From Candidatus Cloacimonadota bacterium (lineage in GTDB: Bacteria > Cloacimonadota > Cloacimonadia > Cloacimonadales > Cloacimonadaceae), in assembly GCA_029561955.1 (NCBI GenBank), contig JAKQWO010000075.1, positions 1-51,844 on the forward strand: a stretch of 51,844 nt of DNA, read 5' to 3'. Made by a program: the position numbers and the translations under genes. Each line of letters opens with the position of its first letter. Position 1 is the stretch's first letter. The notes beneath the pieces were generated by a model. That model was not told the DNA's origin, searched no databases, and was given only the letters and a program-made list of their open reading frames with translations. Of the stretch, positions 1 to 51,844 are shown one piece after another.

Positions 1-792
1 AACAGCTAAAATCACATCAGGACTATACTCATCCACAACTGAAGTAGGATTGAAGAGTGTGTAATACACACGCGGACGCTGATGCTCATTGTTGCTCTCC
101 ATGCTTTTAAACGCTACAAAATCAGGTCCATAGTCGTAATCTGTATCTATTTGAAAGGCTATGCGGTATTGACTGAAGATGCTGCCAATGGCCAGATCAT
201 GCAGTACACAGTCGGTAATATCCAGATAGCGATATCCCACTTCGCCATGACTATTTGGTTCATTGATTCCCTGCCAGGTGATCTCGCCTACATTAGGATT
301 GTAGGTATAGGGATTTCCCTCATCCCCCTTGGCCCAGTCATCCAGCCCCAAGCTGATGCCATAATCTATGTGACTCACTATGCACTTGATGGTATCCCCA
401 CCTGCCACATCCCAAACGGGAAAGTAGGTGCAGACATAGGTCGAGTCACTGAGGGGAATATTACCACGACTGGTGTATTGATACAGCCGCATGGTAGCAC
501 TGACCAGCGAATATCCTTCAGGAATGGAAGGCAGAGGAAAGCTAACATAAGCTCGGTGTGCGCCATTAGTTGACGAAGGATCTTCTGGCGAAAAGCCAAT
601 GTCGCCAACCCTAATTTCATAAGTCCAATTCATAACAGCAAATGGAATACCTGAGGTGTCAGCGGTTATGTTCCCATCCAATTCTGGTATGGCATACAGA
701 CTATCGACAATTGTAGAGCCGCGGTATTCCGGTGCCTGTGCCCACAATTGAAGGCAGAGCAACATGACGACTAAAGTGATGATCTTTCTCAT
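1..792 (-). CDS. Secreted protein with DNRLRE/CBM96-like N-terminal domain (3' end outside the window)
   Basis: The reading frame is open from the ATG at 792 to the window edge (264 codons), so the C-terminus is missing. An AAGGAG ribosome site lies 6 nt before the ATG. Residues 1-19 are a signal peptide (basic start, Leu-rich core, ending LWAQA). The following ~230 residues resemble DNRLRE/disaggregatase-related beta-sandwiches: an 'AYVSFPLP' strand, a 'SATMRLYQY' strand, a 'YLDITDCV' segment and, near the end, 'FKSMES' followed by 'RPRVYYTL'. Such domains are carried by secreted surface proteins and can bind carbohydrate, but no ligand can be named here. By analogy with the two giant secreted proteins in this window, the missing part may end in a FlgD-like sorting domain. 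That is inference. The secreted location is well supported and the domain family moderately so. Confidence 0.75.
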   Translation of the reverse strand, partial: MRKIITLVVMLLCLQLWAQAPEYRGSTIVDSLYAIPELDGNITADTSGIPFAVMNWTYEIRVGDIGFSPEDPSSTNGAHRAYVSFPLPSIPEGYSLVSATMRLYQYTSRGNIPLSDSTYVCTYFPVWDVAGGDTIKCIVSHIDYGISLGLDDWAKGDEGNPYTYNPNVGEITWQGINEPNSHGEVGYRYLDITDCVLHDLAIGSIFSQYRIAFQIDTDYDYGPDFVAFKSMESNNEHQRPRVYYTLFNPTSVVDEYSPDVILAV

Positions 793-1328
793 CCTATTCT
801 CCTTGTAATCTTAACGGTGGATATCTCGTTGGGATTGTGCGTAGCACAACTTAAATAAAACGAAGGGACATCAAGATGAGGTGCAGGTATCAAGTTCCAT
901 TCCTTATGGTTACGGGTGACATTCTCAAATCATTATTCAGTGCAGCTCGGATAGGCTCCGAAGAACCGATGCCACTTTCTTGTGATTTATCTTTTATGTC
1001 AAGTTATATTTTGAGGGGGCATTCCCCATTTTTCATAACAGCCTTATTTTCGATTGTTGTGGCTCAAGTAGCTGGTTGCACCAGCAGTTGTAAGTTGCCA
1101 GTTGTTAGTGGCTTAGCTGGTAGTGTAGACACGAATGGTTGTGGTATGGATTTGCATGGCTAAGGACTCTTTGATTTTTCCATAGATTACACGAATCAAC
1201 CCAAATAATCCGCTAAATCGCAACTGCTTGGGTGTGAATCCAGATCCTCAGGCGGGCGGAAAACGGTGAAGCAATTGCTTGACAAATCTCCATCCCTTGG
1301 ATATTTTGGCATCATGGAAAAACTCGGA
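793..1328. other. Intergenic region without a convincing gene
   Basis: This region separates the leftward secreted-protein gene from the rightward umuC operon, so it should hold two divergent promoters, but no clear -35/-10 pair was found. A 95-codon frame at 876-1163 has no ribosome site and an unlikely composition. A small perfect hairpin (GCTGGT, 3-nt loop, ACCAGC) lies near 1070-1085. The umuC frame stays open back to a GTG at 1266, so the last 60 bases could be coding if an upstream start is used. No LexA-type operator could be recognised, though the LexA box of this phylum is not known to me. Confidence 0.4.
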
Positions 1329-2603
1329 ATGACCAAACGCAACATCATCGCCTTGATAGACTGTAACAACTTTTACGTGTCTTGCGAACGGGTGTTTGAT
1401 CCTTCTCTGGAAGGCAAACCCGTGGCCGTGCTGTCCAATAATGACGGCTGCATGGTGTCGCGTTCGGCCGAGGTGAAGGCTTTGGGCATCCCCATGGGTG
1501 CGCCTGCTTTCAAGCATGAGGCTTTGATCGCCAAGCACGGTGGCACCCTGCTTTCCAGCAATTATGCGCTGTATGGGGATATGTCCATGCGGGTGATGCA
1601 GACTTTGGAGCAGTTTTCGCCTGAAATCGAGATCTATTCCATCGATGAGGCTTTTATGAGTCTGAACGGCTTTCCTACTGTGGATTTGGAGGCTTATGCC
1701 ACCCAGATCAGGGATACCGTGAAGCGGTGGACGGGGATTCCCGTTTCGGTGGGGATCGCCTCTTCCAAGACTTTGGCCAAGGTAGCAAACCATTGGGCCA
1801 AGCGGGTTCCGGGCTTTAAGGGCGTGCTATCTCTCTTGGATGAAGAGCGCTTGGAAAAGGCTTTGAAGCTGACGCCCGTGGGCAAGGTGTGGGGCATAGG
1901 CCGTCAATATGACAAGTTCCTAAGGGGATGCGGCATCGAAAACGCTTGGCAACTGCGAAATGCGGATGAGAGGTTTATCGATCGCTATCTGACCAGCGTT
2001 GGCCATAAAACGGTTCTGGAGTTGCAGGGCTATCACGCCATCAGCCTGGAAGAGGCACCGCAGGATAAAAAGAGCATCCTCGTTTCGCGCTCCTTTGGCA
2101 AGCAGGTGGATTCCCTGGAAGAGTTGAAGGAAGCGGTTTCCAGCCATGTGAGCGTTGCGGCTCAGAAGCTGAGGCAGCAGAACAGTTTGGCCGCCAGGAT
2201 GATGGTGTTTCTCTCCACCAACCGCTTCAAAGAGGGCCCTCAATATAGTAACAGCAAGCAAATGGTGCTCTCGCCGCCCACGGCTTATACTCCGGAGCTG
2301 ATCAAGTATGCCATGGAGCTGTTGGAAGAGGTGCATCTACCGGGTTTTGAATACAAAAAGGCGGGTGTGATGTTCAGTGAGCTGGTAAGCAGTGACGATG
2401 TGCCGCTGAACTTTTTGGAAACCAATTACTTGGACGACAAACGCAAAGTTCTGATGGATACGATGGACAAGCTAAACCGCAAAAACAGACGCGATACGCT
2501 GTTTGTGGCCAGTTGCGGCACCAAGCAGCAGTGGCAGATGAAAAGAGCGCGTCTCAGTCCCGCCTACACGACGCGCTGGAGCGATCTCCCAAGGGCAAAA
2601 TGA
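1329..2603 (+). CDS. umuC: Y-family DNA polymerase, UmuC-like (DNA polymerase V catalytic subunit)
   Basis: Translesion DNA polymerase that copies damaged templates. From the ATG at 1329 the protein is 424 residues, matching UmuC (~422). The start '[16 protein letters not shown]' gives the first catalytic Asp (D11), followed by '[20 protein letters not shown]', typical of UmuC rather than DinB. The second metal site is 'YSIDEAF' (D106, E107). A little-finger region follows, and the last ~50 residues ('[17 protein letters not shown]') resemble the DUF4113 tail of UmuC proteins. Alternative in-frame starts are the ATG at 1314 and the GTG at 1266; 1329 was chosen by alignment to the family start. 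No umuD lies next to it. Its TGA overlaps the ATG of yigZ, so the two are translationally coupled. Confidence 0.93.
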
Positions 2604-3208
2604 CGATCTGGAAGACAGTTAGAGAGCCCGTCGAGGCTAAAATAGTGATCCGGCGCTCGCACTTCATCGCCTGGATGGCGCCTCTATCGGAGAAAGAACT
2701 GGCGATGAGCGTGATCGGTGATCGGAGCAAGGATTTTGCTGATGCGACGCATAATTGCTGGGCTTGGATCCATGGTTTGCAGCGCGAAGACAGCCACTAT
2801 TCGGATGACGGCGAGCCATCTGGAACTGCCGGGAAGCCGATGTACAATGCGCTGATGAGTGCCGGGCTCACCAATGTGGCAGCGGTGGTGACCAGATACT
2901 TTGGCGGGGCAAAGTTGGGTGTGAGGGGCTTGATCGATGCCTATACAGAGAGCGTGGAAGCGGCTCTGGCAGAGGCAAAGCTGATCAAGGTCATCCCCAT
3001 GCAAAACCTGAGTGTGGATTGTGAATATGCCGAAGCGCAGCAGTTGCAGGGTCTTTTGCCCAAGCTGGGTGGTGCTATAGGAGATGTAACCTATGACGCC
3101 AGAGTGAGATTTGAGATCAGTGTTCCGGAGGCTTCACTGACCGAGCTATGCGATTTTTTGGATTCAAAAGTCCATTCCAATGGGCTGAATTATACAATAG
3201 AGGATTAG
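2600..3208 (+). CDS. yigZ: YigZ/IMPACT family protein
   Basis: A 202-residue protein, close to the usual ~204 of YigZ. The hallmark IMPACT motif '[13 protein letters not shown]' is present around residue 70, followed by '[16 protein letters not shown]', and the C-terminal third matches the small ferredoxin-like domain (DUF1949). IMPACT proteins are linked to Gcn2 control in eukaryotes; the bacterial role is not settled, with ribosome or nucleic-acid binding proposed. The ATG at 2600 overlaps the umuC stop (ATGA) and is preceded by AAGGG. A longer frame reaching 2513 lies inside umuC and is not needed. The ChaN-like gene begins 5 nt after its stop, so it sits second in the umuC operon. Confidence 0.93.
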
Positions 3209-3213
3209 AATAA

Positions 3214-4092
3214 ATGAGGATGATAACGATCGTGACAATACTACTATTTGCTTTTGGAACTCTGCAGGCGGCTGATTATCAACTGATTGAAAGCAAGAGC
3301 GGCAAGAGTTTGACTTTGGCGAAGATGGCATCCAAGCTCAAAAAGGCAGATGTGATCTTCTTTGGAGAGTTTCACGGCAATGCTGTCATTCATCAGTTGC
3401 AGGCGGAGCTTTTGCCTCAGCTTTATCAGGCTAAAAAGCGGCTGATCGTCTCCTTTGAGATGTTTGAGCGTGATGTTCAATCCGATCTGGAGGCCTATCT
3501 GGCGGGCTCCATCACGGAAGATGAATTCTTGGAGCGGAGCCGTCCCTGGCCAAATTATGCCACGGATTATCGTCCCTTGCTGGAATTTGCCAAAGATAAG
3601 CAGCTCAAGGTGATCGCAGCCAATATCCCCAGATGGATTGCGGGAAAAGTGGCGCGGGGTTCGCTCTCCGCTTTGGACGATCTGGATACGGATGACAGGA
3701 TGAATGTGGCCATCGACATTGACGCCTCGGAAGGGGCTTATAAGGACAACTTTCTGGCTACCATGCGGATGAATGGGATGCACGATCACTTTGGCGATGA
3801 GCAGCTCTATGAACGCCTCTATCAGGCTCAATGTGTGAAGGACGATACCATGGCGGAAAGCATTGCCCAGTATAGAGAACGCTATCCCAAATATACGATA
3901 ATCCACTTCAATGGCGATTTTCATTCTACCCGCTATTTGGGGACGGTGGAGAGATTGAGGAACCGCATGCCCAAGCTGAAGATAGCGGTGATCAGTCCCG
4001 CCTATGCAGGAGCTAAAGCGCGGGTACCGCTCGAACAGCAGGCAAATTTTATCATCGAACTGCCTCAAAGCGAAGAGGAGGTAGAGCAATGA
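3214..4092 (+). CDS. ChaN-like haem-binding/iron-regulated family protein (DUF399)
   Basis: A 292-residue exported protein of the ChaN/DUF399 family, whose characterised members bind haem (Campylobacter jejuni ChaN). The N-terminus is a signal peptide ending 'LFAFGTLQAA'; there is no lipobox Cys, so it is predicted to be periplasmic rather than a lipoprotein. Family signatures are 'VIFFGEFHGNAVIHQLQ' near residues 47-63, 'VSFEMFERD' near 80-90, 'LEFAKDKQLKVIAAN' near 125-140 and 'IIHFNGDFHS' near 230. It lies in an operon: it starts 5 nt after yigZ and its TGA overlaps the next ATG by 4 nt. The adjacent MEMO1-family protein belongs to a family reported to bind metal, which makes an iron-related grouping plausible but unproven. 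Confidence 0.85.
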   Translation: MRMITIVTILLFAFGTLQAADYQLIESKSGKSLTLAKMASKLKKADVIFFGEFHGNAVIHQLQAELLPQLYQAKKRLIVSFEMFERDVQSDLEAYLAGSITEDEFLERSRPWPNYATDYRPLLEFAKDKQLKVIAANIPRWIAGKVARGSLSALDDLDTDDRMNVAIDIDASEGAYKDNFLATMRMNGMHDHFGDEQLYERLYQAQCVKDDTMAESIAQYRERYPKYTIIHFNGDFHSTRYLGTVERLRNRMPKLKIAVISPAYAGAKARVPLEQQANFIIELPQSEEEVEQ

Positions 4093-4919
4093 TCCGCAGA
4101 GCTGTTTATGCAGGACGCTTTTATCCACGTTTTGAGGAGGCGCTTTTACCACAGATCGAGAGCTGGACAGAGCCTCTCTTGCCACAGCCTAAGAAGCAGA
4201 AGACGCTGGCTTTAGTAGTTCCGCATGCGGGATATATGTATAGCGGCGCTATCGCAGCGAGAGCTTTTCATGGTATTTCCAGCGAAGAGGTGGATGCTTT
4301 CATCATCCTGCATCCCTCGCATCATACGGCGGGGTTTGACTATAGCGTTTCGCCATTTACGCAGTATGAGACGCCTTTTGGAGAATTGCAACTGGACGAG
4401 GAATGCTACACCTTCTTCACTGAAGGTAGAAATGGGCAGAAAACCTGGCTGCGCTATCACGAACAGGAGCACTCCATGGAGGTGCAATTGCCTCTGATTA
4501 AGCACTTTTTCCCTGAGGCGAAGGTCTGCCCCTTGATGTTGGGCACTCAGAGCTATGATAATTCCTTGATGATAGCGCAAAAGATCGATGCGCTGCTGCG
4601 GCAGACGAGTCGCCGGATCGTGGTGATCGCATCCACAGACCTCTCACACTATCATCAGGCACAGAAGGCCGAACTGATCGACAATCTATTGGCTCAAAAG
4701 GTGCAGGCTGGTGAGATGGACGAGCTTTGGGAGCTGGTCTGCGATGCGGAAGTGGAAGCTTGCGGCATCGGCGGCATTATCAGCGTCATGGCTTTGAATC
4801 AGGCCTGGCCGGATAGCAAGCTGAAGATACTGGAATACACTCACTCTGGCAAGGTTTCGGGTGACAACAGCCAGGTGGTGGGCTATCTCACGGCAAGGCT
4901 GTTTCTGGAGGAAGTGTGA
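4089..4919 (+). CDS. MEMO1 family protein (AmmeMemoRadiSam system protein B)
   Basis: A 276-residue member of the MEMO family (human MEMO1 has 297). Motifs seen are 'RAVYAGRFYP' at the N-terminus, 'VVPHAGYMYSGA' (H46), 'ILHPSHH' (H75, H78, H79), 'HSMEVQLPLI' and 'ACGIGGI' (C224). The His, His and Cys correspond in order to the metal-site residues reported for human MEMO1, so metal binding is likely. It sits in its usual company with the AMMECR1 family gene: its TGA overlaps the next GTG (GTGA). The third partner commonly found in this set, a radical SAM protein, is not in this window. Biochemical function in bacteria is unresolved. Confidence 0.93.
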   Translation: MIRRAVYAGRFYPRFEEALLPQIESWTEPLLPQPKKQKTLALVVPHAGYMYSGAIAARAFHGISSEEVDAFIILHPSHHTAGFDYSVSPFTQYETPFGELQLDEECYTFFTEGRNGQKTWLRYHEQEHSMEVQLPLIKHFFPEAKVCPLMLGTQSYDNSLMIAQKIDALLRQTSRRIVVIASTDLSHYHQAQKAELIDNLLAQKVQAGEMDELWELVCDAEVEACGIGGIISVMALNQAWPDSKLKILEYTHSGKVSGDNSQVVGYLTARLFLEEV

Positions 4920-5449
4920 AGCTGAATGAGGAACAAAAACGTGAACTGATCAATCTGGCTAAAGATGCCATCCTGGCTGTCTTTGAGCACAGAGCACCCA
5001 AGCTGCCGAATGATGAAGCTTTTCAGAAAAAGCGTGGCCTCTTTGTGAGTTTGCATCTGGAAGGTGAGCTGCGAGGCTGCATCGGCTACATCAAGCCCTA
5101 CAAAAGCATCGCACAAAGCGTGGCGGAAATGGCTGTGGCTGCTGCTTTTGAGGATCATCGCTTTATGCCGCTCAGGCGTGAGGAACTGGATGAGATCGAG
5201 ATCGAAATCTCCCTGCTCAGTCCTTTAGTGGAGCTGAAGAGTATAGACGAGATTGAGGTGGGCAGAGATGGCCTTCTCCTTCAGCATCCCTATGGTTCAG
5301 GCTTGCTGTTGCCTCAAGTAGCCACGGAGTACAATTGGGATAGAGACACCTTTTTGGATCATCTTTGTGCCAAAGCTGGAGTTCGCCGGGGAGCCTATAA
5401 AGATAAAGGAGCCAAGCTGTTTAGCTTCCAGGCTCAAGTTTTTGATTGA
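4916..5449 (+). CDS. AMMECR1 domain protein (AmmeMemoRadiSam system protein A)
   Basis: A 177-residue AMMECR1-family protein. The defining motif 'LRGCIGYIKP' is near residues 52-61, followed by 'AAFEDHRFMPLRREEL' and 'IEISLLSPL', and the C-terminal half has 'YGSGLLLPQVATEYNWD'. The start is a GTG overlapping the stop of the MEMO gene. It is the last gene of the umuC-yigZ-ChaN-MEMO-AMMECR1 run; 42 nt later the tRNA cluster starts. The family is universally conserved but its reaction is not established, so no specific activity is claimed. Confidence 0.93.
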   Translation: MKLNEEQKRELINLAKDAILAVFEHRAPKLPNDEAFQKKRGLFVSLHLEGELRGCIGYIKPYKSIAQSVAEMAVAAAFEDHRFMPLRREELDEIEIEISLLSPLVELKSIDEIEVGRDGLLLQHPYGSGLLLPQVATEYNWDRDTFLDHLCAKAGVRRGAYKDKGAKLFSFQAQVFD

Positions 5450-5469
5450 CAAAAACAGGCTACTATAAG
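5442..5469 (+). promoter_or_regulatory. Possible sigma-70 promoter of the tRNA cluster
   Basis: TTGATT at 5442-5447 and TATAAG at 5464-5469 are separated by 16 nt, and the first tRNA begins 22 nt after the -10 box. The -35 box lies in the last codons of the AMMECR1 gene. A TTGACA overlaps at 5447-5452 but is too close to the -10 box. Read by eye only. Confidence 0.4.
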
Positions 5470-5491
5470 AATTGTCTACGCTAACGTTTGG

Positions 5492-5567
5492 GCGGGAATA
5501 GCTCAGTTGGTAGAGCGCGACCTTGCCAAGGTTGAGGTCGCGGGTTCGAGTCCCGTTTCCCGCTCCA
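5492..5567 (+). tRNA. tRNA-Gly (anticodon GCC), copy 1
   Basis: A 76-nt cloverleaf with CCA encoded. The acceptor GCGGGAA pairs with TTCCCGC, the anticodon loop TTGCCAA has GCC at 5525-5527 flanked by CGACC/GGTTG, and the T loop is TTCGAGT. It differs from copy 2 (5749-5824) at two positions; the one in the anticodon stem (G versus A opposite U) keeps pairing. Confidence 0.97.
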
Positions 5568-5573
5568 TTTTTA

Positions 5574-5647
<74 letters not shown>

Positions 5648-5659
5648 TCCTTTTATACT

Positions 5660-5747
5660 GCCGGAGTGGTGGAACAGGTAGACACAAGGGACTTAAAATC
5701 CCTCGAGTTTATAACTCGTGCCGGTTCAAGTCCGGCCTCTGGTACCA
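5660..5747 (+). tRNA. tRNA-Leu (anticodon TAA)
   Basis: An 88-nt tRNA with the long variable arm expected for Leu and encoded CCA. The anticodon loop ACTTAAAAT has TAA at 5694-5696, and the variable arm pairs CGAG with CTCG. The acceptor stem is weak for a tRNA: the first pair is G-U and there is a second G-U pair at position 4. Only one base separates its CCA from the next tRNA. Confidence 0.95.
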
Positions 5748-5748
5748 A

Positions 5749-5824
<76 letters not shown>

Positions 5825-6165
5825 TTTTTTTATCAGCCCCAAAACGTGTGAGTGGTAGCCAAATGCGGATGGGATGCGGCGTTTTGGGGGATCAGAGCAT
5901 ATGATTGGGGGTTGATGGGCTTCTTCATGTATTACACTTTGGTAAAGAAAGTATCAAATTTTGCAGCTTTACATAGGCTTATGGTTGCCAGACAATTATA
6001 GGCTTGGGTTTTTGGGATTTTCCGTCATGAGCGCAGCATCGTCAGAGTATATTATGAAGGATTGCTTTTCTGACGAGTGAGTTTGTGTTGGCAGCGCCCG
6101 CAATAATTGAAACCGAGCCAAACGTTTCTATTGACGGAATACCCACATCCCAAGAGGCTGTCCCT
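5825..6165. other. Intergenic region after the tRNA cluster, with an inverted repeat
   Basis: About 340 bases with no convincing gene. A T-run directly follows tRNA-Gly, then a 10-bp perfect inverted repeat (5837-5846 and 5880-5889, CCCCAAAACG/CGTTTTGGGG) with a 33-nt loop. Further on, a TATATTAT stretch at 6048-6055 could be the -10 region for the HAD phosphatase gene. A frame that extends the HAD gene upstream to a GTG at 6085 has no ribosome site and is not used. Confidence 0.4.
5837..5889. repeat. Inverted repeat with 10-bp perfect arms
   Basis: Arms CCCCAAAACG (5837-5846) and CGTTTTGGGG (5880-5889) enclose 33 nt. It is located 12 nt past the last tRNA. It could fold as an end-of-transcript structure, though no T-run follows the right arm, or be a remnant of a mobile palindrome. 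Confidence 0.5.
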
Positions 6166-6846
6166 ATGCAACACAAAGCTATTATATTTGATCTGGATGG
6201 AACGCTGATCGATTCCATGCAACTGTGGCGTCAGGTGGACGTCGAATTTCTCACCAAACGTGGCATAGATGTGCCGGAAGACCTCTTTGACAGCATTCCG
6301 GGAGGCAATGGCTTCATCCAAACGGCTCTCTATTTCAAACAGCGTTTTGGCCTGGATGACAGTGTGGAGTCCATCATGGACGAATGGACTTATATGGTGG
6401 AAAGGCACTACAGCAGCGATGTGAAGCTCAAAGCGGGTGCTTATGACTTGCTGCAGAGCATCAGGCAGAGCGAAGTCAAGATTGGCTTGGCGACCAGTAA
6501 CTCCCTGCATCTGGCGCAGACCGTCCTGCAAGCAAATGGTATCCTGAGCTTGTTTTCCGTTCTATCAACCGGAGATATGCACCTCAGAGGCAAGCCTTAT
6601 CCAGACATCTTTTTAAACTGTGCAGGGCTGCTGGAAGTAGAGCCTGAAACCTGTATTGCTGTCGAGGATACACTCACCGGTGTGCAGGCTGCCAAGGCTG
6701 CTGGGATGCGCACCTTTGCCATCTTCGATGAAGACAGTCTCCCCTTCTGGGCTCAGATCAAGGAAGTTGCTGATCTGGCTTTTGAGGATTATATTATGCT
6801 CTCGAGGCAGGTCTTAAAAGAACTGGGTCCGGAGATAAGGAGATAA
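6166..6846 (+). CDS. HAD-superfamily hydrolase (phosphatase/phosphoglucomutase-like)
   Basis: A 226-residue HAD hydrolase with all four motifs: 'FDLDGTLIDS' (nucleophile D9, acid D11), 'ATSNS' near residue 109, the Lys in 'RGKPYPD' near 142 and 'VEDTLTGVQAAKAAGM' from about 166. The helical cap between residues ~15 and 85 is the small type-1 cap of the beta-phosphoglucomutase/phosphoglycolate phosphatase group. Substrate cannot be told from sequence. The start at 6166 gives the classic HAD N-terminus and has AGAGG upstream; a longer frame to 6085 adds 27 unlikely residues. The next gene follows after 5 nt and is probably in the same transcript. Confidence 0.9.
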   Translation: MQHKAIIFDLDGTLIDSMQLWRQVDVEFLTKRGIDVPEDLFDSIPGGNGFIQTALYFKQRFGLDDSVESIMDEWTYMVERHYSSDVKLKAGAYDLLQSIRQSEVKIGLATSNSLHLAQTVLQANGILSLFSVLSTGDMHLRGKPYPDIFLNCAGLLEVEPETCIAVEDTLTGVQAAKAAGMRTFAIFDEDSLPFWAQIKEVADLAFEDYIMLSRQVLKELGPEIRR

Positions 6847-6851
6847 CAATA

Positions 6852-7538
6852 ATGAATCTATGCATAGTAATCGGAGCCTATGGGAGCGGTAAAAGCGAAT
6901 ATAGCATCAACATCGCCCGCAGCTTGAAAGACGAGGGCGAGGATGTGGTTTTGGCGGATATGGACGTGGTCAATCCCTACTTCCGTTCCCGTGATGTGAG
7001 AGAAGAATACGCCAAGCTGGGCATAGAAGTGGTGGCGCCTGAGGGACAGTTTATGCATGCTGATCTGCCCATGCTTTCGCCCAGAATCAAAGGCGCAATC
7101 GAGGATCATACCAAAACCGTGATCTTGGACGTGGGAGGCGATCCTGCAGGTTGCAGGACTTTAGGCCGCTTTGAGGATAGCATCCGTGAGCGTGGGTATC
7201 AGATGCACTTTGTGGTAAATACGCGCCGCCCTTTCACTTCCAGCGTGCCTGAGATCATCACCATGAAGGAGCAACTGGAGTTTACTTCCAAGCAAAAGAT
7301 CACCCACCTCATCTGCAATACCAATCTCATGCAATACACTGATGCGCAGGTGGTTGAGGAAGGAATTGAGATACTTTCACAGGTGGAGGAGCAGACCAAG
7401 CTGCCCTTTGAGCACTATCTGGTTTTGGATGAATATGCCAAGATCGTGCCTGATGGCTTGGGCGGCAAGCAGCGGATGGTGCTCAAATACAACCTGAAGA
7501 AGCCGTGGGAACGCCTGCAGGCTAAAGGGATATGCTGA
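6852..7538 (+). CDS. P-loop ATPase of the ParA/MinD-like (SIMIBI) type, function unknown
   Basis: A 228-residue soluble protein. Walker A is 'GAYGSGKS' (residues 8-15), followed by 'VVLADMDVVNPYFRSRD', the switch-like region of CobQ/MinD/ParA ATPases, and 'VILDVGGDPAG' near residue 94 as the Walker B-like strand. The deviant-Lys 'KGGxGK' of true ParA/MinD is absent. The rest ('TRRPFTSSVPEI', 'ICNTNLMQ', 'DEYAKIVPDGLGGK') is conserved-looking but not assignable to a named family. A good AAGGAG ribosome site precedes the ATG. It is probably co-transcribed with the HAD gene and converges on the outer-membrane protein gene. No partner gene suggests its substrate. Confidence 0.75.
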   Translation: MNLCIVIGAYGSGKSEYSINIARSLKDEGEDVVLADMDVVNPYFRSRDVREEYAKLGIEVVAPEGQFMHADLPMLSPRIKGAIEDHTKTVILDVGGDPAGCRTLGRFEDSIRERGYQMHFVVNTRRPFTSSVPEIITMKEQLEFTSKQKITHLICNTNLMQYTDAQVVEEGIEILSQVEEQTKLPFEHYLVLDEYAKIVPDGLGGKQRMVLKYNLKKPWERLQAKGIC

Positions 7539-7541
7539 GCT

Positions 7542-9395
7542 TTAGTTAACGAAAAACCACTTCAGGGAAGCGTGCAGAGAGAACGGGATGGCCATCTGGC
7601 CAAAGATGTAGTTATAGCCCAAGTTGCGGGCTAAAGCCTCGATCTCAAATGCTTTGCTGATGCGCACTCCCAAGCGTGCATCGGCGATCAGGGCAAAGCC
7701 GGCGTTTTCTGTGGGCTGGTAGAGTGTTTTGTAATCCGTGTGAAAGAGATACGACAGAGCCAGGTAGATGCTGTTGTCATGCCCCAGATCCCGGCTCAAC
7801 TTCAGCTCTCCGAAGCCTTTCAAGCTGGGTGTGTTGCGCATTTGCTCATCTGCTTGCATGTAGAGCAGGTTTTGCATCAGGTGCAGCTTGGCTATCCTGA
7901 TGTCCCAGTTCAGCTTTGCGCCCAGTCCTAAATAATAAGGTGTAAAGCTCTGCTCAGCTTGAAGCCAAATCTGGCGGTATTCCTTCTGGCCGGCTCTCAG
8001 GGATAGCTTGAGGCTGCTGAAGAAGGTGTCTATCTGCAGCCATTTGTCTTCATTAGAGACGATCTCAGCGTTGTCCAACAAGCCGCTGGGATTGAAGATG
8101 TCGCTCACTTGAGCTGGAATACGGGCTTTTGACCAGGTCCTTTCCCAGCCTCCGGAAAGCTTAATCCTTTGCCAAGCATGGCCTAAGGAGGCTTTTGTGT
8201 TTGCGTCTTTGAGGTCAAAAAGATCGGTCTGCAGTCTCGCTTCCCAGCCAGCGGGATTAAATCTCCATGCCAGACTGCCTTTGTCTTTAAAATCAGGCTG
8301 CGTGGGGAAGGTGTAGTCGCTCTTATTCCAGAGGTGAAGCCAGCTTGCATCCAGTTCATGGTTGCCGAATTGCAGCGTTTTTTGAGCTTTGGCTTGGTAG
8401 TTCAGGCTTTTCACTTGGGCGGGGAAGAAGGTGGATTTAAGAGCTTCTCTGCTTCTGAAAAAGGAAAGATTGAGCCATTTGTTGGCCAGTTCAGCCCAAG
8501 TATATTCACCCCGACGCTGGATGGTGAAGATAGACGCTAGAGGATAGGCGGACTTCAAGGTAAGCGAAGAGAGGTCTTGATCAAAGGAGGCGTATTCCAG
8601 ATTGAGGTTAACCGGGCCTAAAGGCAGGTTAAGCTGATGCCGCATGGAAGTTTCGGCGTTGTTGCGGCTTAGCCAATCGCCGTTTGCCACCTGAAGACCC
8701 AGCGCATAGGACATTCCCTTTCTGCCCAAGAGGTGATTTTTGGCCAATCGAAAGATGGCAAAGCGGCTCTCATATTCGCCCATTCCCGCATGAATGCTGC
8801 TGAAAAGAGGCTCGTAAGGATATGATCCAGCATCTGAGGCCAGGCTCATACTCTGCTGCCAGGTAAGCGGCACGTAGGGCTCAATCGCCGTGGAAGCCAG
8901 CTCAAAGCCGCGGTGAAAGACCTGCTGCGAATCGGTCGTCAGTCCAACGGCACTGGTAACGGTCTTGTAGAGTAAGACTTGCGAAGCCATGGGATCCAGC
9001 CAATCTTCCAAAGGCTTGGTGCTGCCATCCGCTTCCCTCTGCTTAATGATCCATTCATCGATCAGCTCTCTCAGTTCAGCCGTAGAAAGCGGTGACTCAT
9101 CCACTTGGACATAAACAATGGGCACTTTGATCTCTATCTTGCTGGGCTGCAGTTGGTCTTCCGGTAGGAGTTTCTGGAGTTCATGTTCAAAGAGATACTC
9201 GTCCGCATAACCTTTAAGCTGCTCAGGCTCTACTGTTTGAATCAGATAGGAGCCATCCTGATAAAGCTGGATCTGAATGGTGAGCTCGGCCGCCTCGACG
9301 CCCTCATAGGTGGGTATTTCGATGGAAGGGATAGCTTGGGCAAATGCGCTTAAAGCAAGCAGCAATAATAGGATACATAGATGTCTTTTTAGCAT
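7542..9395 (-). CDS. Putative outer-membrane beta-barrel protein, unrecognised family
   Basis: A 617-residue exported protein. The start at 9395 has TAGGAG 9 nt upstream and gives a clean signal peptide ('LCILLLLLALSAFAQA'); an ATG 24 nt further up lacks a ribosome site. Residues ~22-150 form a periplasmic-type region with acidic stretches. From ~200 onward the sequence alternates polar and hydrophobic/aromatic residues with short turns, as in transmembrane beta-strands, and it ends 'SLHASLKWFFVN' in the manner of barrel proteins. No TonB box or plug domain was seen. I do not recognise the family. It lies 10 nt downstream of the epimerase gene and is likely co-transcribed with it. Confidence 0.6.
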   Translation of the reverse strand: MLKRHLCILLLLLALSAFAQAIPSIEIPTYEGVEAAELTIQIQLYQDGSYLIQTVEPEQLKGYADEYLFEHELQKLLPEDQLQPSKIEIKVPIVYVQVDESPLSTAELRELIDEWIIKQREADGSTKPLEDWLDPMASQVLLYKTVTSAVGLTTDSQQVFHRGFELASTAIEPYVPLTWQQSMSLASDAGSYPYEPLFSSIHAGMGEYESRFAIFRLAKNHLLGRKGMSYALGLQVANGDWLSRNNAETSMRHQLNLPLGPVNLNLEYASFDQDLSSLTLKSAYPLASIFTIQRRGEYTWAELANKWLNLSFFRSREALKSTFFPAQVKSLNYQAKAQKTLQFGNHELDASWLHLWNKSDYTFPTQPDFKDKGSLAWRFNPAGWEARLQTDLFDLKDANTKASLGHAWQRIKLSGGWERTWSKARIPAQVSDIFNPSGLLDNAEIVSNEDKWLQIDTFFSSLKLSLRAGQKEYRQIWLQAEQSFTPYYLGLGAKLNWDIRIAKLHLMQNLLYMQADEQMRNTPSLKGFGELKLSRDLGHDNSIYLALSYLFHTDYKTLYQPTENAGFALIADARLGVRISKAFEIEALARNLGYNYIFGQMAIPFSLHASLKWFFVN

Positions 9396-9405
9396 TGAAA
9401 AGCTC

Positions 9406-10374
9406 CTAAAGCCAGCCATATCTGCGATACCAGAGGCAGGTTTTATCCAGCAAATCTTGCAGATCGCCGCTCGGTTTCCAGCCCAGAAGGCGCACAGCTT
9501 TGGCGCAGGTGCAGTTCCAGTGAGGCGCAGTAAGCTCCAGATACTTTTGCCGGTTGATAAGGCCGGTTTTGCCGCTCACATTCTGCCATAGTTCACCACC
9601 CACAAACACCGTATTGGCCAGTAACTTGGGCACTCTGATGTGGATGGACTTTCTGCCCACTGCCTTGGCAATGGCATCAGAAATCTCTCTTTGGGTGTAG
9701 CTCTGCCCATCGGAGGCAAAGAAGGTCTCGCCATAGGCAACCGGATTGCAGAGGCAAAGCTTGATTAGATCGCAGAGTTGATCCACATGGATCATGTTGA
9801 TGAGCTGCTGATCGCTGCCCATTCCCAGGCAGAGACCCTTATCCGCCGCCTTGAAGAGCGCCAAGAAGTCCTTGTCTCCTTCGCCATAGACCGGCACAGG
9901 GCGCAGGATGGTGTAGGGAACTTTGCAGCTCCTTTGGATCATCTTTTCTGCCCAAAGCTTGCTCTTGCCATACCAATTCACGGGTGCGCTGGGGTAGTCT
10001 TCATCGATGGCTTCTCCATTAGGTGATGGGGCAGAGGCGGCTTGAGAGCTGATGTAGATAAAGTGTTTGAGCTTGCTTTGATTGACTGCATCGACTACCC
10101 TGCGGGTGATGCCCAGATTGGCTTCTAACATTTCTTCCAGTGTGAGGGTGCGGACTTTGCCGGCGTTGTGGATGAGCACGTCACAATCCTGGACAACGTT
10201 GAGGAGGGAATCTGGCTGGCTGTAATCTACCACACGGATCACAGCATCCGAGCGCAAGAGCTGCAGATTGGCTCCTTCACGTAGGATGGCAATGGTCTGC
10301 GTATTTGCATCAGACAGGCGGAAGGCGAGTCTGCTGCCTAAAAAGCCGTTGGCTCCGGTGATTGCGATTTTCAT
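9406..10374 (-). CDS. NAD(P)-dependent epimerase/dehydratase (extended SDR)
   Basis: A 322-residue extended short-chain dehydrogenase/reductase. The Rossmann motif is 'TGANGFLGS' (residues 6-14), the catalytic Tyr/Lys are in 'WYGKSK' (Y135, K139), with the active-site Ser in 'YISSQAA' (~109-110) and 'ILRPVPVYGEGD' after it. This group acts on nucleotide sugars, sterols or isoprenoid derivatives; the substrate is unclear. The ribosome site is the purine-rich GGAAAGAG. It is the first protein gene after tRNA-Pro and tRNA-Val and is followed by the outer-membrane protein gene after 10 nt. Confidence 0.88.
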   Translation of the reverse strand: MKIAITGANGFLGSRLAFRLSDANTQTIAILREGANLQLLRSDAVIRVVDYSQPDSLLNVVQDCDVLIHNAGKVRTLTLEEMLEANLGITRRVVDAVNQSKLKHFIYISSQAASAPSPNGEAIDEDYPSAPVNWYGKSKLWAEKMIQRSCKVPYTILRPVPVYGEGDKDFLALFKAADKGLCLGMGSDQQLINMIHVDQLCDLIKLCLCNPVAYGETFFASDGQSYTQREISDAIAKAVGRKSIHIRVPKLLANTVFVGGELWQNVSGKTGLINRQKYLELTAPHWNCTCAKAVRLLGWKPSGDLQDLLDKTCLWYRRYGWL

Positions 10375-10400
10375 TTATCTCTTTCCAGGATTTATCAAGG

Positions 10401-10476
10401 TGGTGGGCGCTAAGGGACTTGAACCCCTGACATCTTGCGTGTAAAGCAAGCGCTCTGCCAACTGAGCTAAGCGCCC
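10401..10476 (-). tRNA. tRNA-Val (anticodon TAC)
   Basis: A 76-nt cloverleaf on the minus strand with CCA encoded at 10403-10401. The acceptor GGGCGCT pairs with AGCGCCC. The anticodon loop TTTACAC gives TAC within TTGCT/GCAAG... pairing, and the T loop is TTCAAGT. It lies 21 nt downstream of tRNA-Pro(TGG), so the pair probably form one transcript. Confidence 0.96.
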
Positions 10477-10496
10477 ACGGATGTTTAAAACTTGAA

Positions 10497-10575
<79 letters not shown>

Positions 10576-10671
10576 AGTGTGATGAACCAAAGAAAAACGA
10601 GGGGCAAATATGTCAAGTGAATTGAGCGAAAATCTCTCATAGACAGCTTTTCAGGCTCCCCAAGCTCCAGC

Positions 10672-12459
10672 TCACTTCTTCAGGTGATCATGCAGGAACT
10701 CGTGATATTCCTTATTGTTGAATACCAGCTCGTCGTGGCTGCCCTGGTGGCAATTTCCCGCAGAGTCTATAAAGAGGATTTGATCCACATAGCGCAAGGT
10801 GGAAAGCCGGTGTGAGATTACGATGGCGGCAATTCCAGCGTAGTTTGCATTGATATCCTGCCAGAGCTTTTCCTCATTTTCGGCGTCCAGGCTGGCGGTA
10901 ATATCGTCCAGAATCAGCAGTTGAGGTCGCTTGATCAATGCTCTGGCGATGGTGACGCGCTGTTTCTGTCCACCTGAGATGCCATAGCCTCTGGAGCCGA
11001 CCATGGTCTGGTCACCTTCGGGGAAGTCGGCTATTTCGCTCGTTAGTTGCGCACTCTTCACCGCCAGATCGTATTCAGCTTCATCCACAGAATCTACGGT
11101 AAAGCAGATGTTCTCTTTGATGGTTCCGCCAAAGAGCACCGCTTCCTGAGGCACATAGGCCAAAGCCTCTCGCAGCGAGGGAATGTGTATTTCTTCCAGC
11201 GGGATGTCGTTGATCAGAATCTTGCCGGAATCCTTCTCCAAGAGCCCTAAGATCAGGTTGATCAGAGTGCTTTTCCCGCTGCCTGTAGCGCCTAAGATGA
11301 GCAGCTTTTTCCCTGCTTCCATGTGCAGATCACAGTCGTTGATCACCTTATGGTCGCTATCATCATAGGTGAAGCTCACTTTCTCAAGCTTCAGGGAGTC
11401 AAAGTGTTGCAGCTCTCTGGTGCCCTGCTGGCGCGAGTGCATGGTGGGGAAGGCTTTCATGTCTTCCAGGCGGTCAATATTCACAAAGGCTTGCTTACCT
11501 GAGTTGAAGAGCTGAGGCAAATCCAGCAGCGGATAGATCATCATGTTGAGGTAACTGTAGAAGAGATAGAAGGTTCCCACGCTGATCTCGCCCTTGACCG
11601 CCATGTAGCCGCCCACGAGGATAACGCCGATCTGGGCGATGTAGTCTATATAGTGATAGGTCAGATCAATCACGGCGTTGAGTTTCACCACGCTCATTTC
11701 CGTCTTGAACCGCTTTGCTAAGGCATCATCGAAAAAGCGCTTATACTTTTCTTCGCTGACAAAGGCTTTCACGATGCGGATGCCGGAGAAGCTCATCTCC
11801 AGTTGGCTGTTGATGTCGCTGATGGCTTTTTGGTTGCGATTAAAGAAGGTGTAAAGCTTGTCTTGAGTGAAGTAAAACACCAGCATCATCAAGGGTAGCG
11901 GTGCGATGGAAAACAGGGTGAGCTTGACGTTTACCTTGAACATGACGACCAGGCTGAAGAGGATGAGGGAGCCGGAGTTTACCGCCCTGAAGATGCCGGA
12001 GCAGAGGAACCACGAGATGCCTGGGTAGACCGAAAGATCGTCTGTGAGCCGGGTGACGATGTCTCCGGTGCGATACTTTTGGAAAAAGCGATAATCCTTG
12101 TCTGCGACTGCGGTAAAATACTTCATGCGCAGGTAGTGCTCGAAACGGATGTTTATCCAACCACGGAAGGCAGGATAAAAGCCATTGATAATCTGCGCCA
12201 CACCCAGAGCCAGAAAGGTGTAAATGATATTGTTGATCGCCACCATGGGCTGAGGGTAATTGGGGTCAGACAGGATGTCCTTGAGCGTGTCGATCAGCTT
12301 GCGATACATCATCGGGAAAGCGATGGAAACGGCTGAGTTGCCCAAGGTAAACAGGATCATTAGAATGAGGAACCAACGCTGGGTATACCACTGACGGATT
12401 ATCCAGGCGATATGTGGGTTGATGCGTTTGAGGAGGGGTCTGAAGAGCTTTTTACACAT
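10672..12459 (-). CDS. ABC exporter half-transporter, subunit with degenerate Walker B (Asp for Glu)
   Basis: A 595-residue fused transmembrane/ATPase protein of the ABCB/MsbA type. Six membrane segments occupy residues ~20-310 and the ATPase domain ~345-590. Walker A is 'GATGSGKST' near 390, the signature is the canonical 'ISGGQKQR' near 492, and Walker B ends 'LILDDITASLD' near 515-525 where the catalytic Glu is replaced by Asp. The partner gene has the complementary defects, so the two should pair as a heterodimer with one active and one degenerate ATP site. The ATG at 12459 overlaps the partner's stop by 8 nt and has GGGGAG upstream; the ATG at 12474 has none. Substrate unknown. Confidence 0.9.
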   Translation of the reverse strand: MCKKLFRPLLKRINPHIAWIIRQWYTQRWFLILMILFTLGNSAVSIAFPMMYRKLIDTLKDILSDPNYPQPMVAINNIIYTFLALGVAQIINGFYPAFRGWINIRFEHYLRMKYFTAVADKDYRFFQKYRTGDIVTRLTDDLSVYPGISWFLCSGIFRAVNSGSLILFSLVVMFKVNVKLTLFSIAPLPLMMLVFYFTQDKLYTFFNRNQKAISDINSQLEMSFSGIRIVKAFVSEEKYKRFFDDALAKRFKTEMSVVKLNAVIDLTYHYIDYIAQIGVILVGGYMAVKGEISVGTFYLFYSYLNMMIYPLLDLPQLFNSGKQAFVNIDRLEDMKAFPTMHSRQQGTRELQHFDSLKLEKVSFTYDDSDHKVINDCDLHMEAGKKLLILGATGSGKSTLINLILGLLEKDSGKILINDIPLEEIHIPSLREALAYVPQEAVLFGGTIKENICFTVDSVDEAEYDLAVKSAQLTSEIADFPEGDQTMVGSRGYGISGGQKQRVTIARALIKRPQLLILDDITASLDAENEEKLWQDINANYAGIAAIVISHRLSTLRYVDQILFIDSAGNCHQGSHDELVFNNKEYHEFLHDHLKK

Positions 12460-14215
12460 CTTTGCGCTCCCCATCTGGCATCTGCAGCTCCACCAAGTGC
12501 TTATACTGAGGTAGAGAAAGTATCAGCTCCTGATGTGTGCCTCTACCTATGATCTTGCCTTCTTCAAAAAAGAGTATCTCATCTGCATCCAATACAGAAG
12601 TGAGCCTGTGCGCTACCACGAGGGCACTGCGTCCTTCAAAGATCATATCCATGCCGCGCTGGATACGTGCTTCGGTCTGAGGATCGATGGAAGCCGTAGC
12701 CTCGTCCATGATGATCAATTCTGCATCAAAAGCCAAAGCACGGGCAAAGCTGATGAGCTGCTTTTCGCCTTGCGACACATTCTGACCCCGCTCGGCCAGG
12801 ACGCTATGCAGGCCCTCCTCCTGCTTTTCGATCAGATCATGCAGTTGCACGATGTCTATGGCTTGCCGCACCTTAGCTTCGGTGATCAGATCGTTGTAGA
12901 CCCTCACGTTTTCCAGGATGCTGCCAGGGAAGAGGTAAATATCCTGCAGGATGAGGCCAATCTTGCGTCGCCACGCCCTGAAATCCATCTCATCCAGCGG
13001 CTTACCGTCTATGGTGATGCGACCTCTGTTCAGGGGATAAAAGCCGCACAAGAGGTTCACGGTGGTAGTCTTACCGCTTCCGGAAGAGCCCACCAGAGCC
13101 ACCTTTTTGCCTTTGGGCAGCGTGAAACTCACATCCTGCAGCACCCAATCCTCGTCCTGATAGGCAAACCACACATTTTCAAAGCGTATCTCCCGCTCAA
13201 AGACGGGGAGCTCCGTGCCGGTGAAGACATCATCTTCGGTGCTGAGCTCAGTGAGGTCAAGGATGCGGCGCAGTGATACAAAGGAACGCTGGATCTGCAT
13301 CACATGCTCCGAGATTTGCATCAAGGGCCACACCAATCTGGAGACGTATTGAGTAAAGATGATCAGCGTGCCCAAAGTGGCTGTGCCGGCGATGATCTTC
13401 GGCGCTGATAGATAGATAATGATTACGATGAATCCAGCGTGGTAGACAAAGTTAAATAAGCTCTGAGAGCCATATTCGGTGAAGCCGGTGCGGGTCTCCA
13501 GCTTGTATTTGTCATATGATGAGCGGCGCAGAAAGTCTATCACCTTGCTCTGGCGGTTCAGGGCTTGCACCATCTGCATCCCCTGCACGAAGTCCGTGAT
13601 ATTGGCGGTGATAACGGCATATTTCTCACGGATTTTGCGGTAAAACTTGGCCAGATAGCGGATCAAAAGGAAGTAGCCAACCGCACCTACAGCCATCGGC
13701 AGCGTGACCCCAGCCGTTATCTGCCAATCTTTGACCAAAAGCACGATGAAGACACCGATAAAGAAGACCACATTGCCTATCACATGGATGGAAAGGTCTC
13801 CAAAAAGCACCTTGACCCGCTCACTATCGCTCTCCACGCGTGCGATCAGCTCACCCACAGGCCGCTTGTTGAACCATTCAACCGGCAGCTTGAGCAAGTG
13901 GTTGAAAACACGAGCCTTGAACTTGGTGATCACCTTGATGCCAAGCCGCGAAAGCAGCACAATCTGCAGATAGGAAACCAAGCCGGAAGCCAGCACTACC
14001 GCGATAAACAACCCGGCATAGCGGAAGGTCAGGCCCATATCGCCTGCGGGGATGCTCTTGTCCACGATCAACGCCAAGATTAGCGGGTCTACAAGGTAGA
14101 GCGCTGACGTGAACAGCATGGCAAACAAGCCAAAGAGCAGTAAGCCGATGTCATCCTTTATGTAAGGGTAGAGCAGCTTGGTATAATAGCGGAGGTTCTG
14201 CTTTTCTTTCTTCAA
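12452..14215 (-). CDS. ABC exporter half-transporter, subunit with catalytic Glu and deviant signature
   Basis: A 587-residue ABCB-type half-transporter with six membrane segments (~15-310) and an ATPase domain (~335-575). Walker A is 'GSSGSGKTT' near 375, Walker B is 'LIIMDEATASID' near 500 with the catalytic Glu intact, but the signature reads 'VSQGEKQ' instead of LSGGQ. In heterodimeric exporters such as TM287/288 and BmrCD, the subunit with the catalytic Glu carries such a deviant signature while its partner has LSGGQ and an Asp. The start is TTG at 14215 with AGGAA upstream. It is the first gene of the pair, and the stop of this gene lies inside the start region of the second. Confidence 0.9.
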   Translation of the reverse strand: MKKEKQNLRYYTKLLYPYIKDDIGLLLFGLFAMLFTSALYLVDPLILALIVDKSIPAGDMGLTFRYAGLFIAVVLASGLVSYLQIVLLSRLGIKVITKFKARVFNHLLKLPVEWFNKRPVGELIARVESDSERVKVLFGDLSIHVIGNVVFFIGVFIVLLVKDWQITAGVTLPMAVGAVGYFLLIRYLAKFYRKIREKYAVITANITDFVQGMQMVQALNRQSKVIDFLRRSSYDKYKLETRTGFTEYGSQSLFNFVYHAGFIVIIIYLSAPKIIAGTATLGTLIIFTQYVSRLVWPLMQISEHVMQIQRSFVSLRRILDLTELSTEDDVFTGTELPVFEREIRFENVWFAYQDEDWVLQDVSFTLPKGKKVALVGSSGSGKTTTVNLLCGFYPLNRGRITIDGKPLDEMDFRAWRRKIGLILQDIYLFPGSILENVRVYNDLITEAKVRQAIDIVQLHDLIEKQEEGLHSVLAERGQNVSQGEKQLISFARALAFDAELIIMDEATASIDPQTEARIQRGMDMIFEGRSALVVAHRLTSVLDADEILFFEEGKIIGRGTHQELILSLPQYKHLVELQMPDGERKDV

Positions 14216-14312
14216 AATTGTTTCCTATGGTTCTGGTTCAAATATCAGATAGGACAGGCAGCTCAGCAAGCCCCTGTCAGAGGTTTATCAATATCGTTAA
14301 GATCAAATAGAA

Positions 14313-14390
14313 TGGTCGGGATGAGAGGATTCGAACCTCCGACTTCTCGGTCCCGAACCGAGCGCGCTAACCGGACTGCGCTACATCCCG
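14313..14390 (-). tRNA. tRNA-Pro (anticodon CGG)
   Basis: A 78-nt minus-strand cloverleaf with encoded CCA. The acceptor CGGGATG pairs with CATCCCG, the anticodon stem is CTCGG/CCGAG with loop TTCGGGA (anticodon CGG), and the T loop is TTCGAAT. TTGACA lies at 14426-14431 (minus), 36 nt upstream. A GACAGG/CCTGTC hairpin at 14253-14278 lies downstream. Confidence 0.96.
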
Positions 14391-14520
14391 ACAGATTTCG
14401 CCCAGACTTTTGAAAAGCGGGTTTATGTCAAGCACAAGTTTTGTTCCGTGTGGATTTATGGACTGGAATCGGGCTTGACGGCTCTTTGGGAGTGAGGGAG
14501 AGAGGGAGAAGCAAGAAGCG

Positions 14521-14560
14521 AGAGCAAAAACAAGCCCCCGAGCTTTTTACACTCAGGGGC
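14521..14560 (-). terminator. Rho-independent terminator of the 1472-residue secreted-protein gene
   Basis: On the minus strand GCCCCTGAG pairs with CTCGGGGGC (9 pairs, one T-G) around a 9-nt loop, followed by TTGTTTTTGCT. It lies 25 nt after the stop codon. Confidence 0.85.
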
Positions 14561-14584
14561 GGTATTTTCAGGTCACTTGTAAGC

Positions 14585-17500
14585 TTACTTCATCATGATC
14601 ATTTTTCGAGTGCTGCTGTATCTGCCGGCTCTCATTTTGTAGAAGTACACGCCGCTGCATACAGGGCAGTTGTGCTTATCCAAGCCATTCCAGAGCACGG
14701 TGTGGTTTCCGGTTTCTTTGGATTCATCGATCAGGGTGCACACATGCTGCCCCTTGATATTGTAGATATCAATTGTGACCGGGCTCGCTTCCTTCAAGCT
14801 GTAGCTGATCGTGGTTTCAGGATTGAAGGGGTTAGGGTAGTTTCCGTGAAGAGCCGTAGCCGCAACGGGTGTCTGAGGGTCATCGTTATCTGTCGCACTC
14901 ATCAGCGCAAAGTTTACGGTGGTAGTAAGATTTGGGTTTACTATCACATTCTCTACGGTTTGACTGATATAATATGTTGCGGATGCTGTCACCGTGTGCG
15001 TTCCCGCTGGAACCGGCAGACTGTATTGTCCCGCATGATTTGTGGTAGTGAACAAGACGCCGTTGCTAACGGTTGCGCCGACAATGGGGATGTTGAATCT
15101 GGATTTCACTGTACCCATGATGGTCCCTGCAGCGGTATTCGTCTCCAAGATATTTGAGAAACTGGGCAGAGAGAAGAGATCGCCGGCGTAAACAGATTTG
15201 ACCGCCCAACGGTAAACCCCACTGGGAAGCTGATTCCAGTTCGTATCACATATACTAAGGGCGAGGGTCGGCTCCGGAGTCACGATATGCCAAGTGGCTT
15301 CATCTAACATCTGATCAGGATGGAACCTATAAACCATATACCCGATGTGTAACTGAGGGATTGCATCCTCGGACACTGTGTCTGTAACCTGTATATTTAA
15401 CGCCGCTTTAGACCCATTATTCTTTCTCAGAGGTGCTGAGCTGGCATGCTGCCAAGATATTTCCACCGCATCGCCGGCATCATTCAGCACCGCGGTTACC
15501 TCATCTGCCACTCCCATTGGATAAACCGTAATCTGCAGCTCTGCGGTGCGGTTGTTCATGTTAAATGTATCATCAGCCAGTTCCACTTTACCGTAGATGC
15601 TGATTTGGCCTACGGTATTCGGAGTCCAAGGCAACACCACATCCAGGCTCTGCATGCTGTTGATGGGAGGGCCAGCCACGTTAGCCAGCTCCAGATTGCC
15701 CGGTCCCATGAGCTTCACGCTGTAGTTATCTTGAACTGCGGTGCCATTGTTACGGATGCGGACGGTGTAGTTTGAGGTTTTTCCCAATGTAGCTATCGGA
15801 TTGCCGCTGATAGCCAAAGCGCCCAAGTCATTTGCCAACAACTCGTTGCTGTAGAAGAAGCTTGCTTGAGGGATTTTGCCAGTGAGAAAACCTTCGGGAG
15901 GGCTGTAGGGGTCTAAAGTGTTGTTTCCATGACTGCTAACCCGGCGAGCACGGTTGTTGCCCACGGTCTGACACCTGAAGACATCATATACACTGTAGGA
16001 GTCGGTTTCTTCAGGACGATGGAACATCACCGCCAAGTTTCCACCTGTGTGCACAAAAGGCGTTTGGAAATTGATGAGGATGTTGTTTTCACCCATCGGA
16101 TAGTCTATCATGCCATCAAAGACCAAGGTCATCTGGGTAGCAGGGATAAAGCCTGTATTGAGGTTGCTCCGATACGTGCTTCCCAGAAAGATTTGGGTGG
16201 GCTCATTGGGGAGGTCGTCAAAAAACTCGTTATAGATCACCATGGAGCTGATGGTTCCGCTCTGGAAGCCCAGTTCGTCTGCCAGATAAATCGCCTCATA
16301 GAGAGAGCCATGCTTTGAAAACTCCATAGGGAAGGGAGCGACCGTATTGCCAGCCCCGATGGTGATAGTTTCAAGGTTTGCAGGTGCAATGTCTATCCGC
16401 AGGGGCTTTGTCCTGTTGTTTACATCCGTTGCATCGCCGGTCATTTCAACTCTGCCATGAATGCTGTTTTGGCCTACAATGCTGGGCACCCAGGGGATTA
16501 CCACCTCTACGATTTCACCGCTATAGATAGGCGGGCCGTTTACTACTGCAATCTCGACGTTGTGTGTCAACATCAGTTTTACCCGATAGTTAGACTGAGT
16601 ATTGCTGCCGTTATTTCTGATGCGCACGGTGTAGTTTGATGTTTCTCCCAATGTTGGGGCGAGAGGGCCGCTGATGTCAACCGCACAGAGATCGTTGGCG
16701 ATACTCTGAGTAAAATTGAGCATGACATTGGGCATCTTGCCGTCTATAAATCCTATTTCTGAAGGCGTGTTATTGTAACTATGACGCAGATGCCCTCTTT
16801 CGTTGATTTCGGTATATCTAAAGCCGTGATTTTCACTGTTATAACCCATACTTTGTGTCTCAACGGCGATGATCAGATTTGCACCTCTGTAGACAAAGGG
16901 AGTATCCAGATTGAATATCTGCCAGCCCGGGGTGCTGATGAACATGGAACCTTCTTTGACCAGAGTCATACCAGCCACCAAAGCCTGCCAGCTTGAATAT
17001 CTCATGTAGCTGTCATGGGTGTTTTTGACCCAAATCTTGTAGTTAAATGGTTCGTTACCATAAGCGTAGGCGCAGTCCCAAACTATCGACTGCAAGGTGC
17101 CGATGGCATTTATCCGATCCGCCGTGTAAAGCGTGGCAGAGCTTTCCCTGCTACTGCTGATGCCAAAGGGATAAATTTGACTGGCGCTACCATCTCCGAT
17201 CGTAATGGTGCCGGGAGGCGTCACCTCCGCTCTCAAGGTCACATCATAGTTTTGACCTTGATAGACAATGCGCAAGGTGGCAGAGATGAATCCAGGAGTG
17301 GTGCCGGTCAGGACGATGGGGATATTCAGGCTTTCCATAGGACTAAGGGAAACGGGCAGAGTTGCCGGATCAATGGAGAATTCCGCCGCATTTGGCCCGA
17401 AGAAGCTAAAATCACTTGCGGAGAGATTCAAGCTTCCAATGCCAACATTGGAGACTGTCACATCAAGAGGAGTGGGCACGCCGTTGACGGCCAACTCATA

Positions 17501-19003
17501 GTCTAAAACAACAGGTGACACACTCAAAATTGGGCCACTAAGTAGATCGCTGACGAGTAATCTGATATTGGGAATTGCGCTTTGCAGAGTTCCAACGGGC
17601 GGGGAGTTGGGGTCTGGGTTTATACTGTTTTCGCCAAAGTAGGTGATGCTACGATTTTGGTCTGGGATGTAGGTGCCATGGAAGTAGGGATCGATGTTTT
17701 CATACAAGTCGATACCGGGCGTGTTTTCATCCACAGCGATCACCAAATTGCTGGTGGTATTATATAAAAACGGGGTCTGCAGAGGGATCAGTACCCAGCC
17801 GGGTGTGGCGGGGATAGGTAACTGGCCGGAAAAGACTTGCACCATCTCGTTGACAGGAACCCAATCTGAATTGTGAGAGAAGGCAGTCCTATTGGTGTGT
17901 CCCATATAAACCACCCAATCATGGCTGTTAATTCCCTGACATGCTCCATTCCAGTAGTAGGCTATCTTTTCGATGTAGCAGGCTGCGTTATCGTTACCTT
18001 GATTTCCGATACCGATTTCGGATTGCAGAAAGATACTCTGAGTGTAGTTGTATTCAGAATAAGGCCAGATGGGCACCTGAAAGTCTTCGTTGCCATTGCC
18101 GATGTCTACCACCGTGGGAATCAAAAAGTTTAGGGTTGCGGAGGGAGGCGAGTCTACCAAGTGGTTTTTGGCTACCACATACCAAGAGTGCTGCCCAGGT
18201 GCCAAGTCATTGATTATGTATTGAGTAGCTGGCTGGTTTTCACTTACCAAAGCCCCATCAATATACACATCATAACCGCTCGCATAGGCACTGCCTTGAG
18301 GCAAAACCCATTCCAAAGCCTCTCCATTCATTATCGAGGCGTTGTTGGCAGGGCTTGTCAATATAGGTGACATGAGGTTTTCGGCATCCGAAAAGACAAG
18401 CTTGATGGAAGCGATCACAGGATACCTTTGTACGCTGAGAATTGGAATGTTATTGGGGTCTATAACGTTTTCTCCAGAAACAGTTATGCCAATATTGTGT
18501 CCTTGGTAATTGGTATGTCTTTTCCATTCTATGGCATCCCCATAACCGGGAGTGCTTTCATAGACAGCTACCACCAAATTGTCGGTGTTGTTGTAGATAA
18601 AGGGAGTGTCCAAGGTTATTTCCAACCAATCTCCAAGCGTAGGCGAGAAGTTGATCACGTTGCCAGAGAATACCTCGGTGAGATTGGCGATGGGCTCCCA
18701 GTCTGACGCGGAAGCAAAAGCATGGCGCGAGACATGTCCCATGTAGATAGTCCAATCTTGGGAGTTTTCCAACAATTGGTCTTCCCCAAAGACCTCACCA
18801 ATGTAAAACCCGATCTTGGTGATTTCGCCTCCATGATTGATGTAATACCTGCGGTAGAGCTGTTGAGTATAGCTATAACTACTGAAGGAGCTTATCGGAA
18901 AAAAGATTATGGTATCGTCACTATCATCACCTACGATAACCGTGGTGGCATAAATGCTCGCTACGAGCATAAGCAGGGCGATCAAAGCTGTCAGGCGTCT
19001 CAT
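14585..19003 (-). CDS. Giant secreted multidomain protein with FlgD-like C-terminal sorting domain
   Basis: 1472 residues. The ATG at 19003 has AAGGAGA upstream. A signal peptide (1-19, 'LIALLMLVASIYA') is followed by about four copies of a ~170-residue beta-rich unit (approx. 25-205, 295-485, 597-770, 880-1060), each with 'YMGHTNRTAF'-type and 'LDTPFIYNNTDNLVVAV'-type strands. Between them lie fibronectin-like segments, a choice-of-anchor D-like domain (~490-595) and two CARDB-like repeats (~775-875, ~1062-1160, 'TSNYTVRIRNNG'). A carboxypeptidase-regulatory-like domain (~1300-1375) precedes the last ~85 residues, which form a FlgD-Ig-like sorting domain starting 'LHGNYPNPFNPETTISY'. Such tails direct secretion by the type IX system in Bacteroidetes; use of the same route here is inferred. 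A paralogue lies at 36907-41199. Confidence 0.88.
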   Translation of the reverse strand: MRRLTALIALLMLVASIYATTVIVGDDSDDTIIFFPISSFSSYSYTQQLYRRYYINHGGEITKIGFYIGEVFGEDQLLENSQDWTIYMGHVSRHAFASASDWEPIANLTEVFSGNVINFSPTLGDWLEITLDTPFIYNNTDNLVVAVYESTPGYGDAIEWKRHTNYQGHNIGITVSGENVIDPNNIPILSVQRYPVIASIKLVFSDAENLMSPILTSPANNASIMNGEALEWVLPQGSAYASGYDVYIDGALVSENQPATQYIINDLAPGQHSWYVVAKNHLVDSPPSATLNFLIPTVVDIGNGNEDFQVPIWPYSEYNYTQSIFLQSEIGIGNQGNDNAACYIEKIAYYWNGACQGINSHDWVVYMGHTNRTAFSHNSDWVPVNEMVQVFSGQLPIPATPGWVLIPLQTPFLYNTTSNLVIAVDENTPGIDLYENIDPYFHGTYIPDQNRSITYFGENSINPDPNSPPVGTLQSAIPNIRLLVSDLLSGPILSVSPVVLDYELAVNGVPTPLDVTVSNVGIGSLNLSASDFSFFGPNAAEFSIDPATLPVSLSPMESLNIPIVLTGTTPGFISATLRIVYQGQNYDVTLRAEVTPPGTITIGDGSASQIYPFGISSSRESSATLYTADRINAIGTLQSIVWDCAYAYGNEPFNYKIWVKNTHDSYMRYSSWQALVAGMTLVKEGSMFISTPGWQIFNLDTPFVYRGANLIIAVETQSMGYNSENHGFRYTEINERGHLRHSYNNTPSEIGFIDGKMPNVMLNFTQSIANDLCAVDISGPLAPTLGETSNYTVRIRNNGSNTQSNYRVKLMLTHNVEIAVVNGPPIYSGEIVEVVIPWVPSIVGQNSIHGRVEMTGDATDVNNRTKPLRIDIAPANLETITIGAGNTVAPFPMEFSKHGSLYEAIYLADELGFQSGTISSMVIYNEFFDDLPNEPTQIFLGSTYRSNLNTGFIPATQMTLVFDGMIDYPMGENNILINFQTPFVHTGGNLAVMFHRPEETDSYSVYDVFRCQTVGNNRARRVSSHGNNTLDPYSPPEGFLTGKIPQASFFYSNELLANDLGALAISGNPIATLGKTSNYTVRIRNNGTAVQDNYSVKLMGPGNLELANVAGPPINSMQSLDVVLPWTPNTVGQISIYGKVELADDTFNMNNRTAELQITVYPMGVADEVTAVLNDAGDAVEISWQHASSAPLRKNNGSKAALNIQVTDTVSEDAIPQLHIGYMVYRFHPDQMLDEATWHIVTPEPTLALSICDTNWNQLPSGVYRWAVKSVYAGDLFSLPSFSNILETNTAAGTIMGTVKSRFNIPIVGATVSNGVLFTTTNHAGQYSLPVPAGTHTVTASATYYISQTVENVIVNPNLTTTVNFALMSATDNDDPQTPVAATALHGNYPNPFNPETTISYSLKEASPVTIDIYNIKGQHVCTLIDESKETGNHTVLWNGLDKHNCPVCSGVYFYKMRAGRYSSTRKMIMMK

Positions 19004-19349
19004 GACTTTCTCCTTTGTTTTGCTTGTTTAACTAACACACTCATGCAAAGCTTATTAAAGCTCTGCAGTTAATTCAAAAGCACCCAGCCGAGCTGGGAGA
19101 TGGTAAAAACTATCGGATTCAATTGTCGAACTACCATGCCAACAGGGAAATCTCGCTATACGGTCAAAAAAAGTCTATTGCGGCATCAATTCATCTCTCA
19201 CTCTATATGTCTCTTCGGCATCAGGACTGTGTTGGCAGCCTTTTGCTCCCGTTTCAAACACCTAAGGATAACAGGATTCAAAACAGCGCTTATATGCAGT
19301 TGCACGATGTGTGCCAAACCTCAGATTATTTTGTCTGAACAAGGAGATT
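19004..19349. other. Intergenic region between the secreted-protein gene and the ftsZ terminator
   Basis: About 350 bases without a convincing gene. Short frames at 19100-19438 (+) and 19123-19338 (+) lack ribosome sites and overlap the ftsZ terminator or each other. A small hairpin (CCCAGC-CGA-GCTGGG) lies at about 19084-19098. The promoter of the leftward secreted-protein gene must lie at the low-coordinate end, which is AT-rich (minus strand TTTTGA, then TAATAA 16 nt on), but the match is weak. Confidence 0.35.
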
Positions 19350-19391
19350 TAACAAAAAGGATAATCGCCGGCTGGGGGATAGCCGGCGATT
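19350..19391 (-). terminator. Rho-independent terminator of the division/cell-wall cluster (after ftsZ)
   Basis: A perfect 11-bp stem (AATCGCCGGCT/AGCCGGCGATT, 19363-19373 and 19381-19391) with a 7-nt loop. On the minus strand it is followed by ATCCTTTTTGTT. It lies 64 nt after the ftsZ stop and is the strongest terminator in the window. Confidence 0.92.
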
Positions 19392-19454
19392 GGATTGGAC
19401 AGGGGTTGTCCGTTGTGAGACCTAAGCAGGGAGCTTAAAATCTTGCTGTAATAA

Positions 19455-20693
19455 TCAATCTAAAGCTTTGAGGAAAGAAGGCAGGTCAGTCCTGGGGCTG
19501 ATTGGTTTGAACGGTTCCTCTTTGGGTTTGCTTTCCTCTTGGCTGTTATGTTCCTTATTAAAGTTCAGGCGGCGGAAGATGTCTTCGATGAGTTCCTGTT
19601 CTTCCTCGTTATTGCTTTGAGCCACAAGCTCTTCAGATGTAATAGGTTGAGGTTGAGTTTTGGGTTCTTCGGCTTTTGGCTTTGTTTCTATCACGGGCGG
19701 CTGGATCTGCGGAAAGACAAACTTGTCGCCGTTTTCCTCAGACTGCAAGCCTGTGGCGATAATGGTGACGGTGATTTTGTCCTTGCAGTTTTCGTCGATG
19801 ATCACACCGGAGAAGATTTCAGTTTCCAGGCCGGTTTCGCTGACGATGACGCTGTTTACCGCTTCAAATTCGTCCATGCCGAGGTCGATGCCTGCGGTGA
19901 TGTTGACGAGTAGCGATTCGCAGCCTCTGAGGTTGGTATCCGTGAGCAGCGGGTTGCTGATGGCAGCTTTGGCGGCGATAACTGCCTTGTCTTGACCGGT
20001 GGCGCTTCCCGTGCCCATCAACGCCAAGCCCTTATCCTGCATGGTGGCTCTGACGTCTGCAAAGTCCAGGCTGATGAGGCCGTTGCAGTTGATGATGTCG
20101 CTCACGGCCTTAGCGGCCTCATAGAGGACGTTATCTGCCTTTTGGAAGGCGTTGAGCATGGTCAAATCACGGTAGACTTCTATCAGTTTTTCATTTGGGA
20201 TCACGATCAGGGTGTCTACGTTTCCCTTGAGATTTTTGATTCCTTCCAAGGCTTTTTTCATGCGGGATTTGCCTTCATTTGGGAAGGGCGTGGTCACTAT
20301 TCCCAAGGTGAGGATTCCCATTTCCCTGGCCACTTTTGCTACGACTGGTGCGGCACCGGTGCCAGTGCCTCCGCCCATTCCAGCGGCGATAAACACCATG
20401 TCTGCGCCTTCCAAGTGGCTTTGGATGTCGTCTTTACTTTCTTCGGCGCTTCGTGCTCCTTTATCAGGATCGGCGCCTGTTCCCAGACCACGGGTCAACT
20501 TCTTGCCTATCTGCAACTTGATGTCTGCCAGGGAATTGTTGAGGTCTGAGATGTCGGTGTTTGCGGCGATGAATTCAACGCCGGAGAGCTCGTTTTGGAT
20601 CATGGTGTTCACAGCGTTGCCACCGGCTCCGCCCACACCTACTATTTTGATGTTGGTCCCGATTTGGGTAGGTCTTTCTTCAAATTCAAGCAT
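19455..20693 (-). CDS. ftsZ: Cell division protein FtsZ
   Basis: Tubulin-like GTPase that forms the division ring. 412 residues. The N-terminal nucleotide-binding 'VGGAGGNAVNTM' is at 20-31 and the tubulin signature 'GGGTGTG' at 107-113. The catalytic T7-loop region 'NGLISLDFADV' is near 205. A Glu/Lys/Pro-rich linker runs from ~325 and ends in the C-terminal core peptide 'RTDLPSFLKALD', which would bind FtsA. A GGGGGA ribosome site precedes the ATG. It is the last gene of the cluster, 18 nt after ftsA, and is followed by the terminator at 19350-19391. Confidence 0.98.
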   Translation of the reverse strand: MLEFEERPTQIGTNIKIVGVGGAGGNAVNTMIQNELSGVEFIAANTDISDLNNSLADIKLQIGKKLTRGLGTGADPDKGARSAEESKDDIQSHLEGADMVFIAAGMGGGTGTGAAPVVAKVAREMGILTLGIVTTPFPNEGKSRMKKALEGIKNLKGNVDTLIVIPNEKLIEVYRDLTMLNAFQKADNVLYEAAKAVSDIINCNGLISLDFADVRATMQDKGLALMGTGSATGQDKAVIAAKAAISNPLLTDTNLRGCESLLVNITAGIDLGMDEFEAVNSVIVSETGLETEIFSGVIIDENCKDKITVTIIATGLQSEENGDKFVFPQIQPPVIETKPKAEEPKTQPQPITSEELVAQSNNEEEQELIEDIFRRLNFNKEHNSQEESKPKEEPFKPISPRTDLPSFLKALD

Positions 20694-20711
20694 GGTTTTC
20701 CCCCAGAGAGT

Positions 20712-21992
20712 TCATTCAGGAACGAAGTCTCTAATTATCTTTTTAAATTTATTCTTGATTTTGGTTCCCCAAGCGCCTGCTTTCTTGGTCAAGCCGGAGC
20801 TGGGATATTCTCTTTCCAAGCTACTGGCATAGTGTAGGATACCCACGGCGGTGCAAAAAGCGGGATCATTGAGGCGGCTCACGCTTCCGCTCATCCTTTC
20901 CAGCGAGGGTTTGGCCAGTTTGACATGGAGATTAAAAGTCTTCAAAGCCGCTTCACCAATGCGATTCAGCGAAGAGGTGCCCCCGCAGAGCACTACACCG
21001 GCGGTTACGAGTTCCGGAGTGTAGAGCCCCACGAGCTTGTTGTAGCAGAGGTTGAGGATTTCATCCACACGCCGACTAACTACGTGGCTGATGAGCTGCT
21101 GGCTTCTCTTGGTGGTGGGTCTGCCGCTGATGCCTTCCACTTCCACTTCCAGCTTTGGGTCTATGCCATCGGTGAGGGCGATGCCGTAGTTGCATTTTAG
21201 CATCTCTGCGCTGTCGATGGTGGTTTTGAGCCCTATCGCCAGGTCTTCAGTGATGTTGTGCCCGGCCATCGGGATCACGGCTATCTTTTCCAAGGAGCCA
21301 CGGTTGTAGAGAGCGATGTCGCAAGTGCCGCCACCGATGTCGATCAGGATGCAGCCAAGCCGCTTTTCATCGGTGGAAAGTGCACTGTGTGAGAGGGCGA
21401 TGTGGTTGAGCACCAGATTGTCGCTATCAAATTCATATCCGGCCAATTCTATGCACTTGGCAAGGTTTCTGATGGGTGTGATCTCAGCCAGGATAGTGTA
21501 AACATTGGCGGTGAGGTGGAAGGCGTTCATGCTGATCGGGTTTTTGATATTTGACTGTCCATCAATCACATAGCTTTGGGGCATGGCGTGTAGGATTTTG
21601 CTGTGCTCAAAGCCCTTTTGGATTTTGATGCTGTTTTTGGCGTCTTCGATCACCTGCTGAACGTGTTCGGAATCTATTTCGCCGGGTTCATTGGGAGAAA
21701 GCCCGCTAAGCGAGATGCGCCCGTCTCCCACTTGGGTCTTGATATGAGTCCCAGTGATGTTTACAAAGATGTTGTCGGCACTAACTTTGGCTAAGGTTTC
21801 CGCTTCTTCCAAAGAGGTTTGGATGGTCTTGGAGAGGGCTTCAATGTCTGTAACGATGCCTTGTTCCATGCCCAAGGTGGGCGCTTCACCTATCCCCAAA
21901 ACGGATATTTCACGGCTCTCATCCACGCGGGCAATGATGCTGCGGACATAGGAAGAGCCGATGTCTAAGGCGGTAATTATGCCGTGTTTCAT
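20712..21992 (-). CDS. ftsA: Cell division protein FtsA
   Basis: Actin-like ATPase that anchors FtsZ to the membrane. 426 residues. Phosphate-1 motif is 'ALDIGSSYVRSI' at the N-terminus, the SHS2/1C subdomain follows at about 85-165, and the phosphate-2 strand is 'LIDIGGGTCDIAL' near 220. 'GVVLCGGTSSL' near 335 is the adenosine motif. The C-terminal end is basic ('KIKNKFKKIIRDF'), suited to a membrane-binding amphipathic helix. Its ATG overlaps the ftsQ stop (ATGA), giving translational coupling; ftsZ follows after 18 nt. Confidence 0.97.
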   Translation of the reverse strand: MKHGIITALDIGSSYVRSIIARVDESREISVLGIGEAPTLGMEQGIVTDIEALSKTIQTSLEEAETLAKVSADNIFVNITGTHIKTQVGDGRISLSGLSPNEPGEIDSEHVQQVIEDAKNSIKIQKGFEHSKILHAMPQSYVIDGQSNIKNPISMNAFHLTANVYTILAEITPIRNLAKCIELAGYEFDSDNLVLNHIALSHSALSTDEKRLGCILIDIGGGTCDIALYNRGSLEKIAVIPMAGHNITEDLAIGLKTTIDSAEMLKCNYGIALTDGIDPKLEVEVEGISGRPTTKRSQQLISHVVSRRVDEILNLCYNKLVGLYTPELVTAGVVLCGGTSSLNRIGEAALKTFNLHVKLAKPSLERMSGSVSRLNDPAFCTAVGILHYASSLEREYPSSGLTKKAGAWGTKIKNKFKKIIRDFVPE

Positions 21993-22747
21993 ATATTACC
22001 TTCCTTTACCACCACCTGCTTATCGTATCTGAGGTCTACCGTGGAGCGGCTGTCGATATTGCCATTGTCCAGCACGAACTGATAGCGCTTCAACTGAGCC
22101 GCTAAGTCTTTGGTAGAAGGGATGATGCTGGTGCCATGACGAGCATCAACGATGTGGATGGTGTTGTCTATGATATAGTATTCAGAGATGACGGGCAGAA
22201 AATCCGGCGCTTCGGCTGTGATCTTATTATGTAAAGCCAGCACCTTGCGCAGGGAGGGGTTTTGCAGTTTCGTGCCCGGTTTCAGTTGATTTGCACTAAG
22301 GAATACGCTCAAGATGGGCAAGTCTTCTTTGGCGATGCCGTCGTAATTTTCCAGCACCATGCCGTCTTTATCCACAGGGAAGAGGTTTCCGCAAGAGCTT
22401 TTGAGCCACAGAGTTGCGGGGCGTTCAGTGAAGATGAGCTCCAGATGTGAAGGCAGCTTCTTTTTGATCTTGAGCTCTTTCACGCGGGCGATGCCTGAAA
22501 ATTGCTCCCTAAGCTTGGAAGAGCTGAGAGCGAAGAGGTTTTGAGAATAGTAGCCCTTCACCTTGGCTACAATCAGGCTGTCAGGGATGATAGCATTGCC
22601 ACGGTGGCTGATTTTGGTAACATTAAACCATGAGACACTGGTGATGAGCATATAGATTCCAGTTCCCAAAACCCCTACAAATAGGAGAATTAGGACAAAG
22701 AACAGGAAGTACCTGCTGTTTCCTCTGCGTTTACGTTTGGGTCTCAT
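21989..22747 (-). CDS. ftsQ: Cell division protein FtsQ (POTRA domain)
   Basis: A 252-residue bitopic membrane protein of the divisome. A basic N-terminus ('MRPKRKRRGNSR') is followed by one membrane helix (~13-36). A POTRA domain starts at 'VTKISHRGNAIIPDSLI' (~43-110), and an FtsQ beta-domain with 'ERPATLWLKSSCGNLFPVD' follows. The order before ftsA and ftsZ supports the call. A gap of 108 nt separates it from murC, the longest inside the cluster, where murB or ddl often lies in other bacteria. A promoter candidate is at 22831-22859. Confidence 0.92.
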   Translation of the reverse strand: MRPKRKRRGNSRYFLFFVLILLFVGVLGTGIYMLITSVSWFNVTKISHRGNAIIPDSLIVAKVKGYYSQNLFALSSSKLREQFSGIARVKELKIKKKLPSHLELIFTERPATLWLKSSCGNLFPVDKDGMVLENYDGIAKEDLPILSVFLSANQLKPGTKLQNPSLRKVLALHNKITAEAPDFLPVISEYYIIDNTIHIVDARHGTSIIPSTKDLAAQLKRYQFVLDNGNIDSRSTVDLRYDKQVVVKEGNI

Positions 22748-22830
22748 GAATCGCTACCTTCTTGTTTTTGTAAGTGCTTAGGTCTGAATTGATAAAATCT
22801 CATTTTCTCAATTCGAGCTTATAAGTTACT

Positions 22831-22859
22831 ACTATTTTTAGCCTTAGCATTTCTGTCAA
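22831..22859 (-). promoter_or_regulatory. Possible internal promoter for ftsQ-ftsA-ftsZ
   Basis: On the minus strand TTGACA (22859-22854) overlaps the murC stop codon, and AATAGT (22836-22831) follows after 17 nt. The -10 match is 4 of 6. It sits in the only sizeable gap inside the division cluster, 84 nt or more before the ftsQ ATG. Confidence 0.4.
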
Positions 22860-24232
22860 TACTTTTCTTTGAGAAAAGCCAAGATTTCTTCACCGTACTG
22901 CCAGATATTGCCGGCGCCCATAGTCACTAAGATGTCACCAGGCTGTAAGATAGCCAAGGTCGTTTCCACTATTTTTTCATTGCTTTCGATCAAGTTTACA
23001 CCTCGATGTCCACAGCCTATGGCCACGTCTGCAATCAGCTTGCTGCTCACGCCTTCAATCGGCGCTTCTCTGGCTGGATAGATAGGGGCGAGGAGCAATT
23101 GATCGCAATGGAAGAAGGAGTTGCCAAATTCTGCAGCAAAATCACGGGTTCTGGAGTAAAGGTGGGGTTGATAGAGGGCTACGATGCGCCGGGAAGAGCT
23201 GTCTTTGAAAGCTTCCAAAGTGGCTTGAATTTCGGTGGGATGGTGGGCGTAGTCGTCATAAACCGTGATTTCATTAACCGTGCCTTTGAGCTCAAATCTG
23301 CGGTAGACGCCGCTGTAGTTGGCCAGTCCGGCTGCAATATCCGCAAAGGGGATGTCCAGTTCCAAGCCTATTCCTGCAGCCTGTAAGGAGTTCAGGATGT
23401 TGTGCTTACCTGTCACGTTCATCTTGATGGTGCCCAAATTGTAGCCTTTGTAGCTGAGGCTGTAGCTGCAACTGTAGCCTTCCATCTTGATGTCCAGCGC
23501 TTGGATGTCTGCCTGACGTGAGAGGCCGTAGGTGAGTATCTTTTTGTTGATTCGGGGCAGTATGGATTGCACGCCGGGATCGTCCAAACAGCAGATCACG
23601 CTGCCAAAGAAAGGGACTTTGTTTGCGTATTCCACAAAAGCATCCTTGATGCTGTCCAGGTTTTCATAGCAATCCAGATGGTCGGCATCGATGTTGGTGA
23701 TACCAGCGATGCAGGGCGTCAAGGTAAGGAAGCTGTGATCATATTCATCGGCTTCCACCACGATAAACTGGCCGGAGCCCATCACGTTGTTGGAACCGAA
23801 GTTCTTTACCTTTCCGCCCACGATGATGGTAGGTTTGAGTCCAGCGGCTTCCAAAACCATGCCGGTCATGGACGTGGTTGTTGTTTTGCCATGTGTGCCC
23901 GAAATGCCGATGCTGAAGCTCATGCGGGTGATCTCAGCGAGCATCTCAGCTCTGCGGATCACGGGGATGTTCAGAGCTTTGGCTGCGACCACCTCAGGGT
24001 TTTCATCTGTTACTGCGGAGGATTTTACCACCACGTCTGCATCGGTGATGTTTTGAGGGCTGTGGCCTTCATACACGACGATGCCCAAGCTTTCCAAGTG
24101 ATGTGTGAGGTCGGTCTTTTTCATGTCCGAACCTGTGATTCCCAAGCCCTGATTGTGCAGGAATTCAGCGATGCCGCTCATTCCGATGCCGCCTATTCCG
24201 ATAAAGTGGATCTTACGAGTTTTTCCCAGCAT
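22856..24232 (-). CDS. murC: UDP-N-acetylmuramate-L-alanine ligase MurC
   Basis: Adds L-Ala to UDP-MurNAc in the cytoplasm using ATP. 458 residues, the usual length. The N-terminal nucleotide-sugar motif 'GIGGIGMSGIAE' is at 12-23, the ATP loop 'GTHGKTTTT' near 112, and 'EADEYDHSFL' and 'NIDADHLDCY' in the central domain are typical of MurC. The C-terminal domain has 'DDYAHHPTEI' and 'YQPHLYSRT'. The ATG lies 20 nt inside the murG 3' end with TTGGAGG upstream. Confidence 0.97.
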   Translation of the reverse strand: MLGKTRKIHFIGIGGIGMSGIAEFLHNQGLGITGSDMKKTDLTHHLESLGIVVYEGHSPQNITDADVVVKSSAVTDENPEVVAAKALNIPVIRRAEMLAEITRMSFSIGISGTHGKTTTTSMTGMVLEAAGLKPTIIVGGKVKNFGSNNVMGSGQFIVVEADEYDHSFLTLTPCIAGITNIDADHLDCYENLDSIKDAFVEYANKVPFFGSVICCLDDPGVQSILPRINKKILTYGLSRQADIQALDIKMEGYSCSYSLSYKGYNLGTIKMNVTGKHNILNSLQAAGIGLELDIPFADIAAGLANYSGVYRRFELKGTVNEITVYDDYAHHPTEIQATLEAFKDSSSRRIVALYQPHLYSRTRDFAAEFGNSFFHCDQLLLAPIYPAREAPIEGVSSKLIADVAIGCGHRGVNLIESNEKIVETTLAILQPGDILVTMGAGNIWQYGEEILAFLKEKY

Positions 24233-25493
24233 GAGTAACCTCCAAGCTATTCAGTATTTGCTGGCAGATGTCTTTTCTGGCCGTGTTTGGGGGAAGAGCA
24301 ATCAGATTCTGTCTGTAGTCTTCTCTGTTGATCAATATCTTCTCTACAGCATCGATCAAAACTTGTGCATTCAGGTTCTTTTGTTCCAAGCAGATGGCTA
24401 TGCCTTTGTCTTCTTGCTCTTTAGCGTTGTAAAACTGATGGTTTTCGGCAGAACTGGGCAGAGGGATGAGGATGGCGGGTGTGTGATTGTCCATCTGTTC
24501 TGCCAAAGTCATGGCGCCCGAGCGGGAAATAGCCAGGTCTGCCATGTTGTAAAATAGGGGTAAGGAGGGTGAGAAGGCAAAGATGTGCACGTTTTGCTTG
24601 TCCTGATGCTTGCTGCTGTAAGTCTGGTGGCCGATTTTTCCCGTCTGCCAGATGAGCTGCCAGCCTTTGGCAAGCATGCTGTCCAGTGCTTGATCTATCG
24701 CCTCATTGATCTTCAAAGAGCCTTGAGAGCCGCCTGTGATCAGGATGATGGGCTTGCTTCGATCGAAATGCTCCAGCTTCTCCTCAGGTTCCATCTGTGT
24801 GGCTTTGCGGGGCATGAGGGGAATCTGGCTCATTTTCACAGGCGCACCTTTGAGGTATTTGAAAGCAAAATCCCAACACACAAAGGTGATGGTGGTTCGC
24901 TTGGCTAAGTATCTGGTAGTGATGCCTGGGAAGCTGTTGCTTTCGTGAAAATAGAGTGGTATCTTGAGTAGGATGGCCGCAATGGCAACCGGCCCGGAGA
25001 CATAGCCACCGGTGCAGATTACGCCATCGGGACGGTGTTTCCTCAAGTGGCTGACGCATTTGACAATGCTGTTTACCAAGAAGAAAGGGAAGGCCAAGAG
25101 CGAGGGATGCAGCTTGCGGCTGAGCTTTTTGACCTGAATGGCCAAGAAGGGATAGCCTTCACGGCTCACCAAGCGCTCTTCCATGCTGTCTGCATTGCCG
25201 ATGAACATTGTTGCGTGACCGTCCAGAGCAAATTCATGAGCCAATGCCAAAGCGGGGTAGATGTGTCCGCCTGTGCCTCCACAACCAAAGATAAACCCAA
25301 ATTGTGCGGTAGCACCAGCGTGTTCTCCTGCTTCTTCCTTACTTAGCCGCCCGGTGATTACTCGGTGCCTCTCGGGATTTTCCCGAGTATCTCCATGGCA
25401 TCGCCCTGCGGATAAGCAAGGAAGAAGTGGGTGACGGGGCAAAAAGCTCAATTTAAGGAAAGAGCTTACTGAATTATTCAGAAAAAGCCTCAT
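24213..25493 (-). CDS. murG: MurG (lipid II synthase) with a repeat-encoded N-terminal extension
   Basis: Transfers GlcNAc to lipid I at the membrane. The catalytic core starts near residue 65 ('FGFIFGCGGTGGHIYPALAL', the GGTGGH loop) and is ~362 residues, the normal MurG length. 'TGGSQGSLKIN' and 'SRSGAMTLAE' mark the UDP-GlcNAc site. Residues 1-64 are extra. The ATG at 25493 overlaps the ftsW stop (ATGA) and has AGAGGAAG upstream, so it is a good start. Codons 24-54 are encoded by the palindromic element at 25334-25424. No ATG, GTG or TTG occurs in frame between that element and the GGTGGH loop (only two TTGs, upstream of it), so the element must be translated unless a non-standard start is used. 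Confidence 0.92.
   Translation of the reverse strand: MRLFLNNSVSSFLKLSFLPRHPLLPCLSAGRCHGDTRENPERHRVITGRLSKEEAGEHAGATAQFGFIFGCGGTGGHIYPALALAHEFALDGHATMFIGNADSMEERLVSREGYPFLAIQVKKLSRKLHPSLLAFPFFLVNSIVKCVSHLRKHRPDGVICTGGYVSGPVAIAAILLKIPLYFHESNSFPGITTRYLAKRTTITFVCWDFAFKYLKGAPVKMSQIPLMPRKATQMEPEEKLEHFDRSKPIILITGGSQGSLKINEAIDQALDSMLAKGWQLIWQTGKIGHQTYSSKHQDKQNVHIFAFSPSLPLFYNMADLAISRSGAMTLAEQMDNHTPAILIPLPSSAENHQFYNAKEQEDKGIAICLEQKNLNAQVLIDAVEKILINREDYRQNLIALPPNTARKDICQQILNSLEVTHAGKNS
25334..25424. repeat. Palindromic element, copy A, inside the murG reading frame
   Basis: 91 bp. Outer arms (CTTCCTTACTTAG... and ...TAAGCAAGGAAG) pair over ~25 bp with 5 mismatches. An inner hairpin CTCGGGA-TTT-TCCCGAG lies in the middle. 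Copy B at 36222-36309 shares an identical 35-nt block (25343-25377) plus most of the rest. The inner loops differ but the stem is kept. In murG it encodes residues 24-54. Confidence 0.9.
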
Positions 25494-26626
25494 AGCGTCT
25501 TCCTCTTGGAACCTATGTTCAGTATCACGCCCACGCTCAGAGAGTCGATGAGCAGTGCTGAACCACCATAACTGATGAAGGGCAAAGTGTTTCCGGTGGA
25601 GGGGATGATGGACATCGCCACGCCGGTATTGACCAAGACGTTGTAAAAGATATTCAGAGCAAGGCCGGCACAGAGCAGCCTCAGATACAGGTTCTCCTGT
25701 TGATTTGCCGTCTTGAAAGCCCTGAAGAAGATCACACAGTGCAAAAAGAATACAGCGAAAGCGCCGATGAAGCCCAATTCCTCGCCGATGACGGTGAAGA
25801 TGTAGTCCGTCCTCGCTTCAGGCAGGTAGGAATGCTTTGCCCTGCCACGGTTTACGCCTGTTCCGAGAAATCCGCCTCTGGAAAGTGCGGTGATGCTTTC
25901 TCTCACGTTATAATCACTGGGGCCGGGCTCGGCAGTTTCGGATTGGGTGAGCAGGAAATAGGTCCTGTAGGCATCAAGGCGATCACCTCTGAATTTGTCT
26001 CCAAAGGAAATAACGGCCATAAAGCCCAACACCCCGATCAAAAGCAAGATAAATACATATCGATAGCGGATTCCAGCATAGACGGTGAGGGTCAACAAGG
26101 TGGCTGCATTGATGACGATGGTGCTGAGGTGGCGCTCTATATAGATCAAAAAATAGATGATACCGGTGATGATGATCAGGGGATAAAAGTTTTGGATCAG
26201 CCCCTTGAAGTATGAAGTCGCCAAGGCTTCTTGCTTTTTGGAAAAGTGGTCTGCAAAGAGGAAGATCAGAGCCACTCTGGCTAAAAAGCTGGGCTGGAAT
26301 CCTATGCCCATAAAGCGGATAGCCCTCGTGCCGCCCTTTGCGGTCTTGCCAGCTATCAACACCACTATCAGCAAGACAATGGAGATTGCGATGAGGGTCA
26401 TGGGTAACCACTTCATTTTGCCGATATTAGGGAACCTGAACACGATTAGGGTGGAGATGATGGAGACGGTTAGGAAGATGATGTGATTGCGGATGTAGGT
26501 CGGCTCGTTTTGGTTTGAAGCGATATTCATCATCATATATAAACCCACTCCGCACAGCAAGATATAGCAACCTAACAGTATCCGGTCGTAAGTGACGATG
26601 TGTTGATTTGAGCTATTTCTTTTCAT
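25490..26626 (-). CDS. ftsW: SEDS-family lipid II polymerase/divisome protein FtsW
   Basis: A 378-residue polytopic membrane protein with about ten hydrophobic segments. SEDS signatures include 'GGTRAIRFMGIGFQPSFLARV', here as the 'GG.RW...G..FQPSE' equivalent, then 'GFLGTGVNRGRAKHSYLPEARTD' in two parts and 'PSTGNTLPFISYGGSALL' near the end. The start at 26626 lies 14 nt inside murD. A longer frame reaching 26845 runs over the murD 3' end and adds Cys-rich non-membrane sequence, so it is rejected. FtsW polymerises septal glycan with the class B PBP encoded upstream. Note 'PSFL' where 'PSEL' is usual. Confidence 0.94.
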   Translation of the reverse strand: MKRNSSNQHIVTYDRILLGCYILLCGVGLYMMMNIASNQNEPTYIRNHIIFLTVSIISTLIVFRFPNIGKMKWLPMTLIAISIVLLIVVLIAGKTAKGGTRAIRFMGIGFQPSFLARVALIFLFADHFSKKQEALATSYFKGLIQNFYPLIIITGIIYFLIYIERHLSTIVINAATLLTLTVYAGIRYRYVFILLLIGVLGFMAVISFGDKFRGDRLDAYRTYFLLTQSETAEPGPSDYNVRESITALSRGGFLGTGVNRGRAKHSYLPEARTDYIFTVIGEELGFIGAFAVFFLHCVIFFRAFKTANQQENLYLRLLCAGLALNIFYNVLVNTGVAMSIIPSTGNTLPFISYGGSALLIDSLSVGVILNIGSKRKTL

Positions 26627-27965
26627 GGTTCGACACCAGAGATTGAACGATTTGTTTGAAGACTTCGCCCCGATGCTGATAGTTTTGAAACCTGTCAAAG
26701 CTGGCGGCTGCAGGTGAAAGCAGCACGATGTCTCCCCGCAGGGATTCATTGAAAGCAGCTTGCACGCAGGCGCTAAAGTCTTGGAATGTGGCCAAAGGTA
26801 GCTTGCCTTGCCAGGCTTGGAGCATCTTGGCTTCAGTGTCGCCACAAATGTAGACCTTGAGCGCCCATTGGCTGAGGATGTCTGTCAATACGCCGAAATC
26901 CTCGCCCTTATCGCTGCCACCCATGATGACTCTGATGGGCTTTCCAAAGGAAATGAGGGCGCTTCTCACGCTGTCGGTATTGGTGGCTTTGGAGTCGTTG
27001 TAAAAGCTCACACCTGCCACTTCAGCAACATATTCCAAGCGATGGGGGAGAGCGGGGAAGCTCTTTGCTGCATCAATTGCGGCATCGAGACCCAAGCCCA
27101 ATGCCTGAATCGTGAGCATGGCAGCCATGAAGTTGGCGTGGTTGTGCGGGCCTTTGATGATCAGATCATCGGTCAAGCAGCGATACTGGCCGATCTGGAT
27201 ATAGTTACCATCCATCCAGGCCTGCACAACTGGAAAACTGCTGATGAGTGAATAGCGCAGCAGCTTGGCCCTTATCTGCTGGATACGCTGCATGATGGGC
27301 TCGGAATCTGCGCAGATCACGGCTTTGTCTTCAGCAGTTTGGTTTAGGAATACCCGCATCTTGCTCTGTGCGTAGTCATTAAAGTCTTTATAGCGGTCTA
27401 AATGATCCGGAGTGATGTTGAGCAGCAGGGCGACATCTGCCTTGAAGCTCTGGATGGTATCCAGTTGGAAGCTGGAGAGTTCCAAAACGATATAATCTAT
27501 GCCGGCATCTTCTATCGGGTAGTTGCAGATTGCGTCTCCGATGTTGCCTGCCAAGATGGACTTATGCCCCAGAGCATCGAGGCAGTGATGGATGAGGCTG
27601 ACGGTAGTGCTCTTCCCATTTGAACCCGTCACAGCGATGATCTTGGCAGCTTTGTGCATGATGCGATAGCCAAATTCGATGTCACCGATGATCTCTATAC
27701 CTGCTTTGATGCCCTTTTGGACGATAGGAGCAGTGAGAGGAATGCCGGGGCTGATGATCCAGACAGGAAAATCTAAGAGCCGATCCGAGTGAGCGCCAAA
27801 TTCACATTCAAAGTTTGCTTCCAGCTTGGCTGCTTCCGCGATCTGCTCTCGTGGCTTGGTATCGCTCAGGAAGGCGGTTCCACCCAGCTTGCGGATCTTG
27901 TAAGCGGCGGCGATTCCACTTCTTGCCAAGCCCAGCACTGCGTATCGGATATCGGTGTCAAACAT
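26613..27965 (-). CDS. murD: UDP-N-acetylmuramoylalanine-D-glutamate ligase MurD
   Basis: Adds D-Glu to UDP-MurNAc-L-Ala. 450 residues. The N-terminal domain reads 'YAVLGLARSGIAAAYKI' (~8-24), the ATP loop is 'VTGSNGKSTTVSL' (~112-124), 'LNITPDHLDRY' is in the central domain, and the C-terminal domain has 'SFPALPHRLEYV' and 'NDSKATNTDSV' followed by 'MGGSDKGEDF'. The ATG at 27965 has AAGGAAGA upstream and follows mraY after 16 nt. Its 3' end overlaps ftsW. Confidence 0.97.
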   Translation of the reverse strand: MFDTDIRYAVLGLARSGIAAAYKIRKLGGTAFLSDTKPREQIAEAAKLEANFECEFGAHSDRLLDFPVWIISPGIPLTAPIVQKGIKAGIEIIGDIEFGYRIMHKAAKIIAVTGSNGKSTTVSLIHHCLDALGHKSILAGNIGDAICNYPIEDAGIDYIVLELSSFQLDTIQSFKADVALLLNITPDHLDRYKDFNDYAQSKMRVFLNQTAEDKAVICADSEPIMQRIQQIRAKLLRYSLISSFPVVQAWMDGNYIQIGQYRCLTDDLIIKGPHNHANFMAAMLTIQALGLGLDAAIDAAKSFPALPHRLEYVAEVAGVSFYNDSKATNTDSVRSALISFGKPIRVIMGGSDKGEDFGVLTDILSQWALKVYICGDTEAKMLQAWQGKLPLATFQDFSACVQAAFNESLRGDIVLLSPAAASFDRFQNYQHRGEVFKQIVQSLVSNHEKK

Positions 27966-27981
27966 CGCTAATCTTCCTTGC

Positions 27982-29085
27982 CTATCGAAGCTTTATCGTG
28001 CTGAGTCCAATCGCCACCAAGAGGATAGCGACGATCCAAAAGCGGATCACGATCTTGGATTCATGCAAGCCCTTGAGTTCGTAATGATGGTGGACGGGAG
28101 CGCAGAGAAACACACGTCTTCCTGCGCCGAAACGTTTCTTGGTGTATTTGAACCAAGAGCGCTGGATGATCACAGACAGGGTTTCATAGATGAAGATCGA
28201 GCCGATGATCATGAAGAAGATCTGCTCTTTCAAGACGATGGAGATCACGGCCAGGACTCCGCCTATTGTGAGCGAGCCGGTATCGCCCATAAACACTTGT
28301 GCGGGATAGGAATTGAACCACAAAAAACCGATGAGCGTGCCTATCAGCGCTGCGATGAAGACGGTAAGCTCACCCGCTGAGAAGATAAATTCCAGATTCA
28401 GGTATTTTGCCGCCACATAGTTTCCTTTGAGATAGGCCATTACGCCCAGTCCCAATGCAGAAGCGATCATCACCCCGGAGGCCAGGCCGTCCAAGCCATC
28501 GGTGAGATTGACTGCATTTGAGGTCCCCACGATGAAGAACAAAGTGAAGGGGATAAAGAAGATACCCAGCTCGAGATATATGTTTTTCAAAAAAGGTATC
28601 TGCAGGGCGGAGACATGGGAGCCGTCTTTAGCACCGTAATAGATGGCTAAAGTGAGAAATAGAGCCACACTGATCTGTCCCCAGAGCTTATATTTGGGCA
28701 CCAAGCCCTTCTTGGCTTTGACAAAGTTTTTCAAGTAGTCATCCAAAAAGCCCAAAACACCCAGCCAGACGGTGGTTAGATACATCATCAGGATGGAGTT
28801 GTTTCCTAGGTCGTTCCATAAAAATGAGGAAATGAGCAGCGAGCTGAGGATGATGATGCCACCCATGGTGGGAGTTCCAGCTTTGATGCTGTGTTTTTCC
28901 GGTGCATCCTCGTCGATGGTCTCCACGGCTTTCACAAGCTTCAGTTGCCTGATAAACCAAGGCCCCAAAGCTAAAGACAGCAGCAGAGAGGTGATAAATG
29001 CGCCAATCGAGCGGAAGGTCACATAGCGAAACACGTTGAACATGATGCTATATTTGGCCAAGGGAAAGAGTAGATGATAGAGCAC
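27982..29085 (-). CDS. mraY: Phospho-N-acetylmuramoyl-pentapeptide transferase MraY
   Basis: Transfers phospho-MurNAc-pentapeptide to undecaprenyl phosphate, making lipid I. 367 residues with about ten membrane helices. Family motifs seen are 'KAGTPTMGGIIIL', 'GFLDDYLKN' (catalytic Asp pair) and 'NAVNLTDGLDGLASG', then 'FMGDTGSL' and 'PVHHHYELKG' near the end. The start is GTG at 29085 immediately after the murE/F TAA, with AAAGGAG 8-10 nt upstream. It lies between murE/F and murD as usual. Confidence 0.97.
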   Translation of the reverse strand: MLYHLLFPLAKYSIMFNVFRYVTFRSIGAFITSLLLSLALGPWFIRQLKLVKAVETIDEDAPEKHSIKAGTPTMGGIIILSSLLISSFLWNDLGNNSILMMYLTTVWLGVLGFLDDYLKNFVKAKKGLVPKYKLWGQISVALFLTLAIYYGAKDGSHVSALQIPFLKNIYLELGIFFIPFTLFFIVGTSNAVNLTDGLDGLASGVMIASALGLGVMAYLKGNYVAAKYLNLEFIFSAGELTVFIAALIGTLIGFLWFNSYPAQVFMGDTGSLTIGGVLAVISIVLKEQIFFMIIGSIFIYETLSVIIQRSWFKYTKKRFGAGRRVFLCAPVHHHYELKGLHESKIVIRFWIVAILLVAIGLSTIKLR

Positions 29086-31917
29086 TTATTCTCCTTTACC
29101 CAAGTAGGGCAGCAGTTTTGCCAGTTTGATGCCATTGGAAGCTTTCACTAGGATCACGGAGTCGGCTGGAATCCGCACCTGAGCCCAGTTTATGATCAAG
29201 TCATCCACATTCTGAAAGTGAAGGCTATCTATTTGTGATTCAAGCGGTTGATAATGCTGACTCAGTTCACCCACGGTGTAGAGTCCATCCACTTCTGACT
29301 CCGCTAAGATGGCGCCAATCATCTGATGATAGGTCACTGCCATATCTCCCAGCTCAAGCATGTCGCCCAAGAAGGCCAGATGCGGTTTTCCCGGCTTGAG
29401 GCTTTGCCAGTATTCCAGAGCTTTGCGCATGGAGACGGGATTGGCATTGTAGCAATCCGAGATCAAAATCCTGTCGTCAATAAAGTCCGTTTCCATGCGG
29501 TGGTGCAGGTCGAGAGGGAGCATCAATCCAGCTTGGATGACCTCAGGCTTGATGCCCTTCTCCAAGGCCAAAGCGATGGCAAAGGAAGCATTGAGCACAA
29601 AGTGCGGCATCTTGCTTGGCACTTCAAAGCTGTGCCCAGCTAAGTTAAAGCTTTGACCCTCAGGGCGTTCCTTCACCTCTGTGATCCGATATCTGCTTTG
29701 CTCACCATAGCCCACTCCGATGGAATTGGCAGCGTATCTGGCAAACCTCGCATCATCTCCATCATAAAGCCGTAGCTGCATATTGGGATCCAAGATAACG
29801 CTCTTTTCCCTGAACACACCATCCTCAGAGCCAAAGTGTTCCAGATGCGAAGGGCCGACATTGATCAGGACACCGGCATTGGGATGCAGTGTTTCCATCA
29901 TCTGTGGAATCTCGCCAAAATGGTTGGTTCCCAGCTCAAAGACACCGTATTGGTGCTGAGGTTTAACCCTGCGGATGGTTTTGCATAAGCCTATGATATT
30001 GTTTTCATTAGCGCTTGTCTTGAGTGTGGGCGCTTCGCTGCTGAGGATATTTGCCAAGATTTCCTTGGTGCTGGTCTTGCCTGTGCTGCCGGTGAGGGCG
30101 ATCTTGTAAAGCGGAAACATGCCGATATACTTGCTATGCACGGCGGCCAAAGCCTTGATGGAAGAGGCAGCCTGATGATAGTTCTTCGCCTCCAGAGCAC
30201 GCTCACCAATGGCGAAATTGCTCTCATCCTTGAGGACTTCACTCAGGAAGGAATGGCCATCAAAATTGAGCCCTTTGAGAGCGAAGAACACAGAGCCCGG
30301 CTTGAGATTGCGGCTGTCGGTGGAAATGTATTGGTAACTGCGAGGAGGGTGATAGCCTGTTTCCTCTTCCTGATGTGGGATCCCCAAGATGACCTTGAGC
30401 ATGGTTGCATCAAGAGGCAGGCTCAGAGCCTGAGGATCAGGCTCTACCTTGCTCTTCAAATACTGATTAACTGTCTCCACATCGTCAAAATGATGCCTCT
30501 GCCCTTCGATTTCCTGATAGGTTTCGTGTCCTTTACCACAAATCACTACGATGTCCTGCGGGCTTGCCAGGCTTAAGATGGCCTGAATAGCCAAAGCCCG
30601 GTCTCTGATGATCCACCATGGCAAGTCAAGATGCGAGCCGCTAATGATGTCAGCGATGATACTAACGGGGTTCTCACTGCGCGGGTTATCGTCTGTAATG
30701 ATGACAAAATCCGAGTGCCTGAGTGCGGAACTCAGCATCAGAGGCCGCTTGCCTTTATCCCGATCGCCACCCGCACCCATGAGGCACAAAACCTTGTTAT
30801 GAGGCAGCCCACGCGCTGTCTTTAACACCGTTTCGATCGCATCCGGCGTGTGGGCATAATCCACATAAATGCCGATGCCCTTGTCGTTTGCTACACTCTG
30901 CATGCGTCCGGGAACTGTTTTCGCCGCATAGATCGCCTTTTGGATGTCCCTCAGATCAAAGCTCATCAGATGCAGCGCCGCAGCGGCCATGGCGATATTG
31001 GTGGCATTGAATTCACCGATCAGCCCACTTCGCAAGGTGATTCCACCTTCATTGGTTTTGAAGACAAAGGAGAGTCCGTCCAGATCGCATTTTAGGTCTT
31101 CAATCCTATATGCGGCATCGGTGCGTCCCACGGTGAAGACAGACCCCAAGCTATAGGTCAAATCTTCCGCCAGCTCCGCTCCATAACTATCTGATGTATT
31201 GACGATTGCTACACTCCGTCCCAGTCTTACGGAGTCAAACCACCCGGATTTCACCTCAAAATACAGGTTCATATTTCCATGAAAATCGAGGTGATCACGG
31301 CTGAGATTGGTAAAAAGACATAGGTCAAATTCCAGGCCGTAAACCCTATCCAAAGCAATAGCATGCGAGGATACTTCCATGATCACGTAGCTCACTTCTG
31401 CGTCTCTCATAGAGGCCAAGATACGGTTGAGCTCCATGATATCGGGTGTAGTGTGCTTGGTTTCATAGTGATCATCGTTGATCTTATATCCCAAGGTGCC
31501 TATCCAGCCGACTTTTAGCCCCAGGCTTCTAAGAGCAGAAAAGATGACCAGGGAGGTGCTGGTCTTTCCGTTTGTGCCTGTTACGCCGATGAGTCTGAAG
31601 CTGGAAGAGGGATTTTGGTAGTATAAACCAGCCAGTAATGCTGCGGCTTTACGGCTATCTGAGATTTTGATGTAGCTGCAGGTGACCTGAGGTTCTGCTG
31701 TGCCCACCACGAGTGCCGCTTTTTGGGAGACTGCCTGCTCGATAAAATTATGTCCGTCAAAGCTTAAGCCCTTGATTGCGATAAAGATATCCCCGCTGCC
31801 CACCATGCGGTTATCCGTGATAGGTGTGCCCTGGATTTCTTGGCTCTGATCCAGATTATAGCCTTTTGGTTGAAGGTCATGAGCGGTGAAAAGCTTTATT
31901 ATCTCGCCAATCTTCAT
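29086..31917 (-). CDS. murE-murF: MurE-MurF fusion (meso-DAP-adding and D-Ala-D-Ala-adding ligases)
   Basis: One 943-residue polypeptide carries two Mur ligases. Residues ~1-490 are MurE: 'DNRMVGSGDIFIAIKG', ATP loop 'GVTGTNGKTSTS', 'TTPDIMELN' and 'TDDNPRSENP' (~410). The DNPR motif marks meso-diaminopimelate specificity. Residues ~510-943 are MurF: 'STDSRNLKPGSVFFALKG', ATP loop 'LTGSTGKTSTKEIL' (~605), 'TSANENNIIG' and 'DCYNANPVSMR'. A ~25-residue linker joins them. The ATG at 31917 overlaps the ftsI stop (ATGA); a start 21 nt earlier is not needed. MurE/MurF fusions occur sporadically; both halves keep their ATP loops, so both are probably active. Confidence 0.96.
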   Translation of the reverse strand: MKIGEIIKLFTAHDLQPKGYNLDQSQEIQGTPITDNRMVGSGDIFIAIKGLSFDGHNFIEQAVSQKAALVVGTAEPQVTCSYIKISDSRKAAALLAGLYYQNPSSSFRLIGVTGTNGKTSTSLVIFSALRSLGLKVGWIGTLGYKINDDHYETKHTTPDIMELNRILASMRDAEVSYVIMEVSSHAIALDRVYGLEFDLCLFTNLSRDHLDFHGNMNLYFEVKSGWFDSVRLGRSVAIVNTSDSYGAELAEDLTYSLGSVFTVGRTDAAYRIEDLKCDLDGLSFVFKTNEGGITLRSGLIGEFNATNIAMAAAALHLMSFDLRDIQKAIYAAKTVPGRMQSVANDKGIGIYVDYAHTPDAIETVLKTARGLPHNKVLCLMGAGGDRDKGKRPLMLSSALRHSDFVIITDDNPRSENPVSIIADIISGSHLDLPWWIIRDRALAIQAILSLASPQDIVVICGKGHETYQEIEGQRHHFDDVETVNQYLKSKVEPDPQALSLPLDATMLKVILGIPHQEEETGYHPPRSYQYISTDSRNLKPGSVFFALKGLNFDGHSFLSEVLKDESNFAIGERALEAKNYHQAASSIKALAAVHSKYIGMFPLYKIALTGSTGKTSTKEILANILSSEAPTLKTSANENNIIGLCKTIRRVKPQHQYGVFELGTNHFGEIPQMMETLHPNAGVLINVGPSHLEHFGSEDGVFREKSVILDPNMQLRLYDGDDARFARYAANSIGVGYGEQSRYRITEVKERPEGQSFNLAGHSFEVPSKMPHFVLNASFAIALALEKGIKPEVIQAGLMLPLDLHHRMETDFIDDRILISDCYNANPVSMRKALEYWQSLKPGKPHLAFLGDMLELGDMAVTYHQMIGAILAESEVDGLYTVGELSQHYQPLESQIDSLHFQNVDDLIINWAQVRIPADSVILVKASNGIKLAKLLPYLGKGE

Positions 31918-34088
31918 AGAGATGCCTCTACAATACAAGTGCTATTTGGGTAGATCTTTTCTCCGGGGCTGATGCTTTGGCTTTTCACGATGCCCGAGCC
32001 CCTGATATTGAGCATCAAATTGTGTGCAGAGGCCGTTCTCAACGCTTTACGCAGCGTCATACCCACCAGTTTGGGCATGGTTCCGCTGGGCACCTCTTGC
32101 GGGCTTGAAGATGCTCTATGTCCCACTTTGATGGTGATGGGATGCCCAGGTTCCACCGCTACATTTGGCTTTGGGAATTGATCCACCACGATGTTTAAAG
32201 TATCAGAACCCTCCACCTTATATTGGAAGCCATGACGGCTTAAAATGTTCTTAGCCTCAGAAATATGCTTGCCCTTCAAATCCGGCATCACAAGCGAGGC
32301 CTGCATCAATCTATCATTGAAGGCGATCGCATCACAACCGGGCATAGAGAGGATTGATTCCACGATCTTTCTAAAGGTGGGAGCGGCACTTGTGCTGCCA
32401 TAGTGATAGCCGGTCGCAGGCTCGTCATAAAACACCACCACCACCATGCGCGGGTCTTCTATCGGAAAGGTTCCAGCAAAGACGGAAGTGTATTTACCGC
32501 TGGAATATCCACGTGTTCCCTCCACGTTTTTCTGAGCTGTTCCCGTCTTGCCACCCAGAGAGATGTAATCCATCTTGATGTGTCTGCCCGTGCCGTGATC
32601 CACCACAGCTTGCAGATAGCTAAGCACCGTATCTGCAGCAGCTTTGCTGGCCACTTGCTTGATCACGGTGGGCTCAAATTGCTCCACCACGTTGCCCTTT
32701 TCATCCACATAAGCGTCCACCAACATCGGCTTCATCATCTTGCCTCCATTGGCGATAGCGGCAAAAGCGACCGCCTGCTGCAGAGCCGTGACGCTGATTG
32801 CTTGCCCAAAAGAGATGGAATGAAGCGTGAAGCCATCCCAATTGGCGAGTTTGGCAAAGATGCCACTCGTTTCCCCATGTAGATTCAGTGCGGTTTTTTG
32901 GCCAAAGCCGTAAGAGATAAACTTTTCATACATTCGTCTGTTGCCGATGCGTTCTGCCAATTTGGCCACGCCGACGTTGCTTGATTTTGCAATGATGCCC
33001 ATGGGTGTGAGCGAGCCATAATTGTGTGTGTCGCTGATTCTTCTGCGTCCCACCTGATATACGCCGCAGGGGATGAGCTCGTTGTGACGCACCACTTTAT
33101 AATCCAAGGCTGCCAACATGGTGAGTGGCTTCATCGTGGAACCGGGCTCAAACATAAAGCTGGAGGGGATATTTGCCCTCACCCTCACCAGATTGGGGTC
33201 CACCGATCTGTCGTCGTGCGAGACTCCTGCCATAGCTAAAATTCTGCCCGTTTTGGGGTCCATCACCACCGCACCGGCGTTTTTGGCGCTGTATTTCACC
33301 AAACCCTCGCGCAGCTCTTTCTCGATCAGCTCCTGCAAGCCGGAATCTATGGTGAGCCTGATTCCCAGCCCATTTACCGGCATTTTTTCTTTCAGGTTGG
33401 GATAGGGAACACGTTGATGATTGGCATCTTCCACATACTCTCTCCAGCCGTTTTCGCCCGCCAAAAGGTCGTTATAAGTGGATTCCAGTCCGCAGATACC
33501 GGAGAGCTTATAGATGGATTTACTCTGCGTGAGCGGATCGTATCCATCAGATTCGGCTCTGACCGAACCCAAAAGCCGTGCTGCCACTATATCCTTGGAA
33601 TAGATGCGTTTCATGGAGGCAAAGCTGTGCGACAATCCCACCACACCATCTGCGTCAAAGGCTTTGATGATACGGTCAAGCTCACTTTCCTTGATCTTGT
33701 TGCTGATCTGGATGGAGGTGAGCTTCTTGTTGATATTCAGTCTCTTGAGTACCGCTTCTTTGCTCAGGGAGCTGTTTTTGGAGATCAAGTCCGCTACAAT
33801 ATCATAGGCTTCGCTCGGCTCGATTTTTTTGCGCTCTGCCCATCTGCTTACAGACGCTCGGTCTATATCCACCTGATAATAGCGGATGCTGCTCACCAAG
33901 AGGCTCCCATTTGCATCGTAAATTGGCCCTCGATTTGGGATCAAAATATCTTTCCGAGGTATATAGCGTCCTGCGATCCTGCTCTTGAGATCGATAGGGT
34001 TAAATACCTGCAAACTGAAAAGATATACTGTCCAGATTACTGCAATCAGCAGAAAAATCCCAGCCAATAAACGATATCTACTTTGCAT
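31914..34088 (-). CDS. ftsI: Class B penicillin-binding protein FtsI (septal transpeptidase) with PASTA domains
   Basis: 724-residue transpeptidase that cross-links septal peptidoglycan. One N-terminal membrane helix (~6-26) is followed by a pedestal domain, then a catalytic domain with 'PGSTMKPL' (active Ser near 319), 'AKSSNVG' (~369) and 'GGKTGTAQ' (~513). Two PASTA domains fill the C-terminus: 'MPDLKGKHISEAKNILSRHG' (~600-660) and 'MPKLVGMTLRKALRTASAHN' (~665-724). PASTA tails are usual in Gram-positive PBP2x and SpoVD and occur in some other phyla. The ATG lies 3 nt after the ftsL stop; its own TGA overlaps murE. Confidence 0.96.
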   Translation of the reverse strand: MQSRYRLLAGIFLLIAVIWTVYLFSLQVFNPIDLKSRIAGRYIPRKDILIPNRGPIYDANGSLLVSSIRYYQVDIDRASVSRWAERKKIEPSEAYDIVADLISKNSSLSKEAVLKRLNINKKLTSIQISNKIKESELDRIIKAFDADGVVGLSHSFASMKRIYSKDIVAARLLGSVRAESDGYDPLTQSKSIYKLSGICGLESTYNDLLAGENGWREYVEDANHQRVPYPNLKEKMPVNGLGIRLTIDSGLQELIEKELREGLVKYSAKNAGAVVMDPKTGRILAMAGVSHDDRSVDPNLVRVRANIPSSFMFEPGSTMKPLTMLAALDYKVVRHNELIPCGVYQVGRRRISDTHNYGSLTPMGIIAKSSNVGVAKLAERIGNRRMYEKFISYGFGQKTALNLHGETSGIFAKLANWDGFTLHSISFGQAISVTALQQAVAFAAIANGGKMMKPMLVDAYVDEKGNVVEQFEPTVIKQVASKAAADTVLSYLQAVVDHGTGRHIKMDYISLGGKTGTAQKNVEGTRGYSSGKYTSVFAGTFPIEDPRMVVVVFYDEPATGYHYGSTSAAPTFRKIVESILSMPGCDAIAFNDRLMQASLVMPDLKGKHISEAKNILSRHGFQYKVEGSDTLNIVVDQFPKPNVAVEPGHPITIKVGHRASSSPQEVPSGTMPKLVGMTLRKALRTASAHNLMLNIRGSGIVKSQSISPGEKIYPNSTCIVEASL

Positions 34089-34091
34089 GCA

Positions 34092-34442
34092 TCAATCCGG
34101 GATTATCTGAACCTGGCTCGCTTCAGCCTTGGTGGAGATCAAGTCTACGATGCAATAGGACGAGGTTTCTGTCTTCTCGTTAGGCTCTTGCACATAGACC
34201 ACTTTGCCCTTGGCCAGTTCGGATTGTTGCAATTCCACACTCACCAAGTTTGAGATGTTGTCCGGGCTGCAAAGATCATCGTATTCCACCATCAATTCCG
34301 TGTTGATATTCTTGGTGGCGTTGATGCTTTTCTCGATCTGATCGATGGTCTGAGTGTAGACCAAGATCTTCCTCTTATTGGCAAAATCAAGATAGAAGAA
34401 TAGAAGTGCGATCACCAAAAGTATTACAAATCTGCCTTTCAT
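34092..34442 (-). CDS. ftsL: FtsL-like small divisome protein
   Basis: A 116-residue bitopic protein: a short basic start ('MKGRF'), one membrane helix (~5-22, 'VILLVIALLFFYLDFA') and then a helical, coiled-coil-prone stretch with 'QIEKSINATKNINTELMVEYDDL' heptads (in two parts). FtsL proteins diverge strongly, so the call rests on size, topology and position between rsmH and ftsI. The ATG at 34442 overlaps the rsmH stop (ATGA). A longer frame to 34607 runs over rsmH and is rejected. It would complex with FtsQ/DivIB and a DivIC partner not identified here. Confidence 0.8.
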   Translation of the reverse strand: MKGRFVILLVIALLFFYLDFANKRKILVYTQTIDQIEKSINATKNINTELMVEYDDLCSPDNISNLVSVELQQSELAKGKVVYVQEPNEKTETSSYCIVDLISTKAEASQVQIIPD

Positions 34443-35380
34443 CGTGGGTCTCCCTTTAGTTTTTCTGCAATCCGCAGCTTGGCACTGCGACTGCGTGTGT
34501 TTTGGTTTTGTTCCTCTTCGCTGGCACAAAGCGGACGTGCGGTGAGCACCTTGAGCACAGGCTTCAAGCCGCAAGTACAGATGATCTGCTCCACCGGGCA
34601 AATACATCCTTTGGCCAGAGTTTTAAATATGTTTTTGGTGATCCTGTCTTCCAATGAATGATAGGAGAGCACCAACACTCTTCCCGCTGGCTTCAACAGA
34701 TTTATGGCATCCGGAAGAGCGGTTTCAAATTGTGTGAGTTCTTGATTTACAGCAATGCGCAAAGCTTGAAAAACTCTCATTTTGGCCTTTAATGAATCTC
34801 GATATCCTACTCCCGCAACGCTTTCCACCACTTTGGCCAGTTCTGTAGTGGTGCCAAGGGGAGCTTTACTGCGTGCTTTCAAGATAGCTTTTGCCATTCT
34901 CTTAGCCTGCTTTTCTTCACCATATGCTTTAAATATATGAGCCAAATCCTGCTCTGGATAGTCATTTACGATCTCGGCGGCAGTGAGAGATTGGCCGCCA
35001 TCCATCCTCATATCCAAGGATGCCTCTTTGTCAAAACTGAAGCCACGCTCCGCTTCATCAAGCTGGTGGCTGGAAACTCCCAGATCAAAAAGCACTCCAT
35101 CTACAGAGGACACTCTGCGCAGGGCAAGCTCAGTCCGCAGGTTGGAAAATGGTGCCTGAATGAACTGCATTTGCGGATAATCCTTCAGGTTTTTGCCCGC
35201 TTCAGCGATGGCGTCTGCATCCCGATCAAAGGCGTAAACCGTGATCTGGGGACAAGCCTGAACCATGGCCAAAGTGTGGCCTCCCGCACCCAAAGTGGCA
35301 TCCACATACACGCCACCTGGCCTCAATTTGAGGTGCTCGATGCAGGTCTGCAGCATTACGGGAGTGTGGTAAGTATTCAT
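34439..35380 (-). CDS. rsmH: 16S rRNA m4C1402 methyltransferase RsmH (MraW)
   Basis: Methylates N4 of C1402 in 16S rRNA using SAM. 313 residues, the family length. The start 'NTYHTPVMLQTCIEHLKL' is followed by the SAM loop 'VDATLGAGGHTLAMV' (~30-44). 'FDLGVSSHQLDEAERGFSF' (~97-115) and 'MRMDGGQSLTAAEIVNDY' are hallmarks, as are 'ALRIAVNQEL' and 'VLSYHSLEDRITK' in the C-terminal half. The ATG overlaps the mraZ stop (ATGA). Confidence 0.97.
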   Translation of the reverse strand: MNTYHTPVMLQTCIEHLKLRPGGVYVDATLGAGGHTLAMVQACPQITVYAFDRDADAIAEAGKNLKDYPQMQFIQAPFSNLRTELALRRVSSVDGVLFDLGVSSHQLDEAERGFSFDKEASLDMRMDGGQSLTAAEIVNDYPEQDLAHIFKAYGEEKQAKRMAKAILKARSKAPLGTTTELAKVVESVAGVGYRDSLKAKMRVFQALRIAVNQELTQFETALPDAINLLKPAGRVLVLSYHSLEDRITKNIFKTLAKGCICPVEQIICTCGLKPVLKVLTARPLCASEEEQNQNTRSRSAKLRIAEKLKGDPR

Positions 35381-35823
35381 GTCCTTTGATAGTGACCAGT
35401 AGTATATTTCTTGCGGTGCGTCTCTTTTTTCAAGCGACGGTTTTCATAAAATTCTTCCGGGTTCCAAAGGGAGATGTAGTGCAGCTCGCCTTTGATCACC
35501 ACGCTATCCTTGATGCCTGCTTCTTCAAGCAAATCCTCAGGGATGCGGATGCGCCCGGGCCCTTCCAACTCCTGTTCCGCTATAGCGAAATCAATCAGTT
35601 GGGTGCGCAATTCCCGATCATCCTCGTCGCCTTCAGCCAAGACTTGCAAAAAACTGTTCCAGCAGTCTAAAGGGAAGACAGCCAGCGTATTGAGTGGCCC
35701 CAAAGTGATGACCACAGTCCGCAGCGCTGCATCCGAAAACTTCTTTTTGAAGGCAGCCGGGATGATCACTCTGCCCTTGTGGACAGCGTTTTCAAAATAG
35801 CCAATAAATTGTCCGGACATCAT
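35377..35823 (-). CDS. mraZ: Transcriptional regulator MraZ
   Basis: A 148-residue protein with two AbrB-like halves: 'GYFENAVHKGRVIIPAAFKK' at the N-terminus and 'GRIRIPEDLLEEAGI' from about residue 92. MraZ assembles into rings and binds repeated boxes upstream of its own operon, controlling the division/wall genes. Such boxes are seen here at 35901-35940. The ATG at 35823 is followed by a second ATG; GGAG lies 2-3 nt before the first and 5-6 nt before the second, so either may be used. It is the first gene of the cluster. Confidence 0.96.
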   Translation of the reverse strand: MMSGQFIGYFENAVHKGRVIIPAAFKKKFSDAALRTVVITLGPLNTLAVFPLDCWNSFLQVLAEGDEDDRELRTQLIDFAIAEQELEGPGRIRIPEDLLEEAGIKDSVVIKGELHYISLWNPEEFYENRRLKKETHRKKYTTGHYQRT

Positions 35824-35900
35824 GGCTCCATCCCTTTAGAGGCCCCAGTTTCCTGTGCCTTAATCGTTTGTACTGTTTTTGTTTAAGCATTGCTTTCTCT

Positions 35901-35940
35901 CACTTGTTTTGACTTTAAATGACATAAAATGACTTTCCGT
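35901..35940 (-). promoter_or_regulatory. Predicted MraZ operator: four boxes with 10-bp period
   Basis: Read on the minus strand, successive 10-mers are (cgga)AAGTCATTTT, ATGTCATTTA, AAGTCAAAAC and AAGTGAGAGA, each with a GTC/GTG core exactly 10 bp apart. MraZ rings are known to bind three or four direct repeats of 10-bp period (AAAGTGKN3 in Mycoplasma, TGGGN-type in E. coli). The array starts 78 nt before the mraZ ATG. Another AAAAAGTCATTTTGTG lies at 35975-35990. Confidence 0.6.
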
Positions 35941-35990
35941 GTCTAACTTGTGACAACCCATGGTTTGTGTCAAGCACAAAATGACTTTTT
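35941..35990 (-). promoter_or_regulatory. Possible mraZ promoter region
   Basis: TTGACA at 35973-35968 (minus) lies just upstream of the MraZ boxes. Seventeen nt on, the hexamer is CAAGTT, a poor -10, so the downstream box is uncertain. A related 'GCTTGACA' occurs upstream of tRNA-Pro(CGG). Confidence 0.3.
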
Positions 35991-36665
35991 AAAGCTTTTT
36001 CTCGCTTTTTACTTGTAGAAAAGGATCAACATACAGGAGGTAACTGATTTTATTACAAGTCGTTAGCTGTAGCAGAAACAGTGTTAGCTTTTTTTGATAT
36101 TTTTGCTTCGTGTCCCTGCCTTCTTCCCTAAATCCTCCTTTGTCTAATAAGGGAGGATCTAAGGTGGGTGGCAGCCAAGACCCTGCCTAAAATAAGGAAA
36201 AACCATATTGTCTTCCTACCTCTTCCTTGCTTAGCCGCCCGGTGATTACTCGGTGCCTCTCGGGAAAAACCCGAGTATCTCCGGCGTATCACCGGGCGGG
36301 TAAGTAAGGGCCAAGAGGGTACGAACCTGTAAGAGCGGAAGAAAGAAAAAGTCATGTCCTGCAAAGCCGCTGGCCTAAGGGATAAGATTATTTTGAGATT
36401 GTCATCATGCTTCTAACACATAGCTACCAAATCAGATAGGCCAGATTTCACAGTCCGGGAGATTAAAAAATTCTTCAAAACCAAAAAAAGTAGTGCTTCC
36501 AGCATCTCAATTTTGGCATTTTGGACACTTATAATATAGAGGCCGGCCAGAGATCGGGATACAAATCTGTCTGTCTCCGATTGCTAAGATTTTCAAGCTC
36601 GATTGGAACGGTTTGTGCTTCATGATAATAACAGAATGCGGTTCTTTCCACGGAAGGAGGAAAAG
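35991..36665. other. Intergenic region upstream of mraZ holding a palindromic element
   Basis: About 675 bases between the divergent mraZ and the rightward gene fragment, with no convincing gene. It holds a short imperfect inverted repeat (ATCCTCC at 36132-36138 and GGAGGAT at 36152-36158), the palindromic element copy B (36222-36309) and a perfect TATAAT at 36530-36535. The TATAAT could serve the rightward genes but has no good -35 box. A 78-codon leftward frame at 36128-36364 is generated by the repeat and is not considered real. Confidence 0.45.
36222..36309. repeat. Palindromic element, copy B, intergenic
   Basis: About 88 bp. Outer arms CCTTGCTTAGCCGCCCGGTGAT-type and its complement pair over 22 bp with 2 mismatches. 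The inner hairpin is CTCGGG-AAAAA-CCCGAG. It shares a 35-nt identical block (36231-36265) with copy A inside murG, and the rest is clearly related. Copy B has the better-paired outer stem. Confidence 0.9.
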
Positions 36666-36851
36666 ATGATTACGCTTCGATTGGTTGCCCTTGGCTTCCT
36701 GTTTTTAAACGGGATGCTTTTGTTTAGGTGCTATGAGTGCTACAGCTCAGAGCAGGAACGCCAACTCAAAATGACGGATAGAGAGGCGATTTGGGACGCA
36801 AAAGATAGCTCCGGCTACGATTGTCCCAGTGGCGTTTATCTCTTGGGATAA
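36666..36851 (+). pseudogene. Short fragment: signal-type N-terminus joined to a truncated sorting-domain end
   Basis: A 61-codon frame with a strong GGAGG ribosome site before the ATG at 36666. Residues 1-18 look like a signal peptide or membrane anchor ('LRLVALGFLFLNGMLLF'). The end 'WDAKDSSGYDCPSGVYLLG' resembles the FlgD-like sorting domain of the giant proteins here ('FDGEDSRGRILSSGVYLIK'), but the last ~15 residues and nearly the whole body are missing. Most simply it is the remnant of a deleted secreted-protein gene, sitting directly upstream of an intact-looking relative. It may still be translated. Confidence 0.5.
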
Positions 36852-36906
36852 GCAAGTGAGAGAAACTTGTTAACGGAGATTAGTAGTTTCAATTAGGAGG
36901 AAATCC

Positions 36907-38952
36907 ATGAAGAGACTAACTTTATTAACAGCGTTAATTATGATATTTTTCGGCCTCGGTGCCACAACGGTTACTGTAGCCAAGCCAATAACCAGCTCGT
37001 ACCATATACCGGCTTACACTTACAATTATTCAAGCTATAGTCAGCAGATCTATACGCAATCTATGATCAACCGTCAAGGCGAGATCACCAAGCTCAGGTT
37101 TTATCTTTTTTGGCACACTACCAACGGCAGCCTGAACAACAGCCATATTTGGAAGGTTTATCTGGGTCATACTACACGCAGCACTTTCGCCTACAATTCA
37201 GATTGGGTTCCCATTGCCAATCTGACCGAGGTGTTTCATGGTGGCGCACCCATCAATCTTCCTCCCAAAGGTGGGGAGTGGTTAGAGTTTATCCTGGATA
37301 CTCCTTTTGTTTACAACAACGTTGACAACCTGGTGGTGGCTGTCTATACCGTCAATCACAACATGGCTGGAGAAGTGAGTTGGGGACGCTTTCACACCAA
37401 TCAATATACCGCTTTGTGTCACAATTATGGATATGAAATCGATCTCTACAACCCTCCTGAAGCCAACAATAGGGTTATGATCGTCCCTGCCTTTCAGCTT
37501 GTATTTCCTGATACTGAGGTTCCGGTTGCGCCTGATTTGATCAGTCCTACTCCTGATGACAACTGGGTGAATGGCCAACCCTTGGATTGGATTTTGCCAC
37601 ATGCAAATAATTATTATTCTCCTGTATTTGAGCCAGATGCGAGTGGTTATGATGTATACATTGATGGGGCTTTGGTGAGTGAAAATCAGCCGGGCAATCG
37701 ATACGTAATCAATGGTTTGGAGCCAGGGGAGCATACATGGCATGTGGTAGCCAGAAATAATGTGGGCTTTTCACCGCCTTCTGAAACAGGTACTTTCAAT
37801 GTCGTCCCGGGTAAAGCTATCGGCGATGGAAGTGAGGACTATAAGCTGCCGATATATCCCTATTCCCGCTATAGCTACACCCAGAGCATTTATCTTCAAT
37901 CCGAGATAGATATAGAGAATCATCCCATCGAAAAGCTGGCCTTTTACTGGAACGGAAGGGATGCTACCGTGAATCGCGATAATATCCTGATTTACATGGG
38001 TCATACAGATAAAACTGAGTTTGCTGATGGGGAAGATTGGATTCCAGTGAGCGAAATGACCTTGGTCTTCGGAGGTCTTTTGGGCTTTCCCGCTGTCATC
38101 GGCTGGTATGAAATCGAGCTGGAAACTCCATTTTTGTTCAATAATGTAGACAACCTGGTGATCGCCGTCTGTGATAGCGATGTTCGTAGCGATTACATGT
38201 ACAGAAACTTTTATTGCACAGCGACTCCGGGACAAAACCGTAGCATAGCAAACTATAGTGAGATAGACCACGCCGCACCTCCCGCCGGGGCTTTGGTTGC
38301 AGGATTTCCCAATATCTTGATGCGCTGCGGCGAGATACCTGAAACCCCGGAAATAAGGGTGTTGCCGGTTACTTTGGACTATAATGTGGCTGTTTATGGT
38401 AAACCGACTGCTCGTAATGTGGAGGTTGTCAATATGGGCGGTGGAACCTTGAATCTTAGCATGGCCGATATCAGCATTATAGGTCCCAATGCAAATGAGT
38501 TCTCAGTTGATCCGATATATCTGCCCGTGTCTTTGGGGCCTCTGCAACATGTGACAATTCCAGTTGTTGTGACAGGTGTAACGCCCGGGCCCATATCTGC
38601 TACCCTGCGCATTACTTATGACGGGGAAATCTATGATGTGGATTTAGATGCGGAGGTCACGCCCGCCGGTGTTGTCATCATTGGAGATGGCACTATGTCT
38701 CAAAATGATCCTTTCAACATGATATCCCACAATGAACGTTTCCTGTCCCTCTATACAGCGGATCAGTTACGTGGCGTGGGCACCATCGACAGGATTGCTT
38801 GGGACTGTACCGCCACCGGCAACTCTACAATTCGTTATAAAATCTATCTCAAAAATACTAATGAAGCAGTTTTGCCCAGTCCACACATAGCAATTGAGCA
38901 AGCGACCTTGGTCAAACAGGGCCAATATGTTCCCAGGAAATTGGGCTGGTGA
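36907..38952 (+). CDS. Giant secreted protein, N-terminal part, ended by an in-frame TGA
   Basis: 681 codons starting at an ATG with TAGGAGG upstream; signal peptide 1-20 ('LLTALIMIFFGLGATT'). It parallels the first half of the 1472-residue protein at 14585-19003: beta-rich units with 'YLGHTTRSTF' and 'LDTPFVYNNVDNLVVAVY', a fibronectin-like segment ('SGYDVYIDGALVSENQP'), a second unit and a choice-of-anchor D-like domain from about residue 480. It stops at TGA 38950-38952 in the middle of the third unit, at 'KLGW*'. The frame continues directly into 38953-41199 with matching paralogue sequence, so this is one gene broken by a single nonsense codon. Confidence 0.85.
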   Translation: MKRLTLLTALIMIFFGLGATTVTVAKPITSSYHIPAYTYNYSSYSQQIYTQSMINRQGEITKLRFYLFWHTTNGSLNNSHIWKVYLGHTTRSTFAYNSDWVPIANLTEVFHGGAPINLPPKGGEWLEFILDTPFVYNNVDNLVVAVYTVNHNMAGEVSWGRFHTNQYTALCHNYGYEIDLYNPPEANNRVMIVPAFQLVFPDTEVPVAPDLISPTPDDNWVNGQPLDWILPHANNYYSPVFEPDASGYDVYIDGALVSENQPGNRYVINGLEPGEHTWHVVARNNVGFSPPSETGTFNVVPGKAIGDGSEDYKLPIYPYSRYSYTQSIYLQSEIDIENHPIEKLAFYWNGRDATVNRDNILIYMGHTDKTEFADGEDWIPVSEMTLVFGGLLGFPAVIGWYEIELETPFLFNNVDNLVIAVCDSDVRSDYMYRNFYCTATPGQNRSIANYSEIDHAAPPAGALVAGFPNILMRCGEIPETPEIRVLPVTLDYNVAVYGKPTARNVEVVNMGGGTLNLSMADISIIGPNANEFSVDPIYLPVSLGPLQHVTIPVVVTGVTPGPISATLRITYDGEIYDVDLDAEVTPAGVVIIGDGTMSQNDPFNMISHNERFLSLYTADQLRGVGTIDRIAWDCTATGNSTIRYKIYLKNTNEAVLPSPHIAIEQATLVKQGQYVPRKLGW

Positions 38953-41199
38953 GTGTTCGAGCTGAACACACCTTTTTACTATTCGGGTGGGAATCTGATT
39001 GTTGCCGTGGTTGCCGTCAGTGGTGGCACAACCGGAGAGTATCGCGCCAAGTTCAGTTACACCGATCGTGGAGTAGAAAACCACTTGGTCTGGAATTACC
39101 GTTATCAATCTCAATTGGTTTGTCAATACAGCACCCGTGTGCCGAATATCATGCTGAATTTTGCTGAAGGTTGGGCAGGAAACGATATCTGCGCACTAAA
39201 CCTTAGCGGCGATCCTATACCTGTAGTGGGAGAAGTTTCCAACTACACAGTAAGCGTTAGAAATGGCGGCACCAATGTTCAAGCTAACTATCAGGTAAAA
39301 TTGATGGAGATTAATGGCACAGAGCTGGGGGAAGTGAATGGCCCGCCTATCGATAGCGGTGCCATCGCCGAAGTGGTAATCCCTTGGATGCCAAACATTG
39401 AAGGCCAAATTGAAATCTATGCTAAAGTGGAACTTCCAGGTGATGAATTGGAACCAAACAACCAAACAAAGCCCATGAAAATTAATGTCCAACCTGCAGG
39501 CAGCCAAACAGTTACCATCGGTATTGGAGATAGATTTGATTATATGCCCATGAATTTCGTCTACCGATCATCCATCTGCGAATCACTTTACCTGTCAGAA
39601 GAGCTGGGGTTTGTAAGCGGAACCATATCTTCCATGGTTCTCTGCAACAAGTTTCGAAATGGGCTGCTCAAACCAACCAAAATCTTTCTGGGTAATACAT
39701 ATGAAAACGACCTGAGCGCCGGCTTTATCCCCGCTTCCGAGATGACTTTGGTCTACGACGGGGATATATCGTATCCAACAGGCGAAAACAACATCATCAT
39801 AGATTTCCAGACACCCTATGTGCACACAGGTGGAAACTTGGTGATGATTTTCTTCCGTCCCTGGGAATCATCATCCTATGATAGAAATAACCAGTTTAAA
39901 GGCCAGATTGCAGGTGACGGTCGTTCCCGTGTTGCTATTTCGAATCTCAGAGATATAGACCCGTTCAACCCTCCCAACAGCACGCTCACCGGGAGATTTC
40001 CTCAAGCCAGCTTTATATTCAATGCAGATTCATATGATAATGAACTGGCTGCTTTACACCTTGTAGGCGACAGCAGTGTCACCGTGGGTAGTGTCTCAAA
40101 CCACACGGTTCGCATCAGAAACTTTGGTAGCGAGGATCAGGCTAGTTACAGTGTGAAACTCGTGGGGCCGGATGAAGAGGTTTTGGCCAGTGTTGCTGGG
40201 CCTCCTATCAGTAGTATGCAGAGCTTGGATGTGGTGGTTGCTTGGACTCCTACCAGCGTAGGCGAAATGAGCATCTATGCCGTAGTGGAGATGGCTGGTG
40301 ATGAGTTTGCGGATAACAATCGGACTCCAGGCTTTGAGGTCATGGTTTATCCCTTTGGGACATCTGGCGTGTTGGCTACAGTAAATGAAGACAATGACGC
40401 TGTGGAAGTGTCATGGATGGCTGAGAGAAGAAAAGGTGTGGAGCCAAGCGGATACCAGGTTTACAGGTTGAGGGCAGGTCAGGAGCAAAACCAAGCCACC
40501 TGGGTTGAATTGATCCCAGAGGCTGGCAATGCTTTCAGGGTCACCGATACAAGTTGGCTTACACTCCCCGATGGGGACTATTGTTGGGCGGTCAGAGCCG
40601 TTTATGCTGACAGCACGACTTCTCTGCCCCGTTTCTCAAGCACTCTCACAAACCACGTCAGAACCGGAAGGGTAATTGGCGTGGTGAAGAGCAAAGATGG
40701 TCGGATCATTGCCGGGGCGACTGTGAGCAATGGTAGGTTGTTTACCACGGCAAACTCATTGGGAGAATTCAACCTCTTGGTTCCTGTGGGAAACCGCACG
40801 ATAAAGGCTTCTGCCAAGGGATTTGATGTTACCACTGTGGAAAACGTGGTGGTTGGTCAAGGGCTCTTTACTACCTTAAACTTTGTTTTGTTGCAAGGAA
40901 GCGGTGAATCGCAGGTGCCGATAGTTACTGGTTTACATGGGAACTATCCCAACCCTTTCAATCCAATAACTACCATCAGCTACAGTGTAAAAGAACCTGG
41001 TAAGGTGAGGTTGGAAATCTTCGATATCAGAGGCCAATTGGTGAGAACCCTGATCAATGAATACCATGACACCGGCAACTATAAACGGGTCTTTGATGGA
41101 GAGGACAGCAGAGGACGCATCTTGTCCAGCGGTGTGTATCTGATCAAGATGACTGCACCGGGATATCAGAAAGCGTCCAAGATGATGTTGATGAAATAG
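38953..41199 (+). CDS. Giant secreted protein, C-terminal part, after the in-frame TGA
   Basis: 748 codons in the same frame as the upstream half, beginning with GTG right after the TGA. The start 'FELNTPFYYSGGNLIVAV' matches 'FNLDTPFVYRGANLIIAV' of the paralogue at 14585-19003. CARDB-like repeats follow ('VSNYTVSVRNGG', 'SNHTVRIRNFG'), then another beta-rich unit, a fibronectin-like segment, a carboxypeptidase-regulatory-like domain ('GVVKSKDGRIIAGATVSNG') and a FlgD-like sorting domain ('LHGNYPNPFNPITTISY') ending 'SKMMLMK'. Without the upstream half it has no signal peptide. It would be exported only through readthrough or if the TGA is a sequence error; re-initiation at the GTG is possible but pointless for secretion. 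Confidence 0.85.
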   Translation: MFELNTPFYYSGGNLIVAVVAVSGGTTGEYRAKFSYTDRGVENHLVWNYRYQSQLVCQYSTRVPNIMLNFAEGWAGNDICALNLSGDPIPVVGEVSNYTVSVRNGGTNVQANYQVKLMEINGTELGEVNGPPIDSGAIAEVVIPWMPNIEGQIEIYAKVELPGDELEPNNQTKPMKINVQPAGSQTVTIGIGDRFDYMPMNFVYRSSICESLYLSEELGFVSGTISSMVLCNKFRNGLLKPTKIFLGNTYENDLSAGFIPASEMTLVYDGDISYPTGENNIIIDFQTPYVHTGGNLVMIFFRPWESSSYDRNNQFKGQIAGDGRSRVAISNLRDIDPFNPPNSTLTGRFPQASFIFNADSYDNELAALHLVGDSSVTVGSVSNHTVRIRNFGSEDQASYSVKLVGPDEEVLASVAGPPISSMQSLDVVVAWTPTSVGEMSIYAVVEMAGDEFADNNRTPGFEVMVYPFGTSGVLATVNEDNDAVEVSWMAERRKGVEPSGYQVYRLRAGQEQNQATWVELIPEAGNAFRVTDTSWLTLPDGDYCWAVRAVYADSTTSLPRFSSTLTNHVRTGRVIGVVKSKDGRIIAGATVSNGRLFTTANSLGEFNLLVPVGNRTIKASAKGFDVTTVENVVVGQGLFTTLNFVLLQGSGESQVPIVTGLHGNYPNPFNPITTISYSVKEPGKVRLEIFDIRGQLVRTLINEYHDTGNYKRVFDGEDSRGRILSSGVYLIKMTAPGYQKASKMMLMK

Positions 41200-41220
41200 A
41201 GGAGAGAGTGATACCTGCAA

Positions 41221-42006
41221 TCAGGCGGGGTCTTCGTACTCCGCTTGCTTGCGGTAGTTCCAACCCAGGAAGAGTCTGTCCAGCAGGGCAACGATGCCAA
41301 AGAGCGCCATGCTGAGCACGCTGATGGTGATGATCACGGCAAAGACGTGGGCGGTTTGGAAGCTCTTGGTGGCTCTGGTCATATAGATCCCGAGGCCGGC
41401 GTTTCCGCCCAAATATTCACCAAATACAGCACCCATCACGCTGTAGGTTGCAGCCAGTTTCAAACCGGTAAAAAGTGATGGCAATGCAGCCGGAATCATG
41501 AGGAGGCGATATGTCTCCAACTTGGATGCGCCCATGGATTTGAGCAGTTGGATCTGCTCCGCGGGCACTTGCTTGAGTCCATCAAAAAAGCCCAAAGAGA
41601 TGGGGAAGAAGCAGACTAAGGTCACAGTGAACACTTTGGCGGCAATCCCAAAGCCGAACCAGAGCACCAGCAGCGGTGCAATCGCTATGATGGGGATGGT
41701 TTGCGAGATCACTAAATAGGGGTAGATCATGTTTTTAAACCAGGAAAAGCCGTGCATGAAGATGGCGCAGATTATCCCTAAGACAAAGGCGATGAGCAGT
41801 CCGGCCAAACTGGCATAGAGAGTGGGTTTGAGGTGAGTCCAGATCAGTTGAGGTTGCTGGATGAATACATTCACCACATCTTCCGGAGAAGGCAGCACCC
41901 AAAAGCCGATCCAAGCTCTCTCGCTGGCTATCTGCCACAAAATCAGGATGGCGAGGCCGAAGAACAGGGGAGCGGTGATGGTGCTACGGCGTTTAGATTT
42001 CACCAC
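41221..42006 (-). CDS. ABC transporter permease, NitT/TauT (SsuC/TauC) type
   Basis: A 261-residue inner-membrane permease with about six helices. It has the BPD-type coupling loop 'GASKLETYRLLMIPAALPSL' (~170-190), the EAA-like motif, and 'SQTIPIIAIAPLLVLWFG' before it, typical of permeases for nitrate, taurine, sulfonates or thiamine precursors. The ATPase and binding-protein genes are not in this window to its left or right, so the substrate cannot be set. The start is one of two consecutive GTG codons overlapping the murB stop (GTGGTGA), which indicates coupling to murB. It is the last gene of the operon and converges on the giant secreted-protein gene. Confidence 0.9.
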   Translation of the reverse strand: MVKSKRRSTITAPLFFGLAILILWQIASERAWIGFWVLPSPEDVVNVFIQQPQLIWTHLKPTLYASLAGLLIAFVLGIICAIFMHGFSWFKNMIYPYLVISQTIPIIAIAPLLVLWFGFGIAAKVFTVTLVCFFPISLGFFDGLKQVPAEQIQLLKSMGASKLETYRLLMIPAALPSLFTGLKLAATYSVMGAVFGEYLGGNAGLGIYMTRATKSFQTAHVFAVIITISVLSMALFGIVALLDRLFLGWNYRKQAEYEDPA

Positions 42007-42935
42007 CTGCCCACTTTGCGGATTTCCGTCTGCAACTCCACTCCAAAGCGCTCAAAAACAGTGGTTTGGATGTGTTTTATCAGGTCGCTTACGTCCTTGG
42101 CTGTGGCACCGCCCTTGTTGATGATGAAGCCGCAATGCTTTTCCGAGACCTGCGCTCCGCCTATGCTGTAGCCTCTCAGGTCACAATCCTGGATCAGCTT
42201 TCCGGCGAAGTAGCCTTCCGGTCTTTTGAAGGTGGAGCCGCCGCTGGGGCAGTCCATAGGTTGCTTGCTCCAGCGCTGTTCGTGCAGGTCATTCATTCTG
42301 GCTTTGATTTGGGCAGGGTCTGCATATTCGAGCTTGAAGACGCTGCTTAGGTGAAACCAGCCTTTGCGATGGAAGGCACTGGTTCGATAGCCAAAGTCAT
42401 GCTCTTCCGCTTTGATGTGCAGCACCGGACTGGTGGAGGTGAGGGATTCCACCACGGGATTGAAGGCTTTGCTGCAGTAGAGGACGTCCTTGATCTCGCC
42501 TCCATAAGCGCCGGCATTCATAAATACTGCTCCACCGACGGAACCTGGGATGCCTGAGGCAAATTCCAGTCCTGAGAGCCCGTTTTCTTGGGCAAAGTCA
42601 CAGAGTTCTCTGAGGCTGACGCCGCAGAAGGCTGAGATGTAGTTTTCGTCTTTGGTGAGCCTGGTGTAGGCATCGGTGCTGATTACCAGACCGGAGATGC
42701 CAGCGTCACTGACCAGTAAGTTTGAGCCTTTGCCCACCACCATCCAAGGGATATTGTTCTGCAGGGCAAAGAGAAGCAGGCGGATGATCTCAGCTTGCGA
42801 GGCGGGCAGAGCGTAGAGCTGGGCGGGGCCTCCGATCTTGAAACTGGTGTGTAGGTGCATGGGTTCGTCAAATCTGAAGCGGTCTGCATCGATCAGGTCT
42901 GCAAACGCTTCTTGGGCAAGATGGCTGTAATTGAT
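42000..42935 (-). CDS. murB: UDP-N-acetylenolpyruvoylglucosamine reductase MurB, probable ATC start
   Basis: Reduces UDP-GlcNAc-enolpyruvate to UDP-MurNAc with NADPH and FAD. Motifs seen: 'HTSFKIGGPA', 'VVGKGSNLLVSD', 'GLEFASGIPGSVGGAVFMNAG' (in parts), 'DFGYRTSAF' and 'CPSGGSTFKRP' with the catalytic Ser, and 'EKHCGFIINKGGATAKDV' near the end. The first ATG in frame is at 42860 but has no ribosome site. Twenty-five codons upstream an ATC at 42935 stands 5 nt after a strong AAGGGAGG, and the codons between ('INYSHLAQEAFADL...FRFDEPM') look like a normal MurB N-terminus. I therefore place the start at the ATC; ATG to ATC mutation or a base error are alternatives. It lies between dinG and the permease, away from the other mur genes. 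Confidence 0.93.
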   Translation of the reverse strand: MNYSHLAQEAFADLIDADRFRFDEPMHLHTSFKIGGPAQLYALPASQAEIIRLLLFALQNNIPWMVVGKGSNLLVSDAGISGLVISTDAYTRLTKDENYISAFCGVSLRELCDFAQENGLSGLEFASGIPGSVGGAVFMNAGAYGGEIKDVLYCSKAFNPVVESLTSTSPVLHIKAEEHDFGYRTSAFHRKGWFHLSSVFKLEYADPAQIKARMNDLHEQRWSKQPMDCPSGGSTFKRPEGYFAGKLIQDCDLRGYSIGGAQVSEKHCGFIINKGGATAKDVSDLIKHIQTTVFERFGVELQTEIRKVGRW

Positions 42936-42947
42936 GGTAGCCTCCCT

Positions 42948-45797
42948 TTATGATTTTGCAAAAAAGGCGGTGATTTCGTTGAGGAGTTCGAGTTCGCTCT
43001 TCAATTCCAAGCTTTTGGTGGGCAAAACTTGTTTGAAGAAGCTGCCGTAGCGCTTGTTTGTGACGCGTGAATCCATGATAAGCACGACGCCCCTGTCGGT
43101 TTTGCTGCGGATCAGTCGTCCGAAGCCCTGCCGCAGACGCAGGAGTGCGTTGGGCAGCATGTAGTGCATGAAGGAGTCCTTGCCTTCGCGCTCCAGCTTG
43201 TCTATATATGCCTCCACGATGGGCTCGCTGGGCACCAGAAATGGCAGCTTGAAGAGGATAAGCAGGGATAGCGATTCGCCTTGGATGTCCACGCCTTCCC
43301 AGAAGGAGCTGGTTCCTAGGAGCACGGCGTTTTGATGCCGTTTAAACTCATCCAGGATGGAGGTGCGGGTGCCGACCTTTCCTTGGGCAAAGAAGGGGCG
43401 TCCTTTCTTGTAAAGCTCGTCATCCAGGTGCTCATAGACGCTATTTAGGTCTTTGTAAGAGGTGAAAAGCATCATGGTGCCCACGTCTGTGGCTCCCAAT
43501 ATCTGTTGCAGGCAGCTCAGGGCTTGGTTCATGAAGAATCTATCCTTGTGCTCCGGTAAGAAACTGCTGATCATCAGCTTGGATTGGGAGTTGTAATCGA
43601 AGGGAGAATCTACTATTTCGGATTGCAGTTTGTCCTCTTCGATCAGGTTCAAGCCGCTCTGGTTATGGAAGTATTTGAAGGAGCCACGAATCGCCAAGGT
43701 GGCAGAAGTGAAGACGATGCTTTCGATGTTATTATACAAGAGGTTGTTGAGCAGTCCGGAGACCTCCACAGGCGCATAACTGATGGAGGAATTGGGGTTT
43801 TTGCGATCCGATGAGTATTCTGAGCTCAGCCAGAGGGCGTAGTCTTCCAGATTGGGGTTTTGGATGGAAAGCAGCTTCTCTTCAACCTCGCTAAAGCGCT
43901 TGAAGGTGGAAGAAAGATAGTCTACCGTATCGACATAGCCATGAATCTGCTTGGCATTGAAGGTGGAATAGATGTTTTGGAGCGCCTGCAAGTCCTTCAT
44001 CAACTGCCGGTAATGATCGATCAGCTTGTTGAGCTTAGCAAACATGGCGGAGAAGTCAGCCACATTCTTGATCCTCAGCTTGCCGTAGTTGTTGTCGCTC
44101 TGCAGCTTGATTCCGACCTCGTTAAAGAGCTCTGTGCTGGCATCCTTCAGGTTGTCCACGTCCTCATTTAGCATCTTGACGACCTGCGTGGCGTGGTTCT
44201 TTGCTGCATCTGTGATGATGGCTTTATTTAGGTTAAGCTGCGTTTGTGTCAAAAACCCGCTGCGTTTCTTCGTTCCATAGGCCAGTTGATTGAAGTTGTT
44301 GGTAAGCTCGGCGTTGCTGATTTCGATGCCCAAATGGCTGGCAGCGGAGGCGGGAAGGTTGTGCGCTTCATCGATCACCAGATGCGTATACGGCCCCAAA
44401 GTGCTGTTGTCATTGAGCAGATCCGCCAGCAGAAGTGAGTGGTTAGCCACCACCAAGGAAGCGGTCTCAATGTTCTTTCTCAAGGTCATCACATAGCAGT
44501 CGTTGGCTTTGGGACATCTTCTGCCCATGCAACTGTAGCGATCCGAATTGATCTTGTGCCAGAAGAGGCTGGAACGCTTGCGGTCAAAGGATGAATTCTC
44601 GCTCACATCGCCACTGATGGTCTGCAGCTTCCAGACAAACAGGTAGAGCAATGACCTTGCTTCCCATGGGCTTAGTCCCTCGGTCTGCTCCCGTAGCATT
44701 GCTTCCCAGCGTCTTTGGCAGATGTAGTTTTCCCGCCCTTTCACCAATACAGCTTTGAAGGATTGGGGCAGAATGTCTTTCAATAGCGGCAGGTCTTTGA
44801 AGAAGAGCTGTTCTTGCAGGTTTTTGGTGTTGGTGGAGATCACAACAGCGCCTTCGGAGTTGAGGGTATGGCCGATAGCTGGAACCAGATAGGCAAAGGA
44901 TTTCCCCACGCCTGTGCCTGCTTCTACTGCTAAATGCTTATCTTCAGCAAAAGCCCGTTTCACCAGCTTACCCATCTGCAACTGCCCCTCGCGGAACTCA
45001 TAGTTCTCAAACTGCTTATGCAGCAGTCCACCGATGCCAAAGAAGTCCTCCATCTCGATCTTTTGGTTGCTTTCCACCACGTGTTCAATCACGTTGACCC
45101 TGTCGTTGGGCGGCGGAGAGAGCTTTGTGGCACCAAAGTTTTTGCGCTGCCATTCTATCAAAGTATAGAGGAAGTCGCCAATTAAGTTATCGATCTGAGC
45201 CTGCTTGCAAAGCTGATAGAGGCGGGCGTTGGTGAGTAGGCTATAATGATTTGTGATATGAGCCGCCAAGGCTAACATCACTTCACCGGTAGCGGTGGCG
45301 TCTGCATCGGCTCTATGAGCGTCTGTGAGCTCTATTTCCAAGAAGTTGCACACGCTATTCAATGAATGATCCAAGGTGTAAGGAAGGTAGATTCTCGAAA
45401 GTTCCAGAGTGTCCCAGAGAGTGTTCTGAAAAGGACTCAGGTTTCTATTGATCAGTTGTCGGTTGATGAAGCCGAGGTCAAAGCTGATGTTGTGCCCCAC
45501 GATGATCTTATTTTGCACAAATTCGCCGAGTTGCGTGAGCACGATGTCCAATGATGGCGCTTCTTTCAGCTCAGCAGCAGTGATCTTGGTGAGATGCTGG
45601 ATAAACTTGGGAACCTGCTTGCCGGGCCTGACAAAGCTCTGGAATCTATCCGAAATCTGACCCCCAGAAAACCGGAGCGCAGCGATCTCGATTATCTCAT
45701 CCTTCTCGTTGTCCAAGCCTGTGGTTTCGATATCCAGAGCCACAAAATCTAAACTGTTTACAAAAGCTGCTGTCTTTTCGTTGCTCTCTTTGGTCAT
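42948..45797 (-). CDS. dinG: DinG-family helicase with N-terminal DEDDh exonuclease domain
   Basis: A 949-residue DNA-repair enzyme. Residues ~15-175 are a DnaQ/PolC-epsilon-type 3'-5' exonuclease ('ALDIETTGLDNE', 'IVGHNISFDLGFI', 'HRADADATATGEV'). The XPD/DinG-like superfamily 2 helicase fills the rest: Walker A 'EAGTGVGKSFAYL' (~291-303), 'VIDEAHNLPA' (~472-481) and motif VI 'RQGFGRLIRSKTD'. Four Cys (one near 356 and three in 'CMGRRCPKANDC', ~416-428) could hold an iron-sulfur cluster as in XPD-like helicases. This exonuclease-helicase layout resembles the Gram-positive DinG form. The ATG overlaps the stop of the upstream regulator gene (ATGA). Confidence 0.94.
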   Translation of the reverse strand: MTKESNEKTAAFVNSLDFVALDIETTGLDNEKDEIIEIAALRFSGGQISDRFQSFVRPGKQVPKFIQHLTKITAAELKEAPSLDIVLTQLGEFVQNKIIVGHNISFDLGFINRQLINRNLSPFQNTLWDTLELSRIYLPYTLDHSLNSVCNFLEIELTDAHRADADATATGEVMLALAAHITNHYSLLTNARLYQLCKQAQIDNLIGDFLYTLIEWQRKNFGATKLSPPPNDRVNVIEHVVESNQKIEMEDFFGIGGLLHKQFENYEFREGQLQMGKLVKRAFAEDKHLAVEAGTGVGKSFAYLVPAIGHTLNSEGAVVISTNTKNLQEQLFFKDLPLLKDILPQSFKAVLVKGRENYICQRRWEAMLREQTEGLSPWEARSLLYLFVWKLQTISGDVSENSSFDRKRSSLFWHKINSDRYSCMGRRCPKANDCYVMTLRKNIETASLVVANHSLLLADLLNDNSTLGPYTHLVIDEAHNLPASAASHLGIEISNAELTNNFNQLAYGTKKRSGFLTQTQLNLNKAIITDAAKNHATQVVKMLNEDVDNLKDASTELFNEVGIKLQSDNNYGKLRIKNVADFSAMFAKLNKLIDHYRQLMKDLQALQNIYSTFNAKQIHGYVDTVDYLSSTFKRFSEVEEKLLSIQNPNLEDYALWLSSEYSSDRKNPNSSISYAPVEVSGLLNNLLYNNIESIVFTSATLAIRGSFKYFHNQSGLNLIEEDKLQSEIVDSPFDYNSQSKLMISSFLPEHKDRFFMNQALSCLQQILGATDVGTMMLFTSYKDLNSVYEHLDDELYKKGRPFFAQGKVGTRTSILDEFKRHQNAVLLGTSSFWEGVDIQGESLSLLILFKLPFLVPSEPIVEAYIDKLEREGKDSFMHYMLPNALLRLRQGFGRLIRSKTDRGVVLIMDSRVTNKRYGSFFKQVLPTKSLELKSELELLNEITAFFAKS

Positions 45798-48700
45798 GCG
45801 TCCTCTTTATTAAGGTTGTAGCGTGCCAGTTTCTTGATCAGACCTTGGCGGGAAAGCCCCAGTTCCTTGGCGGCTTGAGTCTGGTTCCAATCACATTCTT
45901 CCATGCACTGGCTGATCATCGTCTTTTCCAGTTCCTCGATGGCTTCCTTGAGCGTTTTCTTGCTGTCCAACATATCCAGCATGCGCATGTTTTCCATGAA
46001 GTGGTGCACTTCGTCTGAGAAGTCGGTAGGTTTGATTGAGGAGCCCGGCTCGGCGAGGGTCACCGCTCTTTCGATCTCATTTTCCAGTTGGCGCACGTTT
46101 CCGGGCCAATTAAATTGCTCCAAGATCTTCATGGCTTCGTCCGTGATGCCATGCACTTCTTTGCCTATCCGCTTGGTGTATTTATCAAGGAAGTGAATCG
46201 CCAAAAGCGGGATGTCTCCCTCACGTGCTGACAGAGGTGGCACCTCGATGCGCACCACGTTGAGCCTATAGTATAGATCGAGGCGGAATTCACCTTTATT
46301 CACCCTATCCATCAGGGAGGTATTGGTGGCGCAAACCACTCTCACATCTACCTTTTCGGTCTTGGTGGCTCCCACTCTCTTCACCTCGCCTTCCTGTAAA
46401 AAGCGCAAGAGTTTGGCCTGCGTGGAGGGGCTGATGTCGGCAATCTCATCCAGGAAGAAGGTGCCGCCATCGGCGATCTCAAACAGCCCCTTCTTATCGT
46501 TGATCGCACCTGTGAAGGAGCCTTTCACGTGACCGAAAAGCTCGCTTTCCAGCAGTGTTTCCGGTAAAGCACCACAGTATTGGGCCACAAACTTCTTGTT
46601 TCTGCGGTTACTGGTGTAGTGTAACGCACGGGCGATCAGCTCCTTACCCGTTCCGCTCGGCCCTTCCAACAGCACCGATGTCGGCGTATCCTTCACCTTG
46701 TCTATCACCTCAAAAATCTTCTCCATCTGAGGGCTGTTGCCGATGATATTGGCATATTGATTGGCGGCGTTCAGTTGCTCTCTGATGATGGCGTGAGCCT
46801 TTTCCAGGTTTGCATTGCGCACGTTTTCGATGATCACGATCACCTGATTTGCCAAGGCATTGAGCAGGTTGATGATACGCTCCGGGAAGTAATATGAACC
46901 TGCCGTGGTGAAGAGCAGTACCACACCCAGGACGTTGTTGCGGATGGAGAGCGGGATGCAGATGAGGTTGTTGAAAGAAGGTGCAAAATGAGGCTGCTTT
47001 AGGTCAATAACCTCGTTATTCTTATACACTTCGCTGCAGAGTTCCAAGAGGTTCTCGCGTAGTTTGCTTTCTGGGGAAATGTTGCGGAATATCTTATAAT
47101 CCCAGTTATCAGGCACCTGCGTGCCGGTATGGAGTACGAGAATACCGCCGCTGGCATCCGAAAGCTCGATCAGGCTATCCAAAGATTGCTCAATCAACAG
47201 GTCAAGATCACTGATGGTATTGAGCTTTTGCGTGATTTCATAAAACTGATTGAGCAGGTTTTCTTCAAACTTCATATCCTGCATCTGGGCGGCGTATTCA
47301 CGTGAAATCTTTTGGCTGAGGATGTCGTTTTGTTCCAGTAGCTTAATGGAGCCAAAGCGCTGGATGATCTTCTTGTTGTTCTTCAGGATTTCCAATGCCT
47401 TTTCCCAATCTTCCAGCTCAAAAAGCACCTGTGCCAGTTCATAGTAGGCCAATGAAAGCTTATAGTCTTCATTGGTTTGCATAAAGTAGCGCAGTGCTTC
47501 GTTGAGGTGTTCTCTGGCTACTTCCGGATTCTTCTTTTCCAGCAACGCCTTCAGATAGTAAGCTTGGCCGATTTCTTTGCTGCTATTCTGCTCTGTAGCC
47601 ATCTTCAAGGATTCATTGATGTAGTAGTCTGCGCTTTCATTGCTGTGCGACAGGATGAAGTAATAGGCCTGTTTTTGATAGCCTTCCACTATCTTATCTC
47701 CTGCGTTGATGCTCTTGAAAAAGTCCAGGCTTTCGCTGAGGTAGGGATATGCTTCCTTAAACTTTTGCATCCTGGTGAGCACGCTGCCGATGTTTCCATA
47801 GAGGTCTGCTTTGATGTATTGGTCATTCACATTGGGAAGCAGCTCCAGCCCTTTAAAGCAGAGATCATAGGCCAGATTCAGCTCGCCTTGTTTCTCGTAA
47901 AGCTCACCCAGGTTGCTGTAGGAGTGGATGAGCCCATCGTTAAAGTTGTTTTCTTCGCTTTTTGCTATCGCCTGCTCATAGAATTCGATGGACTTGCTCC
48001 ATTCTCCCATCTTAAAGTAGAGGGCGCCGAGATTGTTTAAGGAGGCGATGGAGTTTCGGTAAAAACCAAATTCAATGGATGTATCCAGGGCGCGTCTATG
48101 CGCTTCTTCTGCCTTGGCATACTCGCCTTGGTCGGCGAGCGTGATGCCGATGTTGTTGTAGATATTGGCGATGTTATATGGTTCATTGAGCAGCTTTTGC
48201 AGCTTGATCGCTTCTTCAAGGTAGAAGAGCGAGCGGGTTTGATCGCCCTTATCATCCATCAAGCCGCCCAAGTTGCTGTAACACACGCTGATCCCGTTGA
48301 GGTTGTAGGTCTCTTGCTCGATGGATAGGCTCTTGAGGAAATACTGTTCGCTGCGTTGCCAGTCTGCCTGGAACATAAAGAGCACGCCCAGGTTGTTATA
48401 AATTGCGGCCAGACCCGTCTTGTCCCCCGCCAGGCCATACATCTTTTCAGCATCTTTAAAGGCCTCTTCAGCTTGCTCCCAATCGCTGGTGTAATACTGG
48501 ATTTTGCCCCTGATCTTTTTGGCATCCGCCTGGATCAAATACCTGTGTGTTTTATCCTCCAACTTGTTGTAGCTGTGCAAGATGTCATCCAATACGTCCA
48601 TGGCTTCATCAAACATCTCCACTTCCGTCAAAATATCTGCCTTGAGTAGGAGGATCTTCTGTTTCCAATACTCGTCGATGGTGGCAGGTGAATACTTTTT

Positions 48701-50071
48701 GATGATCTCTAAAGCCACGCTGCCTGAGCCCTGATCAAAGAGTTGCGAAGCGAGATGCCAGACGATCTCTTCAGCGGCCAGGGAGTTATCGGTGCAAAAC
48801 TGCAATGCTTCCCTGAAGGTCTCGATAGCGGTGTGTTTGGCTTTGGATGCGGATTGTGCGATGCCCAGACGCAGATAGGCATGGTAGACGTCCATAGGCT
48901 CGCCTGAGTTTTTGAGGATAATCTGCCAGAGCAGAGCGGCATTTTTGTTGTCGGAAATCTGCTCCAGATAATCTGCCATGCGCCTAAACTGCTCGGCGTC
49001 GTAAAGAGAATTCAGGTTTTGCATGCTCACAATTACCTGCAAGTTATCCGGATAGGCCTTGCATTCCTCCAAGACCTTGAGCTTATATTCAGAGCTAAAC
49101 TGCTCCGGATTTTTCTCAAGCCACTGCGTGAAAGATTGTTTCCGCTGCACCTTGAAGCCATCGCCAAAATCGGCAATCAGGTTTTGCTCGGATAAGAGCT
49201 CCAGATTCTTCTTTAGATTCTTGGAAAGCCCAAGATTTTTGGCCTGCTTTTCATCCAGATCGCTATCCAGCACAAACATTGCAAAAAGCAGGTTTTTCTG
49301 CTGCTGATCGAGCCTGTTCAGGTTCTCATAAAAGAGATGCTGAGGATCAAAGTTGCGCTCCAAGAAGGGTGAGAGATCAAATTTCTTGCCGCTATCCAAC
49401 ATCTCCGCCAGGATATTTTCCACCACCAGCAGATTGCCTCCAGAGATGGTTTGCAGCACCTCACTGCTGCTCACATAGCTGATCTCATCTTTGGGAAAGG
49501 CCATCTGGATGATACGCTGCATGTCGTCCGTGCTCAATGCGGGGATAGGTTCATGCGTGGAAAAGCTAAAGAGGTGGGATTGCGTCAAGGCCACGATCTT
49601 GATGCCGATATCGGGCGAAGAGTGAATCAGATACTGCAAAAAATCCCGGGAGTAGGTATCCAAAACGTCGCAGTCATCAACGATCAACAGCATGGGTTTC
49701 AGCAGCTTACGTTCGTTTAAAAGAGAGATGATGTAGAAAAAGAAATCATACTTACGTCCGGTCTTGTACCCAGTCTGATATTGGCCGACGATCTGGGCAA
49801 ACTCATCACTGCTGATCCCGCTGGTGAGTAAAACGATTTGTTCAAGTTGATTATAATAAAGGGGTTGGGGTGAAAAAACCTTGATTTGCTTGAAATTTGG
49901 GCGCAGCTTGTCTATCAAGGTTTGCATCAGGTAAGACTTACCGCTGCCGGTTCTGCCAGACAACTCAATGAGGTGTGAGCTTTTCTTCGTCTTGAGCAAA
50001 TCCAAAACCTTGCGGCTGGGAAACCTCTCGGACACAAACTCGTGCATGATCGTGTACGGCTTTTGTCTCAT
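45794..50071 (-). CDS. STAND ATPase-TPR-GAF-sigma-54 activator fusion regulator
   Basis: 1425 residues. The N-terminal AAA/STAND-type ATPase has Walker A 'GRTGSGKS' (39-46) and Walker B 'LLIVDDCDVLD' (~122-132). Tetratricopeptide repeats run from about 350 to 880 ('IYNNLGVLFMFQADWQRSEQ', 'CYSNLGGLMDDKGD', 'NNIGITLADQGEYAKAEEAH'). A GAF-like domain lies around 945-1090. A sigma-54 AAA+ domain (~1110-1345) follows, with 'GPSGTGKELIARAL', the sigma-54-contacting loop 'GSFTGA' (~1183-1188) and 'GGTFFLDEI'. A Fis-type helix-turn-helix closes the protein ('WNQTQAAKELGLSRQGLIKK'). It should activate sigma-54 promoters in response to a signal sensed by the ATPase/TPR/GAF part; the signal is unknown. 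AGAGG precedes the ATG, and dinG overlaps its stop. Confidence 0.95.
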   Translation of the reverse strand: MRQKPYTIMHEFVSERFPSRKVLDLLKTKKSSHLIELSGRTGSGKSYLMQTLIDKLRPNFKQIKVFSPQPLYYNQLEQIVLLTSGISSDEFAQIVGQYQTGYKTGRKYDFFFYIISLLNERKLLKPMLLIVDDCDVLDTYSRDFLQYLIHSSPDIGIKIVALTQSHLFSFSTHEPIPALSTDDMQRIIQMAFPKDEISYVSSSEVLQTISGGNLLVVENILAEMLDSGKKFDLSPFLERNFDPQHLFYENLNRLDQQQKNLLFAMFVLDSDLDEKQAKNLGLSKNLKKNLELLSEQNLIADFGDGFKVQRKQSFTQWLEKNPEQFSSEYKLKVLEECKAYPDNLQVIVSMQNLNSLYDAEQFRRMADYLEQISDNKNAALLWQIILKNSGEPMDVYHAYLRLGIAQSASKAKHTAIETFREALQFCTDNSLAAEEIVWHLASQLFDQGSGSVALEIIKKYSPATIDEYWKQKILLLKADILTEVEMFDEAMDVLDDILHSYNKLEDKTHRYLIQADAKKIRGKIQYYTSDWEQAEEAFKDAEKMYGLAGDKTGLAAIYNNLGVLFMFQADWQRSEQYFLKSLSIEQETYNLNGISVCYSNLGGLMDDKGDQTRSLFYLEEAIKLQKLLNEPYNIANIYNNIGITLADQGEYAKAEEAHRRALDTSIEFGFYRNSIASLNNLGALYFKMGEWSKSIEFYEQAIAKSEENNFNDGLIHSYSNLGELYEKQGELNLAYDLCFKGLELLPNVNDQYIKADLYGNIGSVLTRMQKFKEAYPYLSESLDFFKSINAGDKIVEGYQKQAYYFILSHSNESADYYINESLKMATEQNSSKEIGQAYYLKALLEKKNPEVAREHLNEALRYFMQTNEDYKLSLAYYELAQVLFELEDWEKALEILKNNKKIIQRFGSIKLLEQNDILSQKISREYAAQMQDMKFEENLLNQFYEITQKLNTISDLDLLIEQSLDSLIELSDASGGILVLHTGTQVPDNWDYKIFRNISPESKLRENLLELCSEVYKNNEVIDLKQPHFAPSFNNLICIPLSIRNNVLGVVLLFTTAGSYYFPERIINLLNALANQVIVIIENVRNANLEKAHAIIREQLNAANQYANIIGNSPQMEKIFEVIDKVKDTPTSVLLEGPSGTGKELIARALHYTSNRRNKKFVAQYCGALPETLLESELFGHVKGSFTGAINDKKGLFEIADGGTFFLDEIADISPSTQAKLLRFLQEGEVKRVGATKTEKVDVRVVCATNTSLMDRVNKGEFRLDLYYRLNVVRIEVPPLSAREGDIPLLAIHFLDKYTKRIGKEVHGITDEAMKILEQFNWPGNVRQLENEIERAVTLAEPGSSIKPTDFSDEVHHFMENMRMLDMLDSKKTLKEAIEELEKTMISQCMEECDWNQTQAAKELGLSRQGLIKKLARYNLNKEDA

Positions 50072-50130
50072 ATAAAACCTCTTTTAATCCTATGCTTGAT
50101 TCTCAAATTGTCTATCTCTGTTTACACGGG

Positions 50131-50160
50131 ACTGTAAATTAAATTGACACTATATGTCAA
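50131..50160 (-). promoter_or_regulatory. Possible promoter and palindrome upstream of the sigma-54 activator gene
   Basis: On the minus strand TTGACA (50160-50155) and TACAGT (50136-50131) are 18 nt apart, 60 nt before the ATG. The same -35 box is half of a palindrome TTGACA-CTATA-TGTCAA at 50144-50160, which could be an operator or a divergent -35 pair for the rightward hydrolase gene. Confidence 0.35.
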
Positions 50161-50233
50161 GCCTTTTTTTCGATTGACTTCGGAAGGGCTTTTGGTAGCG
50201 TGGAGCCAATGATCAAAATCAAGCAAAGGAGCT

Positions 50234-51616
50234 ATGATGAAAAACTTAGTTATCTTTCTCGTGCTCGGCCTCTTAGCCGTAGGTTTAGTCGCCTCGGATA
50301 TCGAAGGCCAATGGTATGGAGTTTTGGACGCTATGGGCACACAGCTTACCCTGGTCGTCCATGTAAACAAGAGTGACACAGGGCTGTCTGTCAGCCTGGA
50401 TAGCCCGGATCAGGGTGCCTTCGATATCGCCGCTGATAATGCGTCTTTTAGCGATGGAACCTTTGAATTTTCGATAGGTAGCATTATGGCAAGCTACAAG
50501 GGAACCTTGAAGGATGGAGTGATAGAAGGCATTTTTATTCAGTCCGGTTTTGAGGCACCTCTGCAGCTTTCACGTGAAGAAGTGGAAAGGAAGCCATATC
50601 CCGAAAAATACCAGGAACCCAAAGAGCCATATCCTTACCTTCAAGAAGAGGTGAGCTTTGTAAACGAAAAAGCCGGCATCACCTTGCGTGGCACGCTCAC
50701 CATCCCGCAGGTGAAAGGCAAATTCCCCGCAGTGGTCTTGGTTTCGGGCAGCGGGCCTCAAGACCGCAATGAAGAGCTTCTCGGCCACAAACCATTTTTG
50801 GTGCTCTCAGATTATCTCACCCGCCACGGGATCATGGTTTTGCGCTATGATGATCGTGGAACTGCAGAATCCGAGGGCGACCACAGCACCGCTACCACGC
50901 ATGACTTTGCAGATGATGCTTTAGCTGCGGTGGCTTTTCTCAAAAAACATCCCCAAGCCTCCATGGTGGGCATCATCGGCCATAGTGAAGGCGGCATCAT
51001 CGCTCCCATTGCCGCAACTAAAGACAAAGACATCGACTTCCTCGTCCTTTTAGCTGGCTCCGGTGTGCGTGGTAGAGAACTGCTGATCCAGCAAGAAGCA
51101 GATATCAAGCGCTCCATGGGTGTTTCAGATGAAGAGGTTGTGACAGCGGAGTTTGATCTCAAGCTCTATAATTTGGTCTTGGAAGACACAGATCTTGAGA
51201 CAAAGCAGAAGCGTCTGGAAGAGCTCATCGCTGAGGAATTTAAAAAAGACCCCAAATTTGGTTCCGGTGCCACAGCAGAACAGCTCAAAGCAGGCATTGA
51301 GGCACAGCTATTCAGCCCTTGGATGCAGAACTTTATCCGCATGGATCCAAGCGAATACCTGCAACAGCTCACCATCCCCGTCTTTGCTGTAAATGGAAGT
51401 TCGGATACGCAAGTTGCCGCCTCTGTAAATCTTAAAGCCATCTCGGATGCCCTCACCAAAGCAGGTAACAAACAGTTTAAAACCAAGGAATATCCCAAGC
51501 TAAATCACCTCTTCCAAACCTGTGAAACCGGCAGCCCCAACGAATATGCCCAGATAGCTGAAACCTTCAACGAAGAAGTGATGAGCGACATCGTAAAGTG
51601 GATCATGGAAAGATGA
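50234..51616 (+). CDS. Secreted alpha/beta hydrolase
   Basis: A 460-residue exported hydrolase. A signal peptide (~1-21, 'LVIFLVLGLLAVGLVASD') is followed by an N-terminal beta-rich domain of ~110 residues, then a serine hydrolase fold (~140-460). 'VVLVSGSGPQDRNEE' is the oxyanion region, 'VLRYDDRGTAES' follows it, the nucleophile elbow is 'IIGHSEGG' (Ser near 251), and 'NHLFQ' near 425 carries the likely catalytic His, with 'NGSSDTQV' supplying the Asp. Substrate unknown; similar proteins act as esterases or peptidases. AAGGAG precedes an ATGATG; the second ATG (50237) has the better spacing. It is divergent from the regulator gene at 50071. Confidence 0.9.
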   Translation: MMKNLVIFLVLGLLAVGLVASDIEGQWYGVLDAMGTQLTLVVHVNKSDTGLSVSLDSPDQGAFDIAADNASFSDGTFEFSIGSIMASYKGTLKDGVIEGIFIQSGFEAPLQLSREEVERKPYPEKYQEPKEPYPYLQEEVSFVNEKAGITLRGTLTIPQVKGKFPAVVLVSGSGPQDRNEELLGHKPFLVLSDYLTRHGIMVLRYDDRGTAESEGDHSTATTHDFADDALAAVAFLKKHPQASMVGIIGHSEGGIIAPIAATKDKDIDFLVLLAGSGVRGRELLIQQEADIKRSMGVSDEEVVTAEFDLKLYNLVLEDTDLETKQKRLEELIAEEFKKDPKFGSGATAEQLKAGIEAQLFSPWMQNFIRMDPSEYLQQLTIPVFAVNGSSDTQVAASVNLKAISDALTKAGNKQFKTKEYPKLNHLFQTCETGSPNEYAQIAETFNEEVMSDIVKWIMER

Positions 51617-51664
51617 TAGCTTAACCATTTGCAGTTGTGCGATAGCTATGTTGCATCTTAAGTA

Positions 51665-51690
51665 AAGAGCCAGGTGAGAACTTGGCTCTT
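51665..51690 (+). terminator. Hairpin after the alpha/beta hydrolase gene (terminator-like)
   Basis: AAGAGCCA and TGGCTCTT form an 8-bp perfect stem (one more G-T pair possible) around ~9 nt, 48 nt after the stop codon. The following bases (CTATTAG) are a weak T-run, so termination may be inefficient or bidirectional. Confidence 0.45.
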
Positions 51691-51799
51691 CTATTAGAAT
51701 TCTAGATCCCAATGATGCGATAGACAATTTCCTTGAGGATGAGCTTTTGTCCCGCCGCGCCCAACTGCTTGGGAGGTTTGATGGCTGTTTGTAATGTTT

Positions 51800-51839
51800 A
51801 GCGACCGCCTGTGCCACTTGGTCGCTTTGGCAAGCGACC
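51800..51839. repeat. Cluster of GCGACC/GGTCGC palindromes at the window edge
   Basis: AGCGACC (51800-51806), GGTCGCTT (51820-51827) and AAGCGACC (51832-51839) follow each other. The last two form an 8-bp perfect hairpin with a TGGC loop, and the first can pair with the middle one instead. It may be a structured element continuing beyond the window. Confidence 0.5.
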
Positions 51840-51844
51840 ATACC

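Follow-up and report, generated by a model that had tools for sequence, protein, structure and literature searches.

A MITE with IS1380-like ends inserted in frame at the start of murG in a member of Candidatus Cloacimonadota

Small mobile repeats as sources of protein sequence

In-frame fusions of small mobile repeats to protein genes have been reviewed (PMC10969869), and they include the RPEs of Rickettsia and the WPEs of Wolbachia. As reported by Ogata et al. (2000, 2002, 2005) and relayed in PMC3767692, PMC2229807 and PMC10969869, these are short palindromes that are present in many copies and are translated in frame within conserved and essential protein genes, where the insert is expected on the protein surface. 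Essential enzymes already known to contain RPEs include PheRS beta and IleRS (PMC3767692) as well as the guanylate kinase Gmk (PMC2229807). In-frame fusions are likewise known in enterobacteria (PMC2759123, PMC2229807), where the MITE-like repeats RU-1, RU-2 and RU-3 (ERIC-type) carry open frames and are fused N- or C-terminally (PMC2759123). In Coxiella, QMITE2 is present in about 50 copies of roughly 190 bp, occurs both at full size and as a short REP-like core, is flanked by direct repeats of 7–9 bp and makes in-frame additions to genes, one of them at the C-terminus of enhC (PMC5896051).

The element described here lies at the start of murG in the window (the whole stretch of 51,844 nucleotides that was analysed) of a Candidatus Cloacimonadota genome. 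It shares with RPEs and WPEs the short palindrome, the many copies and the in-frame position inside an essential gene, with the RU repeats the MITE-like build and the open frame, and with QMITE2 the length and the two forms. It differs from RPEs in host phylum and in having clear terminal repeats, a target duplication and an IS1380-like partner. The RU fusions involve other repeats and hosts, whereas murG offers two sister species with the empty site and a native start ahead of the element; in contrast to QMITE2, the target duplication is A/T-rich and 5 bp long, and the insertion is N-terminal and in a core enzyme. The IS1380 family is approached through resemblance of the partner transposase (NF033539, PF13701), a short target duplication and the insertion sequence ends borne by the MITE, although the MITE itself has no gene and the partner transposase falls below the NCBI family cut-off. 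Furthermore, RPEs often lie in genes, whereas murG is the sole case among the 162 copies inspected here, so in-gene insertion is rare and recurrent insertion into many unrelated genes was not observed. The murG case resembles an RPE insertion in how it would work, but it is not classed as an RPE.

An earlier note on this DNA had likened the palindrome to the Rickettsia elements and judged its presence in an essential enzyme of an unrelated lineage to be new. The precedent holds but is too narrow in view of the enterobacterial and Coxiella cases, and the novelty lies in the host group and in murG, since RPEs already occur in essential enzymes. The element is a new MITE family member; its ends are IS1380-like, both host group and gene are new, and the kind of event is already known. 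A literature search on such elements in Cloacimonadota turned up no paper.

The insertion at the ftsW-murG junction

The host genome is a single metagenome-type draft assembly (81 contigs, 99.5% complete), and its nearest named relatives are the MAGs JPNG_metabat.107 and UBA3900. In G002 and G003, the two nearest sequenced species, the ftsW-murG junction is an empty site reading ATGAAG-TTTATC, which encodes MKFIFGCGG. In the window, 66 codons precede FIFGCGGTGGH as against two in the sister species (AAGAGGAAGACGCTATGAAGTTTATCTTTGG), which gives the extension of 64 residues that had been proposed earlier. The extension is absent from all five of the five congeners, so that the case of relatives sharing it, which would have spoken against an insertion into this essential enzyme, does not arise.

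The palindrome first noticed inside the murG frame (residues 24–54) is real, its predicted fold reaching -45.2 kcal/mol compared with -25.0 +/- 3.8 in 200 shuffles (z -5.3). The 91 bp originally taken for the element are, however, only its core: family alignment and the empty site define a complete unit of 187 bp accompanied by a 5-bp duplication (Table 1), and a 4-bp target duplication was also rejected, as the element ends give 5 bp. Together these make 192 nt, or 64 codons, which is the whole MurG extension. The terminal inverted repeats are about 19 bp long, and the first two bases of AACCCAAATTGTGCGGTAG are part of the target copy. This copy matches positions 2–191 of the 194-position family profile, is oriented as the family consensus and thus antisense to murG, and is 15–18% diverged from its nearest relatives. 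Relative to the family it carries two separate deletions, of two bases and of one, which keep the frame only jointly. An Rfam scan of the window returned tRNAs only.

Table 1. Coordinates of the features at the murG locus and of the second family copy in the window.
Feature	Position	Strand	Remarks
murG	24213..25493	-	426-aa open reading frame; single copy; Pfam PF03033 and PF04101; N-terminal extension of 64 residues
murG catalytic part	from FIFGCGGTGGH, 25295 downwards	-	preceded by the extension
murG start ATG	25491..25493	-	overlaps the ftsW stop (ATGA); AGAGGAAG just 5'; kept in G002 and G003
ftsW	25490..26845	-	directly upstream of murG, same operon; Pfam FTSW_RODA_SPOVE 9.6e-69
Complete MITE, 187 bp, CCCAAATTGTGCGGTAG...GAATTATTCAGA	25296..25482	+	family alignment; empty site in sister species
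Palindromic core, murG codons 24-54	25334..25424		fold energy
Target-site duplication, intact copy ATAAA	25291..25295	+	identical to the empty site of G002 and G003
Target-site duplication, second copy AAAAG	25483..25487	+	3/5 bases match ATAAA
Terminal inverted repeat AACCCAAATTGTGCGGTAG	25294..25312	+	3 mismatches to AACCCARATAATGCARTAG
Other terminal inverted repeat, degenerate, TCTGAATAATTCAGTAAGC	25464..25482	-	family alignment
Second family copy, core only	36210..36332	+	intergenic, upstream of mraZ

Elsewhere in the window, a single frame of 950 aa (29086-31938, minus strand) joins MurE to MurF and has a full-length match to the bifunctional MurE/MurF model. Two pairs of segments, 16014-16201 with 39673-39860 and 18135-18285 with 37637-37787, show inverted similarity (74–76% over 74–188 nt) and are likely to be paralogous repeats belonging to large surface proteins.

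The repeat family and its probable mobiliser

The element belongs to a family of many copies, none with a transposase gene, whose complete members measure 187–190 bp and so stay under about 500 bp. Alignment of the copies defines a unit of about 190 bp in which terminal inverted repeats of the form AACCCARATAATGCARTAG flank the palindromic core; this repeat has 60 matches in the genome as opposed to two for the reversed control. Profile matches number at least 150 in this genome, 126 in G003, five in G002 and one in G001, counts in which a palindromic copy can match on both strands, and none was found in the two other congeners; among 107 genomes from the order, just four match the core. In this genome at least 109 distinct copies were inspected, of which 25 of 109 retain both ends and 39 of 109 consist of the core without terminal repeats. 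An exact 5-bp target duplication flanks four of the 25 two-ended copies (P 0.001, assessed by re-pairing the flanks). The usual 190 bp plus 5 bp amount to 195 nt, the inserted length is divisible by three in 14 of the 25 two-ended copies, and the frame used by murG is the most often open of the six (46/108 copies).

The related intergenic copy reported before at 36222-36309 is likewise genuine, with 79% identity over 119 nt, and is absent from the regions compared upstream of mraZ in G002 and G003. Cores lacking terminal repeats, of which this copy is an example, may represent a mobile unit of their own that sits within the 190-bp form, or else remnants. Other short repeats, among them CGGTCGCTCGCCGAAGCGACCG and GGCGGTTCAGCGACCGCCCGTAC, cluster in the flanks of five copies (L003, L017, L018, L023, L029), and there seem to be additional families of small palindromes.

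How often the family enters genes was judged on 162 copies, 109 from this genome and 53 from the sister species. Long open frames running over the copies were translated, and a Pfam scan covered the 20 most relevant ones in this genome. In this search murG alone (1/162) has the element in frame within a recognised protein; the other long open frames either hold no Pfam domain or have the element ahead of the likely start. Candidate in-gene copies at ProS, a Bat-like protein and an endonuclease-III-like protein were rejected, the element lying just before the likely start in each.

The earlier suspicion that the palindrome belongs to a mobile element is borne out by the copy number, the terminal inverted repeats, the target duplication, the orthologous sites that are empty and an autonomous, IS1380-like partner that shares these ends; movement of the MITE is shown by the empty murG junction in G002 and G003. 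The MITE termini recur where contigs break beside the start and the far end of an IS1380-like transposase gene: the contig ends L064 and L065 (on C49 and C51) begin the gene, MQQEQANKKPQKGQVKIEFTPKFITSWGGT..., and L061, L062 and L067 (on C1, C8 and C15) carry the far end of the element. Each of these ends adjoins ATAAA, TTAAA or TTTAT, the same target preference as that of the MITE. At least three near-identical copies of the IS1380-like element exist here, but the assembly lacks their body and contains only N- and C-terminal fragments of the transposase.

Relatives of the transposase were found with its 30-residue N-terminus as query. An intact homologous insertion sequence in a relative, G045, has the terminal repeats, is flanked by a GTAAA duplication and encodes a 469-aa transposase, which scores above the cut-off for Pfam DDE_Tnp_1_4 (PF13701; 84.9 bits) and below the NCBI cut-off of 180 for NF033539 (IS1380; 163.8 bits). 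A PF13701 scan of the congeners gave no match, because the body of the insertion sequence is not assembled. Since the MITE ends are shared with the insertion sequence, which is intact in G045, the IS1380-like transposase is most likely what moves the MITE, as judged from sequence. A DDE_Tnp_1 transposase gene at a contig end (C47:238-921, L187) was rejected as mobiliser, its ends being without the repeat; it has other termini, and a degraded copy exists in G003 (L188).

Probable translation through the element and its alternatives

The best reading, which we hold with considerable confidence, is that a MITE of about 190 bp inserted in frame at the start of murG, is translated as a 64-residue tail of MurG and is tolerated. 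An IS1380-like transposase acting in trans would have moved the non-autonomous element into ATAAA overlapping murG codons 3–4, after the host had split from its two closest sequenced relatives. The 192 nt are divisible by three, and no stop occurs in the frame that was entered. Both the ATG and the ribosome-binding site of the native gene were retained, so MurG would be translated through the element, placing a probably unstructured 64-residue tail before the first beta strand of the enzyme. The insertion would have persisted as tolerated, because the tail lies ahead of the domain that folds and purifying selection still acts on the catalytic part (dN/dS 0.08–0.12).

The earlier view that the ATG at 25493 is well supported stands, as both sister species have the same ribosome-binding site and the same ATGA overlap with ftsW. 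It had also been stated that no usable start separates the palindrome from the GGTGGH loop, and indeed in-frame ATG, GTG or TTG codons before the catalytic part occur at codons 1, 15 and 18 only, all upstream of the palindrome, with none past codon 18. An unlikely alternative is that the element is present and a non-standard start downstream of it yields a MurG without the extension: the ATC of the FIF segment comes directly after the element, and AGGAG lies in the element's distal arm. However, the GTG that is well spaced behind this AGGAG is out of frame, and besides the conserved native start, the 192-nt insert has remained in frame and stop-free despite its divergence from other copies. 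Because murG is single and has its native start and ribosome-binding site, no standard in-frame start past the palindrome and a catalytic part under purifying selection, translation through the element is very likely on these sequence grounds, and EEAGEHAGATAQFG in the predicted extension runs on into FIFGCGGTGGH.

The tail might also have been co-opted, for example to associate with the membrane or to control MurG, but we regard this as quite improbable. The first ~30 residues of the predicted tail are hydrophobic and basic (MRLFLNNSVSSFLKLSFLPRHPLLPCLSAG), and the frame is still open, for which a rough simulation gives a chance of 0.08–0.28 without constraint at 10–15% divergence. The open frame is nevertheless uninformative on the tail's own use, since it is needed anyway to reach the catalytic part; moreover, the tail occurs in one species only. 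AlphaFold2 models it without structure (pLDDT <35 for the tail and <50 over residues 1–60, low values that stem partly from a lack of aligned homologues) ahead of a confident and intact enzyme fold. A broader version, in which the MITE family is adapted to survival within genes through its 195 nt and its often stop-free frame and the MurG tail has become useful, for instance in membrane attachment or regulation, appears similarly doubtful.

MITEs often inactivate genes (PMC10969869), yet a decaying murG pseudogene is scarcely credible. No second murG was found in the rest of the 99.5% complete genome, the gene has no internal stop or frameshift, and its product passes the curated TIGR01133 model (252.4 bits, cut-off 250.25). 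Relative to G003 it is 89% identical with a dN/dS of 0.084, and the lineage-specific replacements number 3, 3 and 4 in the window and sister lineages, with no excess here. Stitching of a repeat copy into the ftsW-murG junction during assembly, conceivable in a draft whose contigs break within insertion sequences sharing the MITE ends, is most improbable as well, because the copy is unique sequence at least 15% different from its closest long matches (<=85% identity) and ends exactly at the target duplication matching the empty site, with the expected operon on both flanks.

With the insertion at murG, in-frame capture of MITEs reaches an uncultured phylum and an enzyme at the core of cell-wall synthesis. 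The empty site in two sister species, the exact boundaries and the probable mobiliser make it a well-resolved test case of how a transposon yields a new protein segment in one step that an essential gene tolerates. It also serves as a warning that, in draft genomes of this group, an N-terminal extension may come from a transposon and still be real coding sequence.
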